From NCBI RefSeq assembly GCF_036010325.1, contig NZ_CP108549.1:7750001-7814000 (forward strand): a stretch of 64,000 nt of DNA. The letters run 5' to 3'. The stretch is from Streptomyces sp. NBC_01210 (GTDB taxonomy: Bacteria > Actinomycetota > Actinomycetes > Streptomycetales > Streptomycetaceae). This document shows positions 1-64,000 of the stretch, piece by piece. Each line of letters begins with the position of its first letter. The first letter of the stretch is position 1. The position numbers and the translations under genes are program-made. Under the pieces are notes generated by a model, which was not told where the DNA came from, did not search any database, and worked only from the letters and a program-made list of their open reading frames with translations.

Positions 1-2
1 GG

Positions 3-428
3 CTCAGCGGCCTCGGCAGCGCGCCGGGCCAGCGCGTCGAGTGGTTCGGACAGGCGGACCGCCACTCCGGCCGGCCCGCCGTCACGGAGGACTACAAGGC
101 CGTCGAGGCCCGGGTGCCGGTCATGGCCCAGGAGATGCTCGACACCCTGCTCGACACGCTCGGCTGGCCCGCCGAGTCCGTCGGCCATGTCCTTCCGCCA
201 CAGCTCAGCGGTCGGATGACCGAGCGGATCACGAGGGGTCTGAGGCAGGGCCTCGAGTGGGAGGAGGTCTCCTGTGTCGCGGAGACCGGAAACAACGGGA
301 ACGCGCTGGTCTTCCTCCAGCTGGAGCGGCTCCTGCCACGGCTGGCGGCAGGGGGTCGCGCGGTCGGAATCGCGATCGAGTCCAGTAAATGGATCAAGTC
401 CGGCTTCGCAGTGGAGGCGACGGGATGA
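3..428 (+). CDS. KASIII-like ketosynthase, C-terminal part (5' end outside window)
   Basis: About 141 residues are visible; the start lies left of the window. The end carries the GNNGNA segment and a closing glycine-rich stretch (GRAVGIAIESS) typical of the C-terminal half of FabH/KASIII-type condensing enzymes; the Asn in that segment matches the family's catalytic Asn. The TGA at 426-428 overlaps the ATG of the FkbH-like gene. KASIII-like proteins in this exact order (KASIII, FkbH, ACP, E2-type acyltransferase) are known from tetronate pathways (Agg1/AbyA1 type), where they join an acyl thioester to glyceryl-ACP to close the tetronate ring. That role is inferred from order and family; the active-site Cys is outside the window. 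Confidence 0.8.
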   Translation, partial: LSGLGSAPGQRVEWFGQADRHSGRPAVTEDYKAVEARVPVMAQEMLDTLLDTLGWPAESVGHVLPPQLSGRMTERITRGLRQGLEWEEVSCVAETGNNGNALVFLQLERLLPRLAAGGRAVGIAIESSKWIKSGFAVEATG

Positions 429-2347
429 GCGCGCGGGGCGGAGCACAGCAGGAATTCCGGGCGCTGCACTCGGCGGGCCGGCTCGTCGACGCGTATGCCC
501 GGATCCCCGAGCTGCTCGCCCGGCTCGACGACGGTGAACTCGACCTCGCGGGACGGCTGCTCGCCCGACTGGACCCCTCGGACGTGCTCGCGGCCCACCC
601 CGGCACCCCGTCGGTACGGATCGCGGTGACCGGTCGCTCCACCACGGCCGGGCTCGTCCCCGCGCTCACCGCCCAGCTGGCCCGGCACGGTCTGCTGCTG
701 ATCCCGTACGCGGGCGGCAGCGGCGGCTATGTCCAGGACCTGGCCGACCCGGCCTCCGGACTGTACGCACACGAGCCGGACCTCACCCTGTGCGTACTGG
801 ACCCGCTCACCGTCTGGGACCGGGTGCGGCCGCCCTGGCAGCCGTACGACACGGCCCTCGAGGCCGAGCGGCAGCGGCTGCTGCTGGCCGAACTCGGCGG
901 CGCCCACGCGGCACACGCTCCGGCCGGCGCGACCTTGGTACTGAACACCGTGCCGCTGCTGCGGCGCTTCACCCATCAGCTCACCGGACTCGCGCAGCGC
1001 GCCGAACTGGGAGCCATCTGGCGCGAGTTCAATGCCGACCTGCTGCGGATGACCGACCCGGCGGCGGGTGTGGCCGTACTCGACCTGGAACCGCTGACCG
1101 CTGCCGGAGTGCGCGCCGACGATCCGCGCCTGGGCGCGTACGCCGACGCGCACTGCACCGCCGAGCTGCTCGCCGGGTACGCCCGCGAGGCCGCGCACCT
1201 CGCCCGGGCGCAGCGCGGCGACGCCAAGAAGTGCCTGGTGCTCGACCTCGACGGCACGCTGTGGGACGGGATACTCGCCGAGGACGGCCCCGAGAAGGTA
1301 CGGGCCGCGGACTCGCTGCGCGCGGGAGCGTTCGCCGGCTTCAGACGTACCGTCGAACAGCTCGCCTCCCAGGGCGTACTGCTCGCCGTGTGCAGCAAAA
1401 ACGATCCGGTACCGGTGGCCCGCGCCCTGGCGGCCCACCCCGACTGGCCGCTGAGCACCGACGACTTCGTCAGCATCGTCGCCGACTGGGGCTCCAAGGC
1501 CGAAGGCGTCCGCAGGATCGCGTCGGACCTGGGCATCTCGCCGTCCGCCGTGGTCTTCGCCGACGACAGCCACTTCGAGCGGGAGGTCGTATGGGCGGGA
1601 GTGCCCGGCGCTGCCGTCGTGCCCCTGGACGGCGAGCCCGCCCACCACACCGATCGCCTGCTGGCCGACGCCTGGTTCGACGTACCCTCGGTCACCGAGG
1701 AGGACCGCGACCGGGCCGCCCGCTACCGGGAACGCGAACAGCGCGAGCGCCGGCGGGCCGCGTCGAAGGACTACGAGAGCTTCCTGAAGAACCTGGACAT
1801 CGAGGTCGACGCCGGCCCCGCCGCCAGCCATGAGACCGCAAGAATCGCCCAGTTGAGCCTGCGGACCAACCGCTTCAACCTCACCGGGGAACGGCTGACC
1901 GGCGCACAGATCAAGCGCATCGCGGAGGACCCGGACGCGCTCGTGCTCGCGGTACGGGCCATCGACCGCTTCGGCGTCGACGGAGTGGTCGGCGCGGTGT
2001 TCGCCCGCACGGACGGCGCGGGACTGCATCTGGAGAACATGGTCGTCAGCTGTCGGGTGCTCGGTCGCGGGATCGAGCACGCCGTACTGGCCGGGCTGCT
2101 GCACGCGGCCCACGAGGCCCGCCTGCCCGCCGTACACGCAGCGTGGCGGCCGACCGTGGCCAACGAGGCGCAGCGCGCTTTCTGTCCCGCGCACGGCTTC
2201 CGGACCACGCACGAGAGCAGTGGCGAGGTCCGCTATCTGCACGCTCTGGAGGAGCTGCCGCCCGTCCCGTCCCATGTGCGGCTGCGGCTGCGCCTCACGC
2301 ACGACCGGGCCCAGGAGGTGGAGTCATGCACACCGTCCTCGATCTGA
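425..2347 (+). CDS. FkbH-like HAD-superfamily glyceryl-ACP synthase
   Basis: 640 residues. The HAD motif I, DLDGT, is at about residues 274-278, followed by an SKN motif and a later DDS motif; a GNAT-like region fills the C-terminal third (roughly 480-620). This is the long FkbH architecture. FkbH proteins take 1,3-bisphosphoglycerate, remove a phosphate and load the glyceryl group onto a partner ACP. The start is ATG 425, which makes an ATGA overlap with the upstream stop; an upstream in-frame ATG at 389 would bury the gene in the KASIII end. The gene runs 22 bp into the next one, a small ACP that is its likely partner. Family assignment is firm; the tetronate role comes from context. Confidence 0.92.
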   Translation: MSARGGAQQEFRALHSAGRLVDAYARIPELLARLDDGELDLAGRLLARLDPSDVLAAHPGTPSVRIAVTGRSTTAGLVPALTAQLARHGLLLIPYAGGSGGYVQDLADPASGLYAHEPDLTLCVLDPLTVWDRVRPPWQPYDTALEAERQRLLLAELGGAHAAHAPAGATLVLNTVPLLRRFTHQLTGLAQRAELGAIWREFNADLLRMTDPAAGVAVLDLEPLTAAGVRADDPRLGAYADAHCTAELLAGYAREAAHLARAQRGDAKKCLVLDLDGTLWDGILAEDGPEKVRAADSLRAGAFAGFRRTVEQLASQGVLLAVCSKNDPVPVARALAAHPDWPLSTDDFVSIVADWGSKAEGVRRIASDLGISPSAVVFADDSHFEREVVWAGVPGAAVVPLDGEPAHHTDRLLADAWFDVPSVTEEDRDRAARYREREQRERRRAASKDYESFLKNLDIEVDAGPAASHETARIAQLSLRTNRFNLTGERLTGAQIKRIAEDPDALVLAVRAIDRFGVDGVVGAVFARTDGAGLHLENMVVSCRVLGRGIEHAVLAGLLHAAHEARLPAVHAAWRPTVANEAQRAFCPAHGFRTTHESSGEVRYLHALEELPPVPSHVRLRLRLTHDRAQEVESCTPSSI

Positions 2348-2553
2348 TCTCTCTCGCCAACGAACACCTGGGCACCGATCTCGAGCCGGCCGACGCGGAA
2401 CGTGAGCTGACCGAGCTGCCCTGCTGGGACTCGGTGAGTCTGCTGCGGCTGGTCAGCATGCTGGAGCGGGAGCTGGGCAGGCCGGTGCCGGTGGCCGAGC
2501 TGCTCGAGGCGCGCAGTCTGGGCGAGATCTGGACCGTAGCGGTGGGGACATGA
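2326..2553 (+). CDS. Acyl carrier protein of the tetronate cassette
   Basis: 75 residues, the usual size of a discrete ACP. The phosphopantetheine site is Ser36 in the CWDSVSLL segment, followed by the hydrophobic helix and a hinge like those of FkbH-partner ACPs. The ATG lies inside the end of the FkbH gene (22-bp overlap) behind an AGGAGG sequence at 2313-2318, so its translation is probably coupled. It most likely carries the glyceryl unit made by the FkbH-like protein (Agg3/AbyA3 type). A phosphopantetheinyl transferase gene two places downstream would activate it. Confidence 0.88.
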   Translation: MHTVLDLISLANEHLGTDLEPADAERELTELPCWDSVSLLRLVSMLERELGRPVPVAELLEARSLGEIWTVAVGT

Positions 2554-3401
2554 GCGTGTCCGGTGACCGGGCGAGGCGCCATACGCGCTACTACCTGAAC
2601 TGGGCACGGGCGGCGGCCCCCGTGCATCTGGGCGCCGATGTCGACATGACCCGCGTCGAGGAGCACCGTGCGGCGGCGCGCCGGGCGGACCTGCGGTACT
2701 CGGTGGTGAGTTATCTGCTGTACGCCGCCGGGCGCGTCGTCGCCCGGCATCCCGAGGCCCGCGCGATCGCGCGGGGCGTTCTGTGGCCGCGCACCGCGCC
2801 GCTGCCGGACGTGGCGGCCAAACTCGCCCTCGACCGCACGACCGAAGCGGGCGAGCGCGTGGTGCTCACCGCCGTACTGCCGCGCATGGACGTGGCGTCA
2901 CTGACGGAGATCCAGGATTTGGTGGACCTGTGCCGCGAGAGCGACCCGCACGACCTTCCCGGTGCCGCCGCGGTGCGGCTGCTGAACCAGCTGCCGCCGC
3001 CCGTCGGGGAGTTGGTGTTCCGGCTCGGAGTGCGGAGTCCGGGCACCAGGGCCCAGCGGCTCGGGACCTTCGCGGTGAGCTCGCTCGGGCACCGCGCTGT
3101 CGACATCTTCCACTCCTACGGCGGCACGGCGGTCACCTTCTGCGCGGGACGGGTGGCCGACCGTGCCGTGGTGCGTGGTGGCCGGGTGGCGGCAGCGCCG
3201 GTCATGCGCCTCGGCCTGACCTTCGATCACAGAGTGCTCGACGGAGCTGCCGCGGCGGACGTACTCGACGGAGTGGTGAAGCGGTTGGAGGGCTGGCATG
3301 GTGATCTTTCCGGGACCCGTGGCGAACCCCGCGACGGAGCAGGGATTCGCGCGGCCCGTGCGGGTGACCGGCCCCGAGGGTCCCTGGGAGCAAGTCCGTG
3401 A
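2550..3401 (+). CDS. E2-type (2-oxoacid dehydrogenase family) acyltransferase
   Basis: 283 residues; ATGA overlap with the ACP. The protein is only the catalytic domain of the lipoamide acyltransferase family, without lipoyl or peripheral-binding domains. The signature FDHRVLDG is at 225-232, giving His227 and Asp231 of the HxxxDG active site. Free-standing E2-type domains in this position (Agg4/AbyA4) acetylate the hydroxymethyl group of a tetronate so acetate can later be eliminated to an exocyclic double bond. The reading frame continues about 35 residues past the family end and overlaps the next gene by 104 bp, an unusually long overlap; the tail has no recognisable feature. Confidence 0.85.
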   Translation: MSVSGDRARRHTRYYLNWARAAAPVHLGADVDMTRVEEHRAAARRADLRYSVVSYLLYAAGRVVARHPEARAIARGVLWPRTAPLPDVAAKLALDRTTEAGERVVLTAVLPRMDVASLTEIQDLVDLCRESDPHDLPGAAAVRLLNQLPPPVGELVFRLGVRSPGTRAQRLGTFAVSSLGHRAVDIFHSYGGTAVTFCAGRVADRAVVRGGRVAAAPVMRLGLTFDHRVLDGAAAADVLDGVVKRLEGWHGDLSGTRGEPRDGAGIRAARAGDRPRGSLGASP

Positions 3402-4164
3402 CGCGGTACGGAAGTACGGCAGCGTGGTGGTCCACGCCCAGCTCGACGACTGGCTGCCGGACGATCTGGACGCGCCGGAGCTGCGCCCGCTGCTGGGCCG
3501 CGACTACGCGCGCTTCACCGCCATGACGCACTATCAGATCCGGTCCCGTTTCGTGGCGTCCAGGCTGCTGCTCAAACATGTCGCCTGCGCGGTCATCGAG
3601 GCCGAACCGCAGAGTGTCGAACTCGCCTACAAGCCGGGCGGACGCCCCTATCTGCGCGGCCTCGACCAGATCGACATCAGCCTCAGCCACACCGACACGC
3701 TGCTCCTGGTCGGGCTGACCCGCCGAGGCTGGATCGGTGTGGACGCCGAGCTCAGGGACCGGCCGATGCTCGGACTCGGCACCGAGAACCAGGTGTGTAC
3801 GCCGCACGAGCGCACGGCCCTCGCGCAGATCGCCGACGAGCGGCGCAACGGCGCCCTGGTACGGCTGTGGACGCTGAAGGAGGCGTACAGCAAAGCGATC
3901 GGACAGGGCATGCGGTTCCGTTTCACCGAGTTCGGCTTCGGGCCCCAGGAGCACAGAGTGCAGGTCCTGAGACCGGACGGATCGCGGGGGACCGGCGACG
4001 AATGGACCTTCCACACCTGCCTGGTGGACCGCCGGTACACGGTGAGCGTGGCGCTGTTCGACGCGGGCTTCGGGGACACCAGCGACACCGCGGCCTCCAC
4101 CATGCTCGACGCCGGCCTCCTGGAGGCGCTGGCGAACACGGGACAGGACGAGTCACCGGCATGA
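3298..4164 (+). CDS. 4'-Phosphopantetheinyl transferase, Sfp type
   Basis: 288 residues. The two Mg/CoA signature motifs are clear: GVDAE at 147-151 and WTLKEAYSKA at 191-200, with the ISLSHT segment just before the first. Such enzymes move the phosphopantetheine arm from CoA onto carrier-protein serines; here the near substrate is the ACP at 2326, though it could also serve the type II PKS ACP at 27388. The start is uncertain: ATG 3298 has only a weak GGAGGG upstream and overlaps the E2-type gene by 104 bp, while GTG 3358 or 3364 would reduce the overlap. The N-terminal 40 residues are not conserved in the family, so a later start is possible. Confidence 0.88.
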   Translation: MVIFPGPVANPATEQGFARPVRVTGPEGPWEQVRDAVRKYGSVVVHAQLDDWLPDDLDAPELRPLLGRDYARFTAMTHYQIRSRFVASRLLLKHVACAVIEAEPQSVELAYKPGGRPYLRGLDQIDISLSHTDTLLLVGLTRRGWIGVDAELRDRPMLGLGTENQVCTPHERTALAQIADERRNGALVRLWTLKEAYSKAIGQGMRFRFTEFGFGPQEHRVQVLRPDGSRGTGDEWTFHTCLVDRRYTVSVALFDAGFGDTSDTAASTMLDAGLLEALANTGQDESPA

Positions 4165-5408
4165 CAATCACGACAGAGGTCTGTGTGGTGGGTGGCGGCC
4201 CCGGGGGCCGCGCTCTCGCTCTCGCGCTGGTACGCCTCGGGCGCCGGGTGGTCCTGCTGGAACAGCGCACGGGCGGAGCACGCGTCTTTCGCGGCGAGTC
4301 CGTCTCGCCCGACGGGGTGCGCCTGCTGGCCGGCCTGGACGTGCTGGAACGCGTGCGGGAGCACACGCACGAAGTGCACCGGCTGGAGATCGCCGACGGA
4401 GGCGCCCGCGTCCTCGACGTACGGTTCGAGACCTTCCCGTACGCCTATCGCCATCCGGTGGAGCTGGCCCAGCCCGTACTGCTGTCCGCGCTGGCCGAGG
4501 CGGCCGCGGAGCAGGGCGGCTGTACCGTCGTCGAACCGGCCTCGGCGGCCCAGCTGCTGCTGGACGGCTGCGCGGTGCGCGGTGTGCGCGCCAGGACGCC
4601 CGACGGGCTGATGGAGATACGGGCCGAGATCACCGTCGGCGCGGACGGCCGCTACAGCTCCGTACGCCGGCTCTCCGGCCTCGACCGCGGCGCGAAGCGC
4701 ACGCCGCTGGAACGGGACGTGATCTGGATGAAGCTGCCGTTCCCGGCCGCCTGGGACCGGCGCGCCTACCGGGTACGGATCAGCTCGGGTCGCCACGGAC
4801 TCTTCCTGCCGAGCACCGACGGCACTCTGCGGGTGGGCCTCAACATCCCCAAGGGCGGTCTGCGTGAACTGCGTTCGGGCGGCCTCGGGCAGCTGCACGC
4901 GCGGCTCGCGGAGCTCGCGCCCGAGCTTAGGAAGGAGGCTGTCGACGGCATACGCGGCTGGTCCGACACCACTCTGCTGGACATCTTCACCACCGATGTA
5001 CGGCGCTGGTCGGCGCCCGGAGTCGTACTGATCGGCGATGCAGCGCACACTCTCTCGCCCGTACTCGGCCAGGGCGTCAACCACGCTCTGGCCGACGCGG
5101 TCGCCCTCGCTCCGCTGCTCGCCGATGCTCTCGGTGCGCCCCGCAGCGGCCGCCCGGCCGCCCTCGCCGCCGCCGTGCTCGCCTTCCAGCAGACCAGGGA
5201 GGGCTCGGTCCGGCGCTCCCGGGGGCTGCAGCTGCGCCAGGAGCGGATGTTCAGCCTCTCCGCGCGGCCGGCGGCGGCGCTACGGCGCACCGTGTACCGG
5301 GCGATGAACGCGAGCCCCGCCCTCCAGCGCCGGGTGCTCGCACCGGCGTACTTTCCCGGTCAGCGGCCCGGCGCTGCGGTCCTGCGCCGGACGGGGCAGC
5401 GGACATGA
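4161..5408 (+). CDS. FAD-dependent oxidoreductase/monooxygenase in the tetronate operon
   Basis: 415 residues; ATGA overlap upstream and downstream. The N-terminal dinucleotide fold VCVVGGGPGGRAL is at 8-20 and the second FAD motif GVVLIGDAAHTLSP lies near residues 288-301, the arrangement of UbiH/PHBH-like flavoproteins. Its place between the carrier-activation gene and the eliminase makes it part of the tetronate operon. It might hydroxylate the acyl chain or, like the flavoproteins PyrE3 and VstK of spirotetronate pathways, act as a cyclase with FAD in a structural role. Nothing in the sequence decides between these. Family confident, reaction not known. Confidence 0.82.
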   Translation: MTITTEVCVVGGGPGGRALALALVRLGRRVVLLEQRTGGARVFRGESVSPDGVRLLAGLDVLERVREHTHEVHRLEIADGGARVLDVRFETFPYAYRHPVELAQPVLLSALAEAAAEQGGCTVVEPASAAQLLLDGCAVRGVRARTPDGLMEIRAEITVGADGRYSSVRRLSGLDRGAKRTPLERDVIWMKLPFPAAWDRRAYRVRISSGRHGLFLPSTDGTLRVGLNIPKGGLRELRSGGLGQLHARLAELAPELRKEAVDGIRGWSDTTLLDIFTTDVRRWSAPGVVLIGDAAHTLSPVLGQGVNHALADAVALAPLLADALGAPRSGRPAALAAAVLAFQQTREGSVRRSRGLQLRQERMFSLSARPAAALRRTVYRAMNASPALQRRVLAPAYFPGQRPGAAVLRRTGQRT

Positions 5409-6529
5409 ACGATCGGCACGGGCCCTCGCTGTCGCTGCACGAGTTGCGGCGCCATGTGCTGCTGCACGCCCGCGCACAGGGCCTCGCACCCGCCCACTGC
5501 CGCCGGCTGCTGGCCGAGGTGGCGACCGCCCACGGAGCGGGGCGCGACTCCTGGCCGGCTGTCTGGAGCCGCGCGGGGGACCGGCTGGCCGGCCGCGGCA
5601 AATGGCTGGAGGCCTGCCGACACTACGGCCTCGCCCGCTTCCCGTACGCCGCCGCCGACGATGTCGTGCGCCGTCGCGCGCAGCTGCTGTGCGTCCAGTC
5701 CTTCGACCAGTGGCGTCGGACGCGCCCCGGCCTGGACCGTATCGACATCGCCCTGTCCGAGGGCAGGTTCGCCTGCTGGACGGCCGGACTCTCCGCCACC
5801 CGGCCCCGTCCGTTGATCGTCGTCATGGGCGGCATCGTCAGCGTCAAGGAACAGTGGGCGCCGATCCTTGCGCGCGCCGACGCGCTCGGCGTGGCCCTGG
5901 CAGTCACCGAGATGCCGGGCGTCGGTGAGAACACGCTGCCGTACCGCGCGGACAGCCATCGCATGCTCAGCGCGGTGCTCGACGCGGTGGCGGACCGGGC
6001 CGAGGTGCGGCGAACGTACGCCATCGCTCTGAGCTTCGGCGGCCATCTGGCACTGCGCGCAGCCCTTGTCGACGAGCGGTTGCGCGGGGTCGCCACCGTG
6101 GGCGCACCGCTGCGTCACTTCTTCCTCGACCGGGAGTGGCAGCGCCAGGTCCCCGACACGACCGTGCTCACGCTCGCCCATCTCATCGGCTGCACGCCGG
6201 ATGACGTCCTGGACGCGGTACGTGAATGGGCGCTGACCGAGGACGAGTTGAGACGGCTGGACATCCCGGTCACCTACGCAGCCGCGCTGCGCGACGACAT
6301 CGTGCCGCTCGCCGAGACGGCCGCGCTGCTGCGCGACCGCACGGCCCGGCGGGAGGTGCTGCTGCTCGACGACGAGCACGGCGCGCCGGCCGAGCTCGGC
6401 CGGGTGCGCGTGGCCCTGCTCCGCGCCGCGCTCCGCACGGTGGGTGCGCATCCGGTGCCCAGAGGGCTGCTGGCCGCGGCGGGCGGTACGCAGCGCCTGC
6501 TGAGCCGGAGAGGAAGGCTGGCTGTATGA
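5405..6529 (+). CDS. Alpha/beta-hydrolase-fold protein, candidate acetate eliminase (Agg5/AbyA5 type)
   Basis: 374 residues. An N-terminal helical region of about 115 residues precedes an alpha/beta-hydrolase core: a VVMGGIVSVKEQW strand-turn at about 140-152 and a nucleophile-elbow-like ALSFGGH segment near 206-212. The lysine in SVKEQW sits where the DUF1100/pseudooxynicotine-hydrolase group has a conserved GGxxSxKE. In tetronate pathways the fifth protein of the conserved set eliminates acetate from the acetylated intermediate to make the exocyclic methylene. Gene order (KASIII, FkbH, ACP, E2-type, hydrolase-fold) supports that role. A plain esterase is the alternative. Confidence 0.75.
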   Translation: MNDRHGPSLSLHELRRHVLLHARAQGLAPAHCRRLLAEVATAHGAGRDSWPAVWSRAGDRLAGRGKWLEACRHYGLARFPYAAADDVVRRRAQLLCVQSFDQWRRTRPGLDRIDIALSEGRFACWTAGLSATRPRPLIVVMGGIVSVKEQWAPILARADALGVALAVTEMPGVGENTLPYRADSHRMLSAVLDAVADRAEVRRTYAIALSFGGHLALRAALVDERLRGVATVGAPLRHFFLDREWQRQVPDTTVLTLAHLIGCTPDDVLDAVREWALTEDELRRLDIPVTYAAALRDDIVPLAETAALLRDRTARREVLLLDDEHGAPAELGRVRVALLRAALRTVGAHPVPRGLLAAAGGTQRLLSRRGRLAV

Positions 6530-7071
6530 ACGGCGCCAACGGCGGGCGAACTGGGGCTCCGCCCCAGACTCCGGACGCCCTTCAGGGGGTCCCCCCACGC
6601 CCGCAGGGCGTAGGGGGAGTGTCCTCAATCGCCGGACGGGCTGAATTTCAGCCCCGCCGGCGATTGAGGCGCGGGGTCTGGGGCGGAGCCCCAGTGGGAG
6701 AACGCTCCGGCTGGACCTACCACGCCCCCGCGGGGCGGACACTCAGCGGCGTCGTCGGCGTGGCCGCCCTCGTCACGGGCGCGCGCCTCGGCGGGGCCCG
6801 CAGCCATCTGCTCTGGACAACCGCCGTGCTCCCCGACATCGCCCTGCTCTACGGCATCGCGGCCGCGCCCGCCTTCGAGCGTCTGCCCTCCTACGCCGTA
6901 CGCCCTTACAACGTGCTGCACTCGCCCGCCGTACCCGCCGCCCTGCTCACGCTCGCGGCCCTCACCCGCCGCCGGCGCTTCGCGGTCGCCGGGCTCGGCT
7001 GGCTGGGCCATATCGCCGTCGACCGCGCCTTCGGGTACGGGCCCCGCAGGCCCGACGGTCTGCGGTACTGA
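6526..7071 (+). CDS. Small membrane protein, DUF4260-like, with repeat-derived N terminus
   Basis: The C-terminal 120 residues look like DUF4260: a hydrophobic strand, a VLPDIALLYG segment, a YNVLHSPAVP segment and a closing LGHIAVDRAFGYG, with about four membrane stretches. Function of the family is not known. ATG 6526 makes an ATGA overlap with the hydrolase gene, giving 181 residues, but the first 55 are encoded by the palindromic repeat at 6550-6695 and look like low-complexity noise. GTG 6694 would give a 125-residue protein of normal family length. Either the repeat inserted behind an old coupled start and stayed open, or translation now begins at the GTG. Confidence 0.65.
   Translation: MNGANGGRTGAPPQTPDALQGVPPRPQGVGGVSSIAGRAEFQPRRRLRRGVWGGAPVGERSGWTYHAPAGRTLSGVVGVAALVTGARLGGARSHLLWTTAVLPDIALLYGIAAAPAFERLPSYAVRPYNVLHSPAVPAALLTLAALTRRRRFAVAGLGWLGHIAVDRAFGYGPRRPDGLRY
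6550..6695. repeat. Nested palindromic Streptomyces-type repeat, complete copy
   Basis: Outer arms at 6550-6569 and 6676-6695 are perfect 20-bp inverted repeats (actggggctccgccccagac and its complement). Inside, a second hairpin runs 6623-6669 with arms beginning cctcaatcgccgg and ending cggcgattgagg. This GGGGCTCCGCCCC/CCTCAATCGCCGG element is a common intergenic repeat in Streptomyces chromosomes. Here it lies inside an open reading frame. A partial relative is at 50161-50248. Confidence 0.85.
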
Positions 7072-7083
7072 ACTCCTCGCTCC

Positions 7084-8283
7084 TCAGCCCCAGTTCACCG
7101 GCAGCGACTCCAGCCGGTTGACCAGCAGCCCGGTGTGCATCCGGACCTCCTCCAACGGCACGGCAAGTCGCAGCGAGGGGAAGCGGCGGGCCAGCGAGCC
7201 GAGGGCGATCTGCAGCTCGGCCCGTGCCAGCGGTGCGCCCAGGCAGTAGTGCGGGCCGTGTCCGAAGGCCAGATGCGGGGCGTCCCGGCGGCCCGGAACG
7301 AAGCGGTCCGCGTCCGGGAACCGGCTCTCGTCCCGGTTGGCGGAGCAGATCGCTCCGATGACCGCGCTGCCCGCCGGCACGGCCGTGCCCCCCACCTCGA
7401 ACTCGGCCGTGGTGACCCTGAGCGGACCGCCGTCCCCGATGGGATTGATCCGTAGCAGCTCCTCCACGAGCGTGGCCGCCGGCTCCGGCGACGCGGGCAC
7501 CAGACCCATGCCGCCGCTGTGCCGCAGCAGCGTGAACACCGAAGTGCCCAGCACCCCCACCGTCGTCTCGTGCCCGGCGATCAGCAGCGTCATCGCCATG
7601 GTGATCAGCTCGTGCTCGGTCAGCGGGCCGTTCTCGTCCCGTACCTGGACGAGCGCGCTGAGCAGGTCGTCGCCGGGCTGCTGCCGCTTCTCGGCCACGA
7701 GATGCTGCAGATAGGTGACGAGCGCCAGCTTGCGCTCCAGCATCTGCTCGGGCGTGTGCGCGGTGAGCGAGAGCACCGCGTCCGACCAGCCCCGGAACAG
7801 CTCCCGGTCGGCGAAGGGCACACCCAGCAACTCGCAGATCACGGCAACGGGATAAGGGAAGGCGAAGGCCTCGTTGAAGTCGACCGGGCCACCCTGATCC
7901 GCCATCCGCGCCAGCAGGCCGTCCGCCAGCTCCTGGATACGGGGCCGCAGCAGGTCAACCCGGCGCGCCGTAAAGGCACTCGAGACGAGGGAGCGCAGCC
8001 TGGTGTGCTCCGGCGGGTCCATGGTGAAAAGACCGCCCGCGTCGAACGGGACGGCTGTGAGCTTCGGCGACTCGGGAAGCACCGTGGCCGCTCTGCTGCA
8101 CCGGGCGTCGGAGAGGACAGTACGTACATCGTCGTAGCGGCAGAACAGATATGCTCCGTCGCCGCTGGGCATGACGACGTCGGACACCGGGGCGTCGCGG
8201 CGCAGCCGCGCGTACTCCTCCGGAAGGTCGGTCGCCGAGTGACGAGGGGGCGGGTACCTGCGCACCGCGGAGTCCTGAGGCAT
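7084..8283 (-). CDS. Cytochrome P450
   Basis: 399 residues, typical of soluble bacterial class I P450s. Visible motifs are the oxygen-activation AGHETT with the usual acid-alcohol pair, the ExxR-containing EELLR, and the haem loop FGHGPHYCLG with the thiolate Cys347. It ends 12 bp from the convergent end of the tetronate operon and starts 126 bp from the divergent response-regulator gene. No ferredoxin gene is next to it. It may oxidise the tetronate product, but it could equally belong to the neighbouring regulatory/RiPP region. The start chosen is ATG 8283; in-frame codons further upstream give non-conserved sequence. Confidence 0.9.
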   Translation of the reverse strand: MPQDSAVRRYPPPRHSATDLPEEYARLRRDAPVSDVVMPSGDGAYLFCRYDDVRTVLSDARCSRAATVLPESPKLTAVPFDAGGLFTMDPPEHTRLRSLVSSAFTARRVDLLRPRIQELADGLLARMADQGGPVDFNEAFAFPYPVAVICELLGVPFADRELFRGWSDAVLSLTAHTPEQMLERKLALVTYLQHLVAEKRQQPGDDLLSALVQVRDENGPLTEHELITMAMTLLIAGHETTVGVLGTSVFTLLRHSGGMGLVPASPEPAATLVEELLRINPIGDGGPLRVTTAEFEVGGTAVPAGSAVIGAICSANRDESRFPDADRFVPGRRDAPHLAFGHGPHYCLGAPLARAELQIALGSLARRFPSLRLAVPLEEVRMHTGLLVNRLESLPVNWG

Positions 8284-8409
8284 GACCACACCGTCCGACC
8301 TGGTACTCGGGATGTGCTCGAGCGGGTGTTCAGGACGGGTCGGAGAGGTATCCTCGGCCTTCGCTGACGGCGGGTTGGGGGAGGCCGAGTGCTGCGGGAT
8401 CCATCGCAC

Positions 8410-9015
8410 ATGATCAGAGTGGTCCTTGCCGAGGACATGCACATGGTGCGGGGAGCACTGGTCGCCCTGCTCAACCTCGAGGCCGACATACAGATAGTGG
8501 CGGAGGTCGGAACGGGACGTGACATTCTGCCCGCGGTGCTGCAGCACCATCCCCATGTGGCGGTGCTCGACATCGATCTGCCGGGTATCGACGGGCTGTC
8601 CGCCGCCGCCGAGGTCCATGCCAAACAGCCGTCCTGCCGCACCCTGATCCTCACCGGACTCGGCCGACCCGGCAACCTGCGCCGGGCGCTGGAGGCCCAG
8701 GTGTCCGGGTTCATCCTCAAGGACGCGCCGCCGAGCCAACTCGCCGACGCGATCCGGCGGGTGTCCTCGGGCGAGCGGGTGATAGATCCGCAGCTCGCCC
8801 TCGACGCCTGGGCGGCCAGGGACAATCCCCTCACCGCCCGGGAGACCGAGGTGCTGCGGATGGCCGCGGGCGGGGCCGAGGCGCCCGACATCGCGGGACG
8901 GCTGTATCTGACCGTGGGGACCGTACGGAACTATCTGACGACAGTCGTCACCAAACTGGGCGCGCGCAACCGCGTCGACGCGATCCGCATCGCCCGGGAG
9001 CAGGGCTGGCTCTGA
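8410..9015 (+). CDS. NarL/LuxR-family response regulator
   Basis: 201 residues. The receiver domain occupies 1-120 with acidic pocket residues AED at 7-9, the phospho-acceptor Asp54 in VLDIDLPG, and the switch Lys in ILKDAPP. The C-terminal 60 residues form a LuxR helix-turn-helix (LTARETEVLRMAAGG, then TVGTVRNYL). ATG 8410 is chosen because the receiver fold begins there; ATG 8389 adds seven unconserved residues. It is convergent with the histidine kinase at 9025, leaving 9 bp between stops, so the two almost certainly form a pair. Targets are not visible; the P450 and RiPP genes are the nearest candidates. Confidence 0.92.
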   Translation: MIRVVLAEDMHMVRGALVALLNLEADIQIVAEVGTGRDILPAVLQHHPHVAVLDIDLPGIDGLSAAAEVHAKQPSCRTLILTGLGRPGNLRRALEAQVSGFILKDAPPSQLADAIRRVSSGERVIDPQLALDAWAARDNPLTARETEVLRMAAGGAEAPDIAGRLYLTVGTVRNYLTTVVTKLGARNRVDAIRIAREQGWL

Positions 9016-9024
9016 GCGCCCGCC

Positions 9025-10281
9025 CTAAATGATCTGCTTGTCCATGAGGACCAGGGCCGGCCGGTGCGCCCTCCGGCTCTCTCCGCAGTCCAGCGGCACC
9101 TTCGCCTCCAGATGGAAGCAGCCGTCCGCCCGTACACCGGCGGTGAGTTCCCCGCCGATCGCGCTGACACGGGTGGAGAGATTGCCGATTCCGCTGCCGT
9201 CGTACGAGGCCGGATCGCCGGAGCTGCGGGCGACCCCGTCGTTCCTCACATGCAGCACCACCGTGCCATTGCCCATATCCCGTGCCGAGATGCGGCAGCG
9301 GCGGACCGTGCTGTGCCGCAGGATATTGGTGATCCCCTCCCGCAGTACGGTCGCCAGCACCGTGCCCACCCGGTCGGGCAGGTCCATCAGTGTGGAGTCG
9401 ACCTCGATGCCGATGCCTGCCGCGCCGAACACCGAGCGGGCCGAGGCGAGTTCCGCGCAGAACGACATGTCCCGATAGCTGCGGGCGACCTGCCGGGTGT
9501 CGGCGAGGGCCTGACGGGAGATCTCCAGCACGGTGGAGAGCTCTTCGCGGGCCCGCGCCGGATGCTGATCGACCAGCCGCAGCGTCAGCTCGCTGCGGAG
9601 TGTGATCGCCGAGAGGCTGTATCCCAGCAGATCGTGCAGATCGCGGGCGAAGCGCAGCCGCTCCTGTTCCACCGCGAGCCGGGCGATCTCCTGTTGTGCG
9701 CTGCGCAGTTTGAGCACCATCTCGGAGAGCGAGGTCAGTCCGTAGACCAGGCTCGCGGTCGTGATGGTGGAGACGCCGATGTACGTGGCGTCGAGGTAGG
9801 TCCTGCCCGACCAGGTCGTCGTCAGGCCCATGGTGGTGGCGACGGTGAGTCCTGAGCACACCCATGACCACGGTGAGCGCAGGACGAGCAGCAGTGATCC
9901 GGTGAGAAAGCCGGTGATCCCCACCCAGGCGGTACCCATCAGCAGGATCGGCGGATAGCTCAGCGCCAGTTGGATGACCAGGATCCAGTACTGCTGTCTG
10001 CGCTTGAGCCGTACCCGGCGGGTTGCCGAGAGCACCACCTGGCACGCGAACATCCCGAGCAGGGCCAGCGCGCCCGCGATGAGTTGGAACAAGCTCTGCT
10101 GCACGGTGAGCAGATGCAGGGTCGCAGCGGCCAGCACGCCGCCGAGAGCAACCAGCAGGATGCCCAGGGCGATCTTGGGAGCCAGTCCCGCATCCCCTCC
10201 ATCGCGACCGTACATGGCTGGATCGCGGTGGTCTGCGCTGTGCAAGTGTTGTCTCTCCTGGGTTCGATTCACGTCAAGCAT
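9025..10281 (-). CDS. Sensor histidine kinase, DesK/NarX-like (HisKA_3)
   Basis: 418 residues. About five to six membrane helices cover residues 35-180 with hardly any extracellular loop, so the signal is probably sensed in or at the membrane. The phospho-acceptor His216 is in FARDLHDLLGYSL, the HisKA_3 motif. The ATP-binding domain shows REGITNILRHS (N box) and DGSGIGNLSTRV (G box). It partners the convergent response regulator. ATG 10281 has a run of Gs (complement of 10286-10291) as Shine-Dalgarno; ATG 10215 is a shorter option. The Shine-Dalgarno lies in one arm of the inverted repeat at 10287-10339. Confidence 0.9.
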   Translation of the reverse strand: MLDVNRTQERQHLHSADHRDPAMYGRDGGDAGLAPKIALGILLVALGGVLAAATLHLLTVQQSLFQLIAGALALLGMFACQVVLSATRRVRLKRRQQYWILVIQLALSYPPILLMGTAWVGITGFLTGSLLLVLRSPWSWVCSGLTVATTMGLTTTWSGRTYLDATYIGVSTITTASLVYGLTSLSEMVLKLRSAQQEIARLAVEQERLRFARDLHDLLGYSLSAITLRSELTLRLVDQHPARAREELSTVLEISRQALADTRQVARSYRDMSFCAELASARSVFGAAGIGIEVDSTLMDLPDRVGTVLATVLREGITNILRHSTVRRCRISARDMGNGTVVLHVRNDGVARSSGDPASYDGSGIGNLSTRVSAIGGELTAGVRADGCFHLEAKVPLDCGESRRAHRPALVLMDKQII

Positions 10282-10286
10282 GTGAC

Positions 10287-10339
10287 CCCCCGTTGCACTG
10301 CGTAGCGTGGTTTCAGATCCTAGGCGAGTGCAACGGGGG
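10287..10339 (-). promoter_or_regulatory. Inverted repeat covering the kinase Shine-Dalgarno; possible terminator of the RiPP transcript
   Basis: Perfect 12-bp arms, cccccgttgcac at 10287-10298 and gtgcaacggggg at 10328-10339, with 29 bases between. On the minus-strand transcript the downstream arm contains the G-rich Shine-Dalgarno of the kinase gene, so folding would hide it. The same hairpin follows the cyclodehydratase stop by 15 bp, so it may instead act as a terminator. Both readings are inference. Confidence 0.5.
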
Positions 10340-10353
10340 CGTGACTGTCATTA

Positions 10354-12606
10354 CTAGACAAACAGCGGTATCGGATTGAGTTCCTCGTAGGGAATCGGCG
10401 TGGTGCGCCGCCCCAGACGCACGGGTACGTCATAGAGCCTGCCGGGACCGAAGCGTGTCCAGAAGTGGCGCAATCCGGGTACCAGAACCTTCACTGCCGG
10501 GAGCTCCAGATCCGGCCGGGTCTGATCGAGGACCAGCAGCTCCATGCCGTGTGCGCGGACCAGTTGCTCCGCGGCATGGACGTCGTCCAGGAGGTCCGGG
10601 CGCAGGGTGTAGCCGTACTCGGTACGGCGCTTCGCCGGGACCGTCGGATCGGGGCCCAGATAGGGCTGATTGGCAAGTGTGCGGCGGGTGCACCAGTCGA
10701 GGAGGGCGAAGTCGTCCTCGGCGGGCGCCTCGAGTACGGCGGGCAGCAGCTGATTCATCTCGGTGAGTGCGCGCCGGAGTGCGATATCGGGATCGAAGTG
10801 GCAGCCGAAGCCGAACATGATGTCCTCCTCCGGCTTGTCGGTCCGGCGCGAGATAGCGGCCATCGACGGAATGCCCAGGTCGGAGGTGAGATCGAGCACC
10901 CAGAACTCCCGTTTGAGCAAGGAGTACTCGGCACGCATCCCGTCGATCCAGGGGTCGGGGAACGAGTCCAGGTCCACCGCCGGCTGTGAGGTGCGGTTGT
11001 ACCACCACAGCGCGACCGAGTCCCGCTCGACGAGCTCGAAAAAGCCTTGCAGGATGGCGTCTTCGAGACTGCTGCCCGCCGCGTTGCCATTGGAGTCGGC
11101 CACGGTGAAGCAGGGGCCCTTGGCGGGCGGTGGGGCGAAGTAGAGCATCCCGGTCGGCACCATCCGGTGCCTGCCGTGGGTGACCGACCAGACCGGCGTC
11201 CAGTCGACGGCCGCCTTCTCGTCGAACGGGTCGCAGATGTACTGGAACGGTGGCTGTACGGCGTTCCACTGCAGTCGGTCGGTGTACTGCCGCTCGTGGT
11301 ACAGCTGGCACTCATTGGGGTGGATCGCCTCCCCGGCCAGCTCCTTGAAACTGGCGCGGATCCTCGGCTCGTCCCCGTGCATCGTTGCGGAGTAACGCTC
11401 CACCCCTTCGCAGAGCGCGCCGACCTTCGCATCCAGAGCGGTGACCCCCTTGCCACCGCTCTGGCTGCGCAATCCGGAGCGGAACGCCGCGAGACTGCGC
11501 GCGGTCCACGCCGGATTGGGCCCTGAGCGGTACGCGTTGAGGAAGTCGGGACCGCCGGGCGCGCGGTGCAGCGAGCTGACCACTCCGGTGACCGTGCCGA
11601 CCAGGTGCTCGTAGCGTTCCATGACCTGTTCGGCCGTCAGGGCCCGGTGACCGTTTCCGCTGAAGGTCTTCTTGGGCCGCGACGCGAGGGTGATGGGCTG
11701 CTGCACGCGGTCCCCGACGAGCCGCGGGTCACCGCATTCGGGGCATTGCGGCCGCCGACCGACCGGATGTGCCCGGACGGCGAGCTGAAGAGTGTCCAGA
11801 ACTCGTATGGTCAGCTGGCTCTTGTCGCGGTAGCCGGCAACCCACTTGGCGGCTTCCACGGCGATCGCCTGCAGGGCCAGCGAGCGGCTCGCGGCGATGG
11901 TCGCGCGTGGCGGCGTCGGCGGCGACGACATGCCGAGCGCCTGTCCAACGAGCTGTTCCGGCTGGCGGTGGTGCTTGAGCCGGTAGGCCATACAGCTCCA
12001 GCAGGCCCCTTCGCCCGGCTGGAACACCGGCCCGATCCATGGTTCGACGCCATGTGGTTTGGCGAGCAGCCACGGATGTCCGCTACGGCGCTGTTCCTTG
12101 TCGATGTCATGCAGCTGAGGCAGGAGATAGTCGTCGCAGAGGACGACCGTCAGATCACAGCCGCCGGGGCCGCTCAGCGCGACCCCGGCGGTGAAAAAGG
12201 CGTCCCGGGCGGTCGGCCCGCCGACGTCACCCAGGTCCAGCAATCGGACCCGGCCCTCGGTCAGCGCCCTTCCGGCAAGCGTCGCCTCCAGACCGGCGGC
12301 TTCCCAGTACGCCGATGCGTCCTGGTCCGTCGATTCGGTTTGCGGCGCGGCATACCCGGTGACCAGATTCGCCTGCGTCAGCTTCCCCAGGAGACTGCCG
12401 AGTTCGGTGGGCGACAGCAGTCCCTGAGTGTCCCGCACAAGGGCGGGCAGGTCCCGGCTGCCGTCGAGTAGAGGAGCGATGGCTGCTACTGCGTCGCCCT
12501 CGATCGCGGTGACACCCTGTTCGGAGACCAGATAGGTCGCCTCGCCCGGTATGACGGCGGTGGTGAGATGTCTCCTGAACCCGATCCGTGGCCATAGGGA
12601 ATCCAT
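10354..12606 (-). CDS. Fused E1-like/YcaO azoline cyclodehydratase (TOMM biosynthesis)
   Basis: 750 residues. The N-terminal half is the leader-binding/E1-like part: two CxxC pairs, CWSC at 202-205 and CPEC at 288-291, make the expected zinc site. The C-terminal half (about 390-750) is a YcaO domain with the glutamate-rich ATP site (EGVERY and GFFELVERD segments) and ends in NPIPLFV, a short form of the proline-rich tail of cyclodehydratases. Such fusions turn Cys/Ser/Thr of a precursor peptide into azolines using ATP. It starts 7 bp after the precursor-like gene at 12614. No SagB-type dehydrogenase is in the window, so azolines rather than azoles are predicted unless the enzyme is elsewhere. 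Confidence 0.9.
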   Translation of the reverse strand: MDSLWPRIGFRRHLTTAVIPGEATYLVSEQGVTAIEGDAVAAIAPLLDGSRDLPALVRDTQGLLSPTELGSLLGKLTQANLVTGYAAPQTESTDQDASAYWEAAGLEATLAGRALTEGRVRLLDLGDVGGPTARDAFFTAGVALSGPGGCDLTVVLCDDYLLPQLHDIDKEQRRSGHPWLLAKPHGVEPWIGPVFQPGEGACWSCMAYRLKHHRQPEQLVGQALGMSSPPTPPRATIAASRSLALQAIAVEAAKWVAGYRDKSQLTIRVLDTLQLAVRAHPVGRRPQCPECGDPRLVGDRVQQPITLASRPKKTFSGNGHRALTAEQVMERYEHLVGTVTGVVSSLHRAPGGPDFLNAYRSGPNPAWTARSLAAFRSGLRSQSGGKGVTALDAKVGALCEGVERYSATMHGDEPRIRASFKELAGEAIHPNECQLYHERQYTDRLQWNAVQPPFQYICDPFDEKAAVDWTPVWSVTHGRHRMVPTGMLYFAPPPAKGPCFTVADSNGNAAGSSLEDAILQGFFELVERDSVALWWYNRTSQPAVDLDSFPDPWIDGMRAEYSLLKREFWVLDLTSDLGIPSMAAISRRTDKPEEDIMFGFGCHFDPDIALRRALTEMNQLLPAVLEAPAEDDFALLDWCTRRTLANQPYLGPDPTVPAKRRTEYGYTLRPDLLDDVHAAEQLVRAHGMELLVLDQTRPDLELPAVKVLVPGLRHFWTRFGPGRLYDVPVRLGRRTTPIPYEELNPIPLFV

Positions 12607-12613
12607 GTGCAGC

Positions 12614-12985
12614 TCACACGGGCAGGGTGCCGACGGCGCCCTGTCGAGCTGCCGGCACAGGGGGGTAGGGCTGCTCGGTGAAGCAGATGCAGGCACGTAC
12701 CGCCCCACGCACGGAGTGCGCGGCGTCCGGTTCCCCCGAGGAGCTGAGGTTGGTGATCGTGACTTCGATGTCGGCCTCCGCCGGCAGCGCGGGGACGGTG
12801 CTTTCCGGTGTCATCGGAATGCCGAATTCGGCGAGAACATTGCGCGGCTCCAGCGCGTACCGCAGGGCGAGTTCCGGCTGCAGAAAGCTCCGGGCGACGA
12901 GTTCGGCGAAACGCCAGTCGTGTTCCACGGAGGTGGTGCAGGCCCCTTGAGCTGCGGTTCCGCTGGACGCGTAACCAGACATCAT
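12614..12985 (-). CDS. NHLP-type RiPP precursor peptide
   Basis: 123 residues. Residues 22-82 resemble the nitrile-hydratase-like leader peptide: FAELVARSFLQPELA, then the hallmark EPRNVLAEFGI, then a short beta-forming IEVTITNL segment. The remaining 40 residues are a candidate core with Ser81-Ser83, Ser91, Cys99, Cys101 and Thr103 (ACICFT) and a proline-rich PYPPVP stretch. There is no obvious double-Gly cleavage site. Two ATGs lie in tandem; GGGAG is 4 bp before the first and 7 bp before the second, so the product may begin at 12982. It is first in a two-gene unit with the cyclodehydratase. It could instead be a small enzyme-like protein, but the pairing favours a precursor. Confidence 0.75.
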   Translation of the reverse strand: MMSGYASSGTAAQGACTTSVEHDWRFAELVARSFLQPELALRYALEPRNVLAEFGIPMTPESTVPALPAEADIEVTITNLSSSGEPDAAHSVRGAVRACICFTEQPYPPVPAARQGAVGTLPV

Positions 12986-13254
12986 CGTGCTCCCATCGTG
13001 ATGTGAACGGTGCCGGGCGGATGTTTCCCCTGCGGATGTTCGGCTGCGCATACGAGAGCAGTGTGCTGTCGGGTGACTTGAATCGAACAGTGGAGGCGTC
13101 ATCTCCCTGGATGTGAAGATTTCATAGGCCCGTTCCAGGTGATCTCCATGCGTGGGTTATGAGCTGGTCACTGTTTCTGCACATGTGCTGCATGGGACCC
13201 TCCGTGAATCAGCTTCTCGCCGGAGGAGCTGTCCGACGGGGTGAGGAAAAGGCC

Positions 13255-14097
13255 ATGCCGAACAGGGGGCGCCGAGTGCGCGTCGAAGTACTGGGAACTC
13301 TCTGCGGCGAGGCCGCGGGAGTCTCGGTCCTTCCCAGCGCCTCCAAACCGCGGCAGATCCTGGCTCTTCTCGCCCTCAACGCGCAGCACATCGTGCCCGT
13401 CCCGGTCCTCATGGAAGAGCTATGGGGCGCGGGCCCGCCGCGCAGCGCGCCCACCACGCTGCAGACCTACATCCTGCAACTGCGCCGCAGACTGCGTGCC
13501 GCGATTCCCGAAACGACGGGGGTCTGGGACAAGAACGTGCTGGTGACACGGCACGGCGGCTATCTGCTCGACGCGGATCCCGCCGATGTCGATGCCCTGG
13601 AGTTCGACAGGCTCACCTGTGCCGGCCACACCGCCTTCGAAGTCGGCGACATGGCTGCCGCGTCGAGCAGTCTCACCGCGGCTCTTGAGCTGTGGCGCGG
13701 CCCGGCGCTGGCCGACGTACCCCATGGGCGGCATCTGGGTATCGAGGTGACCCGCCTGCAGGAGAGCCGCCTCGGCGCGCTGGAGCGACGCATCGGCGCG
13801 GATGTACGGCTCGGCAGGCACCGGGAAGTGCTCGGTGAGTTGTGCGCGCTGTGCGAACGCCACCCCTTGAACGAGAGTCTGCGGGCGCTGCAGATGCTCG
13901 CCTACTGCGCGGACGGCAGGTCATCCGACGCGCTGATCGCCTACAAGCGCCTTCGCGAAACCCTGATCGAGGAACTGGGCCTTGAGCCTTCTCCCCGAAT
14001 TCAGCGGCTTCACCAGGCAATCCTCCGCGGTGAGGAAGCCATGGAAGTGTGGAGCGGCTCTTGCCGCCCGGGTGGTGCCGGCGTTCTCACCGGCTGA
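13255..14097 (+). CDS. SARP-family transcriptional activator 1
   Basis: 280 residues. An OmpR-like winged helix (residues 10-100, including the LMEELWG and TLQTYILQLRRRL segments) is followed by a bacterial transcriptional activation domain with TPR-like helices, the DnrI/ActII-4 layout. SARPs switch on antibiotic clusters by binding heptamer repeats near the -35 box. ATG 13255 is used because the winged helix begins a few residues later; the upstream frame is unconserved. It is divergent from the RiPP precursor with 270 bp between, a region in which I see no other gene. Its target is probably one of the two polyketide clusters. Confidence 0.92.
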   Translation: MPNRGRRVRVEVLGTLCGEAAGVSVLPSASKPRQILALLALNAQHIVPVPVLMEELWGAGPPRSAPTTLQTYILQLRRRLRAAIPETTGVWDKNVLVTRHGGYLLDADPADVDALEFDRLTCAGHTAFEVGDMAAASSSLTAALELWRGPALADVPHGRHLGIEVTRLQESRLGALERRIGADVRLGRHREVLGELCALCERHPLNESLRALQMLAYCADGRSSDALIAYKRLRETLIEELGLEPSPRIQRLHQAILRGEEAMEVWSGSCRPGGAGVLTG

Positions 14098-14215
14098 CGC
14101 CGTACCCCGGTGAACCCGCTCCACCTCACTCCAGCTCTGATCAAGCGGCCTTCCAGTGGTGGTCGTGACGATCGGGACCCGCGTAGTCGAAACCGGTGCG
14201 GTGTGAGGAGGCGGC

Positions 14216-14974
14216 GTGAACCACTATCTCGCGGTATCGCCCGGAATCTCGGAGTTGCCGGACCCGGCGCTGCGGCTGTTCTGCTTCCATCATGCGGGCG
14301 CCGGAGCTCTGACGTTCGCCCGCTGGCGCGCCCGTTTCCCGGCGGACGTGCAGGTCCTTCCCATACGGCTGCCGGGCCGGGAGACCAGACTGCGGGAGCC
14401 GCGCATCACCGACTCCGGACAGCTGCTGGCCGAACTCGACACATATCTCGGCCCGTTGCTCGATGTGCCGCACGCCTTCTACGGGCACAGTCTCGGCGCC
14501 CTGGTCGCCTACCGGTTCGCACTCCACCGGGTCCGGGCCGGTCAGCGGCCGCCGCTGCTGGTCGGCGTCGGCGCCTGTGCCGCGCCCCATCTGCCCACCC
14601 CGCTCGTCGAGCAGTCGGATCTGCCCGACGAGGGACTGCTGGCCGCGCTCGCGCGGTACGGCACTCTGCCGCCCTATCTTTTCGAGCGGCCCAAGTGGCT
14701 GAGCATCCTGCTCTCCACGATGCGTGACGATCTCCAGCTCGCACGGAGCCTGCGGGACGGGGCCGGCGAACGGCTGCCAAGCCCGCTGTATGCCTGCGCG
14801 GGTGCCGAAGACCTGGTCGCGACCGCTCCGGCGGTCGCCGCATGGCGCCGCTACACCAGCGCCGACTTCGATCTGCGGACGGTACCGGGCGGTCACTTCT
14901 TCGTCCGTGACGCCGAGCTGCCCACCTTGCTCGCGGCACAACTGCGCCATCTCGCACCACATCCGATCGCCTGA
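14216..14974 (+). CDS. Type II thioesterase
   Basis: 252 residues, alpha/beta-hydrolase fold. It shows the FCFHHAGAGA oxyanion region at 22-31, the nucleophile Ser92 in GHSLGA, and the closing catalytic His in GGHFF. Type II thioesterases remove wrong or stalled acyl groups from carrier proteins of NRPS and modular PKS systems. GTG 14216 has a good GAGGAGG just upstream. Type II aromatic PKS clusters seldom need one, so it more likely serves carrier proteins of the tetronate pathway or the building-block locus to the right. It sits between two SARP genes transcribed the same way. Confidence 0.9.
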   Translation: MNHYLAVSPGISELPDPALRLFCFHHAGAGALTFARWRARFPADVQVLPIRLPGRETRLREPRITDSGQLLAELDTYLGPLLDVPHAFYGHSLGALVAYRFALHRVRAGQRPPLLVGVGACAAPHLPTPLVEQSDLPDEGLLAALARYGTLPPYLFERPKWLSILLSTMRDDLQLARSLRDGAGERLPSPLYACAGAEDLVATAPAVAAWRRYTSADFDLRTVPGGHFFVRDAELPTLLAAQLRHLAPHPIA

Positions 14975-15003
14975 GCTTCAACGCCTCGAAGGGAGTAGCG
15001 GAT

Positions 15004-15864
15004 ATGGACATCAGCGTGCTGGGGCCCTGCCGGGTCATCCAGTCGGGAGTCTCTGTCGTCCCCACTGCAGTCAAACCACGCAAGGTCCTCGCCCTGCTCG
15101 CCATGCACCCGGACCAAGTGGTCTCGGTGGGCTCGCTGGTGGAGGAGCTGTGGGGTGAAGCCCCGCCACGCAGCGTCCAGACCACCTTGCAGACCTACAT
15201 TCTTCAGCTGCGCAACCTCATAGCCGCCGCACTCGGCGGGGCCCTCCGGCCCGAGCTGCCGAACGGCGCCAAGAGCATCCTCGTCACGGAGTCGGGCGGC
15301 TATCTGCTCGACACCCAGGGCGGGGTGGTCGATGTCTCCGAGTACGAACGGCTCGCCGGGACCGGGCATCGCGCCCTGGAGAGCGGCAACTGCCCGGTGG
15401 CGTCCGACTCCTTCCGCCGGGCGCTCGCCCTGTGGCGCGGCCCCGCACTCGTCGACGTACAGTGCGGACCGCTGCTGGAGATCGAGGCGACCCGGCTCGA
15501 GGAGTCGCGCCTGAGCATCCTCAACCAGCGCATCGAGGCCGATCTGCGGCTCGGACGCCACCACGAACTCGTGGGTGAGCTGTCCGGACTCGCCGCCCAG
15601 CATCCGATGCACGAGGACACCCAGGGGCAGCTGATGCTCGCGCTGTACCGCTCCGGACGGCGCGGCAACGCGCTCGAGGTGTACCAGCGGCTGCGTTCGG
15701 TCCTCTCTCATGAGCTGGGCCTCGACCCGTCCCCCCGGCTCCAGCATCTGCAGCGCGCGATGCTGGAATCCTCACTCGACCTGGAGGTCTCGTCCGAGCC
15801 CGTCCGGGTAGGAGTGGGCGCCGGAGCCGGCGGAGGTATCGAGCGCGCCTTGCGGGCGCGCTGA
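15004..15864 (+). CDS. SARP-family transcriptional activator 2
   Basis: 286 residues with the same winged-helix plus BTAD layout as the SARP at 13255 and clear local similarity to it (ELWGEAPPRS, TLQTYILQLR, ELGLDPSPRLQ). The pair probably arose by duplication or the two came together from different clusters. It begins 29 bp after the thioesterase stop with GGGAG upstream and ends 4 bp from the convergent FabI-like gene. The alanine/glycine-rich last 25 residues are unstructured. It is the SARP closest to the building-block and type II PKS operons and is the best candidate for their activator. Confidence 0.92.
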   Translation: MDISVLGPCRVIQSGVSVVPTAVKPRKVLALLAMHPDQVVSVGSLVEELWGEAPPRSVQTTLQTYILQLRNLIAAALGGALRPELPNGAKSILVTESGGYLLDTQGGVVDVSEYERLAGTGHRALESGNCPVASDSFRRALALWRGPALVDVQCGPLLEIEATRLEESRLSILNQRIEADLRLGRHHELVGELSGLAAQHPMHEDTQGQLMLALYRSGRRGNALEVYQRLRSVLSHELGLDPSPRLQHLQRAMLESSLDLEVSSEPVRVGVGAGAGGGIERALRAR

Positions 15865-15868
15865 CAGC

Positions 15869-16650
15869 TCACGCCCCGGTGGCATGCAAGCCGCCGTCCA
15901 CATGCACGATCTCCCCAGTGGTGCGGGGGAACCAGTCGGAGAGCAGCGCGACGCACGCCCGGGCCACCGGCTCCGGGTCGGACGAGTCCCGGCCGAGCGG
16001 GGCGCGCTTCGCCCACAGCGCCTCGAACGACTCGGCTCCGGGAACTCCCCGGGCCGCGAGCGTACGGACCGACCCGACGCCACCAGATTCACGGTGACGC
16101 CGGCCGGGCCGAGGTCCCGCGCCAGATAGCGGGCCGTCGACTCGAGGGTGCGCCTTGGCGACGCCCATCCAGTCGTAGTCGGGCCAGGTCACGGACGCGT
16201 CGAAGTCCAGGCCGACGACGGACGAGCCGCGGCCGAGCAGCGGAAGACAGGCCGCGGTCAGTGACTGCAGCGAGTACGTGGAGAACTGCAGCGCCTGCGC
16301 ACCTGCGGCCGGCCGGCCGTGAGGAAGCCGCCGCCCATCGCCTCCGCAGGCGCGTACGCGATCGCGTGCAGAATGCCGTCGAGCCCGTCCACATGGCTGC
16401 GGAGCCGGTCCGGCAGCGCTGCCGGACCGTCGGTGGACGTCACATCCAGCACCACGACCGGGGCCGGAGCAGGCAGCCGCGCGGCCGTACGCGCGGTGTG
16501 GCCGGCCGTGGCCCCCGGAGCCGAGAGCACCACCGTGGCCCCCTCGGTCTGAGCGAGCGCGGCGGTGTGGAAGGCCGGCGAGAAGCGGTTGAGCACGCCC
16601 GTCACCAGCATCCACCGGCCCTCCAGCAGCCCGTTCCCCATCCGCGTCAC
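15869..16650 (-). pseudogene. FabI/InhA-like enoyl-ACP reductase, three frameshifts
   Basis: Read through all three frames, the region matches a whole InhA/FabI protein of about 255 residues: GRWMLVTG start, SVVGLDFD, the catalytic Tyr/Lys in YDWMGVAK, VNLVASG, RAPLG and a closing TGEIVHVDGG. Three single-base changes break it: a base missing near 16296-16302 (before AQALQFSTYS), an extra C near 16140-16146 (after VAKAH), and a base missing near 16075-16085 (after NLVASG). All lie within about 230 bp. The GTG start overlaps the stop of the upstream gene (GTGA), so it belongs to the leftward operon. Either the gene is decaying or the sequence has local errors; each indel is next to a short C or G run. 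Confidence 0.8.
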
Positions 16651-17783
16651 CCCTCATCGCCGTTCGCGGCATTCCGTGCGTACACGGCATCGGCCGGATC
16701 CTCCCGGCGCCGCAGCAGCTGCGCCGCCTGCCACATCTGTGCCGCAGCCCGGGCGGTGTCCTTCGCGCGGAAGCCCTCGCACAACTGGGGCAGATGGGGC
16801 CGGAGCGCGTCTTGAACGGAGGGCGCGAACTCCACATCCCCGTCCGGGGCGATACGCACCCCCTCGGCGAAGGTGAGCCGCTCGTTGTAGGCGACGGCCT
16901 CGCTCAGCGTGAGACCGTGCGGCAGATCGAGTTCGACCCGCCGTCGCGAGACCCGCGCGGGATATCCGCCGGGCAGCCCCTGCGGTCCCGGCACGGCGGT
17001 GCGCAGCTCGGGGCCGCCGTGCAGCGCCGTGAGCAAGCGGGCCACCGTGTGCGCGGTGACCGGGTTGAGTGCCTCGCGCGGTACGCCGCGCTGCTGGGCC
17101 AGGAGCTGTCCGACACCGCCCAGTTCATGGTTGCCGAGCCAGACCCTGGCCTCGTCGTCCGGGTGGTCGGGCCGGTGCAGATGGCGATGGTGGGCCAGCA
17201 CCCGCAGGCCCCGCCGGGCCGCCGGGCCGAGCGCCGTCTGTACCGAAGTGGTGATCAGCGTTCCGTTGCCCACCCCGCACACGACCGGAAGTCCGAGCCG
17301 GTACAGCAGCGGATTGACCGCATCCGGATAGCAGGCGTTGACCAACTGGGCCTGGGAGTACATCTGTTGGAGTGCGCGGCCGACGCGCAGGGCGACGGCC
17401 GCCTGGAGCGGCAGGGTCGCGGCGAAGCCGCAGCGGTCCAGCACCCTCGTCCAGGCGGACGGCGTACGGTCTCGCTCCCACGGCGAGTGCCACGAGGCGC
17501 ACACGAGCACTGTGCCCGGCCCCACCGCCGCCAGCCGCTCCCTCAGAACCGCGTCGTCGGAGTCCAGCTCACCGGGGAGGAACCGGCGCGGCACCCGGCA
17601 GAGTGCCGCCTCGGCGCGCGCCGGACAGCAGACCGAGGAGGCACGCCGGCTGTCGCGGCCAAGGACATGCACCTGGCCGGGGCCCTGCGCCGCGGGGGTG
17701 CGGGCCAGTGCCATACACACGGCGCGGGCGAGCGAGCCCGTGCCGACGACGACGAGCGTGGGCGGGCTCTGTCGTCGGATCAC
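16647..17783 (-). CDS. LDH/MDH-like NAD-binding protein of unknown reaction
   Basis: 378 residues. It begins with a Rossmann motif, LVVVGTGSLARAVCMAL (9-25), and has a VNACYPDAVNPLLYRLGLP...CGVGNGT segment that recalls the VVSNPVD...GSGT region of lactate/malate dehydrogenases. The C-terminal 130 residues are not familiar. GTG 17783 overlaps the stop of the ATP-grasp gene, and its own stop overlaps the FabI-like GTG, so all three are one translational unit. A reductase or dehydrogenase acting on a small acid is the natural guess, but I cannot name the substrate. Confidence 0.6.
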   Translation of the reverse strand: MIRRQSPPTLVVVGTGSLARAVCMALARTPAAQGPGQVHVLGRDSRRASSVCCPARAEAALCRVPRRFLPGELDSDDAVLRERLAAVGPGTVLVCASWHSPWERDRTPSAWTRVLDRCGFAATLPLQAAVALRVGRALQQMYSQAQLVNACYPDAVNPLLYRLGLPVVCGVGNGTLITTSVQTALGPAARRGLRVLAHHRHLHRPDHPDDEARVWLGNHELGGVGQLLAQQRGVPREALNPVTAHTVARLLTALHGGPELRTAVPGPQGLPGGYPARVSRRRVELDLPHGLTLSEAVAYNERLTFAEGVRIAPDGDVEFAPSVQDALRPHLPQLCEGFRAKDTARAAAQMWQAAQLLRRREDPADAVYARNAANGDEG

Positions 17784-19198
17784 CGGCCCTCCTCCTCGGT
17801 ACCGGCGGCAGGGCGCTCAGTCGGGCCGGCCCAGGTGAGCACGGCGTTCTCCGATGCGCCGGCCCCGCCGACGCTGATCACACCGCGGGAGGCGGACCCA
17901 CTGGCGCCGTCGGTGAGGAAGCGTGCCCAGCATCCGCCGGGCCGGTTGCCGAAGAGCATCGGGCTGAGTACGGGGGCGACCTGGGCGGTGAACGTGCGGG
18001 TGCCGTCGGTGAGTTCGAGAGCGCAGGTGGCGGGCTCGACGTACTCCTGGACGATGCTGTCGCTTGCGGCGAAGGCCGACTCGACCGCCTGCCGCCAGTC
18101 GGCGGGCTCGGTGTAGCGGCCGACGAGGACCTCGCGGCCCATCATGCCGATGGCCTTCTTGAGGACGAACCGCTCCTGCTGGGCCAGGAGCAGCGGCGGC
18201 AGCTCGTGTTCCTGACCGTGCCGGCGGGTACGGCCGGGGATGGTGATACGGGTCCACGGAAGATGCCGTTCGGCGAGTCGGCGTTCGGCGCGGGTCATCC
18301 AGGGGAGGCCCTCCGAGACCAGCGCGAGGGCCTTCTTGTTGGCGAGCAGACCGCTGCTCTGCGGCGGAAGCAGCAGCAGCCCCGCGCGCTGGGCGTCATG
18401 CACAGGTCGCAGGCTCTGACCGCGTTCTCTCCAGTCGGCCGGGGCGAAGTTGCGCAGGCCGAGCGGGTAGCGCAGGCTACCGGGGCGGCCGAGTGCCTCG
18501 GGCAGCCGGTCGGGTTCGAGGAAGTCGGCGGTGAAGCCGCGGCGGCGGAACTGCTCCAGTTCGCGTTCCTGGAAGCGGATGTCGGCAGTGTCCAGCAGAT
18601 CCCCGAGGCTTCCGATGATCGCGATCGCCCTGGGCAGCCGGCGGCTCGCGCACACGTCCTCGAATGCCCGTACCCGGGTCTCCAGCGGGTCATATCCGAA
18701 GAAGCGTTCACGGTGGGTGTGCTGCCAGACCTCGGTCAGACCATGGGTCTCGTTCGGTTCCCCGAAGGTGCCGCCGACGTTGAACTCCAGCAGCTGCGGG
18801 CCGTTTTCCCCGATGACGATGTCCGGGCGGGCCATCATGGAGCAGTACGCGGTCTCGGTGTTGTCCTGCCCGGACAGCAGCGGATAGTCGTCCGGGTCCG
18901 CGCCGAGCGCCTCGATACGGCCCGGCCAGCCACCGTCGAGTGCGAGGACCGCCCGGCGTACCAGAGCCAGCAGCGTACGGGCGATGTCGAACAGCTCCTC
19001 GTACGACTGCTGCGGCACCACGAACGGCTGCGCCGGCAGCGGGCCGTCGAGCGGCACACTCAGCCCCGCCAGCTCCCGGTGCAGCAGTTCATGCGTCTCG
19101 GCGGCGGACAGCCGCCGCAAGGACGCCGGATCAGGACGGTCGGTGTCCCGGAACCATGGGTGGACGGTGCCTCTCGGCGCGGACGCGGTGCTGGTCAT
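17780..19198 (-). CDS. ATP-grasp ligase, circularly permuted/glutathionylspermidine-synthase-like
   Basis: 472 residues. The LLEFNVGGTFGEPN segment near 135-148 and the later FVLKKAIGMMGREVLVG near 345-361 are ATP-grasp metal- and phosphate-binding elements; their reversed order is that of circularly permuted ATP-grasp proteins. Such enzymes form amide bonds between a carboxylate (via acyl phosphate) and an amine. It lies between a degraded beta-alanine-forming PanD-like gene and a dehydrogenase-like gene in one operon, so ligation of beta-alanine or a relative is a reasonable guess only. ATG 19198 has GGAGAGGG in front. Confidence 0.7.
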   Translation of the reverse strand: MTSTASAPRGTVHPWFRDTDRPDPASLRRLSAAETHELLHRELAGLSVPLDGPLPAQPFVVPQQSYEELFDIARTLLALVRRAVLALDGGWPGRIEALGADPDDYPLLSGQDNTETAYCSMMARPDIVIGENGPQLLEFNVGGTFGEPNETHGLTEVWQHTHRERFFGYDPLETRVRAFEDVCASRRLPRAIAIIGSLGDLLDTADIRFQERELEQFRRRGFTADFLEPDRLPEALGRPGSLRYPLGLRNFAPADWRERGQSLRPVHDAQRAGLLLLPPQSSGLLANKKALALVSEGLPWMTRAERRLAERHLPWTRITIPGRTRRHGQEHELPPLLLAQQERFVLKKAIGMMGREVLVGRYTEPADWRQAVESAFAASDSIVQEYVEPATCALELTDGTRTFTAQVAPVLSPMLFGNRPGGCWARFLTDGASGSASRGVISVGGAGASENAVLTWAGPTERPAAGTEEEGR

Positions 19199-19224
19199 GG
19201 CCCTCTCCTCACTCGCCGCTTCGC

Positions 19225-19516
19225 TCAGCGGACGAACTCGCCGCGCAGGGTGCCGGCGACCGGCTCCGCGAGGTCGGCCCCGGTGCCGGTGCACCGGGGG
19301 AGACCAGCCGGGCGGCCGCCCCGTTGATCCCGATGACACCTGATCCGGGCTCTCCCTCGATGGCGTACGTGGACAGCCGTGCCCCGTTGTTGATGTCCAC
19401 CACGTCGACCTTCTCGCCGCTGACGAGACCGGCGGCCTCCAGCGCAGCAGCATCGCCCTCTGCAGCCCGTAGGGTTCAACTCCGGGAAGCGCGCCGCGAG
19501 CGGGAATCGAGCGCAT
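19225..19516 (-). pseudogene. PanD-like aspartate decarboxylase remnant, frameshifted
   Basis: The middle reads [20 protein letters not shown], then [11 protein letters not shown] and [18 protein letters not shown], a strong match to the C-terminal half of PanD (pyruvoyl aspartate 1-decarboxylase, makes beta-alanine). The N-terminal 30 residues do not match, the Gly-Ser self-cleavage site cannot be found, and the frame changes twice: after about 19455 (entering LEAAG) and near 19300 (leaving for a frame ending [17 protein letters not shown]). It is first in the leftward operon, 26 bp before the ATP-grasp gene. It is probably dead unless the sequence has errors. Confidence 0.65.
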
Positions 19517-19750
19517 TGCTATTTCCTTCGAGAGTAATTCTCCGCCCCGCTCCTTCTTTCTTCTGGACACGTATTCTTTCTTCTGTTTATTCTGTCATTC
19601 ATCGCTGCGCCGGGCTGAGTTCCGGGCTCTCGTGCGAAGAGCCGCAGGAAAGTTAGTCGGACGGTCTCGAGAACCACTGGAGACCCTCCGGCCGCCACCG
19701 GTTCCCGTCGGTCCCGCCCCGACATCCCTGTGCCGCGAGGAGACAGCTCG
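19517..19750. promoter_or_regulatory. Divergent promoter region with 12-bp direct repeats
   Basis: This 234-bp gap separates the leftward PanD-like operon from the rightward aldehyde dehydrogenase operon and holds no gene. Its first 90 bp are clearly richer in A/T than the rest of the window. The 12-mer ttctttcttctg occurs twice, at 19554-19565 and 19574-19585, a 20-bp period or about two helical turns. This fits a tandem activator site; the two SARPs are possible binders, though SARP repeats are usually 11 or 22 bp apart. Confidence 0.5.
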
Positions 19751-21004
19751 ATGAGCCATCCGTCCATGCCCGTTCTGGAGTCGTTCACCCGCACCTGGCC
19801 CAACCTCGAAGCCGCGCACGAGAAGGCGATGAGGTCCGCCTCCGCCCTGTTGACCTGCCGCGCGGACCTGCTGTCGCTGCTGACACGGGTCGCCACCTAC
19901 AGCAGTGCCCGCGATGAACTACTGCGTTCCGTAGGGGCGTTGACCGGAGCGCCCTGGGAGCTGGCCCGCAACTGCCCGCCCCAGCTGTCGCGGCTCTCGG
20001 TGTTCCTGCCGTCGAACAACATCCTCTACTCGTACGCGCTGTTCGGCCTGATCCCCGCGCTCTACTGCGACGAGGTGATCATCCGTCCCTCGGCGCGTAT
20101 TCGGGACACCGCGTATGCCGTGCACAAGCTGATCAGCAGCCGTCTCGACCCGGATCTCGCCCAGCGCATCAAGATGGTCGACGTCTCCCAGCGGCAGTTC
20201 AAGCCGATCTGCTCGGGATCCGACGCGGTGGTCTTCACCGGTCAGCCCTCCAACGCCCATGCCGTGATGAGGTCCGTCGGCGACCGGCCACTGTTCCTCG
20301 TCATGGGCTCCGGGCCCAACCCCCTGATCGTCGGCCCGCGTACGGACCCGGGTGCCGCCTGTCGGGCCATCCTTCGCGCCCGGCTCTACAACTCCGGCCA
20401 GGACTGCCTGTGCCCGGATGTCATCTTCGTGCACCGGCTGCGGCTCGACGCGATCGTCGAGCAGCTGCGCGCCGAACTGTCCGTACTCACCGTGGGCGCG
20501 CGCAGCTGGCCCGACACCGTACTGACCCCGCTGGTCTACGACGACGCCGCCGAAGGCGCGGCGGAGTTCCTCGCCGAGAACGCCGACCACGTGGTCAGCG
20601 GCGGCGAGGTGGACCTGGAGCGGATGCTGGTCGAACCCTCGCTGCTGGTGTTCCCGGAGGGTGTGGACTTTCACCCGCCGGAGCTCTTCTCGCCGGTCTT
20701 CTGCATCGTGCCGTACGAGGACCCGGAGATGCTCCGCGAGTGGGCCCGCAGCCCCGAGGAGCTGGAGCGGGGCATGTATGTCTCGGCGCTGGGCGAGCCC
20801 CGGCTGACGGGCGAGACCCTGGGCACCGGCGTCATCAGCCGCAACGCCACCACACTGGACGCGGAGGACGGCAACCAGCCGTTCGGCGGCTACGGCGTGC
20901 ACGCCAGCAGCATCCGGCGCGACGGGCGGCTGATCGGCCGGCCGCTGCTGCTGTCGGCGGAGGCAGGCCTGCGGCAGTCCGTCATCACCGGACCGCTGCG
21001 GTGA
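19751..21004 (+). CDS. Aldehyde dehydrogenase-superfamily protein, probably acylating type
   Basis: 417 residues. The catalytic Cys219 is in NSGQDC, and the nearby PSNN and VVFTG segments follow the ALDH fold. The glutamate of the usual ELGGK motif is missing: the matching stretch reads VMGSGPNP. ALDH relatives lacking that general base usually work on thioesters (acyl-CoA or acyl-ACP reduced to aldehyde, or the reverse). ATG 19751 has GAGGAG 9 bp before it. It is the first gene of a tightly coupled operon with KS-like, ThDP, ligase, KS and transferase genes, which fits thioester chemistry. The direction of reaction cannot be read from sequence. Confidence 0.75.
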   Translation: MSHPSMPVLESFTRTWPNLEAAHEKAMRSASALLTCRADLLSLLTRVATYSSARDELLRSVGALTGAPWELARNCPPQLSRLSVFLPSNNILYSYALFGLIPALYCDEVIIRPSARIRDTAYAVHKLISSRLDPDLAQRIKMVDVSQRQFKPICSGSDAVVFTGQPSNAHAVMRSVGDRPLFLVMGSGPNPLIVGPRTDPGAACRAILRARLYNSGQDCLCPDVIFVHRLRLDAIVEQLRAELSVLTVGARSWPDTVLTPLVYDDAAEGAAEFLAENADHVVSGGEVDLERMLVEPSLLVFPEGVDFHPPELFSPVFCIVPYEDPEMLREWARSPEELERGMYVSALGEPRLTGETLGTGVISRNATTLDAEDGNQPFGGYGVHASSIRRDGRLIGRPLLLSAEAGLRQSVITGPLR

Positions 21005-21600
21005 GCGTCGCGACCCAGGCGTACGACACCCACACGGGCGCGCAGGCGGGGTTTGCGCGGGCGCTGGTGGCGGGCGCGGGGAGGCCGGGACCGGGAACCG
21101 TACAACTTGTCACGCGTGTCCTTGCCGCTCTGGTGGCCGAGTCGGATCCGCCGCCGCGCGCTGCGCCCATCGTGCTCGCCGCGACAGACCACTGCCTGCA
21201 TGTCGTCGCCGAGTATGTGACGAAGTGCGAGGACACCGCGCGGCGGCTGCGGCCCTCGGTGTCCCTGGCGCTCGAACCCTCGCTGCTGCTGGGCCGGTTC
21301 ACCGTCGAGCAGGGGTGGGCCGCGCCGTGCTACGCCCTGGTGACGCCCGGCGGCGCGGGCGCGGGCGCGCTGCGCTGGGCGACGGCCGCCGTGCGCAGCG
21401 GCAGCGTGCCCGCCGCGGTGGTCTGCGAGGTGGTCCACGGTCAAGTCGCCGGCCGGGAGCGCGTGGTGGCGGTCGCCGGGCTCATCGGGCGGAGCGGCGC
21501 GGCCACGACCGGCGTACGCACCCTCGCCGAGGACCTCGACGTCAACGCCCTCGACAGCGTGCTGCTGCGTGCCGCACGGGGCGAGGGGGCAGGGACATGA
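21001..21600 (+). CDS. Short ketosynthase-like (thiolase-fold) protein, no full active site
   Basis: 199 residues; GTGA overlap upstream, ATGA overlap downstream. The layout, with ATDHCLHVVAEY, a long hydrophobic ALRWATAAVRSGSVPAAVVCEV segment and a final LDVNALDSVLLRAAR, suggests one half of a thiolase/ketosynthase fold, similar to N-terminal-like KS fragments found beside complete ketosynthases. No CHH or CHN triad can be assembled. It might pair with the ketosynthase at 24670 in the way chain-length factors pair with KS-alpha. I cannot assign a function with confidence. Confidence 0.5.
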   Translation: MSVATQAYDTHTGAQAGFARALVAGAGRPGPGTVQLVTRVLAALVAESDPPPRAAPIVLAATDHCLHVVAEYVTKCEDTARRLRPSVSLALEPSLLLGRFTVEQGWAAPCYALVTPGGAGAGALRWATAAVRSGSVPAAVVCEVVHGQVAGRERVVAVAGLIGRSGAATTGVRTLAEDLDVNALDSVLLRAARGEGAGT

Positions 21601-23294
21601 GCGGCATCCCCTCCGCCTGGCAACAGGCGGCCGGCTGCCTCGCGGACGCGGGCTGCGAGACCGTCTTCGGACTGCCCACCGACGAACCGGGACTGCTGGA
21701 CGCGGCCGACGCACACCCCAAGCTGCGCGCCGTAGGGGTACGTGCCCACCGCGCCGGAGCCTGTATGGCGATCGGCCATGCCGTGGTCACCGGCCGGCCC
21801 GTGGTGCTGGCCCTCGGCGCGGGACCGCCGTTCGGCGACGCCGTCACCGCCTTGATCGAAGCCGACTCGCTGTGCGCGCCGGTGGTCGTGGTGACCACGC
21901 GTATCCCCGCCGAGGGGCTGGGCCGCGGCGGCTTCCAGGACGTCGACCAGGCGGCCCTGGCTGCCGCGTTCACCACGACGTATCTGCGGGTCCAGGACCC
22001 GGGGACGCTGGCCTGGGCGCTGCGCAGAGCCGTCCATATGTCGGTCAACGGGCGGCCCGGGGTGAGCGTCGTCGAGGTCGGCCACGAAGTGACCGAGGCC
22101 GTGATCCCCGCCGATGCGCCGCCGGGTTACGGATCCGTACGGCGGCTGCGCTCCGTACCGGAGGAGGCCGAACTGCGGCGCGCCGCCGGGATTCTGGCCG
22201 TGGCTGAACGCCCGCTGCTGCTCCTCGGCGGCGGCGCCCGTGCGGCGGCGGCGGGACCCGCCGCCCTCGCGCTCGCCGAGCGCTGGGGAGCGCCGGTGAT
22301 GACGACCGCGGCGGGCCGCTCCACCGTCCCCGAGGACCACCCGCTGGTCTGCGGCTCGGTTGGCCTCTACGCGACGCCGCCGCTGGAGACCGTCCAGTGC
22401 GGCGCGGACACGGTGCTCGCCGTGGGCAGCCGGCTCGAGGAGACCGCCCGCCTAGGCTGGGACACCCTGGAGTCGGTCCGGCTGGTGCAGATCGACAGCG
22501 ACCCGGCGGCGTTCGGCGCGGGCGTGGTGGAGCCCGCCGCCGCGCTGCTCGGAGACGCTGCCGCCACCGTGGCGCTGCTCGCCGGGCTGCTGCCGCAGCG
22601 CACCCGGGAACGGGAGGAGTGGCTTCGGACTGCGGCACACGCCCGCCGAGCGGCACAGCTGAGCTGGTCCGCCGACGGTGACCGGGCCGACTCGCCCGCC
22701 CGTACCGCGCTGCACGCCCTCGCCGAGATCTTCCCGGAAGCCACCACCGTCCACGACAACGGCATGAACGACATCTGGTCGTACCACTGGCCGGTCCACC
22801 GGGTCGGGCCGCGCGCCCGGACCGTGGTCCCCGGCGAGCAGACGATGCTCGGCTTCGGCACCGCCGCCGCGCCGGGAGTCGCTCTCGCCGCAGCGGGCCG
22901 CCCGACCGTCGTGGTGTGCGGCGACGGAGGGGCCGAGATGGGCCTGGACGCCCTGCCCACCGCGGCCGAACTCGGCCTCGGTCTCGTCCTGGTCGTATTC
23001 GACAACCATGGCTACGGCTGGCCCCGGCTGCTGCGCCACGAACTGGACGCGCCCACGGGGCTGACCCGGTTCGCCAGGCCACTGCCCGTCGACGACGTGG
23101 TACGCGGCCTCGGCGGGCAGGTCGAGTCGCCGGACGGCGCAGACACCATCCCCGCCGCGCTCCGCCGGGCCCGGGATGCCGCCGCGTCGGGGTGTATCGC
23201 CCTCGTACGTATCAAGGTCCCCGACGACGATGTGCCGCCCGGCGTCAGGCGGCTGTTCCTGACCGGCGGAGAAGACGCGGGAGACCTGATATGA
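21597..23294 (+). CDS. Thiamine diphosphate enzyme, acetolactate-synthase-like, lacking the canonical Glu
   Basis: 565 residues with the three-domain layout of the ALS/pyruvate-oxidase family. The C-terminal ThDP motif is intact: GDGG at about 442-445 and the partner Asn in FDNHGYGW about 28 residues on. In the N-terminal domain the segment usually reading RHEQGA is RAHRAGA (49-55), so the glutamate that activates the cofactor is Arg52. Known family members without this Glu (for example glyoxylate carboligase) still make acyl carbanions. A carboligation or decarboxylation of a 2-oxo acid is expected. It is coupled on both sides to the acyl-activating genes. Confidence 0.85.
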   Translation: MSGIPSAWQQAAGCLADAGCETVFGLPTDEPGLLDAADAHPKLRAVGVRAHRAGACMAIGHAVVTGRPVVLALGAGPPFGDAVTALIEADSLCAPVVVVTTRIPAEGLGRGGFQDVDQAALAAAFTTTYLRVQDPGTLAWALRRAVHMSVNGRPGVSVVEVGHEVTEAVIPADAPPGYGSVRRLRSVPEEAELRRAAGILAVAERPLLLLGGGARAAAAGPAALALAERWGAPVMTTAAGRSTVPEDHPLVCGSVGLYATPPLETVQCGADTVLAVGSRLEETARLGWDTLESVRLVQIDSDPAAFGAGVVEPAAALLGDAAATVALLAGLLPQRTREREEWLRTAAHARRAAQLSWSADGDRADSPARTALHALAEIFPEATTVHDNGMNDIWSYHWPVHRVGPRARTVVPGEQTMLGFGTAAAPGVALAAAGRPTVVVCGDGGAEMGLDALPTAAELGLGLVLVVFDNHGYGWPRLLRHELDAPTGLTRFARPLPVDDVVRGLGGQVESPDGADTIPAALRRARDAAASGCIALVRIKVPDDDVPPGVRRLFLTGGEDAGDLI

Positions 23295-24670
23295 ACGCAG
23301 CTCCGGGTCCCCTTGTCATCGACGGGGACCTCATCACCCCCACCGCGCTGGGCACCGCGGTCGAGCGGACCGCCAAGGCCCTGAGCCGTGAAATCGGGCC
23401 CCCGACCGGCCGCCCGCCCCTGGCCGTGGGAGTCGACGCGACGACCGGCCCCGCCGTGATCGTCACGGCGCTCGCCGCCGAGCGGCTGCACGTGCCCCTC
23501 TTCCTGCGCGGCCACTCGGCCGCCGTACAGCACTGGCCACCGCAGGTCGTTGCCGTCGCAGCACCGAACGGGGGCGAGCTCGCCCCCGTCGTCACGGCGA
23601 CGCCCCGCCGGCCCGTGGAACCACCGGCCCCCGGCACCGGCGCGGTGTTCTGGACCTCCGGCAGTTCGGGCACCGCCAAAGCGGTCGTCCTGTCCCGGTC
23701 CGCACTCGGCTACCAGGCCGAGGCCACCGCCCGCCATCTCGGCATCGACGGCGACGACGCGCTGCTGCTGCCGCTGCCGCTCAACCACGCCTACGGATTC
23801 AGTGTGTTCGGCATCTGGCGCCGGTTCGGCGGTGAGCTCAATCTGCACACCGTGCTGCGTCCGGAGGCGGTCGCCGCCGATGTGAAAGGCCGCCGTACGA
23901 CCTCGGTGGACGGTGTGCCCTTCCTCTACACGCTGCTCGCCAAGGCCGCCGAGTGCGACCCCGTACTGCGCGCAGGGCTAAGGGCGCTGACCGTACGGGG
24001 CTGCGGCGGCGCCGTGCTGCCCGCCACCGTCGCCGCGCACTTCCTCGACGTCGTCGGAGCACCCGTGCACGACGGCTACGGACTCACCGAGGCGGGCCCC
24101 AATGTGGCCCTGTCCTCGGCCGCGCACTCCCGTACGGGCACGGTCGGCAGGCCCCTGCCCGGCACCGACGTACGTATCGCCCCCGACACCGGCGAAGTCC
24201 TGGTCCGCGGACCAGGACTGATGACCGGGTATCTCGGCCGCCCGGACGCGACCGGGGACGCGCTGCCCGGTGACGGCTGGCTGCGCACCGGGGACACCGG
24301 TGCGCTCGACCCGGACGGCTACCTCAGCGTGCTGGGCCGGCTCAAGGACATCATCATCGTGCTCGGCGAGAACCACGCACCGGCCACCATCGAGGACGTA
24401 CTGCGCGCGGACGAGGCGGTCGCCGACGCCGTAGTGGTCGGCGTGCCCACGCAGAAAGCCCACGGCGACTCGGTGTTCGCCTTCGTCGAGGCAGCCGACC
24501 CCGGGCGTCCGCCGAGCGAACGGGCACTGCGCACCCGCTGTTATCAGGGTCTGCCGCCGCTGCTGAGGCCCCGCGTCATCCAGGTCGGCGCCCTGCCGAG
24601 GCTGCCCGGCGGCAAGGCCGACCGGCAGCGGCTGCGCCGGCTTGCCGCCACTTCGGGAGGAGCGCGCTGA
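23291..24670 (+). CDS. AMP-dependent acyl-CoA/acyl-ACP ligase
   Basis: 459 residues, slightly short for the ANL family. Visible motifs: the P-loop WTSGSSGTAK near 119-128, GYGLTEAGP in the middle, and WLRTGDTG followed by GRLKDIIIVLGE near the hinge; the final Lys of the C-terminal domain is in GGKADRQRL. These enzymes activate a carboxylic acid as acyl-adenylate and pass it to CoA or a carrier protein. ATGA overlap with the ThDP gene, TGATG with the next gene. The substrate is unknown; the substrate pocket is not of the clear aryl-acid type. Confidence 0.88.
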   Translation: MNAAPGPLVIDGDLITPTALGTAVERTAKALSREIGPPTGRPPLAVGVDATTGPAVIVTALAAERLHVPLFLRGHSAAVQHWPPQVVAVAAPNGGELAPVVTATPRRPVEPPAPGTGAVFWTSGSSGTAKAVVLSRSALGYQAEATARHLGIDGDDALLLPLPLNHAYGFSVFGIWRRFGGELNLHTVLRPEAVAADVKGRRTTSVDGVPFLYTLLAKAAECDPVLRAGLRALTVRGCGGAVLPATVAAHFLDVVGAPVHDGYGLTEAGPNVALSSAAHSRTGTVGRPLPGTDVRIAPDTGEVLVRGPGLMTGYLGRPDATGDALPGDGWLRTGDTGALDPDGYLSVLGRLKDIIIVLGENHAPATIEDVLRADEAVADAVVVGVPTQKAHGDSVFAFVEAADPGRPPSERALRTRCYQGLPPLLRPRVIQVGALPRLPGGKADRQRLRRLAATSGGAR

Positions 24671-25863
24671 TGGCCCCACGAACCACACCCGACACTGTCA
24701 TCACCGGCATGGGCCTGATCACCGCCTACGGCGGCGGCACCGGCGCCTTCTGGAGCGGACTGCTGGCCGGATCCCGGGCGCTGCGCCCGCACGCCGCCCT
24801 GGCCGCCGCAGGCTTCGAGCGCACGGTGACCGCGCCGGTCGCCATGGCGGACGGCGCGGGGAGCGACGAGCGGCACGGCTCCCGCCGCAGCCTCCTGGCC
24901 CGGGTCGCCACCGGCCAGGCAATGCGCGAGGCCTCTCTGGCCGATCTCGGCCCCGGAACACTGGTGGTGACGGTAGGTCAGACTCCGAAGGCCGACGACG
25001 CGAGGGAAGGCGCGGGTGACGGCGCGGCGCCACGCTGGGGACGGGACGAGCTCGCCGGCCCCTCGCCCGCAGACCTGCCCGGCATCTCCCCGCGCGCCGA
25101 GACCGTCTATCTCTCCCAGGCCTGCGCCTCCGTCTCCTTCGCCCTCGACTACGCCCGCACCTGGCTGCGCTCCGGCTGCGGCACGACCGCCCTCGTCGTC
25201 GGCACCTGCGTACTCAACGCCTACGAATACGCGGGCATGGCCATCACCGGGGCGCTCAGCCCCACCGGCGCCCGCCCCTTCGACACCGCCCGCGACGGCA
25301 CCAGCCTCGGCGAGGGCGCCGGGGCACTCCTGCTGGAGACCGCGGCGGCCGCCGACCGGCGCGGAGTGCGACCACAGGCCGTTCTCGCCGGCGCCGCCGC
25401 CCGCGTGAACGGCCGCAGCCCGGCCGCCTCGGACGAGGAAGCCATCAGTGACTGCGTCCGTGCAGCCCTGGACGACGCCGGACTCGAACGCGTCGGCTAC
25501 ATCCACGCCCACGCCACCGGAACCGTCCAGGGCGACACCGTAGAACTGGCCGCGCTCGAGGCCGTGGGCGCTCCACTCGGCTGGGAGGCCGTCCCCGTCA
25601 GCGGCCACAAGGGCGGCATCGGCCACCTCATGCACGCCTCGTCCGCCCCCGGAATCGCCGCTGCCCTGGGCTATCTGCGCACCGGCACGGCCCCCGGCAC
25701 GCCCGGCCTCGACGCCCCGGAAGCGGCCGGCCGGTCCCTACGCCTGCTGACCAGGCCCCGTGAACTGCCCGGCGCGCCCCGCAGCTGCCTCGTCAACAGC
25801 TTCGGTTTCGCCGGAAACAACTCCTCTCTCGTCCTGACCGCACCGGATGGGAGCACCCGGTGA
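24670..25863 (+). CDS. Stand-alone beta-ketoacyl synthase (KAS I/II type)
   Basis: 397 residues. The Cys-His-His set is complete: Cys152 in QACAS, His281 in HAHATGT, and His319 following Lys314 in KGGIGH. The family glycine-rich end (VNSFGFAGNN) is present. It is more divergent than the KS-alpha at 31708 and has no adjoining chain-length factor, unless the short KS-like protein at 21001 serves. It condenses an acyl thioester with a malonyl unit, probably on a small molecule prepared by the ligase, ThDP enzyme and ALDH of the same operon. GTGA overlap with the transferase gene downstream. Confidence 0.85.
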   Translation: MAPRTTPDTVITGMGLITAYGGGTGAFWSGLLAGSRALRPHAALAAAGFERTVTAPVAMADGAGSDERHGSRRSLLARVATGQAMREASLADLGPGTLVVTVGQTPKADDAREGAGDGAAPRWGRDELAGPSPADLPGISPRAETVYLSQACASVSFALDYARTWLRSGCGTTALVVGTCVLNAYEYAGMAITGALSPTGARPFDTARDGTSLGEGAGALLLETAAAADRRGVRPQAVLAGAAARVNGRSPAASDEEAISDCVRAALDDAGLERVGYIHAHATGTVQGDTVELAALEAVGAPLGWEAVPVSGHKGGIGHLMHASSAPGIAAALGYLRTGTAPGTPGLDAPEAAGRSLRLLTRPRELPGAPRSCLVNSFGFAGNNSSLVLTAPDGSTR

Positions 25864-27074
25864 TCCGCACGCTGCGCGCCCGGGCCGACTACGGCTGGCG
25901 GCACAGCGCCGAGCCCGCCGTGGCCCAGCTGCGGCGGCTGTACGAAGGCGAGTTGCGCGCCGCCCTGCCCCGCAGATCCGTGCACACCCACGGCGCGGAC
26001 GGCGGACCCGGCGTCTCGTACACCGGCCCGCAGGAGATCGGCAAAGGGCTGCTCGCCCAGATCGAATGCCACAGCGGCAGCCCCGGCTCCCCGGCCGCCG
26101 CCGGACCCGAGCTGGTCATGGTCACCGCATCGGCCCGCCGACTGGCCGCACTGCCCAGCGACCGCTCGCTGCTGCTGCCGGCCCGCGTCCACCAGATCGT
26201 GCCGATCCGGGGCGACCTGGCAACCGTGCTGGCCGGCCGCAGCCGCCGGAATCTGGACAGATTCCGGCGCAACCAGCGGGTGGAAGGCTGGAGTTGGGAA
26301 CACGCCGGAACCCAGGAAGACCTCGACTTCTTCCACCGGCGGATGCTGCTGCCGACCGTGCGAGACCGGTACGGCCCCTACGCCGTCAGCGAGGACCCGA
26401 CCGTGATGCGGGAGTGCCTGCTGCGCCAGGGCCATCTCTTCTTCGTACGGGCCGGCGGCCCCGGCGGAGAGCGCATCGCGGGAGCACTGTGCCGCTGGGA
26501 CGCACGACGGCGCACCCTGCGCTTCCGGCTCACCGGAGTGCTTGACGCCGACCCCGAGCTGCGCAGGGCGGGCGCCCTCATCGCCGCCGAGTACTTCGTC
26601 TTCGACTGGGCGTGGCGGCATGACGTCGCCGCGGTCGACCTCTCCGGCGGCGCTCCGTTCCTGTCCCGCCCGATCGTCCAGTACAAGATGCGGCTGAACG
26701 CCGAGATCGTGCCGGCGCCCACCCCCGTACGCCATCTCGGGACGTGGTTGCACATCGCGCGGGACAGTGCGGGGGTACGCGATTTCCTGGTGGCCAACCC
26801 TCTGCTCGCCACTGTGCCCGGCGGCGGTCTTGAAGCCGTCTACTTCCACGACCGGACGCGGCCCGTGCGGGAGGATGTGGCGTGGCGCAGCGCGGGCGTC
26901 GACCGGTTCCGCGCCGTGGACCTCGATGAATTCCTTTCCCCGCGGGCAAAGTTGGACGACGGGTCAAGCGGTGCTCCAGTGCTGCCTGTCACGGTTCTGG
27001 AAGGCCCGCCAACCGCAGGGCTTCTCAGCACATTCCACGAAGGAGGCCGACGGTGGCACACCGGACGCTCATAG
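25860..27074 (+). CDS. GNAT/FemAB-like acyltransferase
   Basis: 404 residues. The middle and C-terminal parts (RSRRNLDRFRRNQRV near 128-142; RRAGALIAAEYFVFDWAWR near 239-257; LSGGAPFLSRPIVQYK near 262-277) follow the pattern of Acetyltransf_6/FemAB-like proteins, which transfer acyl or aminoacyl groups to amines. GTG 25860 overlaps the upstream stop, and the gene overlaps the type II PKS cyclase start by 22 bp, physically linking the building-block operon to the polyketide genes. An N-acyl transfer step in tailoring is possible. Substrate unknown. Confidence 0.65.
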   Translation: MIRTLRARADYGWRHSAEPAVAQLRRLYEGELRAALPRRSVHTHGADGGPGVSYTGPQEIGKGLLAQIECHSGSPGSPAAAGPELVMVTASARRLAALPSDRSLLLPARVHQIVPIRGDLATVLAGRSRRNLDRFRRNQRVEGWSWEHAGTQEDLDFFHRRMLLPTVRDRYGPYAVSEDPTVMRECLLRQGHLFFVRAGGPGGERIAGALCRWDARRRTLRFRLTGVLDADPELRRAGALIAAEYFVFDWAWRHDVAAVDLSGGAPFLSRPIVQYKMRLNAEIVPAPTPVRHLGTWLHIARDSAGVRDFLVANPLLATVPGGGLEAVYFHDRTRPVREDVAWRSAGVDRFRAVDLDEFLSPRAKLDDGSSGAPVLPVTVLEGPPTAGLLSTFHEGGRRWHTGRS

Positions 27075-27391
27075 TGGCTCGGATGGAGCCGGGCAAAGCC
27101 GGCGACATCGCCAAGATCTTCGAGGAGTCGGACTCGAGCGAGCTGCCCCACATGATCGGTGTGGCGAGGCGGTCGCTGTTCACCTTCCACGACCTCTACT
27201 TCCACCTCGTCGAGGCCGACAACGACATCAGCCCCCGTCTCTACCAGGCCCGCAGCCATCCCCTCTACGACGACATCAACACCCGGCTCGCCGAGTGCGT
27301 CTCGCCGTACGACCCGAACTGGCGGGAGCCCAAGGACGCGATGGCGCAGCCCTTCTACGTGTGGACCAAAGAAGGAGGAAGGATCCAGTGA
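27053..27391 (+). CDS. TcmI-family polyketide cyclase
   Basis: 112 residues, the size of TcmI-like second/third-ring cyclases (dimeric alpha+beta-barrel fold). It starts with RTLIVARMEPGKAGDIAKIFEESD and has the FHDLYFHLVE core strand pattern of the family. AGGAGG at 27041-27046 precedes GTG 27053. It starts inside the end of the acyltransferase gene and its stop overlaps the ACP start. TcmI-type cyclases direct later aldol closures of aromatic polyketides and are a marker of long-chain (tetracenomycin or pentangular) type II systems. Confidence 0.9.
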   Translation: MAHRTLIVARMEPGKAGDIAKIFEESDSSELPHMIGVARRSLFTFHDLYFHLVEADNDISPRLYQARSHPLYDDINTRLAECVSPYDPNWREPKDAMAQPFYVWTKEGGRIQ

Positions 27392-27648
27392 GCGAGTTCA
27401 CCCTGGCGGAGCTTGCCGGCAAGCTCCGCGAATGCGCCGGAGAGTCCGAGGGAATCGACCTCGACAGCGACGCGGTGCTGGACGTTCCCTTCATCGACCT
27501 CGGCTACGACTCGCTGGCGCTGCTCCAGGTGACCGGAGTCATCAAGCGCGAGCGCGGAGTCGAGCTCTCCGACGACGCCGTGGTGGAGGCAGAGACACCG
27601 CGCATCCTGCTCAAGATGATCAACGTCAATCTTCCTGAGGCGGCATGA
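27388..27648 (+). CDS. Type II PKS acyl carrier protein
   Basis: 86 residues. Ser42 in DLGYDSLALLQ is the phosphopantetheine site; the flanking residues are those of aromatic-polyketide ACPs. GTGA overlap upstream and ATGA overlap downstream make it part of a continuous translational chain. It carries the growing chain for the KS-alpha/CLF pair, which lie unusually far away (4.3 kb downstream) in a separate operon, with a divergent oxidase pair in between. Normally the three minimal-PKS genes are adjacent. Confidence 0.93.
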   Translation: MSEFTLAELAGKLRECAGESEGIDLDSDAVLDVPFIDLGYDSLALLQVTGVIKRERGVELSDDAVVEAETPRILLKMINVNLPEAA

Positions 27649-28400
27649 GCACCGAAGATGCCAACGCTTCGGGTCTGGCCGGAAAGCGAGTGCTCATCAC
27701 CGGGGGCACTCGCGGCATCGGACGGGCGACGGCTCTGGCCTTCGCCCGTGCCGGGGCACAGGTGGTGGCGGGACACAGCAGGGACGGCGAGGCCGCCGAG
27801 TCGCTCGTGCGGGAACTGGGCGAGTTCGGCGCCGGTCATCTGACCGTACGCGCCGACGTCACCACCGCTGACGGAGCCAGAGAGCTCGCCGAGGCCTGCG
27901 AGGAGCAGCTCGGCGGGCTCGACGTCCTGGTGAACAACGTCGGCATCGACGGCCACGCCAAGTTCGGCGATCTGGAAGCGGCGGAGTGGCAAAGGCTGTT
28001 CGACCACAATGTCACCTCCGCCTATCTGGTCACCCAGGCCGTGCTCGATCAGCTCAGCGAGGGCGCGTCCATCGTCAACATCGGCTCGTCGGTCGCCCTG
28101 CGCGGCCGGCCGTTCAGCGCCCACTACTCCGCGTCCAAGGCGGCCCTCGTCGGCTTCGGGCGGGCGCTGTGCAAGGAGCTCGGGCCGCGCGGCATCCGCG
28201 TCAACACCGTGGCCCCGGGTGTGACCGAGGCCGAGACCGGAGGAGATCTGCCGCCGCAACTGCGGGAGCGGATCGCCTCGATGACCGCTCTGGGCCGTCT
28301 TGGCCGACCCGAGGACGTGGCCGGGGCCGTGCTCTTCCTGGCGGGCGACGCCTCCCGCTATGTCACCGGTGCCACGATCACCGTCGATGGAGGAATCTGA
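27645..28400 (+). CDS. Ketoreductase (SDR) of the type II PKS, copy 1
   Basis: 251 residues, classical short-chain dehydrogenase. The NADPH motif TGGTRGIG is at 20-27, the NNVG strand motif near 90, the catalytic Ser in NIGSS and Tyr/Lys in YSASK. It ends with the usual TGATITVDGG. FabG-like SDRs in this setting reduce a carbonyl of the polyketide. A second copy is at 35216. Two ketoreductases suggest two reduction positions or a late tailoring reduction, as in several pentangular clusters. Overlaps the ACP stop and the next start. Confidence 0.92.
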   Translation: MSTEDANASGLAGKRVLITGGTRGIGRATALAFARAGAQVVAGHSRDGEAAESLVRELGEFGAGHLTVRADVTTADGARELAEACEEQLGGLDVLVNNVGIDGHAKFGDLEAAEWQRLFDHNVTSAYLVTQAVLDQLSEGASIVNIGSSVALRGRPFSAHYSASKAALVGFGRALCKELGPRGIRVNTVAPGVTEAETGGDLPPQLRERIASMTALGRLGRPEDVAGAVLFLAGDASRYVTGATITVDGGI

Positions 28401-28780
28401 TGCCGTACGCAGCGATCACCTACCGGGTCAAGCCCGGGCACGAGGACGAGATCGCGGAGATCTTCGCCCATTTCACCCGGGTCGACACCCCCGACTACCA
28501 GGGCGAGGACGGCGCGGCCGCCGGACGGCTCCTGGGCACTGGAGTGTTCATCAAGGACGACGTGATGGTGCGCGTCATCCACTACGAGGGCGACTTCGCC
28601 GCCATCGGCCGCCATATGGCCACCCAGAAGGGCGTGCACATCCTGGAGGAGAAGCTCCAGCCGTATCTGGCCGAGGAGCGTGACACCTCCTCACCGGCCG
28701 GCTTCGCCGCGTACTTCCGCAACGCCACGATGCGGTCCATCGCGCAGCTCAGCGTCGACTCCCACCCGGCACAGGCCTGA
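28400..28780 (+). CDS. SchA/CurD-like protein, copy 1
   Basis: 126 residues. The sequence AAITYRVKPGHEDEIAEIFA, then GRLLGTGVFIKDDVMVRVI, and a final FRNATMRSIAQLSV follow the SchA/CurD domain of spore-pigment and pentangular clusters. The first part looks like an ABM-type ferredoxin-like fold. The biochemical role is not settled; these proteins co-occur with cyclases and may help fold or oxidise the chain. TGATG overlap with the ketoreductase gene. A diverged second copy lies at 30709 on the other strand. Confidence 0.88.
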   Translation: MPYAAITYRVKPGHEDEIAEIFAHFTRVDTPDYQGEDGAAAGRLLGTGVFIKDDVMVRVIHYEGDFAAIGRHMATQKGVHILEEKLQPYLAEERDTSSPAGFAAYFRNATMRSIAQLSVDSHPAQA

Positions 28781-28785
28781 GTGCC

Positions 28786-29241
28786 ATGACCGAGGTGCTG
28801 GGGATAGCTGTTCTCCTCGGCAGCGGTGTCACCGCGGGGGTGCTCTTCGCCGTGGCGCTGAGCGTGCTCCCGGCACTCTTCGCCATGGAGACGGGCACCT
28901 ACGTGTACGCGCACAAACTGCTGGGCCGCAACTGGGACCCGACCATGCCGGTTGTCGTCCTCACCTCCACGCTGCTGACCGCGGCGCTCGCCGTCATGGC
29001 CGACGACGGCGCCGCCCAGATCCTGTTCACCGCCGCCGCGGTCCTGCTGCTCGGGGTCTCCGCCGTCTCGCACCTGTGCAACGTGCCGATCAACCGCAGG
29101 GTGAAAGCCGTCGAGAACCCGGACGAGCTACCGGCCGACTGGCAGGACCCGCGCCCGCTGTGGCGCCGCTGGCACCTGCTGCGCACTCTGCTCGCCGTCA
29201 TCGCGCTCGCGCTCAATGCCGCGGCGGTCACCGTGATCTGA
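28786..29241 (+). CDS. DUF1772 membrane protein, copy 1
   Basis: 151 residues with four hydrophobic helices (about 7-30, 55-75, 80-100 and 130-150). The segment CNVPINRRVKAVENPDELPADW is typical of DUF1772, a family that includes anthrone-oxygenase-like proteins in polyketide pathways. A cofactor-free oxidation of an anthrone-type ring, or a membrane scaffold role, is possible; neither is proven here. The stop codon is inside the terminator hairpin at 29218-29259. A second member is at 34735. Confidence 0.85.
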   Translation: MTEVLGIAVLLGSGVTAGVLFAVALSVLPALFAMETGTYVYAHKLLGRNWDPTMPVVVLTSTLLTAALAVMADDGAAQILFTAAAVLLLGVSAVSHLCNVPINRRVKAVENPDELPADWQDPRPLWRRWHLLRTLLAVIALALNAAAVTVI

Positions 29242-29259
29242 CACGGTGACCGCCGCGGC
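29218..29259. terminator. Bidirectional terminator hairpin
   Basis: Perfect 18-bp arms, gccgcggcggtcaccgtg at 29218-29235 and its complement at 29242-29259, with a 6-base loop holding the stop codon of the DUF1772 gene. It separates the rightward building-block/PKS operon from the convergent multicopper oxidase. No U-tract follows, which is normal in Streptomyces. Confidence 0.75.
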
Positions 29260-29279
29260 GGTTCTGCCGGTACCTACGC

Positions 29280-30698
29280 TCAGTGCACCATCTCCATCTG
29301 GCCCATCATGCCCATCGTCAGATGGCCCATCAGATGGCAGTGGAACATGAACATCCCGGTGTACTCGGTGAACTTGATCTTTATCCGGGCACTCTCGCCG
29401 GGCATTACCGAGACGGTGTCCTTCAGCCCCGCCTCGCTCGGCCCGGCCGGCTTGCCATTGCGCTCCACGACCTGGAAGTGGTCCAGATGCGGGTGCAGGG
29501 AGTGCGGGATGGTGAATGCCACGTCCTTGTTCTCGATCGTCCAGATCTCGGTGGTGCCGAGCTTGGGACGGAAGTCGACGCGGTTGATGTCGAAGGGCTT
29601 GCCGTTGATCAGGTGCTGCTGGCTCTGCGGATCGAAGGACATCGCGAACTGCCGCTCCACCGTCGGCGTACCGAGGTCCGCCACCGGCCGGAGCCGGCCC
29701 GGCACACTGCTCGGGTCGTCCGCGCCGCGCACCACGTCGAAGCGCATCACCTCGGGGGCCTCGCCGGGATACGTCATCATCGTCTGCAGCACGATCTTCG
29801 AACCGACCGGGTACTTGGAGAAGTCGACGACTATCTCCTGCCGTTCGGCCGGCCACAGCTGCAGGATCCGGCTCGGCACCGGGGCCGGCAGCAGACCGCC
29901 GTCCGTGGCGATGTGCGTGAACTCGTCACCCTCGCCGAGCCGCAGCACGAAGGCCCGCTCGTTGGACGTGTTGACCAGGCGGAAGCGGTACTTGCGGGCG
30001 GCCACCCGGAAGTAGGGCCTGGGCGAGCCGTTCACCAGAAAGGTCGGCCGCTCCTGGAAGCCGTGCAGGTCGTACACGAGCGTGCCGTTGTCCTCGATCC
30101 TGGCGTCACGCAGCTGCAGCGTGACGTCGTACTGCCCCTTGGGAAGCGGCAGCCGGTCCTCTTCGGGGTCGGTGAGCACATAGGTGGCGGCGGCGCCGCG
30201 GTAGATGTTCTCCGCATGCGCGTGGTGCGAGTGGTCGTGCACCCACATCGTCGAGGCCAGTTGGCTGTTGGGGTAGTGGAACAGCCGGCTCTTGCCGGGA
30301 GCCACCTCGTTCTTGGGGTGGCCGTCGGAGTGCGCCGGGACGTGCCCACCGTGCAGATGCATGGAGAACGGCACGTTCAGGGCATTGGCCTGCTCGATGA
30401 CCACCGGCCGTCCGCGCCGCGCCACGATCAGCGGGCTCAGCGCGCCGTTGAACGTACGGACCGTGGAGGTCGTCCCGGGAAGGATCTCCACATCCGCTTC
30501 CCGTGTCGTCAGCCGGTACAGGTCGTAATCGGCAAGCCGGACCGGCCTCAGCGGCGGCGACACCTTCAGCGGCACGGTGAACGGGGTGGTGGCGTCCACG
30601 GTGCGCTTGGGCTGCGCCCCGAGAACGAGACCGGCGGGTACGGCGGCCAGAACACCGGCCGCTGCACCCGCCTTGAGCAGACTTCTGCGGTTCAGCAC
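29280..30698 (-). CDS. Tat-exported multicopper oxidase
   Basis: 472 residues. The N terminus has a twin-arginine signal (RRSLLK at 4-9, then a hydrophobic stretch to about residue 28). All four copper motifs are visible: HLHGGH, HDHSHHAH, HSLHPHLDH and the type 1 site HCHLMGHLTMGMM with its axial Met. This is the CotA/bilirubin-oxidase-like three-domain laccase family, which takes single electrons from phenols and reduces oxygen to water. GTG 30698 follows GGGAG by 6 bp. An exported laccase inside a polyphenol cluster could couple or oxidise the finished product outside the cell. It shares a transcript with the second SchA/CurD gene. Confidence 0.92.
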   Translation of the reverse strand: MLNRRSLLKAGAAAGVLAAVPAGLVLGAQPKRTVDATTPFTVPLKVSPPLRPVRLADYDLYRLTTREADVEILPGTTSTVRTFNGALSPLIVARRGRPVVIEQANALNVPFSMHLHGGHVPAHSDGHPKNEVAPGKSRLFHYPNSQLASTMWVHDHSHHAHAENIYRGAAATYVLTDPEEDRLPLPKGQYDVTLQLRDARIEDNGTLVYDLHGFQERPTFLVNGSPRPYFRVAARKYRFRLVNTSNERAFVLRLGEGDEFTHIATDGGLLPAPVPSRILQLWPAERQEIVVDFSKYPVGSKIVLQTMMTYPGEAPEVMRFDVVRGADDPSSVPGRLRPVADLGTPTVERQFAMSFDPQSQQHLINGKPFDINRVDFRPKLGTTEIWTIENKDVAFTIPHSLHPHLDHFQVVERNGKPAGPSEAGLKDTVSVMPGESARIKIKFTEYTGMFMFHCHLMGHLTMGMMGQMEMVH

Positions 30699-30708
30699 GG
30701 AATCTCCC

Positions 30709-31095
30709 TCAGTTCGTGGACTGGACTGTCGCGTCGCGTACGGACATCTGCGCCATGCAGGTGAGCAGGGACCGCTCGAAGGTGGCGACAAAGCCTTCGA
30801 CGGTGTCCGTCGCACGTGGCCTGGTCAGATAGGGGGCGAGCTTCTCCTCGACCTCGCGCACGCCCGGCTGCGTCGCCATGTGCCGGGCGATGGCGCCCAG
30901 ATCCCCCTGGTACTCGATGACGCGGACCATGGTGTCGTCGCGGATGAAGACGGCGGTGGCCAGAATCCGCGCGGCCTCCTCGCCCCCGTCGCCCTTGACG
31001 ACGGGGGAGCCCACCCGGCGGAATCCGGTGAAGATCTCGGTGATCTCCTTCTCGTAGCCGGCCTTGATGTCGTACGTGATGGCGGCGAAAGGCAT
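30709..31095 (-). CDS. SchA/CurD-like protein, copy 2
   Basis: 128 residues, similar along its whole length to the copy at 28400 (AAITYDIKAGYEKEITEIF; AVFIRDDTMVRVIEYQGD; LEEKLAPYL-like EEKLAPYL). ATG 31095 has GGGAG 5 bp upstream; an upstream in-frame ATG at 31131 adds twelve unconserved residues. It is 10 bp before the oxidase gene on the same strand. Having two members suggests separate partners or heteromers. Function of the domain is not settled. Confidence 0.87.
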   Translation of the reverse strand: MPFAAITYDIKAGYEKEITEIFTGFRRVGSPVVKGDGGEEAARILATAVFIRDDTMVRVIEYQGDLGAIARHMATQPGVREVEEKLAPYLTRPRATDTVEGFVATFERSLLTCMAQMSVRDATVQSTN

Positions 31096-31276
31096 GGCTG
31101 CTCCCTCGATGGGTGCTGTGTCTCGCGCCATGGCAGGTCACAACGCTCGCCGTCGGCTCGAGCGTGAGTACACCGGGGCGTGGTGCAGGCACATCAATGC
31201 CTCTTCGAGCCGGTCTGTAGGAACGGCTGCGACGGTTCCAGCCACTGGACGGACCAGGTCGTTGAGGAGGCGGGCA

Positions 31277-31711
31277 GTGACCACCGAGATCACGCGCACC
31301 GTGCGGGTGCACGCTGACGACGTCGAGGCCAACACCCGGCGCGGCGGCGACATCCGGACGACGCTCAGCCCCAGGACAGTGGGGTGCACTTCCGGATTCG
31401 GCGGTGTGCTGACCCTGGAGCCGGGCGACTTCGTCACCGAGCACTACCACCCGTATTCCGAGGAGTTCCTGCATGTCGTCTCCGGCCAGCTGGAGATGAC
31501 GATGGACGGCCAGCCGATCACGCTCGGCCCCGGCGACTCGCTGCTGGTGCCGATCGGCGTACGCCACCGGCTGGTCAACACCGGCACCGAGACGGCGAGC
31601 GGCGCGTTCCATCTCTCACCTCTGGCGCCCCGCCCCGAACTAGGGCACGTGGACACCGAGAAGGTCCAGCGGCCGCAGGAGTCCAACCCCCAGGTGGGCG
31701 GTGCCCAGTGA
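31277..31711 (+). CDS. Cupin-domain polyketide cyclase/monooxygenase-type protein
   Basis: 144 residues, single cupin barrel. Metal-ligand positions are visible: His56, His58 and Glu62/63 in HYHPYSEEF and His98 in VRHRL. Small cupins of this type are standard in pentangular polyketide clusters, where they assist ring closure. GTG 31277 follows GAGGAGG by 6 bp and opens the second rightward operon; the stop overlaps the KS-alpha start. The 181-bp gap before it, shared with the divergent SchA/CurD gene, has two separated TCGAGC motifs but no clear tandem SARP box. Confidence 0.85.
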
Positions 31712-32985
31712 GCCGTAGGGCCGTCATCACCGGTATCGGTGTGGTGGCGCCGGGCGGGGTGGGCAGGGAGGCATTCTGGGGCCTGCTCTCCGCGGGGCGC
31801 ACCGCGACCCGCCGGATCACGCTGTTCGATCCCAGCGCCTTCCGTTCGCAGGTGGCAGCCGAGGCCGACTTCGACCCGGTGGCCGCCGGCCTGAACCCGC
31901 GCCAGGTCCGCCGCATGGACCGCGCGGCGCAGTTCGCGGTGGTCAGCGCGCGTGAGGCCGTCGAGGACAGCGGTCTCGACTTCGCGAACACTCCGCCCGA
32001 GCGCATCGGTGTGAGCATCGGCAGCGCCGTCGGCTGCACCATGGGGCTCGAGGAGGAGTACGTCCTGCTCAGCGACGCCGGCCGGCACTGGCTGGTGGAC
32101 CACACCTATGGAGTGCCGCATCTGTACGGCTACATGGTGCCGAGCACCCTGGCCGTCGAAGTCGCCTGGGAGGTGGGCGCGGAAGGACCCGTCGCCCTGA
32201 TCTCCACCGGCTGCACCTCCGGACTCGACTCCATCGGGCACGGCGCGCAGCTCATCGAGGAGGGGACGGCCGATGTCGTGCTGACCGGCGCGACCGACGC
32301 CCCGCTCTCCCCGATCACCGCGGCCTGCTTCGACGCCATCAAGGCCACCTCGCCCAACAACGGCGACCCGGAGCACGCCTCCCGCCCCTTCGACCAGGAC
32401 CGCGACGGTTTCGTCCTCGCGGAGGGCTCGGCGGTCCTTGTCCTGGAGGAGAAGGCGGCCGCCGAGCGTCGCGGCGCCCATATCTACGGCGAGCTCGTCG
32501 GCTTCGCGGGACGCAGCAACGCCTTCCATATGACGGGCCTGAAGGCCAACGGACGAGAGATGGCCGAGGCAATCAAGGTGGCGCTGGACCGGGCCCGGCT
32601 CGCCCCGACCTCCGTGGACTACATCAACGCGCACGGCTCGGGCACCAAGCAGAACGACCGGCACGAGACCGCCGCCTTCAAGCGCACGCTCGGCGGCCAC
32701 GCGTACAAGGTGCCGGTCAGTTCGATCAAGTCGATGGTCGGCCACTCGCTGGGCGCCATCGGCTCCATAGAGGTCGCGGCCTGCGCCCTGGCGCTGGACC
32801 GCCAAGTGGTGCCGCCCACCGCGAATCTGCGCACCTCCGATCCGGAGTGCGATCTGGACTATGTGCCGCTGACCGCCCGGGAGCATCGGATGGACGTGGT
32901 GCTCAGCGTCGGCAGCGGCTTCGGCGGCTTCCAGAGCGCCATGCTGCTGGCCCGGCCGGGCATGGTCGAGTACGGGAGGAGCTGA
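31708..32985 (+). CDS. Type II PKS ketosynthase alpha
   Basis: 425 residues. Catalytic set: Cys169 in STGCTSGLD, His309 in NAHGSGT, and His346 after Lys341 in KSMVGHS. The whole sequence is of the aromatic KS-alpha type ([25 protein letters not shown]). It condenses malonyl units on the ACP together with the chain-length factor immediately downstream (2 bp gap). Relatives with this spacing of motifs are those of pentangular polyphenol pathways; exact chain length cannot be read by eye. Confidence 0.96.
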
Positions 32986-32987
32986 CG

Positions 32988-34220
32988 GTGAGCGCTGCCA
33001 CAGCACAGGCCCCGGTCATCACCGGTCTCGGCGTCGTCGCGCCGACCGGGCTGAGCGCCGAGGCGCACTGGACCGCCGTCCTCGGCGGGACACCGGCCAT
33101 CGGCCGGATCAGCCGCTTCGACCCGTCCGCGTACCCGGTGCGGCTGGCGGGTGAGGTGCCGGACTTCGTCACCAAGGAACAGGTGCCGAGCCGACTGATC
33201 GCGCAGACCGACCGCTGGACGCATCTGGGGCTGTCCGCGGCCGAGGCGGCCATCGCCGACGCGGAGGTGAACCCGGCCGAACTGCCCGAGTACGAACTGG
33301 CCGTGGTGACCTCCAGCTCATCCGGCGGCACCGAGTTCGGCCAGCACGAGATGGAGAACCTCTACCAGCACAACCCCGAGTGGGTCGGCGCCTACCAGTC
33401 GATCGCCTGGTTCTACGCCGCCACCACCGGCCAGGTCTCCATCCGGCACGGGCTGCGCGGCCCCTGCGGAGTGATCTGCTGCGAGCAGGCCGGCGGTCTT
33501 GACGCCATCGGCCAGGCCCGACGGCTGATCCGCACCGGCTCCCGCCTCGTCGTCACCGGCGGGACGGATGCCTCCCTGTGCCCGTACGGACTCACCGCGC
33601 AGCTGTCCACGGGCAATCTCTCCACCGTTCAGGACCCCGCCCGCGCCTATCTGCCCTTCGACACTGAGGCATCCGGCTATCTGCCCGGCGAGGGCGGCGC
33701 GATGCTCATCGTCGAGAGCGCAGAAGCCGCCGAGGCCCGCGGCGCGCAGAAGATCTACGGCAGGGTGCTCGGCTACGCGGCCGGCTTCGACCCGCCGCCC
33801 GGCTCCGAGCGCCCGCCGTCGCTGCGCCGCACCATCGCCGCCGCGCTCGCGGACGCACAGCTCGAACCCGGCGCCGTGGACGTGGTGTTCGCCGACGCGG
33901 TCGGCGTGCCCGCGGAAGATCTGGCCGAGGCCGAGGCGCTCGCCGAGATCTTCGGCGGGCGTGGCGTCCCCGTCACCGCGCCCAAGACACTGACCGGCCG
34001 GCTGTACGGCGGGGGCGCGCCCCTCGACGTCGCCACCGCGCTGCTGTCGCTGCGCGACCAGGTGATCCCGCACACCGTGGGACCCACCGCGGTCGCCCCC
34101 GGACACGAGATCGACCTGGTGCTCGGCGAACCGCGCCACCAGGAACTGCGCACCGTGCTCGTGGTCGCCCGCGGGCACGGCGGCTTCAACGCCGCGCTCG
34201 TCCTCGGGCGGGCCGACTGA
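32988..34220 (+). CDS. Chain-length factor (KS-beta)
   Basis: 410 residues. The catalytic Cys is replaced by Gln167 in CCEQAGGLDA, the hallmark of chain-length factors that decarboxylate malonyl-ACP and set chain length. GTG 32988 follows a GGAGGAG sequence, 2 bp after the KS-alpha stop, so the two subunits are made in equal amounts. Downstream, 36 bp separate it from the aromatase gene. Companion genes (TcmI-like cyclase, cupin, two SchA/CurD, AsnB) suggest a long chain of the 24-carbon class or more, as inference. Confidence 0.95.
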   Translation: MSAATAQAPVITGLGVVAPTGLSAEAHWTAVLGGTPAIGRISRFDPSAYPVRLAGEVPDFVTKEQVPSRLIAQTDRWTHLGLSAAEAAIADAEVNPAELPEYELAVVTSSSSGGTEFGQHEMENLYQHNPEWVGAYQSIAWFYAATTGQVSIRHGLRGPCGVICCEQAGGLDAIGQARRLIRTGSRLVVTGGTDASLCPYGLTAQLSTGNLSTVQDPARAYLPFDTEASGYLPGEGGAMLIVESAEAAEARGAQKIYGRVLGYAAGFDPPPGSERPPSLRRTIAAALADAQLEPGAVDVVFADAVGVPAEDLAEAEALAEIFGGRGVPVTAPKTLTGRLYGGGAPLDVATALLSLRDQVIPHTVGPTAVAPGHEIDLVLGEPRHQELRTVLVVARGHGGFNAALVLGRAD

Positions 34221-34724
<504 letters not shown>

Positions 34725-34734
34725 GAGGAATCAG

Positions 34735-35196
34735 GTGATCGCCCTTCTGGTCCCGCTGGTCGTCCTGGTCAACGGGCTGGCCGCCGGAGTGCTCCTCGGC
34801 ACCCAGCTCGGCGGCTGGCCGCTGCTCGCCGCACTGCCCGCCGACCGCTATGTGCACGCGCACTCCTTCTTCGCCACCCGTTACGACCCGGCGATGCCGC
34901 TGTGCCTGCTCGGGACACTGATCGGCGATGTCGTACTGGCGTTGATCGCCCCGGGCCAGGCGGTCCGCGCCCTGTTCATCACCGGCGCCGTGCTCGCGGC
35001 CGCCACCGTCACCATCTCGCTCACCAAGAACGTCCCGGTCAACAAGTGGGTACAGACGCTCGATCCGGACAATCTGCCGGACGACTTCGAGGCCAATGAC
35101 CCGCGCTGGAACTGGGGCGCCTGGAACCAGCGGCGCAGCGTGCTCACCGTGCTTGCGCTGCTCGCCAACTGCTGTGCCCTCGCACTGTTGCTCTGA
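34735..35196 (+). CDS. DUF1772 membrane protein, copy 2
   Basis: 153 residues with four hydrophobic helices. It shares with the copy at 28786 the pattern helix, RYDPAMPL, helix, [21 protein letters not shown], helix. GTG 34735 follows GGAGGAA by 6 bp. The family includes anthrone-oxygenase-like proteins; two copies in separate PKS operons suggest each acts at a different ring or they work together. Reaction not established. Confidence 0.85.
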
Positions 35197-35215
35197 ACTC
35201 TTCCGGAGGAGAACC

Positions 35216-35968
35216 ATGGATCTCGGCCTTGCGGGCAAGAAAGCCCTGGTCACCGGCGGCACCCGAGGAGTCGGCCGGGGCATCGTACGGGCGCTGGCCC
35301 AGGCCGGCGTCGATGTCCTGACCTGCTACCAGAACTCCAGCGACGCCGTCACATCGCTCGAGAAAGAACTCAAGGAGACGGGCGGCGACCACCATGTCGT
35401 CAAGGCTGACGTCGCCGATCCGGCCGATGTCACCGCGCTGCTGGCGCAGGCCAAGGCGCACTACGGGCGCCTCGACCTCGTGGTCAACAACGCGGGCGCC
35501 ATCAGCCACATCCCGTACGCGGAGCTGCCGTTCGACGAGTGGCGGCGGATCATCGACACCAACATCACCGGATCCCATCTGGTGATCCAGAACGCCCTGC
35601 CGCTGCTGCGCAGGGGCTCCTCGGTGGTCACCATCGGCTCCAAGGCCGTCGAGGCCGGCATTCCGCTGCGCTCCCACTACACCACCACCAAGGCGGCCAT
35701 CGTCGGTCTGAACCGGTCCCTGGCCAAGGAGTTCGGCTCCAAGGGCATCCGCTTCAACGTCGTCGCACTCGGCGTCATCGAGACCGAGAACCTGCACAAG
35801 ATGCCGGCGGAGCAGCAGAAGCTGATGATCGAGCGGTACAGCGCCAAGACGGCGCTGGGCAGGCTCGGCACCCCCGAGGAGGTGGCGGGCGCGATCCTCT
35901 GGCTTGCCAGCGATCTGTCCCGGTACGTCACCGGGGCCACCATAGGCGTCGACGGGGGGATCTCCTGA
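35216..35968 (+). CDS. Ketoreductase (SDR) of the type II PKS, copy 2
   Basis: 250 residues. TGGTRGVG at 14-21, NNAG near 89-92, catalytic Ser in TIGSK and Tyr/Lys in YTTTK; ends [10 protein letters not shown]. Good GGAGGAG 7 bp before ATG 35216. It is clearly related to the first copy (27645) but differs around the substrate loop ([13 protein letters not shown] against VALRGRPFSAHY), so the two probably reduce different positions. TGATG overlap with the ABM gene. Confidence 0.92.
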
Positions 35969-36354
35969 TGACCAACGGCAACAGCAACGGCAACAGCAAC
36001 GGCAACAGCAACCGCAACAGCTCAGGTAACGAAGGCGCGTTCCGGGTACTCCTGCGGATGGAGATCAACCCGGGCCTCGAGGCGGACTTCGAGAAGGCCT
36101 GGCGCGGCAGCACCGAGGCGGTCACCGGCCACCCCGCCTGCCTGGGCCAGTGGCTGTCCAAGGACACCGCCGAGGAGAGCGTCTACTTCATCGTCAGCGA
36201 CTGGACCGACGAGCCCGGCTTCCGCGAGTTCGAGTCCAGCGAGGCCCACCTCGCCCACCGCGAACGGCTCCACCCCTACCGCGGCAAGGGCTCGTTCAAC
36301 ACCATGCAGGTGGTCGCGCACATCCAGGGCAAGGCCTCCGCGCATGCCGCGTGA
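35968..36354 (+). CDS. ABM-domain monooxygenase/cyclase with Asn-Gly-Asn-Ser repeat tail
   Basis: 128 residues. After a low-complexity N terminus (residues 3-19, Asn-Gly-Asn-Ser units) comes an antibiotic-biosynthesis-monooxygenase domain: FRVLLRMEINPGLEADFEKAW, then a YFIVSDWTDEPGFREFESS strand-helix and HRERLHPYRGKGSF. Cofactor-free ABM enzymes oxidise anthrones to quinones (ActVA-Orf6, TcmH types). The repeat is encoded by four near-identical 12-bp units at 35974-36021. It overlaps the next ABM gene by 11 bp, suggesting a two-subunit enzyme. Confidence 0.85.
   Translation: MTNGNSNGNSNGNSNRNSSGNEGAFRVLLRMEINPGLEADFEKAWRGSTEAVTGHPACLGQWLSKDTAEESVYFIVSDWTDEPGFREFESSEAHLAHRERLHPYRGKGSFNTMQVVAHIQGKASAHAA
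35974..36021 (+). repeat. Four tandem 12-bp units coding Asn-Gly-Asn-Ser
   Basis: The unit aacggcaacagc occurs at 35974-35985, 35986-35997 and 35998-36009, and with one change (aaccgcaacagc) at 36010-36021. In frame it codes Asn-Gly-Asn-Ser, giving a flexible tail on the ABM protein. Unit number is expected to vary between strains by slippage. Confidence 0.9.
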
Positions 36355-36655
36355 GGTACGGGTCCTGGTCCACCAGGCGGCCCACGACGACGAGCAGCTG
36401 GAGGCGGTACGCGCCGCGTACCACCTGGTCAGCAAGCGACTGGCGGAAGTGCCCGGCATGCTCGGCAACGAGCTGCTGCGCTCACCGCTGGACCCCACCT
36501 CGCTCGTCGTCGTGAGCCGCTGGGCCGATCTGGCCGCGTTCCGGCGTTGGGAAGAGGGCGCCGGACACCGCGAGGACACGGCACCTCTGCGCCCGTACCG
36601 CGACTCCCGGCTCGCCGTGCCGTTCGGCATCTACGAGGTAGAGGCGGCCTACTGA
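36344..36655 (+). CDS. Second ABM-domain protein
   Basis: 103 residues, a bare ABM fold: VRVLVHQAAHDDEQLEAVRAAYHLV, then LRSPLDPTSLVVVSRWADLAAFRRWEEG and a closing RPYRDSRLAVPFGIYEVEA. Its ATG is inside the end of the first ABM gene (11-bp overlap), so the two are co-translated. It may be a partner subunit or a separate cofactor-free oxygenase. The family is known for quinone-forming oxidation in aromatic pathways. Confidence 0.83.
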   Translation: MPREVRVLVHQAAHDDEQLEAVRAAYHLVSKRLAEVPGMLGNELLRSPLDPTSLVVVSRWADLAAFRRWEEGAGHREDTAPLRPYRDSRLAVPFGIYEVEAAY

Positions 36656-36669
36656 AGGGCTAGTAAGAG

Positions 36670-38361
36670 ATGACCACCACGGTTCAACCCGCAGCCAACG
36701 CCACCGCCGGCGAGCAGGTGGCATGGGTCTCCTGCTCCGGCTGCCGCTCACTGGTCTACGGCAAGCGCTACGCGCGTCTGCTGCGGGTCTGCCCGGAGTG
36801 CGGGGCGCACGCCAGGCTCGACGCACCCAGCCGTATCGCGCAGCTCTTCGACTCGAGCAGCACACAGACGGTGCCCGTACCGGCCACCCAGCTCAACCCA
36901 CTGGACTTCGTCGACCAACAGCCGTACGCGGAAAGGCTGCAGCAGGCCAGGGCCCGTACCGGGCAGCAGGACGCCGTGCTGGTGGTCCGCGGCCGGATCG
37001 ACGGACGGCCGCTCGTCGCCGCCGTCATGGACTTCCGCTTCTTCGGAGGCAGTCTGGGGGTGGCGGCGGGTGAGGCGATCACCACGGCCGCCGAGACCGC
37101 GCTGAAGGACCGGGTGCCGCTGCTGATCGTCACCGCGTCCGGCGGAGCGCGCATGCAGGAGGGCGCGCTCTCCCTGATGCAGATGGCCAAGACGAGCAAT
37201 GCGCTGGCCGAGCTGGACGAGGCCGGACTGCTCACCGTCACTCTGGTCACCGACCCGACGTACGGCGGGGTAGCCGCCTCCTTCGCGACGCTGTCCGACG
37301 TGGTGGTCGCGGAACCGGGCGCCCGGATGGGCTTCGCCGGACCGCGGGTCATCGAGCAGACCATCGGACAGCAGCTTCCCGCAGGCTTCCAGACCGCCGA
37401 ATTCCTCCTGGAACACGGCCTGGTGGACGATGTCTGGCCGCGTACCGAACTGCGCGCGCGGCTCAGCAGACTGCTTGCCGTGGCCGAGGAGCCGGGCCCC
37501 GACTGGGGCGCAGGCGAGGAGGACCCGGTGGTCCGCGACAGCCAGCTCCTGGACCAGCTCCCGGCCTGGGACTGCGTCCAGCTGGCCCGTGAGGCCGGCC
37601 GGCCCACGGCGCTCGAGCACATCGGCTACTGGCTGGACGGCTTTGTCGAGCTGCACGGCGACCGGGCGGGCGAGGAGTGCCCGGCGATCGTCGGCGGCCT
37701 CGGCCGCCTCGACGGACTGCCCGTCATGGTGATCGGCCATCAGAAGGGTCACACCACGGCCGAACTCGTCAGCCGCAACTTCGGTATGCCCTCACCGGCC
37801 GGATACCGCAAGACCGCCCGGCTGATGCGGCTCGCCGCCAAGCTGGGCATTCCTGTGGTGACCCTGATCGACACCCCTGGCGCCTATCCGGGCCTCACCG
37901 CCGAGGAGAAGGGCCAGTCCAACGCCATAGCGGAGAACCTGCGGCTGATGGGCTCGCTGTCCGTGCCGGTGGTGGCCGTGGTGACCGGCGAGGGCGGCAG
38001 CGGCGGAGCGCTCGCGCTCGGCGTGGCCGACCGGGTGCTGATGTGCGCCAACGCCACCTACTCGGTGATCAGCCCGGAGGGCTGTGCGGCGATCCTCTGG
38101 AAGAACGCGGCCGAAGCGGCGGTGGCTGCTGACGAACTCGCCCTGGACGCCGCCTCGTTGCTGCGCCTCGGCGTGGTCGACGGAGTGATCCCGGAGCCCG
38201 AGGGCGGCGGCCACAAGGACACCACCGCGATGAGCGACGCCGTGCGCCGCGCGGCCGTCGTCGCGCTCCGCGAGCTGCGCGGCGTCACCGCGTCACCGGC
38301 TTCGCGCCGACGGCGCTTCCGGGCCTTCGGACTGGCCCACGACCTGGAATCACGGACGTGA
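36670..38361 (+). CDS. Acetyl-CoA carboxylase carboxyltransferase, fused beta-alpha (AccDA)
   Basis: 563 residues. The N terminus has the AccD zinc ribbon, Cys22, Cys25, Cys41 and Cys44, followed by the beta carboxyltransferase domain (SGGARMQEG near 157-165). The second half is the alpha domain ([21 protein letters not shown]). Together with AccB and AccC downstream it forms a complete acetyl-CoA carboxylase dedicated to the cluster, supplying malonyl-CoA for chain extension. The stop overlaps a possible GTG start of the AccB gene. Such sets are known from lysolipin- and xantholipin-like clusters. Confidence 0.94.
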
Positions 38362-38426
38362 CCAGGCCCCACGGCAACGGTACATACGACGGCAGATACG
38401 ACGGCAGGTTCTACGGAGAGATACCG

Positions 38427-38954
38427 ATGAGCGAAGTGACCAAGGAGAGCCTCGGCACCACTAGGACCGGCGATCCGCTCGCCGGTCTGGACTACGACAC
38501 CAGCGCGCTGGCTCTCACCGATATCTGCCGCAGCATCGCGGACGTCGTACGAGTCGGCACCAGCCACCCGCGCCGGGTCCGGGTGGCCCTGGGTGCGGCC
38601 AGCATCGAGGTGGAGTGGGAGGAGGGGCAGGCACCCACCGCCCGCGAGCCCGCCGCCGCGCCGGCCAACGATGAGGAGTCGGTCGACGGATACCACGAGT
38701 GCGCGCCGCTGGTCGGCACGTTCTATATCGCACCCTCACCCGGCTCCCCGCCCTTCGTCCGCCCCGGCGACCGTGTCGAGGTGGGCCAGCAACTCGGCAT
38801 CATCGAGGCGATGAAGCTGATGAACCCGCTCGAGGCCACCAGGGCGGGACGGGTGGTCGAGGTGCTCGTCGACGACGGCACCTCGGTCGAGTACGGACAG
38901 CCACTGGTGCTCCTCGACCCCGAGGACGCCGTGAGCCCGGCCGGAGAGGGATGA
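38427..38954 (+). CDS. accB: Biotin carboxyl carrier protein (AccB)
   Basis: 175 residues. The biotinyl domain is at 90-172 with Lys130 in EAMKLM, the biotin attachment site. The region before it is the usual flexible linker. ATG 38427 is preferred because GGAGAG lies about 7 bp upstream; a GTG at 38358 overlapping the AccDA stop would add 23 residues containing a repeated YDGR sequence. The stop overlaps the AccC start. It shuttles carboxybiotin between the AccC and AccDA active sites. Confidence 0.92.
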   Translation: MSEVTKESLGTTRTGDPLAGLDYDTSALALTDICRSIADVVRVGTSHPRRVRVALGAASIEVEWEEGQAPTAREPAAAPANDEESVDGYHECAPLVGTFYIAPSPGSPPFVRPGDRVEVGQQLGIIEAMKLMNPLEATRAGRVVEVLVDDGTSVEYGQPLVLLDPEDAVSPAGEG

Positions 38955-40300
38955 CCATGGCCTTCGACACGATCCTGATCGCCAACCGGGGCGAGATCGC
39001 GCTGCGGGTGATCAGGACCTGCAAGGAGATGGGCATCCGAACCGTCGCGGTGCACTCCACCGCCGACAAGGACAGCGCACACGTACGGGCCGCCGACATC
39101 GCGGTGCAGATCGGCCCCGGTATGCCGCGCAAGAGCTACCTCTCCGCGCCCGCGGTGATCGAGGCCGCGCTGCGCACCGGGGCCGACGCCGTCCACCCCG
39201 GCTACGGCTTCCTCTCCGAGGACCCCGACTTCGCCGAGATCTGCGCCGACAACGGACTGGTATTCATCGGCCCGCCGCCTCAAGTGCTCTCCCGCCTCGG
39301 GGACAAGGCCGTGGCCAGGGCGCTGATGACGGACGCGGGACTGCCCGTACTGCCGGGCAGCCCCGGCACGGTGGACAGCGCCGCCGAAGCGACCGACCTC
39401 GCCGGCCGGATCGGCTTCCCGCTGATCATCAAGGCCGCGGCGGGCGGCGGCGGGCGCGGAATGACCGTGGTACGCCAGCAGAGCGAACTGCTTCCCGCCT
39501 ACCGCCAGACCCGCGCCACCGCGCAGGCCGTGTTCGGCGACAACCGGGTCTACCTGGAGCGCTTCTGCGACAGCGCACGCCATATCGAGGTCCAGGTACT
39601 CGCGGACGGCCATGGCACGGTTCTGCACCTCGGCGAACGCGACTGCTCTGTGCAGCGCAGGCACCAGAAGCTCATCGAGGAGAGTCCGGGACCCGGCCTG
39701 CACAAGGAACTCACGGCAGCGATGGCGCGTGCCGCGGTGCGCGGCGCCCGGGCGGTCGGTTACACCGGCGCGGGCACCTTCGAATTCCTCGTCCACGACG
39801 AGGGCTTCTCCTTCATGGAGATGAACTGCCGTATCCAGGTGGAACATCCGGTGACCGAGGCGGTGTTCGGGGTCGATCTCGTACGCGAACAGATCCGCGT
39901 CGCAGCGGGGGAGAGCCTCGGCTTCTGCCAGGAGGACCTCGCCCCGCGCGGCGCCGCCGTCGAATGCCGGGTCAACGCCGAGGACCCGGCCCGCAACTTC
40001 GCGCCCTGTCCCGGCACGCTGGAGGAGTTCGTGCCGCCCGGCGGCCCCTTCGTGAGGGTGGACACCCACGGCTACGCGGGCTGGCGGGTGCCCTCGCAGT
40101 ACGACTCGCTGCTCGCCAAGGTGATCACCTGGGCGCCCCAGCGGGACCAGGCGCTGGACCGGATGGACCGGGCGCTGGCCGAGTTCCGCATCGCCGGCCC
40201 CGGGGTGCACACCACCATCCCGCTGCTGCGGGAGGTCATCGCCGACCCGGTGTTCCGGGACGGCAAGCACGACACCTCGTTCCTCGACACCCGGCCCTGA
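38951..40300 (+). CDS. accC: Biotin carboxylase (AccC)
   Basis: 449 residues, full length for stand-alone AccC. It opens with ILIANRGEIALRVIR; the ATP-grasp glycine loop AAAGGGGRGM, the MNCRIQVEHPVTE active-site segment and the C-terminal DSLLAKVI are all present. ATP-dependent carboxylation of biotin on the AccB protein is its role. The ATGA overlap ties it to AccB. It ends the second PKS operon, followed by the strong hairpin at 40307-40352. Confidence 0.95.
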   Translation: MTMAFDTILIANRGEIALRVIRTCKEMGIRTVAVHSTADKDSAHVRAADIAVQIGPGMPRKSYLSAPAVIEAALRTGADAVHPGYGFLSEDPDFAEICADNGLVFIGPPPQVLSRLGDKAVARALMTDAGLPVLPGSPGTVDSAAEATDLAGRIGFPLIIKAAAGGGGRGMTVVRQQSELLPAYRQTRATAQAVFGDNRVYLERFCDSARHIEVQVLADGHGTVLHLGERDCSVQRRHQKLIEESPGPGLHKELTAAMARAAVRGARAVGYTGAGTFEFLVHDEGFSFMEMNCRIQVEHPVTEAVFGVDLVREQIRVAAGESLGFCQEDLAPRGAAVECRVNAEDPARNFAPCPGTLEEFVPPGGPFVRVDTHGYAGWRVPSQYDSLLAKVITWAPQRDQALDRMDRALAEFRIAGPGVHTTIPLLREVIADPVFRDGKHDTSFLDTRP

Positions 40301-40306
40301 CACCGG

Positions 40307-40352
40307 GACGCCCGCGGGCCCTGACAGCGTGCTGTCAGGGCCCGCGGGCGTC
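40307..40352. terminator. Very strong bidirectional terminator
   Basis: Perfect 21-bp arms (40307-40327 and 40332-40352) around the 4-base loop cgtg. It lies between the convergent AccC gene and the SDR gene at 40382, so it probably stops transcripts from both sides. Confidence 0.85.
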
Positions 40353-40381
40353 GTGCGTCGGGACTCGTCGGCGGTCGAGTC

Positions 40382-41068
40382 TCACCAGCCGACGACGGTG
40401 TCCCGGCGGAAGAGAACCCCTGAAGGACCGTCGTCGGGGAGCGTCGCCGCACGGGCGACGGCTTCGGCCGCGGCCTCGGGGGACTGTGCGGCCTCCGGCC
40501 GCATACGGGTGCGTACGAGCCCGGGGTTGACCGCGTTGACCAGGACGCCCGAGCCCTCCGTCTCCTTGGCCAGCATGACGGTGAGGGCGTTCAGCGAGGC
40601 CTTGGAGACCGAGTACGCGGGGCACTGCGCGGCGATGCCGATGGTGAACGTGCCGGTGCCGCTGGAGACATTGACGACCCGGCCCCAGCCGCGCCGCACC
40701 ATCGCGGGCACAAACGCCTGCGCGACACGCCAGGACCCCAGCAGATTCACTTCCAGGGTCCGCTCCACCAGATTGAGCGGGATCGCGGAGGGCGTATTGC
40801 CCCAGTCCAGCTGTACGCCCGCGTTGTTGACCAGGATGTCGACAGCTCCCGTTCCGGCGGCGGCGCGTGCCACGGAGTCCGGGTCGGTGATGTCCAGGGC
40901 GACGCCGGACGCGCCGTCGCCCAGAGCGGCGGCGGTCTTGCGGGCCGCCTCCTCGTCACGCGCGGCGACGACGACGCGATGGCCCTGAGCGTGCATCAGG
41001 GCCGCGACCGCCAGGCCCAGTCCTCGATTGCCGCCGGTCACCAGCACGGTGCGGGGAACAGTAGCCAT
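40382..41068 (-). CDS. Short-chain dehydrogenase/reductase (tailoring)
   Basis: 228 residues. NAD(P) motif TGGNRGLG at 11-18, NNAG near 81, catalytic Ser in NVSSGTG and Tyr/Lys in YSVSK. It is more distant from the two PKS ketoreductases and resembles carbonyl-reductase-like SDRs. It probably reduces a ketone or quinone during late steps. ATG 41068 is used. It is separated by a hairpin from the flavin monooxygenase gene upstream on the same strand. Confidence 0.88.
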   Translation of the reverse strand: MATVPRTVLVTGGNRGLGLAVAALMHAQGHRVVVAARDEEAARKTAAALGDGASGVALDITDPDSVARAAAGTGAVDILVNNAGVQLDWGNTPSAIPLNLVERTLEVNLLGSWRVAQAFVPAMVRRGWGRVVNVSSGTGTFTIGIAAQCPAYSVSKASLNALTVMLAKETEGSGVLVNAVNPGLVRTRMRPEAAQSPEAAAEAVARAATLPDDGPSGVLFRRDTVVGW

Positions 41069-41100
41069 GACAGGTGCCTTTCCGGGGTTGGGACGACGAA

Positions 41101-41140
41101 GGGAGGGCCCGGCACCCCGGACAGGGGTGCCGGCCCTCCC
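41101..41140 (-). terminator. Hairpin terminator behind the flavin monooxygenase
   Basis: Left arm gggagggcccggcacccc at 41101-41118 pairs with gggtgccggccctccc at 41125-41140, with one bulged C. It lies 18 bp past the stop of the monooxygenase at 41159 and before the SDR start, so it may end or attenuate that transcript. Confidence 0.65.
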
Positions 41141-41158
41141 ACGTACCAGCTGGGGCGA

Positions 41159-42757
41159 TCAGGTGGTACGGGAGAGCAACTGGCCCACTGCGGCGGCCAG
41201 TTCACCTTGCGGATCGGCGACGGAGCCCGCCGAGCGCCAGGCGACGAACCCGTCGGGGCGGACCAGGACGGCGCCGCCCGCCTCGATGCCGTACGTCTTG
41301 GCCACCCCGTTCCCCGGTGCGACGATCCCGGCCCCGGCACCGCCGATCCGGTGCGCGGTGAGCGTGACGCCGAGGTCGTCGGCGACGGCCTTCGCCGCAT
41401 CCACCCATGCCTGGCCGCCCTCGGCCGTGATGACCACCGGAGTCCGGCCGTACAGATCGAGCACGGAGATGCTCTTCCCGTCGCGCTCCAGCTCCAGATG
41501 CGGGGCCCGCGTGCCCGGCTCCCCACTGAGCTGCTGCGGCGACACGGGCGGGCCGGGGCTGTAGCGGTAGCCGAACACCGTGGTGCCGTAGGCGTCCGCC
41601 TGGTCCTGGCCCTCCCCCTCGTCGCCCGTACGCTCCTGCATCATTCCCAGGGCCTGCTGGAGCGTCATCCAGGCGACCGGATGGCGCTCCGCCTGGTACG
41701 TGTCGAGCAGCTCGGGACCGGCCTCACCGTCGAGGACCGCCGCGAGCTTCCAGGCGAGGTTGTTCGCGTCCTGGATGCCCAGGCTGGCCCCGAACCCGCC
41801 GGTGGGCGGCACCAGATGGGCCGCGTCACCGACCAGGAAGACCCGGCCCTGACGGTAGTCGCGGGCCACCTGCGCGCCGATGACGAAGCTGAGCCACTTC
41901 GCCCCGCCGGCCGGCAGCTGCGCAATGATCCCGACCTCGAGATCGGGTTCTCCGATCGCGGCCCGCACCAGCTCGACGGCCTTCTCCTCGGTGATGTCGT
42001 CGAGGGTGTCCCCGGGCGGCATCCCGGTGGCGAAGATCCACCGCTTCCTGCCGTCGTGCGCGAACAGGATTGTCGACGGCGCGGGCTTGTCGAGGTAGCA
42101 GACCCCGACGGGACGGCCCCTGGCTGCCTTGCTCAGATCGGCCTCGAAGAGCACCGACACGGTGGTGGCGAACTCGCCCGGCCCGTCGGACTCGATGCCC
42201 AGCGTGTTACGGATCGGGCTGCGGCTGCCGTCCGCCGCCACCAGGTACTTGGCACGGACCGTGCGCTCGGCCCCCGTGCCGGTGTCCTTCAGGACGGCGG
42301 TGACGCCGCTGTCGTCCTGCTCGAAGGAGACCAGCTCGGTGGAGAACGCCAGCTCCGCGCCGAGTTCCCCGGCGCGCTCGCGCAGCAGATGCTCCAGCCG
42401 GTCCTGGTCGATCGGCGCCCACTCGCAGGGGCTGACCGAACCGCTCGGGTCGGGCTGGTCGGTCGGACCGCTGAAGATCTCCTGTCCCGCCAGGGTCTCG
42501 GCACGGATCATCAGCAGCTTGCTGAAGTCCGTTGCGAGGCTAGCCTCCGACCACAACCGGTCCTCGAGCCCGACCTGCCGGTACAGCTCGACCGTACGCG
42601 GATTGACACCACGCGAACGCGGGTGGCTGAGGGTGTCCGGGTGCCGCTCGACCACCAGCGAACGTATCCCGTGCCAGCCGAGGAAGACCGCGGTCGACAA
42701 TCCGGTCACCGCACCTCCGACGACGAGGACCGGGACCTCCTCAGGGGTCTTGCTCAT
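41159..42757 (-). CDS. FAD-dependent aromatic monooxygenase 1
   Basis: 532 residues, PgaE/MtmOIV/RdmE-like class A flavoprotein with a C-terminal thioredoxin-like domain. FAD motif VVGGAVTGLS at 11-20 (the third Gly of GxGxxG is Ala, as often in this group), the DG motif in VAADGSRSP, and GRVFLVGDAAHLVPPTGG. These enzymes hydroxylate or carry out Baeyer-Villiger cleavage of polycyclic quinones. ATG 42757 is chosen; an upstream GTG/ATG at 42805 adds unconserved residues. It is 44 bp from the methyltransferase gene on the same strand. Confidence 0.93.
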   Translation of the reverse strand: MSKTPEEVPVLVVGGAVTGLSTAVFLGWHGIRSLVVERHPDTLSHPRSRGVNPRTVELYRQVGLEDRLWSEASLATDFSKLLMIRAETLAGQEIFSGPTDQPDPSGSVSPCEWAPIDQDRLEHLLRERAGELGAELAFSTELVSFEQDDSGVTAVLKDTGTGAERTVRAKYLVAADGSRSPIRNTLGIESDGPGEFATTVSVLFEADLSKAARGRPVGVCYLDKPAPSTILFAHDGRKRWIFATGMPPGDTLDDITEEKAVELVRAAIGEPDLEVGIIAQLPAGGAKWLSFVIGAQVARDYRQGRVFLVGDAAHLVPPTGGFGASLGIQDANNLAWKLAAVLDGEAGPELLDTYQAERHPVAWMTLQQALGMMQERTGDEGEGQDQADAYGTTVFGYRYSPGPPVSPQQLSGEPGTRAPHLELERDGKSISVLDLYGRTPVVITAEGGQAWVDAAKAVADDLGVTLTAHRIGGAGAGIVAPGNGVAKTYGIEAGGAVLVRPDGFVAWRSAGSVADPQGELAAAVGQLLSRTT

Positions 42758-42801
42758 TGACGGATTCCTTTCCTCGGGGCGTTCAGCCGACCGGACCGCG
42801 T

Positions 42802-43818
42802 TCACGCGGCCTTGCGGCAGACGACGACCGTGTCGTAGTCGCTGAGCGGGGAGACCTCGGTCGATGCGAAGCCGGCGTTCTTGGCGTGCGCGAGGAGTTC
42901 GGAGGTCGGGTACTCGGAGCCACCGTCGGTGACGAGCAGCATGTCCAGGCTGATCACCAGGTTCTCGACGTGGTCGGGCTCGTCGTCGAGCATCCGGTCG
43001 TAGACGATCAGCGCACCGCCCGGGTTCACCGCCTCGAACGCCTTGGCCACCAGCTCACCGCGCTGCTTCTCGTCCCAGTCGTGCAGGACGTGGCCCATGG
43101 TCACCACGTCCGCCTTCACGGGCAGCGGGTCGGTGAAGAAGCTGCCGCCGTGGAAGTGGACCTTGCCGGTCAGGCCGTAGCTCTCCACGTGCTCGTCGAA
43201 CAGCGGCTCCATCGGGGGCAGGTCGAAGACATGGCCCTCCAGGTGCGGCTGGTTCTTCACGATGATCGAGCAGAGGTTGCCACGGGCGCCGCCCACGTCG
43301 AGCACCGACTTGGAGCCGGACCAGTCGAACTTGCCGACCAGCTCGGGACCGACGACATGCGTGAGGGCGTCCATCATGTGCACGAACTGCTTGAGGATGT
43401 GGGGGTTCTCGACGACCACGTCGAAGTGGCTGCCGGACTGCTGCTCACCGGTGCGCAGCGCCTCGCCGAGCCGGCCCCAGGCCGGGTACAGGTTGCGGTT
43501 GGAGCGCTCCAGGAAGCCGCCCACCCAGGTGCGCTCGCCGCGCACCAGGTAGGTGTCCGCGCCCTTGGCGTTGCGGTACCCGCCGTCCGCACGCTCCAGC
43601 AGGCCCAGCGACGTCAGCAGGTTCAGCCAGTCGCTCAGGCCCCGCCCGTGCAGTCCGAGCTCCTTGCGGATCTCCTCCTCGGTGGAGGCCCCCTTCGTGT
43701 GCAGCGTGGTGAACAGATCCAGTTCGACTGCGGTCAGCAGCGCCTTGGCGTCGCAGAACGCGTTGCTCAGCCGGATGATTCCGGCCGACGTGCTGACATC
43801 CGGGCTGGTTTGCGTCAT
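42802..43818 (-). CDS. O-Methyltransferase 1
   Basis: 338 residues. An N-terminal dimerisation winged helix (residues 15-100) precedes the class I SAM fold: VLDVGGARG at about 178-186, FDLPPMEPLF, GDFF-like GGSFFTDPLP, and the GHVLHDW catalytic segment. This is the CrtF/TcmO-like family acting on aromatic hydroxyls. AAGGAG is 9 bp before ATG 43818. It is divergent from the monooxygenase at 44027. Two close relatives are at 45664 and 50285. Confidence 0.93.
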   Translation of the reverse strand: MTQTSPDVSTSAGIIRLSNAFCDAKALLTAVELDLFTTLHTKGASTEEEIRKELGLHGRGLSDWLNLLTSLGLLERADGGYRNAKGADTYLVRGERTWVGGFLERSNRNLYPAWGRLGEALRTGEQQSGSHFDVVVENPHILKQFVHMMDALTHVVGPELVGKFDWSGSKSVLDVGGARGNLCSIIVKNQPHLEGHVFDLPPMEPLFDEHVESYGLTGKVHFHGGSFFTDPLPVKADVVTMGHVLHDWDEKQRGELVAKAFEAVNPGGALIVYDRMLDDEPDHVENLVISLDMLLVTDGGSEYPTSELLAHAKNAGFASTEVSPLSDYDTVVVCRKAA

Positions 43819-43889
43819 GCGCAGGACTCCTTCCAACACGGCGCATGGCCTGGCGCCAGGCCGCTGTGGCGGAGAATCCACGCCGCGGG

Positions 43890-43969
43890 TTGAGGTCACC
43901 TCAAGGGGGACTGGGGCAGCCACCTCACCGCCGCATCTCCACTGCGCCTCAAGTCGGCGTGGCTACTCA
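43890..43969. promoter_or_regulatory. Divergent promoter region with palindrome and 24-bp spaced repeats
   Basis: The 208-bp gap between the divergent methyltransferase and monooxygenase genes holds a palindrome, ttgaggtcacctcaa (43890-43904), and the hexamer rCCTCA at 43898, 43922 and 43946, an exact 24-bp period. The monooxygenase start lies about 75 bp further on. This looks like a regulator-binding region; the protein is unknown, with a SARP as one candidate. Confidence 0.4.
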
Positions 43970-44026
43970 TTTTGGGTGCCGTGGAGGGATCCCGGCGGAA
44001 GCCCAGCTTGCCCAGAGGGGATATGC

Positions 44027-45649
44027 ATGTATGACGTGAAGATCCCGGTGCTGATCGTCGGTGGTGGTCCCGTCGGCCTGTCCACTGCACTGTTCAGCGG
44101 CCGACGTGGAGTACGCACGATGCTCCTGGAGAAGAGGGACAGCACCTCCATGCTGCCCCGCGCCCCGGGCCTGCAGGCCCGGACCATGGAGCTGTTCCGC
44201 GCGGCGGGACTCGGCAAGGACATCCGCGCGCTCGAAATGGGTGACTCCCATGCCTACTTCGAGGGCGGAATCATCAAGGTCGAGACGTTCTCCGACATCG
44301 ACAACGCGGAGCTGCTGGAGTCGCCGTCGCTGGACGGCGAGACGGTGAGCCCCGAGCGTGTGATGGGCTGCGGCCAGGACCGGTACGAGAAGGTACTGGT
44401 GGCCAAGGCCAAGGAGTACGGCGCGGACGTCCGCTTCAACACGAAGCTGATCTCGTTCGAGCAGGACGCCGACGGCGTCACCGCCATCGCCGAAGAGGGC
44501 GGCAGCGGAAAGCGGTTCACCATCCGCGCCGACTACCTCGTGGGCGCCGACGGAGCGGGCAGCCGCATCCGTGAGGCGCTCGGAGTCAAGCGGGTCGGCC
44601 GTGGCACGGTGTTCAACGCCCTGAGCATCTACTTCCGGGCGCCGGAGCTGGAGACGCTGCTCAAGGACACCAAGTTCATCCTGTGCTACGCCTCCGCGGG
44701 CGGCACCCTGATGGGCTTGTCCCGGCTGCACGGGTGCGACCCGTGGCTGGCCGCGCCCATCTACTTCCCGGAGAAGGGCGAGAAGCCCGAGGACTACACC
44801 GACGAGCGGTGCATCGACATCGTCCGCCGGGCCTCCGGCAAGGACATCGACGTCGAGATCATGGACAAGGTGCCGTGGCAGGGCGCCCAGCTGGTCTCGG
44901 AGACCTTCCGCGCCGGCCGGGTCTTCCTGGCGGGGGACGCCGCCCATGTGCACCCGCCGGCCGGTGGGTTCGGCGCCAACACCGGTATCCACGACGCGCA
45001 CAACCTGTCGTGGAAGCTCGCCGCCGTCCAGCACGGCTGGGGCTCCGAGGCGCTGCTCGACACCTATGACGCCGAGCGCCGTCCGCTGGGAACCGCCATG
45101 TCGGAGCAGGCGCTGGTGCGCAACCGCATCCGGCACGGCTACTCCACCGAGCAGGACCGGGCCGACTTCGTGGACGACGTGATCATCACGCTCGGCTACC
45201 GCTACCGTTCCACATCCATCGTCGGCGCCGAGGGTACGAAGGTACTCACGCCGCACCTGGAGCTGACCGGCGAACCCGGCACCAGGGCCCCGCACGTCTG
45301 GCTGGAGCGGGGCACCGAGACGATTTCCACGATCGACCTGTTCTGGGACTCGTACGTGCTGCTGACCGGGCCCGACGGCAGTGCCTGGGCCGAGGCCGCG
45401 GTGCCGATCGCGGAGAAGCTCGGCATTCCGCTGCGTACATACGCGATCGGACCGGACGAGGAGCTCAAGTCCACCGACCGCGACTGGGCGGAGGTCTACG
45501 GCGTGGGCCGTGGCGGCGCGGTGCTGGTGCGGCCGGACGCCTTTGTGTCCTGGCGGACGGCCGGGGGAGACGACGATCCGCAGAGTGTGCTCGCGGATGT
45601 GCTCGCCCGGGCTTCGGGCGCCGCGACCGCCGCCGTACCGGCTCCGTGA
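44027..45649 (+). CDS. FAD-dependent aromatic monooxygenase 2
   Basis: 540 residues, same three-domain class as the enzyme at 41159. FAD motif IVGGGPVGLS at 10-19, VGADGAGSR, and GRVFLAGDAAHVHPPAGG. The substrate domain is well diverged from monooxygenase 1, so it probably acts at another step. In xanthone-forming pentangular pathways such enzymes do ring hydroxylation and Baeyer-Villiger cleavage; which of these applies cannot be told. AGAGGGG lies 8 bp before ATG 44027. The methyltransferase gene follows after 14 bp. Confidence 0.93.
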   Translation: MYDVKIPVLIVGGGPVGLSTALFSGRRGVRTMLLEKRDSTSMLPRAPGLQARTMELFRAAGLGKDIRALEMGDSHAYFEGGIIKVETFSDIDNAELLESPSLDGETVSPERVMGCGQDRYEKVLVAKAKEYGADVRFNTKLISFEQDADGVTAIAEEGGSGKRFTIRADYLVGADGAGSRIREALGVKRVGRGTVFNALSIYFRAPELETLLKDTKFILCYASAGGTLMGLSRLHGCDPWLAAPIYFPEKGEKPEDYTDERCIDIVRRASGKDIDVEIMDKVPWQGAQLVSETFRAGRVFLAGDAAHVHPPAGGFGANTGIHDAHNLSWKLAAVQHGWGSEALLDTYDAERRPLGTAMSEQALVRNRIRHGYSTEQDRADFVDDVIITLGYRYRSTSIVGAEGTKVLTPHLELTGEPGTRAPHVWLERGTETISTIDLFWDSYVLLTGPDGSAWAEAAVPIAEKLGIPLRTYAIGPDEELKSTDRDWAEVYGVGRGGAVLVRPDAFVSWRTAGGDDDPQSVLADVLARASGAATAAVPAP

Positions 45650-45663
45650 GAGGAGGGGCGCAG

Positions 45664-46695
45664 ATGACCGGACACGAAGCAGGCGCTGTGGTGCATCCCG
45701 GCGCCGTGCTGGCGCAGGCGATGGCCTTCCAGCCCGCGCGGCTGGTCCTGACGGGCATTGAGATCGGACTGTTCACGGAGCTGGCGAAGAAGCCGGCCAC
45801 CGAGGACGCGATCAGGGAGCGGCTGGGCCTGCACACACGGGGCACCGACCACTTTCTGGCCGCGCTGGTCGAACTCGGGTTCCTCGAGCGCTCCGACGGC
45901 GGGGAGTTCTCCAACTCCCGGGCGGCGCAGCAGTTCCTGGTACCCGGCGACGAGGGGTATCTGGGCGGCTTCCTGCGGATCGCGGGCCAGGTGATGTACC
46001 CGGCGTGGGACAAGCTGGGCGAGGCGCTGCGCACGGGTGCCCCGCAGGCCGCCACGTACACCGGCGAGGACATGTTCGGCGAGCTCTACGAGAGCGACGA
46101 GAAGAAGGACGGTCTGGTCGGCATGGCGGAGGACGCCAGCCGCCCGCTGATCCCGGCGCTCACCGAGTCGTTCGGATGGGCGAAGTACTCCTCGGTCCTC
46201 GAACTCGGCGGCTGCCGGGGCAACGTACTGGCCGGGCTGGTGAAGGCGCATCCGCATCTGGATGCGTGTGTCTTCGACCTGCCGCAGCTGGAGGGGGACT
46301 TCACCGCCCATATGTCCGCCATCGGCATGGCGGACAAGGTTCGCTACCACGGCGGTGACTTCTTCGCCGATCCGCTGCCGCAGGCCGATGTGCTCATGAT
46401 CGGGCATGCGCTGGTCGACTGGAACGACGAGCAGCGCAAGCAGCTGGTGAAGAACACCTTCGCCGCGGTGCGTCCCGGCGGGGCGTTCCTGGTCTGGGAC
46501 CCGGTCATCGTCGATGACGACGAGAGCTATCTGCGCAATCTGATCCGCAGCCTGAACCTGCAGCTGATGACGCCGCACGGCAAGGGCTACCGGTTCGAGC
46601 AGTGTGCCGAGTGGATGCGGGAGGCCGGCTATGCCGAGGTCACCCGCACCTCACTCGGGCACGACGTCACTCTGGTCATCGCCCACAAGGACTGA
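45664..46695 (+). CDS. O-Methyltransferase 2
   Basis: 343 residues. Winged dimerisation domain, then the SAM-binding VLELGGCRGN at about 180-189, FDLPQLEGDF, GGDFFADPLP and GHALVDWND. The motif histidine-aspartate near residue 249 follows the aromatic O-methyltransferase pattern with His replaced by Val-Asp context (ALVDW rather than VLHDW): the usual catalytic His of this motif is Val. GAGGAGGGG precedes ATG 45664. It forms a two-gene unit with monooxygenase 2. Confidence 0.9.
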   Translation: MTGHEAGAVVHPGAVLAQAMAFQPARLVLTGIEIGLFTELAKKPATEDAIRERLGLHTRGTDHFLAALVELGFLERSDGGEFSNSRAAQQFLVPGDEGYLGGFLRIAGQVMYPAWDKLGEALRTGAPQAATYTGEDMFGELYESDEKKDGLVGMAEDASRPLIPALTESFGWAKYSSVLELGGCRGNVLAGLVKAHPHLDACVFDLPQLEGDFTAHMSAIGMADKVRYHGGDFFADPLPQADVLMIGHALVDWNDEQRKQLVKNTFAAVRPGGAFLVWDPVIVDDDESYLRNLIRSLNLQLMTPHGKGYRFEQCAEWMREAGYAEVTRTSLGHDVTLVIAHKD

Positions 46696-46716
46696 GCGGT
46701 TCGTGGGGTCGCGGGG

Positions 46717-47178
46717 TCACGACCGGATCCGGTCGAGGTGCCGCTCCTGCAGCTCCCGGCTGCTGCGCATGAAGTCCAGCAGCAGTTCCAGCTGCTCGGT
46801 GGTGTAGCGCGCGACATGCCGGAAGCCGTCCTGCGCGAGCGGGCCGAAGAGCTCCGCCACGGCCCGTACGGCTTCCGGCGCCGGCCGCACCACTGACTTG
46901 CGCCGGTCCCTGGGATCGGGGGAGCGGGTCACATAGCCGAGCCGGTCCAGGCGGTCCAGCAGGGCCGTGACACTGCCCGTGGTGAGTCCGAGCGCCGCAC
47001 CCAGTTCGCTGGGTGCGGCGCTTTCGCGCTGCATGAGGATGTCCAGACAGTGCAGATCGGTGCGGTTGATTCCCAGCCGCTCGGCGGCCGCGGCGTCGAA
47101 GGAGTCGACTGCTGTCTGGAGCGCGCGGATCTCGCCGGCGAGCTCCTGCTGAAGATCTTTTCTCTTATCGCTTGACAT
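46717..47178 (-). CDS. MarR-family transcriptional regulator
   Basis: 153 residues. A winged helix-turn-helix at about 45-110 (INRTDLHCLDILMQ; GLTTGSVTALLDRLDRLGYV; SPDPRDRRKS wing) is bracketed by long dimer helices. MarR proteins repress nearby genes and let go when they bind phenolic or aromatic ligands. It is divergent from the gene at 47291 and the antiporter beyond, with operator-like palindromes between. ATG 47178 is used; longer frames upstream cross the operator region. The inducer may be the cluster product. Confidence 0.92.
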   Translation of the reverse strand: MSSDKRKDLQQELAGEIRALQTAVDSFDAAAAERLGINRTDLHCLDILMQRESAAPSELGAALGLTTGSVTALLDRLDRLGYVTRSPDPRDRRKSVVRPAPEAVRAVAELFGPLAQDGFRHVARYTTEQLELLLDFMRSSRELQERHLDRIRS

Positions 47179-47194
47179 CCAAGTAACTCGACCT

Positions 47195-47254
47195 TCAAGA
47201 TAAATGCAGATAGCTTGGCTATCAAGATAGTCGAGCTCCAAGAGAAGTCAAGAT
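47195..47254. promoter_or_regulatory. Probable MarR operator region
   Basis: Overlapping palindromes gatagcttggctatc (47209-47223) and ctatcaagatag (47219-47230), and three copies of tcaagat at 47195, 47222 and 47248, sit in an A/T-rich 110-bp gap between the divergent regulator and the gene at 47291. This is where a MarR dimer would repress both promoters. Confidence 0.6.
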
Positions 47255-47290
47255 CGGGTCGTTGCCCGGGTTCCAGGAAGGAACACTGCG

Positions 47291-47812
47291 ATGAACACCC
47301 AGCACACTGTCTCCACGGTCAAGGCCGGCACTGCCGGGACGGAGGAAGCCGCACGAATCGAGGCGTACTACACCAATGAGAAGCGACTCGGCCACTGGAC
47401 CGCCGCCCGCACCATCGAGGTGACCGCCCGCCGCAGCTCGGTCCAGATGGACCTGCGGTCCGCCGAAATCCCCGAGGGCGACATCGAGGTCCGGATCGCC
47501 GGCGAGCGCTCCATCCTCAAGATCCTGGTGCCGGACGGCACCGTGGTCGACGAGTCGGAGCTGGAGTACGTCGGCCGCTCCAAGGTCAAGGACATGCAGC
47601 GGCACACCGCCTCCGGCGGCCGTGTCCTCCGGCTGACCGGCGTCCTCAAGCGCAGCGAGGTCCGCATCGTCCGCGGCGGTGTGGCGACCCTCACCGCCAT
47701 GTTCTCCCGTGAGTTCGTCGACGACTGCCGTACGGCACACCGCGACGGCACTCTGCCCACCGTCCACGCCCCCGAGAGCGTCCGCGAGGGAACCCCGAGG
47801 GATGCCCACTGA
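47291..47812 (+). CDS. Conserved actinomycete hypothetical protein
   Basis: 173 residues, soluble, no signal peptide or membrane helix. The centre has a beta-rich repeat-like pattern (TIEVTARRSSVQMDLRSAEI; DIEVRIAGERSILKILVPDG; VLRLTGVLKRSEVRIVRGG) that could form a beta-helix or sheet, then AMFSREFVDDCRTAH. I recognise it as a kind of protein often seen in Streptomyces next to MarR genes, but no function is known to me. GGAAGG precedes ATG 47291. It is probably the direct target of the divergent MarR regulator. Confidence 0.7.
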   Translation: MNTQHTVSTVKAGTAGTEEAARIEAYYTNEKRLGHWTAARTIEVTARRSSVQMDLRSAEIPEGDIEVRIAGERSILKILVPDGTVVDESELEYVGRSKVKDMQRHTASGGRVLRLTGVLKRSEVRIVRGGVATLTAMFSREFVDDCRTAHRDGTLPTVHAPESVREGTPRDAH

Positions 47813-47834
47813 TCCCTCAACAGGGCCTTGAGTG

Positions 47835-47901
47835 TGCCCCCTTAGCTTCGGAGCAGCGGCTTCCGGGTCCCCCCGGCGGCTCTCCGCAGGCTAAGGGGGC
47901 A
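47835..47901 (+). promoter_or_regulatory. 5' leader hairpin hiding the antiporter Shine-Dalgarno
   Basis: Perfect 12-bp arms, tgcccccttagc at 47835-47846 and gctaagggggca at 47890-47901, flank 43 bases that contain further G/C-rich pairs. The downstream arm includes the AAGGGGG Shine-Dalgarno and reaches the first ATG of the antiporter gene. Folding would block translation, so this could be a regulated leader. Confidence 0.5.
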
Positions 47902-49202
47902 TGCGTATGACACCTCATCAGGTTCAGTCTCTGTTCATCGGACTCGCGGCCATTCTCGTGCTCAGCCGGGTCCTCGGCGCCGCCGCGCGCCGTCTGGGGC
48001 AGCCACCCGTGGTCGGCGAGATACTCGCCGGGATTTTGGTGGGCCCCAGCCTGTTCGGCGGCGCCGTCGCCGAATTCCTCTTCCCCACCGACATCCGCCC
48101 GCTGCTCGCCGCACTGGCCAACCTCGGCCTGGTCCTGTTCATGTTCGTCATCGGATACGAACTCGATCTGGCCCTGATGCGAGGCAAGGAAAAGGTCGCG
48201 GCGAGCGTCTCGCTCTGCTCGGTCCTGCTGCCGTTCTCCCTCGGAGTGCTGCTCGCTCTCCATCTGAGCAGTAGTCACCACACCGGGAACCGGACCGGGT
48301 TCGTGCTCTTCCTGGGCGCGGCCATGTCCGTCACCGCTTTCCCCGTACTCGCCAGAATCCTGGCCGACAGCGGTCTGGCCCGGACCAGAATCGGCGGAAT
48401 CGCGCTCGCCAGCGCGGCTTTCGACGACATCGTGGCCTGGTCGCTGCTGGCCGTCGTGGTCACGGTCTCGGGCGGCGGCGGGCAGTGGGCCATGCTGCTC
48501 GCGCCGGTCTATCTGGCCGTGATGTTGTTCGCCGTCAAGCCAGGTCTGCGGTGGCTGTTCGACGAACGCCGGGGCAGCGGCCGGATCACCGCCGACCGGC
48601 TCATCGTCGTCCTGGGCGGCCTGATGCTGTCCTGCTGGGCCACCGAATGGCTCGGGGTGCATTTCGTCTTCGGCGCGTTCCTGTTCGGCGTCGTGATGCC
48701 TCGCAGCACGAGCGAGCTGGTCCGGATACAGGTCGTCGACCGGTTCGAACACCTCAGCCGGCTGCTGCTGCTCCCCGCGTTCTTCGTCGTCGCGGGCCTC
48801 AAGGTCGATCTCTCCCGGACCGGTCTGAAGGGGCTCGGCGAGCTCGGGCTCATTCTGCTCGTCGCCATCTCGGGGAAGTTCATCGGCGCCTTCGTCGGAG
48901 CACGGGCCAACGGCGTGCCCGCGCTGCAGAGCGGAGTGCTCGCGACCCTGATGAACACCCGCGGGCTGACCGAGATCGTCATCCTCACCATCGGACTCCA
49001 ACTGGGCGTCCTCGACGCCGGGTTGTACGCCCTGATGGTGGTCATGGCCCTGGTGACCACCGCGATGGCCGGACCGCTGCTGCATCTGCTGGAGCGGCGC
49101 GCGGGCGGCTCCGAAGCCATCGGCGACTACGCCGAGGCCGTGCCGGACAGCGAGGTGAACAAGCAGCGGCCCGTCGCGTCGGCCGACCGACCCGCGGGCT
49201 GA
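47901..49202 (+). CDS. CPA2-family cation/proton antiporter
   Basis: 433 residues with 12-13 membrane helices and no C-terminal RCK domain. Typical segments: LGQPPVVGEILAGILVGPS near the start, LGLVLFMFVIGYELDL, and the paired acidic core helix (ASAAFDDIVAWSLLAVVV). KefB/NapA-like antiporters exchange Na+ or K+ for protons. The ATG at 47907 gives better Shine-Dalgarno spacing than 47901. In antibiotic clusters such antiporters sometimes accompany self-resistance to ionophore-like or membrane-active products; here it may just answer MarR-sensed stress. Confidence 0.9.
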   Translation: MRMTPHQVQSLFIGLAAILVLSRVLGAAARRLGQPPVVGEILAGILVGPSLFGGAVAEFLFPTDIRPLLAALANLGLVLFMFVIGYELDLALMRGKEKVAASVSLCSVLLPFSLGVLLALHLSSSHHTGNRTGFVLFLGAAMSVTAFPVLARILADSGLARTRIGGIALASAAFDDIVAWSLLAVVVTVSGGGGQWAMLLAPVYLAVMLFAVKPGLRWLFDERRGSGRITADRLIVVLGGLMLSCWATEWLGVHFVFGAFLFGVVMPRSTSELVRIQVVDRFEHLSRLLLLPAFFVVAGLKVDLSRTGLKGLGELGLILLVAISGKFIGAFVGARANGVPALQSGVLATLMNTRGLTEIVILTIGLQLGVLDAGLYALMVVMALVTTAMAGPLLHLLERRAGGSEAIGDYAEAVPDSEVNKQRPVASADRPAG

Positions 49203-49219
49203 GCGAACACAGCAGGAAA

Positions 49220-49256
49220 CAGGAGGGTCCGCCGGCCTCGCCGGCGGACCCTCCTG
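49220..49256. terminator. Bidirectional terminator hairpin
   Basis: Perfect 17-bp arms (49220-49236 and 49240-49256) with loop ctc, between the convergent antiporter and LLM oxidoreductase genes. Confidence 0.8.
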
Positions 49257-49274
49257 TGTGCGGCGCCCGGTCCC

Positions 49275-50132
49275 TCAGTCGAACATCGCCCCTGCCAGCA
49301 GCTCCAGCTGCCCCGCCTCGGCGGTGCAGGGGAAGACCAGCAGCTCGTCGCAGCCCGCCGCCTCGTACGCCGCGGCCGTCTCCCGCAGCCGTGCCGCATC
49401 GGTGATGACCGCCTTCGCCGCCATCTCCGCCTTCGGGCCGATGAACGAGTAGTACGCCCGCAGATACGACTCGGCGACCTCCTGGGCGCCCGGCCCCAGG
49501 CAGGCGTACACCAGCGCCACCAGCCGCGGTGCGTCCGTACGGCCCCGGGCCTGCCACGCCTCACGGGCCTGGCGGGCCAGCTCGGCATAGGCGGTCGCCG
49601 AGCTGCCGCCTGCGATCCAGCCGTCGGCGAACCGGGCCGCGCGAGCCATCGCCGCGGGAGTGTGGCCGCCCACGATGATCTCCGGCCCTTCGCCCTTCGG
49701 GAAGGGGCCGATGCCGGGGACCGGGCCCTTGCCGCCCCAGACCTCCGTCAGTTCGGTGAGGATGGAGTCAAGACGCTTCCCGCGGTCGCCGTACGGGGCG
49801 CCGGTGGCCCGGAAGTCGTCGTCGCGGCCGCCGGCCGCCACCCCGACCGTCAGCCGGCCGCCCGAGATCTCATGAATCGTGGCGAGCTGCTTGGCCAGCA
49901 ACGGGGTGCCGGGACGGTAGGCGGCGAGCAGGATGGATGTGGTCAGCCGGATCCGCTCGGTCACGGCGGCCGCCGCGGCGAGCGAGGTCAGCGGCTCATA
50001 ACTGTCGTACACCAGACGGTCGAGCGTGCCGAGGCTGGAGAACCCGTGGTTCTCCGCCAGCCGCGCCCAGTCGACGAGCCGGCGCCCGTCGATGTCCGGC
50101 ACTGTGGTGGGCAGGCCCACTCCGATCTCCAC
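49275..50132 (-). CDS. LLM-class flavin-dependent oxidoreductase
   Basis: 285 residues, luciferase-like TIM barrel. It begins IGVGLPTTVPDIDG and shows TSILLAAYRPGTPLLAKQLAT, GGRLTVGVAAGG and EIIVGGHTPAAMARAAR, as in F420- or FMN-dependent members. A His/Glu-type active site cannot be placed by eye. In aromatic clusters such enzymes reduce or hydroxylate quinone rings. GTG 50132 has GGAGA upstream. It may use F420, common in actinomycetes. Confidence 0.9.
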   Translation of the reverse strand: MEIGVGLPTTVPDIDGRRLVDWARLAENHGFSSLGTLDRLVYDSYEPLTSLAAAAAVTERIRLTTSILLAAYRPGTPLLAKQLATIHEISGGRLTVGVAAGGRDDDFRATGAPYGDRGKRLDSILTELTEVWGGKGPVPGIGPFPKGEGPEIIVGGHTPAAMARAARFADGWIAGGSSATAYAELARQAREAWQARGRTDAPRLVALVYACLGPGAQEVAESYLRAYYSFIGPKAEMAAKAVITDAARLRETAAAYEAAGCDELLVFPCTAEAGQLELLAGAMFD

Positions 50133-50160
50133 GGGGTCTCCTTGATCGTCGGTTTGTTCG

Positions 50161-50248
50161 GGGGCTCCGCCCTCAGCCTCCGCACCTCAATCGCCGGCGG
50201 GCCTGGGGTTGCCGGACCGACAACCCCAAGCCCGTCCGGCGATTGAGG
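50161..50248. repeat. Partial copy of the Streptomyces-type palindromic repeat
   Basis: The gggctccgcc start and a long hairpin with arms 50185-50211 (cctcaatcgccggcggg...) and 50221-50248 (ending cggcgattgagg) match the inner parts of the element at 6550-6695. It occupies most of the 152-bp gap between the methyltransferase stop and the LLM gene and may act as a terminator for the leftward transcript. Confidence 0.8.
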
Positions 50249-50284
50249 ACACGGCCGAAGGCCGTACGGGTTCGAGGGCCTACG

Positions 50285-51304
50285 TCAGCGCGGCTTGCGG
50301 CCGGTCACCAGGGTGTTGCCGAGCGGCAGTTCGTGCTCGGTGATGCCGGTGAAGCCCGCCTGCGCCATCCACTGGCCGCAGTCGCCCGGGTGGTAGCCCG
50401 CCCCGGCGGGCGTCATCACGAGCATGTGCAGGCTCGCGACCAGGCTGGCCAGATCGGGCTTGTCGCCGGGCATCGGGTCGTAGACGAGCAGCGCACCGCC
50501 CGGCCGTACCGCCTTGAACGCCTTGTCGATCAGTTGCTTGCGCTCTTCCAGCGAGAAGTCCGCCAGCACGTGGCCGATCACCACGACGTCGGCCCCGGGC
50601 AGTTCGTCGGCGAAGAAGTCCCCGCCGGTGAAGGCCAGCCGGTCCGCGACGCCGAGTGTCTGCGCGTGCTCGGCGCATGGCCCCTGGTTCTGCGGCCGGT
50701 CGAAGACCCGGCCCCTCAGATGCGGCTGGGCGCGCAGCAGCAGCCCCGCGAGATTGCCCCGCGCGCCGCCGACATCGGTCAGTGTGCTCCAGCCGCTCCA
50801 CTCCACGGCTCCCAGCAGATACGGAACCAGGGGAGCGCTCAGCGAGTCCTGCATGGTCAGGAACATCCGCTGTGCCGCCGGATCGCTGAGCATCGCCTCG
50901 AAGTCACCCTCGGCCTGCGGGGTGCCGGTGCGCAGCGCCTGCGTGAGGCGCCCCCAAGCCGGATACAGCACGAAGTTGGCACCTTCGAGGAAGCCGCCCG
51001 CGTACTCCTGTCCGCGTACGAGATATCGCTGCGCGGCCTCGCTGTTGCGGTAGCGGCCGGACGAGCGCTCCAGCAGGCCGAGTGCGACCAGGGCGTCGAA
51101 GAAGTCGGTGGCGGCCCGCGGGTGCAACCCGAGCGCCGCCCTCAGCTCCTCCACCTCCGCCTCGCTGTCGGCGGTCTCGGCGAGCGTGCTGAACACCCCG
51201 AGCTCCAGGGCGGTCAGCAGCAGTTTCGACGATGCGAACCCCAGCCCCAACTGGCTGATGCCGAAAGGGTCCTTGGGGTCGGTCGCGAGATGTGTGGTGG
51301 TCAT
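50285..51304 (-). CDS. O-Methyltransferase 3
   Basis: 339 residues. N-terminal winged dimer domain, SAM motif LTDVGGARGN at about 177-186, FDRPQNQGPC, GGDFFADELP and a GHVLADFS segment where the usual catalytic His-Asp reads Ala-Asp. Like methyltransferase 2 it lacks the family's catalytic His at that place, so it might act by proximity only or do non-methylating chemistry, as some relatives of DnrK do. ATG 51304 makes an ATGA-type overlap with the transporter gene upstream on the same strand. Confidence 0.9.
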   Translation of the reverse strand: MTTTHLATDPKDPFGISQLGLGFASSKLLLTALELGVFSTLAETADSEAEVEELRAALGLHPRAATDFFDALVALGLLERSSGRYRNSEAAQRYLVRGQEYAGGFLEGANFVLYPAWGRLTQALRTGTPQAEGDFEAMLSDPAAQRMFLTMQDSLSAPLVPYLLGAVEWSGWSTLTDVGGARGNLAGLLLRAQPHLRGRVFDRPQNQGPCAEHAQTLGVADRLAFTGGDFFADELPGADVVVIGHVLADFSLEERKQLIDKAFKAVRPGGALLVYDPMPGDKPDLASLVASLHMLVMTPAGAGYHPGDCGQWMAQAGFTGITEHELPLGNTLVTGRKPR

Positions 51305-52851
51305 GCCGGGCTGTCCTCCTTGAGGGGCGTGTCGTCCGTGTCGTCGCCCGGCACGTACTCTTCGTCGCCGGACAGGCCCCGTTGCACGGTGTGCCGCCGC
51401 AGCGCGAGGGCACCACCCATGGCCAGTGCCATCACCGCGAGCATCAGGTAGTAGGCGGGCTCGGGGATGACGTCGATGAGCCGGACCATGCCACTGCCCG
51501 CGCCGCCGCCCAGCGCGGCGAACAGCCACAGCAGTCCGAGCATGTGGGCGATGAACTTCCGCGGCAGTACGTCGGCGACCGCCGCGATGCCGACCGCGGC
51601 GACGATCAGCTCACCGCAGGCATGCATGAAATAGACGACGAGGAGCCACAGCGGGGAGACTCTCTCGTCGCCCGACGCGAGGGTCGCGGCCAACGCCATG
51701 ATCAGGAAGCTGACGCCGGTCAGCGTCAGTCCGACGGAGAACTTCACCGGCACGCCGTTGCGGCCGCCGCCGTACTTCAGCAGCGCCCAGGCGAACACCG
51801 GCGCCAGGACCAGGATGAACAGCGGCGTCGCCGACTGCAGCCAGCTCACCGGCACGTCGAAGCCGAACACATGACGGTCCGTCGACTCCTTTGCGAACAG
51901 GGTGAGCGAGGAACCGTCCTGAGCGATCATCGACCAGAAGAGCGTCGAGCCGAGGAAGATCCAGAGGAAGGCGCGCAGCCGCCTGCGGTCCCCGGGGCTC
52001 AGCTCACGGCTGCGGTAGAGCACCAGGTAGGCGAGGACCGGGGCGAGGATGCTGACCGTGCCGACCAGGCCGATGGCGCCGCCGGCGTTCAGGCTGCCGG
52101 ACACCACTCCGCCCGTCACCAGCACGACCACCACGGCGGCGGTTGTGCCGATCAGCCGGAAGGCGCGCCGGGACTCATCAGGGTTCAGCGGTCGCCCGGG
52201 GCGGCTTCCGACATCCCTGAACTGGTGCTGGCTGACCCAGAGTTGGATCGTGCCGAGCAGCATGGCCGTACCGGAGACGGCGAAGCCGAGCTGCCAGTCG
52301 ACGCGCTCGCCGAGGAATCCGGCGATAAGCGGCGAGAGCAGGGCGCTCACCTGGATGCCGACGTACATCAGCGAGATACCGGCCTCGCGCCGGCCGCTGT
52401 CCTTGCCGAACATCAGGTTGAGCATGGCCTGGTGGTTCGGCTTGTACAGGCCGAGGCCGAGCGCGAGCAGGACGAGTCCCAGCGGCGTCGTCCACAGCCA
52501 CGGTGTGGCCAGCGCGAAATGGCCGAGCGTGATGACGCAGGCCCCGATGATGAGCGTCCGCCGCGGGCCGAGCAGCCGGTCGGCCACCCAGCCCCCGGGC
52601 AGACAGAGCATGAAGGCGAGCCCGATCCACGCGCCGAACAGGGCCGCGGAATCGGCCTTCGCCAGCCCCAGTCCGCCCTCGGAGCGCGGGGCGACCGCGT
52701 ACAGAACCAGGATGGCCTGCATACCGAAGAAGCCGAAGCGCTCCCACACATCGCTCATGAACAGCGTGCGGTACCACGGCGGCCAGCTTCTGACGGATCC
52801 GGTACCGGCCCCGCCGACACCGGGATCCTGATCAGCGCGTGCGGTGGTCAT
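51301..52851 (-). CDS. POT/PTR2-family proton-coupled transporter
   Basis: 516 residues, about 14 membrane helices. The PTR2 signature near residues 36-50, WERFGFFGMQAILVLYA, is clear, including the ExxER-like charge pattern; GLYKPNHQAMLNLMFG is the second family segment. POT carriers normally import di- and tripeptides with protons. It sits between a methyltransferase and the halogenase, with overlaps on both sides, so it is wired into tailoring. Uptake of a peptide-like precursor or export of product are both possible. Confidence 0.88.
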   Translation of the reverse strand: MTTARADQDPGVGGAGTGSVRSWPPWYRTLFMSDVWERFGFFGMQAILVLYAVAPRSEGGLGLAKADSAALFGAWIGLAFMLCLPGGWVADRLLGPRRTLIIGACVITLGHFALATPWLWTTPLGLVLLALGLGLYKPNHQAMLNLMFGKDSGRREAGISLMYVGIQVSALLSPLIAGFLGERVDWQLGFAVSGTAMLLGTIQLWVSQHQFRDVGSRPGRPLNPDESRRAFRLIGTTAAVVVVLVTGGVVSGSLNAGGAIGLVGTVSILAPVLAYLVLYRSRELSPGDRRRLRAFLWIFLGSTLFWSMIAQDGSSLTLFAKESTDRHVFGFDVPVSWLQSATPLFILVLAPVFAWALLKYGGGRNGVPVKFSVGLTLTGVSFLIMALAATLASGDERVSPLWLLVVYFMHACGELIVAAVGIAAVADVLPRKFIAHMLGLLWLFAALGGGAGSGMVRLIDVIPEPAYYLMLAVMALAMGGALALRRHTVQRGLSGDEEYVPGDDTDDTPLKEDSPA

Positions 52852-54251
52852 GCGGTGCTCTCTCCCTCCGTACGCGCCAGGTGCAGGCGGGGCCGGAAGG
52901 AGAGATACAGACCGCCGACCGCGTTCTGCGGACTCATCGGCGCCTGCTTCTGCTCGTGCACCTTGTTCAGGTTGGCCAGCGGGTTGGGGTCACCGCTCTC
53001 CGCACCGTTGAGGTGGGCGTGCACCCGCGAGTAGACGTCCTGCGCGTCCTCGAGGTCGGCGATGCCGGTCACGATGCGGTCGAAGGCGTCCTGGATGCTG
53101 AGGTTCTCGCGCTGCGTGCTGGTGAGCTTCTGGGCGTTGTAGAAGTGGTGCTCCTTGCCGCGGTAGCTCTCGTAGAAGACGGAGACGAGCACCAGCAGCC
53201 GCTCGTACGCATGCCGGTAGACGGTGTTGTAGAAGTCCCAGGCCTCCTTCTCCTCCACCTCGCCGCGCAGCACGCTGGAGACGCTGGCGGCCGCGAGCAT
53301 CGCGCTGTAGGTGGCCAGGTGCACACCGGTGGAGAGCAGCGGGTCCAGGAAGCAGGCGGCGTCGCCGCTGAGCAGATAGCCGGGGCCGCCGAAGCTCTCG
53401 GCCGTGTACGAGTAGTCCTGCTCGACCTTCATGCCGGAGACCTGCTCGGCGCCCTCGAGGAGGGGGAGCAGGTGCCGGCACTCCGCGATGGCCTTGTCGT
53501 AGACCTGCTGGATGCCGCCGAGGGAGTTCTTCTTCTCGTTGAAGATGTCCCGGCCGGTGACAAGTCCGATGCTGGTGGTGCCGTTGTGCAGCGGAATGTT
53601 CCAGAACCAGCCGTCGGCCGAGGACAGGACGGCGATCGCACCGTCGGGCCCGCGGTCCAGGGGCTTGACGTTCTTCCAGTACGACCAGGCCGCGACATTG
53701 CGGAAGATCTCGTGGTACTCGCGGTTCTTCAGGTGCCGGGCGGCGAAGACCCCGCCGCGGCCGGAGGCGTCGATGACGTAGTCGAAGGCGATACGGCCGT
53801 TCTGCGAGGCGTCCTTGGTGCCTGCCCACAGAGCCGCCACCGGGCGCTCGCCGTCGAATTCGAGTTCCTTGACGGTGATGTTCTCGACGACCTCGACGCC
53901 GAGTTCCGCCGCGTGCCGCAGCAGCAGCTCGTCGAACTCGGAGCGCACGACCTGCCAGGCGTTGGCGCCGTCGTCGCCGAGGCTGTTGAACTTGACCTCC
54001 CACTCCTCCGGGCCCCAGAAGAAGTAGGCGCCGCCCTTGGGCTGGAAGCCGTGCGACTCCACCTTGTCCCAGACGCCCAGCAGTTCCAGGATCGGCCGGC
54101 ACGAGGGGAGGATCGATTCGCCGATGTGGTAGCGGGGGAACTGGTCACGCTCCAGCAGCGTGACCTGGAAACCTTCCTTGGCCAGGAGACCTGCAGCGGT
54201 GGAGCCCGCGGGCCCTCCCCCGATGACGAGGATCTGGGTGGAACCACGCAT
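52848..54251 (-). CDS. Flavin-dependent halogenase
   Basis: 467 residues. FAD motif GGGPAG at 11-16; the catalytic Lys72 in FQPKGG; the halogenase-specific GWFWNIP at 214-220 (WxWxIP); and FLDPLLSTG, the FxPxSxG halide-tunnel motif. This is the group acting on phenolic, often carrier- or PKS-bound substrates. It chlorinates (or brominates) an activated aromatic carbon with FADH2 and oxygen; a flavin reductase is not visible nearby. Chlorination fits a lysolipin/xantholipin-like product. ATG 54251 has GGAG 9 bp upstream; it overlaps the POT gene. Confidence 0.93.
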   Translation of the reverse strand: MRGSTQILVIGGGPAGSTAAGLLAKEGFQVTLLERDQFPRYHIGESILPSCRPILELLGVWDKVESHGFQPKGGAYFFWGPEEWEVKFNSLGDDGANAWQVVRSEFDELLLRHAAELGVEVVENITVKELEFDGERPVAALWAGTKDASQNGRIAFDYVIDASGRGGVFAARHLKNREYHEIFRNVAAWSYWKNVKPLDRGPDGAIAVLSSADGWFWNIPLHNGTTSIGLVTGRDIFNEKKNSLGGIQQVYDKAIAECRHLLPLLEGAEQVSGMKVEQDYSYTAESFGGPGYLLSGDAACFLDPLLSTGVHLATYSAMLAAASVSSVLRGEVEEKEAWDFYNTVYRHAYERLLVLVSVFYESYRGKEHHFYNAQKLTSTQRENLSIQDAFDRIVTGIADLEDAQDVYSRVHAHLNGAESGDPNPLANLNKVHEQKQAPMSPQNAVGGLYLSFRPRLHLARTEGESTA

Positions 54252-54364
54252 GTATTTCTCCAATCCTCCGAGCACGCGAAACGGAGTTCTGACCGTCCGC
54301 TGCACCGTGCACCGGGGCGCCGGAGGAGTACTGGAGAAGAACTCGATGCCCGCTCCGCTCCGGC

Positions 54365-55825
54365 TCAGCCGGGGTCGGCGTCGGCGTACCCGGCCACCCG
54401 GCGCGGCATCGCCTGCGCCGCCAGCGCGACCAGGACGAGCCCGCCGATCGTGAACCAGCTGAAGCCGCGGAACGCCTCGATGAACATGTCCGCGCGCGTC
54501 TGCCCCGCCGCGTCCTTGAGCGGCTCGAAGAACAGCACGCCGAGCAGAGCCGCTCCGGCGGCGTTGCCGATCTGGAGCGAGGCGCTGAGGGTGCCGGAGG
54601 CCGCCCCCGCGTCGCGCGCCTCGACCGACGCCCCGGCGACGGTGAACGCGGGCCCGAACACACCTCCCATCCCGACCCCCGCGACGAAGAGGGCGGGTCC
54701 GAGGTCCAGCCAGCCGCTGTCCGCACTGAGCGCGACGGCGAACCACAGCGCGCCGGCGGCCATGACGAGGGCACCGCCGGTCACCAGATGCCTGCCGAAT
54801 CTGCCCACCAGAGCGTCGCTCGACGCGGATGTGATGCCCGTGCCGATTGCCCACGGCAGGAAGAGCAGCCCGGTCTTCATCGCACTGAAGCCGAGACCGA
54901 TCTGCAGGGTCAGCGAGACCGTGAGGAAGAAGCCGATCATCACTGCGGCGAAGGTGAACAGCACGGCCGCGCCGACGCTGAAGCCCCGCCCGGCGAACAG
55001 CCGCAGCGGCACCAGGGACGAGCCATCCCTGTGCTCCTTGGCCCGCGCGTGCCACGTGTACAGCGCGAGCACGCAGGGAGAGACGATGAGGAGTGCCACC
55101 ATCCAGCCGGGCCACCCGGCGTCACCGCCCTGCACCAGCGGATACAGCGCGCACAGCACACTCACCGAGACCAGCCCCATACCGACGAGGTCCATCCGCA
55201 GCGGGTGGTCGGCGCTGTTCTCCGGCACCAGCCGTGCGGCCGCGAACAGCGCGGCGATCCCGAGCGGGATGTTCACCAGGAAGATCGCGCGCCAGCCGAG
55301 GCCGAAGACGTCGTACGTCACGAACACCCCGCCCAGGACCGGCCCGAGCACCGCGGCGAGCCCCGTCACACCCCCGTACGCGCCACTGGCCCCGGCCCGT
55401 TCGCCGGGCGGGAAGATCGCATACACGGTCGCCATGATCTGCGGGATCATCACGGCCGCCGCCAGTCCCTGCAACGCGCGCGAACCGATGAGCATCCCCG
55501 GACTCTGTGCGAGGCCGCAGAGCAGCGAGGCAGCGGTGAAGACGGCGACACCGGCGAGGAAGAGCTGCTTCCGGCCATAGCGGTCGCCGAGCCGGCCGCC
55601 GGTGATCAGGCCGAGGCCGAAGGCGAGTGTGTACGCGGTGATGACCCACTGCGCGGACGCGAAGGACGCCCCCAGATCGTCCCGGACGGCGGGCAGGGCG
55701 ATATTGACGATCGTCACGTCCAACAGGTCCATGAATGCTGCGCAGAGCATCACGAACAGCGCGGGCCGGCGCCGCGGGCAGATGGCGGCGAGCTCCGTCG
55801 TCCTGTTCTGGTCGGCGGTCGTCAT
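54365..55825 (-). CDS. MFS drug exporter, 14-helix (EmrB/QacA) type
   Basis: 486 residues with 14 membrane helices. Motif C-like and A-like segments are present: LDVTIVNIALPAVRDDLG in helix 1, GGRLGDRYGRKQLFLAG in loop 2-3 and GASGAYGGVTGLAAVLGPVLGG in helix 5. Drug/proton antiporters of this family are the standard product exporters of aromatic clusters. ATG 55825 (MTTADQ) is used; ATG 55852 adds nine residues. It is 113 bp upstream of the halogenase on the same strand and divergent from the VOC gene. Confidence 0.93.
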   Translation of the reverse strand: MTTADQNRTTELAAICPRRRPALFVMLCAAFMDLLDVTIVNIALPAVRDDLGASFASAQWVITAYTLAFGLGLITGGRLGDRYGRKQLFLAGVAVFTAASLLCGLAQSPGMLIGSRALQGLAAAVMIPQIMATVYAIFPPGERAGASGAYGGVTGLAAVLGPVLGGVFVTYDVFGLGWRAIFLVNIPLGIAALFAAARLVPENSADHPLRMDLVGMGLVSVSVLCALYPLVQGGDAGWPGWMVALLIVSPCVLALYTWHARAKEHRDGSSLVPLRLFAGRGFSVGAAVLFTFAAVMIGFFLTVSLTLQIGLGFSAMKTGLLFLPWAIGTGITSASSDALVGRFGRHLVTGGALVMAAGALWFAVALSADSGWLDLGPALFVAGVGMGGVFGPAFTVAGASVEARDAGAASGTLSASLQIGNAAGAALLGVLFFEPLKDAAGQTRADMFIEAFRGFSWFTIGGLVLVALAAQAMPRRVAGYADADPG

Positions 55826-55960
55826 GCCGTGCCTCGCTTCTGGTGCAGACATCGGGAGTTGGGGGGAGTGTGACCGACCGGAGTCGAGCGTCGCTCGAGC
55901 GAGACCCTGCCGAGTTCTGGCTCAGTAATGGCCGGATTCCATCGAACAAGGGAGAGCCTG

Positions 55961-56506
55961 ATGGCTGCACGTACCGCCCGGATGTGGGCGGCCGGCACGA
56001 CGGCGTCCGCGCTGCTGGCCGTGAGTTTGGTCGCCGCCGGCACGACGGCGGGCGCCGAGACCGCCAAGCCCCGGCCCAGGCCCACGGCCACAGCCACGCC
56101 GATGGCGGAGGTCCGGCACGGCCAGACGACCCTCTACACGACCAACGTCGACACGCTGCTGAACTTCTACCGGGACGCCCTCGGATTCGAGGTGCTGTTC
56201 CGGCTGCCGGAGACGGGCCCGGCGCTGTTCGGAACAGTCCGGCTGGGGACGGACTACTACATCACCTTCACCACGTACGACACGGTGAAGCAGGCGACCG
56301 GGATTCCGGGCATCGGCCGGACCAAGATTCACCAGTCCGAGGTCGCCGTGCTCACACCGGACGTCGATGCCCTCTTCGCCAGGGCGAAGAGGGCAGGGGC
56401 GAAGGTCCTGATGGCGCCCAAGAATCAGCCGTGGGGCGAGCGGTCCGCGTATGTGGCCGACCCGGAGGGCAATTTCGTCCAGATCTCCACCCACACCGAA
56501 GGCTGA
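55961..56506 (+). CDS. Secreted VOC-superfamily (glyoxalase/bleomycin-resistance-like) protein
   Basis: 181 residues. A Sec signal peptide covers about 1-34 (basic start, hydrophobic core, cleavage near AGA|ETA). The rest is one VOC domain with two beta-alpha-beta-beta-beta halves: TTLYTTNVDTLLNFYRDALG and KIHQSEVAVLTPDVDALFARAK, ending YVADPEGNFVQIS. Most VOC proteins are cytoplasmic; export is unusual. A drug-binding resistance protein outside the membrane, or an extracellular tailoring enzyme, would fit a cluster location. GGAGAG precedes ATG 55961. Confidence 0.85.
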   Translation: MAARTARMWAAGTTASALLAVSLVAAGTTAGAETAKPRPRPTATATPMAEVRHGQTTLYTTNVDTLLNFYRDALGFEVLFRLPETGPALFGTVRLGTDYYITFTTYDTVKQATGIPGIGRTKIHQSEVAVLTPDVDALFARAKRAGAKVLMAPKNQPWGERSAYVADPEGNFVQISTHTEG

Positions 56507-56535
56507 CCGGAAAGCCGGCGGCACAGGTGGTGCAC

Positions 56536-56565
56536 GAGGCACGCGCCCCTCGGGGCGCGTGCCTC
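56536..56565. terminator. Bidirectional terminator hairpin
   Basis: Arms gaggcacgcgcccc (56536-56549) and ggggcgcgtgcctc (56552-56565) are fully complementary. The hairpin reaches into the stop codon of the flavin monooxygenase and follows the VOC gene by 30 bp, so it serves the convergent pair. Confidence 0.75.
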
Positions 56566-57781
56566 AGTGCGTTGCGGCCGCCGCGACATGGGCCGGAGTG
56601 ACCGTCTCGTCCCAGTCGACGCGGTACGAGTAGACAGGCTCGGTCGCCTTGACGCCGAGCTTGAGGAAGAACGGCAGCACCAGGTCGCGTACGCCACGCT
56701 GGAAGCCGTTCGACGCGGCCTTCTGGTTACCGGTCTTGCGCCCCTCCTTGATGATCTTCTCGACCCGGTCCTTGCGGATCGACTGGAAAGCGGCGAACGC
56801 CTGCTGCGGAGTGTCCAGATCGCGCAGGCACTTGGCGAGCACGATCGAGTCCTCCATGGCCATGGAGACACCCTGGCCCACGTGGGGCGAGGTGGCGTGG
56901 GCCGCGTCCCCGACCAGGCACACCAGGTCCTTGTGCCACTTCGGGATCGAGAGCATGTCGTAGATGGGATATCCGAGGATGCCGCTCTCGGTGGACTCGA
57001 TGATGGCCGAGACCGGGTGATGGTCCCTGCGGTGCTTGGTCAGCAGTTTCGGCTTCCACTCCTCGTGCGGGGTCCGCTCCAGTTCGCCGCGCGCGGGCTC
57101 CTTGGCCTGGTGGAAGTTCTCGAACCAGTAGATCTCGCCCGACGAGGTGGTCTGGTAGCCGAAGAAGCCCTCCAGGCAGAACGACATCCGCATCACACCG
57201 TCCGCGGGCGCGGCCTGGTCGCTGCGCGTGTAGCCGGCGGTGCCGACGACCCCGGTGTACTGGGGGTGCGGAGCGTCCGGCAGCACCGTGTACCGGGTCT
57301 TGGAGTGAATGCCGTCGCAGCCGATCAGGAAGTCGCCCTCGGCGGTGGAACCGTCCTTGAAGCGGGCGACGATCCCGTCGGCGGTGTGCTCCACGCTTTC
57401 GAAGAACTTGTCGAATTCGATCTGCACACCGCGGGAGACGGCCGCGTCGCGCAGCGCCTTGTTGAGCAACCCCCGCTTGATCAGCAGGGTTTCGGCCGGG
57501 TTGAGCCCCAGCTGCTTGCCCTTGTGGTTGAGGAAGGCGGTGCTGGTGGTCTGGGTGCCGTACTTCTCCACCTCGTCACGGATGCCCAGCGTGTCCAGTA
57601 CGGCCATTCCGTTGGGGGCCAGGTTCAAGAACGCCCCGGCCTCGTCCCGGGGCACGCTGCTCCCTTCGTAGACAACGGCGGTGACGCCGATGCGCTGCAG
57701 GAACATGGCCAGTACCGGGCCCGCGATGCCGCAGCCGATCAGCACGGCCCTCCGCGTTCCTGCCGCTGCTGTGTTGCCCAT
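56564..57781 (-). CDS. FAD-dependent monooxygenase 3
   Basis: 405 residues, single-component group A flavoprotein without the thioredoxin-like tail of the other two. FAD motif LIGCGIAGPVLAM near 14-26, IGCDGIHSKTR, and LVCLVGDAAHATSPHVGQG. The TetX/ZEP-like family hydroxylates or epoxidises aromatic and isoprenoid compounds. ATG 57781 has AGGAAGTGAG in front; the GTG four codons earlier overlaps that sequence. It follows the MMPL gene on the same strand after two strong hairpins. Confidence 0.9.
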   Translation of the reverse strand: MGNTAAAGTRRAVLIGCGIAGPVLAMFLQRIGVTAVVYEGSSVPRDEAGAFLNLAPNGMAVLDTLGIRDEVEKYGTQTTSTAFLNHKGKQLGLNPAETLLIKRGLLNKALRDAAVSRGVQIEFDKFFESVEHTADGIVARFKDGSTAEGDFLIGCDGIHSKTRYTVLPDAPHPQYTGVVGTAGYTRSDQAAPADGVMRMSFCLEGFFGYQTTSSGEIYWFENFHQAKEPARGELERTPHEEWKPKLLTKHRRDHHPVSAIIESTESGILGYPIYDMLSIPKWHKDLVCLVGDAAHATSPHVGQGVSMAMEDSIVLAKCLRDLDTPQQAFAAFQSIRKDRVEKIIKEGRKTGNQKAASNGFQRGVRDLVLPFFLKLGVKATEPVYSYRVDWDETVTPAHVAAAATH

Positions 57782-57832
57782 GCTCAGTCTCACTTCCTGT
57801 GCGTTCGTGTGCTTGTGCCGGTTCGGTCGTGT

Positions 57833-57907
57833 GGCCCCTGGCCCCGGCGTCCGCCGGGGCCAGGGGCCTGGAGCCGGCCGGTCCTCCCAACAGGGCGGAC
57901 CGGCCGG
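57833..57907 (-). terminator. Two tandem hairpins between MMPL and monooxygenase genes
   Basis: The first hairpin has perfect 16-bp arms at 57833-57848 and 57853-57868 around gtcc. The second has 11-bp arms ccggccggtcc (57874-57884) and its complement (57897-57907). They lie just past the MMPL stop and probably end the leftward AsnB-to-MMPL transcript, leaving monooxygenase 3 with its own promoter. Confidence 0.75.
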
Positions 57908-57919
57908 TGCGATGCGTAC

Positions 57920-60046
57920 TCAGAGAGGGATGTCTTCCCCCCGCGGGCGAGAGTTGTCGGCGATGCGACCCTGAGATCCCCCTGATTGGGGCGGACCGCC
58001 GTCGCGCAGCAGGCGGTGGAGAGCGCCCGGCCACCACATGCTCTTGCCGATGTCCAACGAGAGAGCGGGTACCAGGACGGTGCGCACCAGGAAAGTGTCC
58101 AGGAGGACGCCCAGGCCCACCAGTACGCCTAGTTCGGCCGTGGTCACCAGGGGGAGCGAGACCAGGATGGAGAAGGTCGCGGCCAGGACGAGGCCCGCGC
58201 TGGTGATGACGCCGCCCGTGCTGGTCAGTCCGGACTGCACTCCGTGCCCGTGGCCCAGCAGCCGGACCTCCTCACGGACCCTGGTCATCAGGAAGATGTT
58301 GTAGTCGATGCCCAGCGCCACGAGGAAGACGAAGCCGAGCAGCGGCAGAGAATGATCCACTCCGGGCCAGTCGAATGCATGCTCGAAGAGGAGGCTGCTC
58401 GCTCCCAGCGCTCCGAAGTAGGAGAGCACCACGGTCGCCAGCAGCACCAGAGGCGCAACCAGCGCCCGCAACAGGGCGATCAGCACCAGCAGCACCACGG
58501 CGAGCACCACCGGGATGACCAGCTTGCTGTCCCGCGAGACGGCTCGCTGTGTGTCCAGCGCGCTCGCGGTGGTCCCGCCGACCAGGGCGTCCGCGCCCGC
58601 GATCCCGTGCACCGTGTCCCGCAGCCGGTTGATGGTGCGCTCGGCGGCGGGAGTGTCCGGGTCGTCCTTGAGCACCACGGGGACATGGACGAGTGCACGG
58701 TCGCGCGAGTAGGCGACCGGCTGCACCTCGGCGATGCCGTCGAGCCGCCCGACGGCCGCGACGAGCGCCTTCTCGGACGGGGCCTTCGCGATCACATCCG
58801 CCGGCGCCGACTCGCCGCCCGGATAGTGAGCAGCCACCAGCCGCTGACCGGCGACCGAATCGGGAGTCGTGGTGTACATCTGCGACTGGGTCAGACCGAA
58901 GCTGATGCCCGTCGCTCCCAGTGCCAGTGCTCCCATGACGACGGTGGCCGCCAGCCAGGACAGCCGGGGGCGCCGCGCCACGGCCGCTCCGACGCGCGCC
59001 CAGCCGTTGTGCCCGGCCCGCTGCGTCTGCCCGAATCGGGGGACGAACGGCCAGAAGATCCAGCGCCCCAGGATGACCAGCAGCGCGGGCAGTACGGTGA
59101 CCATGGCGATGAAGCCGGACAGCACACCTGCCGCGCCCACCCAGCCCAGGCTGCGCGAGGAGTTCAGGTCGGCCAGCAGCAGACAGAGCAGCCCGATGAC
59201 GATCGTCCCCGCAGAGGCGAGGATCGCGGGTCCTGAACGGCGCAGCGCGATCTGCATGGCGCCGTGCCGGTCCTCGTTGCGGGTCAGCTCTTCCCGATAA
59301 CGGGCGATGAGCAGCAGGGCGTAGTCCGTGCCCACACCGAAGACGAGCACTGTCAGCAGGCCCGAACTCTGGGCGTCCACCGGCAGGCCGGCTTTCCCGC
59401 CCAGGTACGTGGCTACTTGGGACAGCACGGCGGCGAAGCCCACCGAGATCAGCGGCACCAGCCACAGCACCGGGCTGCGGTAGATCAGGAGAAGCAGCAG
59501 GGCGACCACGAGCGCGCTTCCGAGCAGCAGCGTCCCGTCCAGCTCGTCGAAGACGTCGATGGTGTCCTGGAGTGCGCCGGCGGGGCCGGCGACCTTGACC
59601 CGCAGATCGGTCGGCACGTCCTCGCCGGCGACATCGCGTGCCGCGTTCACCGTGTCGGAGAACTTGTCGCTGTACGGAACGGGCACGGTCAGGAGCAGCG
59701 CCTTGCCGTCCTTTGACGGCGTCGCGCCCTCGATCGCTCCGCCGGGAACGAGCGGGGTCAGCTTCTTGCGGTCCGCCTCCGCCTTCGCCCGGTCCGCCGT
59801 GGTGATGCCGCTGTCGCGCACATAGACGATGACGGCGGGCATGACCTCGTCGGTACGGAACTCCTCCAACCGGTCGTTGACCAGGGCGGCTTCCGCGTTG
59901 CCCGGCAGATAGGCATTGGCGTTGTTGTCCTCGACGTCGGCGACCTTGCCGGCCAGCGGCCCCAGAGCCATCGCGATGATCAGCCAGCCGGCCAGGACGA
60001 ACCATTTGGCCCGTCTGCCGCCCGGGACGGTCGCCAGGCGCTTCAT
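57920..60046 (-). CDS. MMPL/RND-family exporter
   Basis: 708 residues. Two halves each with one leading helix, a large extracytoplasmic loop and five or six helices; the RND-like FGVGTDYALLLIARYREEL and LVALGIDYNIFLMTRVREEV segments (with the proton-relay Asp and Tyr) are both present. Actinomycete MMPL proteins export lipophilic products and are common in antibiotic clusters. ATG 60046 overlaps the ferredoxin stop (ATGA). It is the third exporter-type gene of the cluster besides the MFS and POT proteins. Confidence 0.93.
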   Translation of the reverse strand: MKRLATVPGGRRAKWFVLAGWLIIAMALGPLAGKVADVEDNNANAYLPGNAEAALVNDRLEEFRTDEVMPAVIVYVRDSGITTADRAKAEADRKKLTPLVPGGAIEGATPSKDGKALLLTVPVPYSDKFSDTVNAARDVAGEDVPTDLRVKVAGPAGALQDTIDVFDELDGTLLLGSALVVALLLLLIYRSPVLWLVPLISVGFAAVLSQVATYLGGKAGLPVDAQSSGLLTVLVFGVGTDYALLLIARYREELTRNEDRHGAMQIALRRSGPAILASAGTIVIGLLCLLLADLNSSRSLGWVGAAGVLSGFIAMVTVLPALLVILGRWIFWPFVPRFGQTQRAGHNGWARVGAAVARRPRLSWLAATVVMGALALGATGISFGLTQSQMYTTTPDSVAGQRLVAAHYPGGESAPADVIAKAPSEKALVAAVGRLDGIAEVQPVAYSRDRALVHVPVVLKDDPDTPAAERTINRLRDTVHGIAGADALVGGTTASALDTQRAVSRDSKLVIPVVLAVVLLVLIALLRALVAPLVLLATVVLSYFGALGASSLLFEHAFDWPGVDHSLPLLGFVFLVALGIDYNIFLMTRVREEVRLLGHGHGVQSGLTSTGGVITSAGLVLAATFSILVSLPLVTTAELGVLVGLGVLLDTFLVRTVLVPALSLDIGKSMWWPGALHRLLRDGGPPQSGGSQGRIADNSRPRGEDIPL

Positions 60047-60282
60047 CCGGCATCTCCCCGTGCCAATTCGACTGCTCCTTCGGCCGCCGACTCCTCGACG
60101 ACCCGGATGGACTTCGTCGGGCAGCCGCGGGCGGCCCGACGGATCTCCTCGTGCAGGGCCTCGGCCGGCGACTCGTCCAGGACGAGCACCAGCCCGTCCT
60201 CGTCCTGGTCGAAGACCCCGGGCACGCGGTAGACGCAAAGACTGCTCACCGCACAGGTATCGGAGTTGGCCGTCACACGCAT
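60043..60282 (-). CDS. [3Fe-4S] ferredoxin
   Basis: 79 residues. Three cluster cysteines follow the actinomycete P450-ferredoxin pattern: C-x5-C (CAVSSLC) and a later CP (GCPTKSI), the missing fourth Cys giving a 3Fe-4S centre. The PGVFDQDEDGLV segment is typical. It is 10 bp after the P450 gene at 60293 and surely passes electrons to it. A ferredoxin reductase is not in the window. Confidence 0.9.
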   Translation of the reverse strand: MRVTANSDTCAVSSLCVYRVPGVFDQDEDGLVLVLDESPAEALHEEIRRAARGCPTKSIRVVEESAAEGAVELARGDAG

Positions 60283-60292
60283 CGGACTCTCC

Positions 60293-61495
60293 TCACCATT
60301 CGACCGGGATCTCGGTGAAGCCCTCCATGAACCCGCCCAGTGCGCGGGGCAGTTCCTCGGCGGGCGCCGCCAGCCTGATGTCCGGGAACCGGCGCAGCAG
60401 GGACTCCGTGGCGACCTGCAGCTCCATCCGGGCCAGCGCCGCGCCGACGCAGTAGTGCAGGCCCGCGCCGAAGGTCATGTGGTGGTTCTCCTTGCGGCGG
60501 ATGTCCAGCTCGAAGGGGCAGTCGAAGACCTCCGGGTCCATGTTCGCGCCCTCCTCGGAGAGCAGCACGCTGGTGCCCTTCTTGATGACGGACCCGTCCG
60601 AGAGCGGGATGTCGTCGATGGCGTACCGCATCGTGCCCACCGACGAGCCCATGATCTGCGTACGCAGCAGTTCCTCGACCGTCGACGGAACCAGCGACCA
60701 GTCCGCCTGGATCGCGCGGACGAACTCCGGGTGGTGCAGCAGGACCGCCGTGCCGGTGCCGATCTGGCTCGCCGTCGTGACATAGCCGGCGATCAGCAGA
60801 CCCTGCGTCCAGAAGTGCAGCTCATGCTCATTGAGCCGGCTGTCGTCCTCGTCGTCCCGTACCCGGATCAGCTCGCTGACCAGGTCGTCGCCCGGGTTCT
60901 CACGCTTGGAGTCGATCAGGTCGCCCAGGTACTTCCACAGATTCTGCCGGCACTTGCCGACCTCCTCCGGCGCCAGCTTGGTCACCGACAGGAAGCCGTC
61001 GACGTACGCACGGAACTGGTCGCGGTCCTCGGGCGGCACACCGAGCAGCTTGCAGATCACCATGATCGGCAGCGGGAAGGCCAGCGCCTCGTTCAGCTCG
61101 ACCGGCTGGGGGCCGGCCGCCATCTCGTCCAGCAACTGGTCGGCGACCTGCTGCACATACGGCCGCAGCGCCTCGATCCGGCGGGCGGTGAACGCCTTGG
61201 TGACCAGCGACCGCACCCGGGTGTGCTCCGGCGGGTCCGGGTCGATGTTCGGATCCATGAACAGGTCGTTGTCCTTGGAGATCCGGGCGCAGTCGGGGCG
61301 GGCGATGTTGCGGGAGAGCCGCTTGTCGGCGAAGAGGGCCCGCACATCCTTGTAACGGGTCACCAGCGTGGCGACGTCCCCGCTCGGCAGGGTCACTTCG
61401 ATCGCCGACGTCTTGTGTACGGTCCGCAGCGCTTCGGGAACCTGCATGGGCGGGGTCCACGCGAACGGATACCTGGGCGGGGTCTGGGTGCTCAC
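60293..61495 (-). CDS. Cytochrome P450 lacking the acid of the acid-alcohol pair
   Basis: 400 residues. Haem loop FGAGLHYCVG with thiolate Cys349, EELLR for the ExxR motif, and the I-helix reading AGYVTT at 236-241: the usual Glu/Asp before the conserved Thr is Val239. Loss of that acid alters proton delivery and is seen in P450s doing less usual chemistry. In xantholipin-like pathways a P450 forms a methylenedioxy bridge; ring coupling is another option. GTG 61495 is used. It is paired with the ferredoxin gene downstream. Confidence 0.92.
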   Translation of the reverse strand: MSTQTPPRYPFAWTPPMQVPEALRTVHKTSAIEVTLPSGDVATLVTRYKDVRALFADKRLSRNIARPDCARISKDNDLFMDPNIDPDPPEHTRVRSLVTKAFTARRIEALRPYVQQVADQLLDEMAAGPQPVELNEALAFPLPIMVICKLLGVPPEDRDQFRAYVDGFLSVTKLAPEEVGKCRQNLWKYLGDLIDSKRENPGDDLVSELIRVRDDEDDSRLNEHELHFWTQGLLIAGYVTTASQIGTGTAVLLHHPEFVRAIQADWSLVPSTVEELLRTQIMGSSVGTMRYAIDDIPLSDGSVIKKGTSVLLSEEGANMDPEVFDCPFELDIRRKENHHMTFGAGLHYCVGAALARMELQVATESLLRRFPDIRLAAPAEELPRALGGFMEGFTEIPVEW

Positions 61496-61537
61496 GGTAG
61501 TCCCTTTCCGATCAGTGTGTATGCGGTAGCTGTAGCG

Positions 61538-62206
61538 TCAGAACGGCCAGGACGGTCTGGACCAGGCGGCCTCTGCGAAGGCCCACTCGTAGCGGGTGCT
61601 GACGGCGAAGTGGTCGACGAGCTCGGCGCGTTCGGCCCCGGAGAGCTCGTCGCCGAGGCGGTCGGCGAGGCCCATGAAGGCCTTCACCGCGTAGCTGTAG
61701 CCCTCGCCCGGGTGGTAGATCTCGATCCAGGGCGCATATCGCGAGCCGGGCGTGTGCCGCTCCAACAGATCATTGGAGACCTGGTGGTTGAACCAGACCA
61801 TCGGCAGCAGCGCCCCGAAGCCGGCGGCGAACGACGTCGCGGTCGCCGCCTGGAAGAACGAGCAGTGGGCATGGGTGGCGGGGTCCACGGGCGCGTCGGG
61901 CACCAGCGCCGGGGCGCCCAGCTCCACGGCGAGATTCCCGTATGCCTCGCGCAGCTTGTCACGCGCCTCGAGCGTCCCGGTGATCGACCGCCCGAGCAGC
62001 GAGGTGTACTCGTCGCTGCGGGCGGCCGCGGCCGCCCGCGCCAGGCCCCGGGTGTAGGAGGGCAGCAGGTATCCGGTGTCCTGCTCGACGAAATGGGCCA
62101 GCGACTCACCGGGCAGCGACCCGTCCCGCAGGCCGGACCAGAACGGATGCGCCGTGACCTTGTCCAGGATCGGCGCGGCGAGCTCCTTGAGCTCCTCTTG
62201 CAGCAT
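61538..62206 (-). CDS. TenA-family protein without the catalytic Cys
   Basis: 222 residues, all-helical haem-oxygenase-like fold. The family ends and pocket are recognisable: FVEQDTGYLLPSYTRGLA, AALLP-like GALLPMVWFN and TRYEWAFAEAAW with Glu207. In thiaminase II TenA proteins the pocket Cys follows ALLP; here that place is Met136. It therefore belongs to a Cys-less group and probably does not salvage thiamine. It sits between the amidotransferase and P450 genes (15 and 42 bp gaps), so a tailoring role, perhaps C-N bond chemistry, is possible. Confidence 0.85.
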   Translation of the reverse strand: MLQEELKELAAPILDKVTAHPFWSGLRDGSLPGESLAHFVEQDTGYLLPSYTRGLARAAAAARSDEYTSLLGRSITGTLEARDKLREAYGNLAVELGAPALVPDAPVDPATHAHCSFFQAATATSFAAGFGALLPMVWFNHQVSNDLLERHTPGSRYAPWIEIYHPGEGYSYAVKAFMGLADRLGDELSGAERAELVDHFAVSTRYEWAFAEAAWSRPSWPF

Positions 62207-62221
62207 GGGCCCTTGCCCCTC

Positions 62222-64000
62222 TCAGATGTCGAGTCGTACGCGGTAGTGCCGCAGCCACGCGTCCAGTTGGAGCACCATCTCCACGTTCCTCCGCTCGCCC
62301 CAGCCGTCGACCGCGATCGGCCGGTCCTCCTTGGCGAGCTCGGCGCAGGCCGGGCTGTCAAGGAGCGGACGCACCGGGCTGGACGGGTCTGCGACGACGG
62401 CGTTGAAGCGGTCTCGCAACACCTCGCCGTAGCGCGGGTCCTGAGTGATCGGGAAGGGGCTCTTGCGGCGCTGGGTCACCGATGCGGGCAGCAGATCGGC
62501 GACCGCCGAACGCAGCACGCTCTTCTCCCGGCCGTCGGCCGTCTTCATCCCCCACGGGATGTTGTAGACGTACTCCACCAGCCGGTGGTCGCAGTACGGC
62601 ACCCGCAGCTCCAGGCCCACGGCCATACTGAGGCGGTCGTCGCGGGAGAGCAGCAGCGGCAGCCAGCGCGAGAGATGGGCATGGCCGACGACCCGCATGG
62701 TGTGTTCCTGGTCGGACTCGCCCGGCACCCGCGGGACTTCGGCGACCGTCTCGGCGTACCGCTGGGCCGAGTATCCGGGCACGTCGATCTTCTTGAGGAA
62801 GCCGGGGTCGAGCAGACCCGTGCTCATGCCGTGCGGGGCGACCCGCAGCCCCATGGTGACCCAGGGGAAGTTGGCGGTGTCCACCAGCGTCGGATCGCGG
62901 AACGACTGGTAGCCGCCGAAGAGTTCATCGGCGACCTCGCCCATCAGAGCGACCGTGGAGCGCTGGCGCACCGAACGCAGCAGCAGATACAGCGAGCGGT
63001 CCATGTCGGGAATCGGGCGCGGCAGATCCTGTGCGCGCAGCGCCGCCGCATCGACCACCGGGTCCGCGAGGTCGGCGGTGCGCAGTACCACCGGCTCATG
63101 GTCGGTTCCGACATGGCGGGCGACCTCGGCGGCGTACGGAGCGTCCGGGTCCTCGTGCCAGAAGTCCTTGCGGAACCGTTCGGTGTGCCCCTCGAAGTCG
63201 ACGGCGAAGGTTTTGGGCCGTCGGCCGTCCGTGACGGACCTGGCGGCGAACGCGGCGATCGCGCTGGAGTCGACGCCGCCCGAGAGCAGCGTGCACAGCG
63301 GGACATCGGAGACGAGATGGCTGGAGACGGCCTCCTGGAGCAGGCCCCGCACCGTGTCCACCGTGGTCGGGAGATCGTCCGGGTGCTCGTGGTTCGGCAG
63401 CGTCCAGTACCGGGTCTCGGTGACCGAGCCGTCCCGTACCACCGTCACATGGCCTGCCGGGACTTCGCGCATCCCGCGGTAGACGGCATGGCCCGGGGTG
63501 GCGATGTACGCGAGCAGCTCCGCCAGGCCCTCCGTGTCGACGGCGCACTCGATCGACGGATGGGCGAGCAGTGCCTTCGGCTCGGAGCCGAAGACGAGGC
63601 CCCGGCCGGCCCTGGCGTAGTACAGCGGCTTGATGCCGAGCCGGTCCCGGAACATCACCAGCTTCCCGGCGCGCGGGTCCCAGACGGCGAAGGCGAACAT
63701 GCCCTCCAGCCGCTCCGCGCACCGCTCGCCCCACTCCAGATAGGCGCGCAGCACCACTTCGGTGTCCCCGGCCGTACGGAAGCGGTGGCCGAGCGACTCC
63801 AACTGGGCCCGCACCTGGCGGAAGTTGTAGATCTCGCCGTTGTGCACCAGGACCGCGAGGGTGCGGCCGTCCTCCTCGGCGACCATCGGCTGCGGGCTGC
63901 CGTCCACGTCGATGACGGCGAGCCTGCGATGGCCGAGAGCGGCACGCTCATCGGTCCACACGGCCTCGTCGTCGGGCCCGCGGTTGGCGAGGGTTCCCAC
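62222..64000 (-). CDS. Asparagine synthetase (glutamine-hydrolysing)-type amidotransferase, N terminus outside window
   Basis: 592 residues are visible; the start, including the catalytic N-terminal Cys, lies beyond 64000. The glutaminase domain shows NRGPDD near the edge and HNGEIYNF; the synthetase domain has the PP-loop LLSGGVDSSA and GEVADELFGGY. Cluster-encoded AsnB-type enzymes amidate a polyketide carboxylate using glutamine; in lysolipin/xantholipin-type pathways (XanA type) this nitrogen ends up in the lactam ring. It is upstream in the same operon as TenA, P450, ferredoxin and MMPL genes. Confidence 0.93.
   Translation of the reverse strand: MGTLANRGPDDEAVWTDERAALGHRRLAVIDVDGSPQPMVAEEDGRTLAVLVHNGEIYNFRQVRAQLESLGHRFRTAGDTEVVLRAYLEWGERCAERLEGMFAFAVWDPRAGKLVMFRDRLGIKPLYYARAGRGLVFGSEPKALLAHPSIECAVDTEGLAELLAYIATPGHAVYRGMREVPAGHVTVVRDGSVTETRYWTLPNHEHPDDLPTTVDTVRGLLQEAVSSHLVSDVPLCTLLSGGVDSSAIAAFAARSVTDGRRPKTFAVDFEGHTERFRKDFWHEDPDAPYAAEVARHVGTDHEPVVLRTADLADPVVDAAALRAQDLPRPIPDMDRSLYLLLRSVRQRSTVALMGEVADELFGGYQSFRDPTLVDTANFPWVTMGLRVAPHGMSTGLLDPGFLKKIDVPGYSAQRYAETVAEVPRVPGESDQEHTMRVVGHAHLSRWLPLLLSRDDRLSMAVGLELRVPYCDHRLVEYVYNIPWGMKTADGREKSVLRSAVADLLPASVTQRRKSPFPITQDPRYGEVLRDRFNAVVADPSSPVRPLLDSPACAELAKEDRPIAVDGWGERRNVEMVLQLDAWLRHYRVRLDI

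Follow-up and report, generated by a model that had tools for sequence, protein, structure and literature searches.

Spore-pigment and pentangular-type clusters, the class to which the type II PKS analysed here in Streptomyces sp. NBC_01210 presumably belongs, carry SchA/CurD, cupin, KS-alpha, CLF, Polyketide_cyc and ABM genes, as does the window (the whole 64,000-nucleotide stretch of DNA that was analysed), whose CLF matches at 75% a protein named WhiE-CLF-like. The window differs from these clusters in adding two KRs, a multicopper oxidase, a YcaO protein and a variable slot of further genes. Among described systems, one of the closest to this slot is the AmcF-AmcG-AmcH system of cispentacin, which is type II PKS-like and in which an adenylating enzyme loads 2-oxoglutarate on an ACP (Nat Commun 2023, PMC10698177). 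The likeness extends to a ketosynthase (KS) with a conserved cysteine beside a partner without known motifs, and to an adenylate-forming enzyme and a FabI acting in the pathway. Thiamine and ThDP go unmentioned in its main text, whereas the block in the window contains a ThDP enzyme and, unlike the cispentacin system, is without an ACP of its own. Membership of the window KS in the AmcF family was considered and rejected: against the AmcF equivalog NF058662 it scores 137.8 bits, below the cut-off of 325, and is outscored by six further KSs encoded in that genome (up to 239.4 bits), so that even its resemblance to AmcF is not specific.

The open-licence PMC literature yielded no relevant paper on a starter-unit or side-chain gene set such as this one (which is no claim that it is unpublished), no relevant paper on BbmA, the nearest structural relative of the ThDP enzyme by sequence, and none on DUF6002, a family met in related loci; PMC9866976 has no mention of T2PKS, type II, type 2 or polyketide, and PMC7408125 none of type II or PKS, polyketide appearing once, in its references.

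Layout of the locus

The analysis covered positions 15869-27074, where two divergent gene groups are present as claimed in an earlier note on this DNA, together with the adjoining type II PKS:

15869..16641, minus strand: FabI-like enoyl reductase, a pseudogene with three frame changes (Pfam, NCBIfam, alignment to L102)
16647..17783, minus strand: MDH-like NAD(P)-Rossmann protein, 378 aa, ORF intact (fold search on predicted model)
17780..19198, minus strand: ATP-grasp C-N ligase, predicted glutathione-synthetase fold, 472 aa (fold search on predicted model)
19293..19454, minus strand: PanD (aspartate decarboxylase) relic, residues 29-82 only (alignment to PanD)
19751..21004, plus strand: aldehyde dehydrogenase-family protein (ALDH), 417 aa (Pfam PF00171)
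21001..21600, plus strand: KS partner protein, 199 aa, in the CLF/CYF position (relative fused to KS)
21597..23294, plus strand: ThDP enzyme, acetolactate synthase/glyoxylate carboligase superfamily (three TPP domains, Pfam)
23291..24670, plus strand: AMP-forming acyl ligase, 459 aa (PF00501 and PF13193)
24670..25863, plus strand: divergent KS (PF00109/PF02801)
25860..27074, plus strand: GNAT/FemABX-like transferase, 404 aa (PF13480 in one relative; weak family-profile match)
26942..27055, plus strand: conserved leader with an AAGGAGG-type ribosome site before the cyclase, overlapped by the GNAT gene (DNA shared among clusters)
27053..36655, plus strand (some minus): conserved type II PKS genes (domain matches; matched in all six sister clusters)

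The coordinates agree with the earlier description of a rightward group in which every gene overlaps its neighbour (by 4, 4, 4, 1 and 4 bp), the last ORF overlapping the cyclase, which starts at 27053, by 22 bp. The PKS region encodes cyclases, an ACP, KRs, KS-alpha, CLF, SchA/CurD, DUF1772, ABM and cupin proteins, with the genes for the multicopper oxidase and for one SchA/CurD protein lying on the minus strand. The set of ten slot genes that had been proposed exists and is in that respect partly confirmed, but two of its members are dead in the window, the others being eight intact ORFs.

Pfam and NCBIfam support the similarity of the first region to FabI, but the gene is not intact, an intact FabI of 256 aa (L102) aligning to it in frames -2, -1, -2, -1. 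One artefact aside, no FabI match turned up in what was fetched of the six sister clusters: a match in G285 was rejected, since the segment of P0001 on which it falls is out of frame and overlaps the MDH gene. The PanD-like gene that had been claimed is truncated at both ends. The remaining 54 residues match PanD at 67-70% identity (E 9e-20 and 3e-21), and the relic has neither the C-terminus nor the N-terminal part bearing the self-cleavage site, with the self-cleaving Ser of a full-length PanD. With both genes dead, any present-day product is made without them or borrows FabI and PanD functions from elsewhere.

Predicted proteins of the slot

The ALDH, ThDP, AMP-ligase, KS and cyclase labels agree with Pfam, while the 378-aa, 472-aa, 199-aa and GNAT proteins of the window have no Pfam or NCBIfam match at E<=0.001. 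For the first two of these, fold searches on predicted models uphold the labels LDH/MDH-like and ATP-grasp. The model of the 378-aa protein (pLDDT 86.7) matches LDH/MDH in Foldseek (E 2.5e-9, TM about 0.45-0.53), and because this search ranked LDH/MDH first a kinship with opine dehydrogenases was dropped; alignment against the PDB gave weak matches only, the best at E 0.0054. The 472-aa model, of moderate confidence (pLDDT 70.3), has the ATP-grasp fold, with glutathione synthetase as the top Foldseek match (E 3.1e-15, probability 1.00) followed by homoglutathione and glutathionylspermidine synthases. Its predicted fold is that of the glutathione synthetase and glutathionylspermidine synthase ligases, but identity to them is about 10-16% in the top fold alignments, and neither the ATP-grasp nor the DUF6002 sequence profile has a match in the PDB at E<=1.

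As to the FemAB/GNAT label, the one relative tested passes Pfam Acetyltransf_6 (PF13480), whereas the window protein itself does not. The family part of this protein ends near residue 361, the tail being the cyclase leader read through. Against the PDB the family profile weakly matches 9wqy, a peptide synthase that depends on aminoacyl-tRNA (E 3.6e-4, profile 134-282), but was outscored on a short segment by six designed TIM barrels that we take to be artefacts. This match and an invariant lysine (Lys276) of the family suggest a likeness to the peptide synthase, but the two are too distant for direct assignment. A plasmid search with a GNAT relative gave no match.

The description of the 199-aa protein as short KS-like is unproven, profiles lending it next to no support: hhalign gives a probability of 0.8-0.9% against the KS profile and NCBIfam families show no match at E<=10, one relative (P0016) matching a KS model weakly (E 0.028). 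With regard to a KS-CYF system of the cispentacin type, a short protein does lie beside the KS, and KS partner is the safer name because its relative in G125 (L051) is the N-terminal part of a KS protein, fused in front of the KS. The ThDP enzyme has the three TPP domains and the GDG...N motif of the acetolactate synthase superfamily, with HE replaced by AH and thus a His at the usual activating Glu; glyoxylate carboligase (7ct6) likewise lacks this Glu, having Val. Its best PDB sequence match, over nearly the full length, is BbmA (8x3x and 8xod, E 1.2e-39 and 2.8e-40), which differs in having the HE motif. The acyl ligase, searched as the longer ORF P0008, matches fatty-acyl-, feruloyl- and malonyl-CoA ligases in the PDB, and the KS, for which the nearest structure is 6kxd, keeps its Cys-His-His residues in the motifs SQACAS, HAHATGT and HKGGIGH.

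The slot in sister clusters

Six sister clusters were fetched (G285, G218, PR69, MUM178J, G088 and G138) and a cluster tree was built from eleven concatenated proteins. All six retain the PKS and a slot between the SARP regulator and the first cyclase, and have in common, in the same arrangement, the regulators, YcaO, histidine kinase, PKS, ALDH and ATP-grasp genes. The block of partner, ThDP enzyme, ligase and KS is full in one of the six; a second has lost it by a deletion that left a scar, and the other four lack it. At the scar, in G285, DNA matching window positions 20942-21179 is joined to DNA matching 26919-27113, with about 5.7 kb missing. At E<=1e-40 the ThDP enzyme is found in the window genome and in G218 and not in the five other genomes searched; the block may have been gained in the ancestor of the window, G285 and G218 clusters instead of being lost repeatedly. 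Intact GNAT or MDH-like genes occur in none of the six sisters, only in the window. Clear relics of both are confined to G285, which retains MDH-like residues 166-375 only, the other five sister clusters giving no MDH-like match. DUF6002 lies in the same slot of G088 and G138, is missing from G000, G285 and G218, and was not found in the genome of the window strain.

A scan of genome contigs with GNAT matched the PR69 and MUM178J clusters only, by 41 residues that were rejected as a GNAT relic: the shared DNA starts close to the end of the GNAT family part and runs into the cyclase ribosome site, so that we take the match to be the leader. The match in G218 we also read, less clearly, as leader. 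Leader DNA is shared with PR69 from about 26942, with G218 from 26951, with G088 from 26967 and also with G285, and its end is alike in all seven clusters.

Compared with G218, the partner, ThDP, ligase and KS genes have dN/dS values of 0.24-0.41 (moderate purifying selection) which, with their intact ORFs, indicate that the operon is probably still used; KS values for the other clusters are left out, the matches there being other ketosynthases. The ALDH and ATP-grasp genes, kept in all six sisters, give 0.11-0.42 and 0.30-0.51 against the window, the ATP-grasp mean of about 0.41 being the highest among genes kept in all. Single-pair values of the multicopper oxidase and histidine kinase genes exceed that of the ATP-grasp gene.

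Occurrence elsewhere

The claim that the gene set is unusual is borne out by the partner: of 7999 candidates drawn from 5.8 billion proteins and scored against it, just 7 are related at E<=0.001. Protein searches place the partner, at 63-94% identity, in six further strains. Four of these (S. lunaelactis, NPDC051907, NBC_00390 and NPDC020681) have it together with the CLF of the same PKS, at 87-94%, and NPDC002730, with that CLF at 99%, is presumed to be a fifth; full-length KS relatives at 81-92% are found in S. lunaelactis and NPDC048479. The partner is thus not a one-off of the window, and clusters that have the block are commoner than the six fetched sisters suggest. The earlier note would have given up its reading had the operon been found widely away from PKS genes. 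The order ALDH-partner-ThDP-ligase-KS does occur without this PKS alongside: G162 has it, as does G224 with broken frames. It is not widespread. Relatives of the GNAT and MDH-like genes were followed through 18 fetched loci of 14-20 kb each (11 GNAT and 7 further MDH), none of which contains a type II KS-alpha or CLF; DUF6002 is present in 10 of the 11 and 6 of the 7.

Interpretation of the slot

The reading towards which we lean, if only modestly, is that the region between the SARP regulator and the first cyclase is a variable slot holding pieces of two separate sub-pathways and optional to the persistence of the PKS cluster. The observations behind it are gene content, decay, one deletion, absences and a conserved core; the slot looks tied to the PKS by position and dispensable to the cluster, closer to a facultative accessory than to a permanent source of building blocks for the polyketide. 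The chemistry and the link to the polyketide we infer; the enzyme classes suit the activation, extension, carboligation and attachment that had been proposed. In one piece, an acyl-unit operon of ALDH, KS partner, ThDP enzyme, acyl ligase and KS, the ligase would activate a carboxylic acid, the KS and its partner would extend it, the Glu-lacking ALDH would reduce the thioester, giving an aldehyde to which the ThDP enzyme would join a decarboxylated 2-oxo acid unit. The other piece (ATP-grasp, MDH-like and GNAT proteins, formerly also PanD) would form amide bonds with amino acids, the GNAT protein probably drawing on aminoacyl-tRNA. The resulting unit would decorate or prime the polyketide, and the PKS cluster would persist without it. 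The intact ORFs and selection on a block that is probably in use count against an optional slot, as does the partner in six other strains, several with the same-PKS CLF.

These last points speak instead for one dedicated starter or side-chain pathway feeding the PKS, as the earlier note had it, and so does the continuous overlapping operon into the cyclase. Coupling survives to that extent, at least four other named strains having the partner with a close CLF, but a single coherent pathway is improbable: FabI and PanD are dead, the block is deleted or absent in five of the six fetched sisters that keep the PKS, and some of the components are found again in fetched stretches that show no type II PKS genes. 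An overlapping operon need not equal one pathway. It is likewise unlikely that the slot is responsible for a small molecule of its own, merely lying inside the PKS cluster under the same regulators, as the 18 GNAT and MDH-like loci and the five-gene operon of G162 might suggest. None of the seven clusters lacks the ALDH; in PR69, MUM178J, G088 and G138 the cyclase leader comes immediately after it, and its rate of evolution is about as low as that of the PKS genes when PR69 is compared with MUM178J or G088 with G138. Together these points suggest that at least the ALDH is linked to the PKS. That nothing in the slot still functions in the window strain, all of it being in decay, would fit the FabI frame changes, the PanD fragment, the missing DUF6002 and the ATP-grasp mean dN/dS, but is very improbable given eight intact ORFs and ALDH dN/dS of 0.11-0.19 against G285, G218, PR69 and MUM178J.

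The seven clusters, whose type II PKSs are almost identical in make-up while their slot contents differ, amount to a natural experiment, and comparison of their products could reveal the role of the slot with little or no genetics. The forms of the slot include the full one of the window, one having the ALDH-to-KS block but not GNAT (NBC_00390 type), one reduced to ALDH and ATP-grasp (PR69, MUM178J) and one with DUF6002 (WMMB303).

The ALDH

Aligned with PDB ALDHs and relatives, the window ALDH keeps the Cys of its GQDC motif and has Met at the usual position of the catalytic Glu, and so does not have the catalytic Cys and general-base Glu of a hydrolytic ALDH. Across an alignment of 11 sequences the Glu is missing from all and the Cys from four; the Cys is kept in all five ThDP-linked ALDHs, its four losses falling among the six that have no ThDP enzyme beside them. 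Four of the seven PKS-linked ALDHs are without the catalytic Cys and yet intact, with purifying selection within each pair of relatives. We raise, as possible rather than probable, a second, non-catalytic role of the ALDH in the PKS (as scaffold, chaperone or NAD-sensing partner), with aldehyde-making besides where it sits beside the ThDP operon and with the Cys lost twice elsewhere, to Gly and to Arg; the slot would then be an exchange site for aminoacyl or acyl side pathways of a conserved PKS. Were the Cys-less ALDH a working pseudoenzyme, these type II PKSs would use a kind of partner of which we know no earlier description. Two features of the ALDH count against the optional-slot reading: its Cys is retained in G285 and G066 despite there being no ThDP enzyme, and against the distant G088 and G138 its dN/dS is 0.38-0.42, faster than the PKS genes.

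Genes of the slot

The variable gene stretch (slot) between a SARP regulator and the first cyclase of a conserved type II PKS cluster is most economically read as an optional acyl or aminoacyl side pathway, in which we infer both the order of the chemical steps and the link from the slot unit to the polyketide. The window (G000:C1:7750001-7814000) comes from a 9.2 Mb genome in two contigs, the relatives with names being Streptomyces, and its genes were called with a codon-usage gene finder and an ORF list. The rightward operon runs ALDH, 199-aa protein, ThDP enzyme, AMP-ligase, KS and GNAT with successive overlaps of 4, 4, 4, 1 and 4 bp, and GNAT overlaps the Cyclase_polyket gene at 27053 by 22 bp. 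Leftward lie a 472-aa protein, a 378-aa protein and a FabI-like stretch. The downstream PKS comprises cyclases, ACP, two KRs, SchA/CurD proteins, DUF1772 (Anthrone_oxy) proteins, a multicopper oxidase, cupin, KS-alpha, CLF, ABM proteins and acetyl-CoA carboxylase parts. Two other genes of the window are:

425-2553, 640-aa HAD-domain protein near a PPTase, overlapping a 75-aa ORF by 22 bp; perhaps FkbH-like with its ACP
10354-12438 (-), YcaO protein beside the PKS, present in all six related clusters with the same PKS (sisters)

The YcaO gene of the sister G285 (L037 3625-5707) is broken across two frames.

Neither the 472-aa nor the 378-aa protein matches Pfam or NCBIfam at E<=0.001; structure models were each built from an alignment of eight sequences. 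The 378-aa (MDH-like) model, with a pLDDT of 86.7, has lactate and malate dehydrogenases as top PDB matches (E 2.5e-9, TM ~0.5). The 472-aa model (pLDDT 70.3, moderate) best matches the folds of glutathione synthetases and of glutathionylspermidine synthases (E 3.1e-15), for which reason the protein is a predicted ATP-grasp C-N ligase. The GNAT family profile matches the aminoacyl-tRNA-dependent peptide synthase 9wqy at E 3.6e-4, a score exceeded by six designed TIM barrels on one short segment; its invariant Lys276 may correspond, in a comparison made without alignment, to the Lys that PMC12945691 describes as catalytic in FemX and DhpH-C.

Profile comparison gave no convincing KS or CLF similarity for the 199-aa protein, and one relative matches a KS model at E 0.028. 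We refer to it as a putative KS partner since a relative forms the N-terminal part of a KS protein:

L051 8654-10336 (-) (genome G125), KS partner-ketosynthase fusion, partner in front of KS

Two neighbours of this fusion look by eye like B12/radical-SAM enzymes. In cispentacin biosynthesis (AmcF-AmcG; PMC10698177), FabI works together with an adenylating enzyme and with a KS that has a motif-less partner. This would be the closest biochemical precedent for KS and partner, as a working analogy short of membership, because six further KSs of the window's genome exceed the window KS in AmcF score.

The KS retains Cys-His-His. The ThDP enzyme retains GDG...N and carries His at the activating-Glu position, where BbmA and acetolactate synthase have Glu, glyoxylate carboligase Val, and the ThDP enzymes of G162, G025, G048 and G036 Gln. 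In the ALDH the Cys is retained and Met replaces the usual Glu. ALDHs without that Glu favour acyl-thioester chemistry over aldehyde oxidation, and the window enzyme would be expected to do likewise.

Decay, gain and loss

The earlier note proposed one two-operon, ten-gene building-block pathway coupled to the PKS. That its genes are real and unusual is borne out, and most were named well from sequence alone. As read from their sequences, two of the ten, FabI and PanD, are dead: compared with the intact FabI of G048 (L102, 256 aa) the FabI stretch runs through frames -2, -1, -2, -1, three changes in ~770 bp, while PanD consists of residues 29-82 only (67-70% identity), both termini missing. 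A general sequencing-error problem appears unlikely, as no frame break interrupts the remaining slot genes or the PKS genes, which align to the sisters over most of their length.

Six clusters share these surroundings: PR69 (L009), MUM178J (L010), G285 (L036/L037), G218 (L046-L048), G088 (L097/L098) and G138 (L095/L096), found by differing probes (leader/GNAT tail, KS partner, ALDH), so that their sampling is not free of bias. In a tree built from eleven concatenated proteins and read with G088 and G138 as outgroup, the window groups with G285, then G218, then PR69 with MUM178J (support 99-100%). ALDH (66-94% identity) and ATP-grasp (48-74%) occur in all six slots; PR69 and MUM178J have these alone, and G088 and G138 add DUF6002. 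The ThDP block (partner, ThDP enzyme, ligase, KS) is full-length in G218, which apart from the leader has no GNAT, MDH, FabI or PanD match. In G285 all four genes are incomplete or missing: roughly 60 codons from the partner's start, length changes included, are joined to the final GNAT codons, the counterpart of window DNA 21180-26918 being absent at the junction, and an MDH-like fragment (166-375) is present. Whole-genome searches at E<=1e-40 found ThDP in two of the seven genomes, the window's and G218, and not in G285, G088, G138 or the records behind L009 and L010.

DNA common with the window resumes at ~26942 (PR69), ~26951 (G218) and ~26967 (G088), near the end of the GNAT family part, and from there to the cyclase forms a leader with a ribosome site. 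GNAT thus most likely arrived in the ancestor of the window and G285; its reading through the leader today would account for both the additional tail and the overlap of 22 bp. The ThDP block predates that arrival, and PR69/MUM178J and G088/G138 either lost it or never had it.

The six fetched clusters argue against the block being required. Protein searches gave seven relatives of the KS partner, six of them 63-94% identical and the seventh 49% identical across half of its length. Among their strains, a CLF 87-94% identical to the window's is also present in S. lunaelactis, NPDC051907, NBC_00390 and NPDC020681, and one at 99% in NPDC002730 (putatively assigned to the strain). KS relatives at 80-92% occur in NPDC048479, S. 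lunaelactis, NPDC019890 (289 aa, 74% of the query) and one further source (307 aa, 76%). The block therefore appears to accompany this PKS more often than the fetched clusters imply. This recurrence supports the proposed link of block and PKS, while decay, deletion and reuse of parts elsewhere weaken the claim of a single dedicated pathway.

Parts of the slot in other genomes

Of 295 genus genomes, 13 have a GNAT relative (E<=1e-10), the window's and G285 included; the 11 remaining loci, each of 20 kb, hold DUF6002 in 10, ATP-grasp in five, MDH-like in three and PanD in three. MDH-like relatives occur in 22/382 genomes (E<=1e-20), seven further loci holding DUF6002 in six, PanD in four and GNAT in one. 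None of these 18 stretches contains a type II KS-alpha or CLF, the only matches being type I KSs near 25% identity. DUF6002 is present in G088 and G138 and absent from G000, G285, G218, G162 and G025.

The KS partner is found in 8/392 genus genomes (E<=1e-5, own included). The gene order ALDH-partner-ThDP-ligase-KS is also seen in G162 (44-55%) and, with several frame breaks, in G224 (L050), perhaps as another decaying copy or through poor assembly. In G048, ALDH, ThDP, ligase, KS and partner occur together with an intact FabI, with HadA-like (dehydratase) and agmatinase-like proteins, and with genes for FabF-like, AT-like and ACP proteins. R2-like oxidase and P450 genes are present there too. 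Surroundings were examined for eight of the 11 genomes (G000 excluded) with an ALDH match: ThDP adjoins ALDH in five of them (G162, G025, G048, G036, G137), the other three (G138, G088, G066) having none beside it. Loci of interest are:

L101/L102 (G048), L103 (G036), L104 (G137), ALDH-ThDP clusters
L078 8549-13667 (-) (G248), compact uncharacterised cluster of DUF6002, PanD and MDH-like, with similar gene sizes in L077 (G001)

By eye, L078 also has an EamA-transporter-like protein and two short proteins like ThDP decarboxylase halves.

ALDH without the catalytic cysteine

The slot and its cysteine-less ALDH are what deserves attention. Seven of 11 aligned ALDHs have the catalytic Cys (window, G285, G218, G162, G025, G066, G048); PR69 and MUM178J carry Gly at this position, G138 and G088 Arg. 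The five ALDHs beside ThDP all keep the Cys, as against two of the six without ThDP (G285, G066). The Cys-less genes are unbroken ORFs that evolve slowly between the two members of each pair:

L009 8704-9957, PR69
L010 8425-9678, MUM178J
L095 18059-19312, G138
L097 17849-19102, G088

Outside ALDHs keep the Cys, so the ancestor of the PKS-linked ALDHs probably had it; inner support in the ALDH tree is weak (42-67%). Relative to the window, ALDH dN/dS is 0.11-0.19 for four sisters and 0.38-0.42 for G138 and G088, exceeding their PKS genes. Within pairs it is 0.13 (PR69 vs MUM178J) and 0.18 (G088 vs G138), other genes giving 0.03-0.23 save TE (0.46) and ATP-grasp (0.26, 0.47), with one ratio undefined. 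Purifying selection on a protein dead as an enzyme suggests that the Cys-less ALDH has another job.
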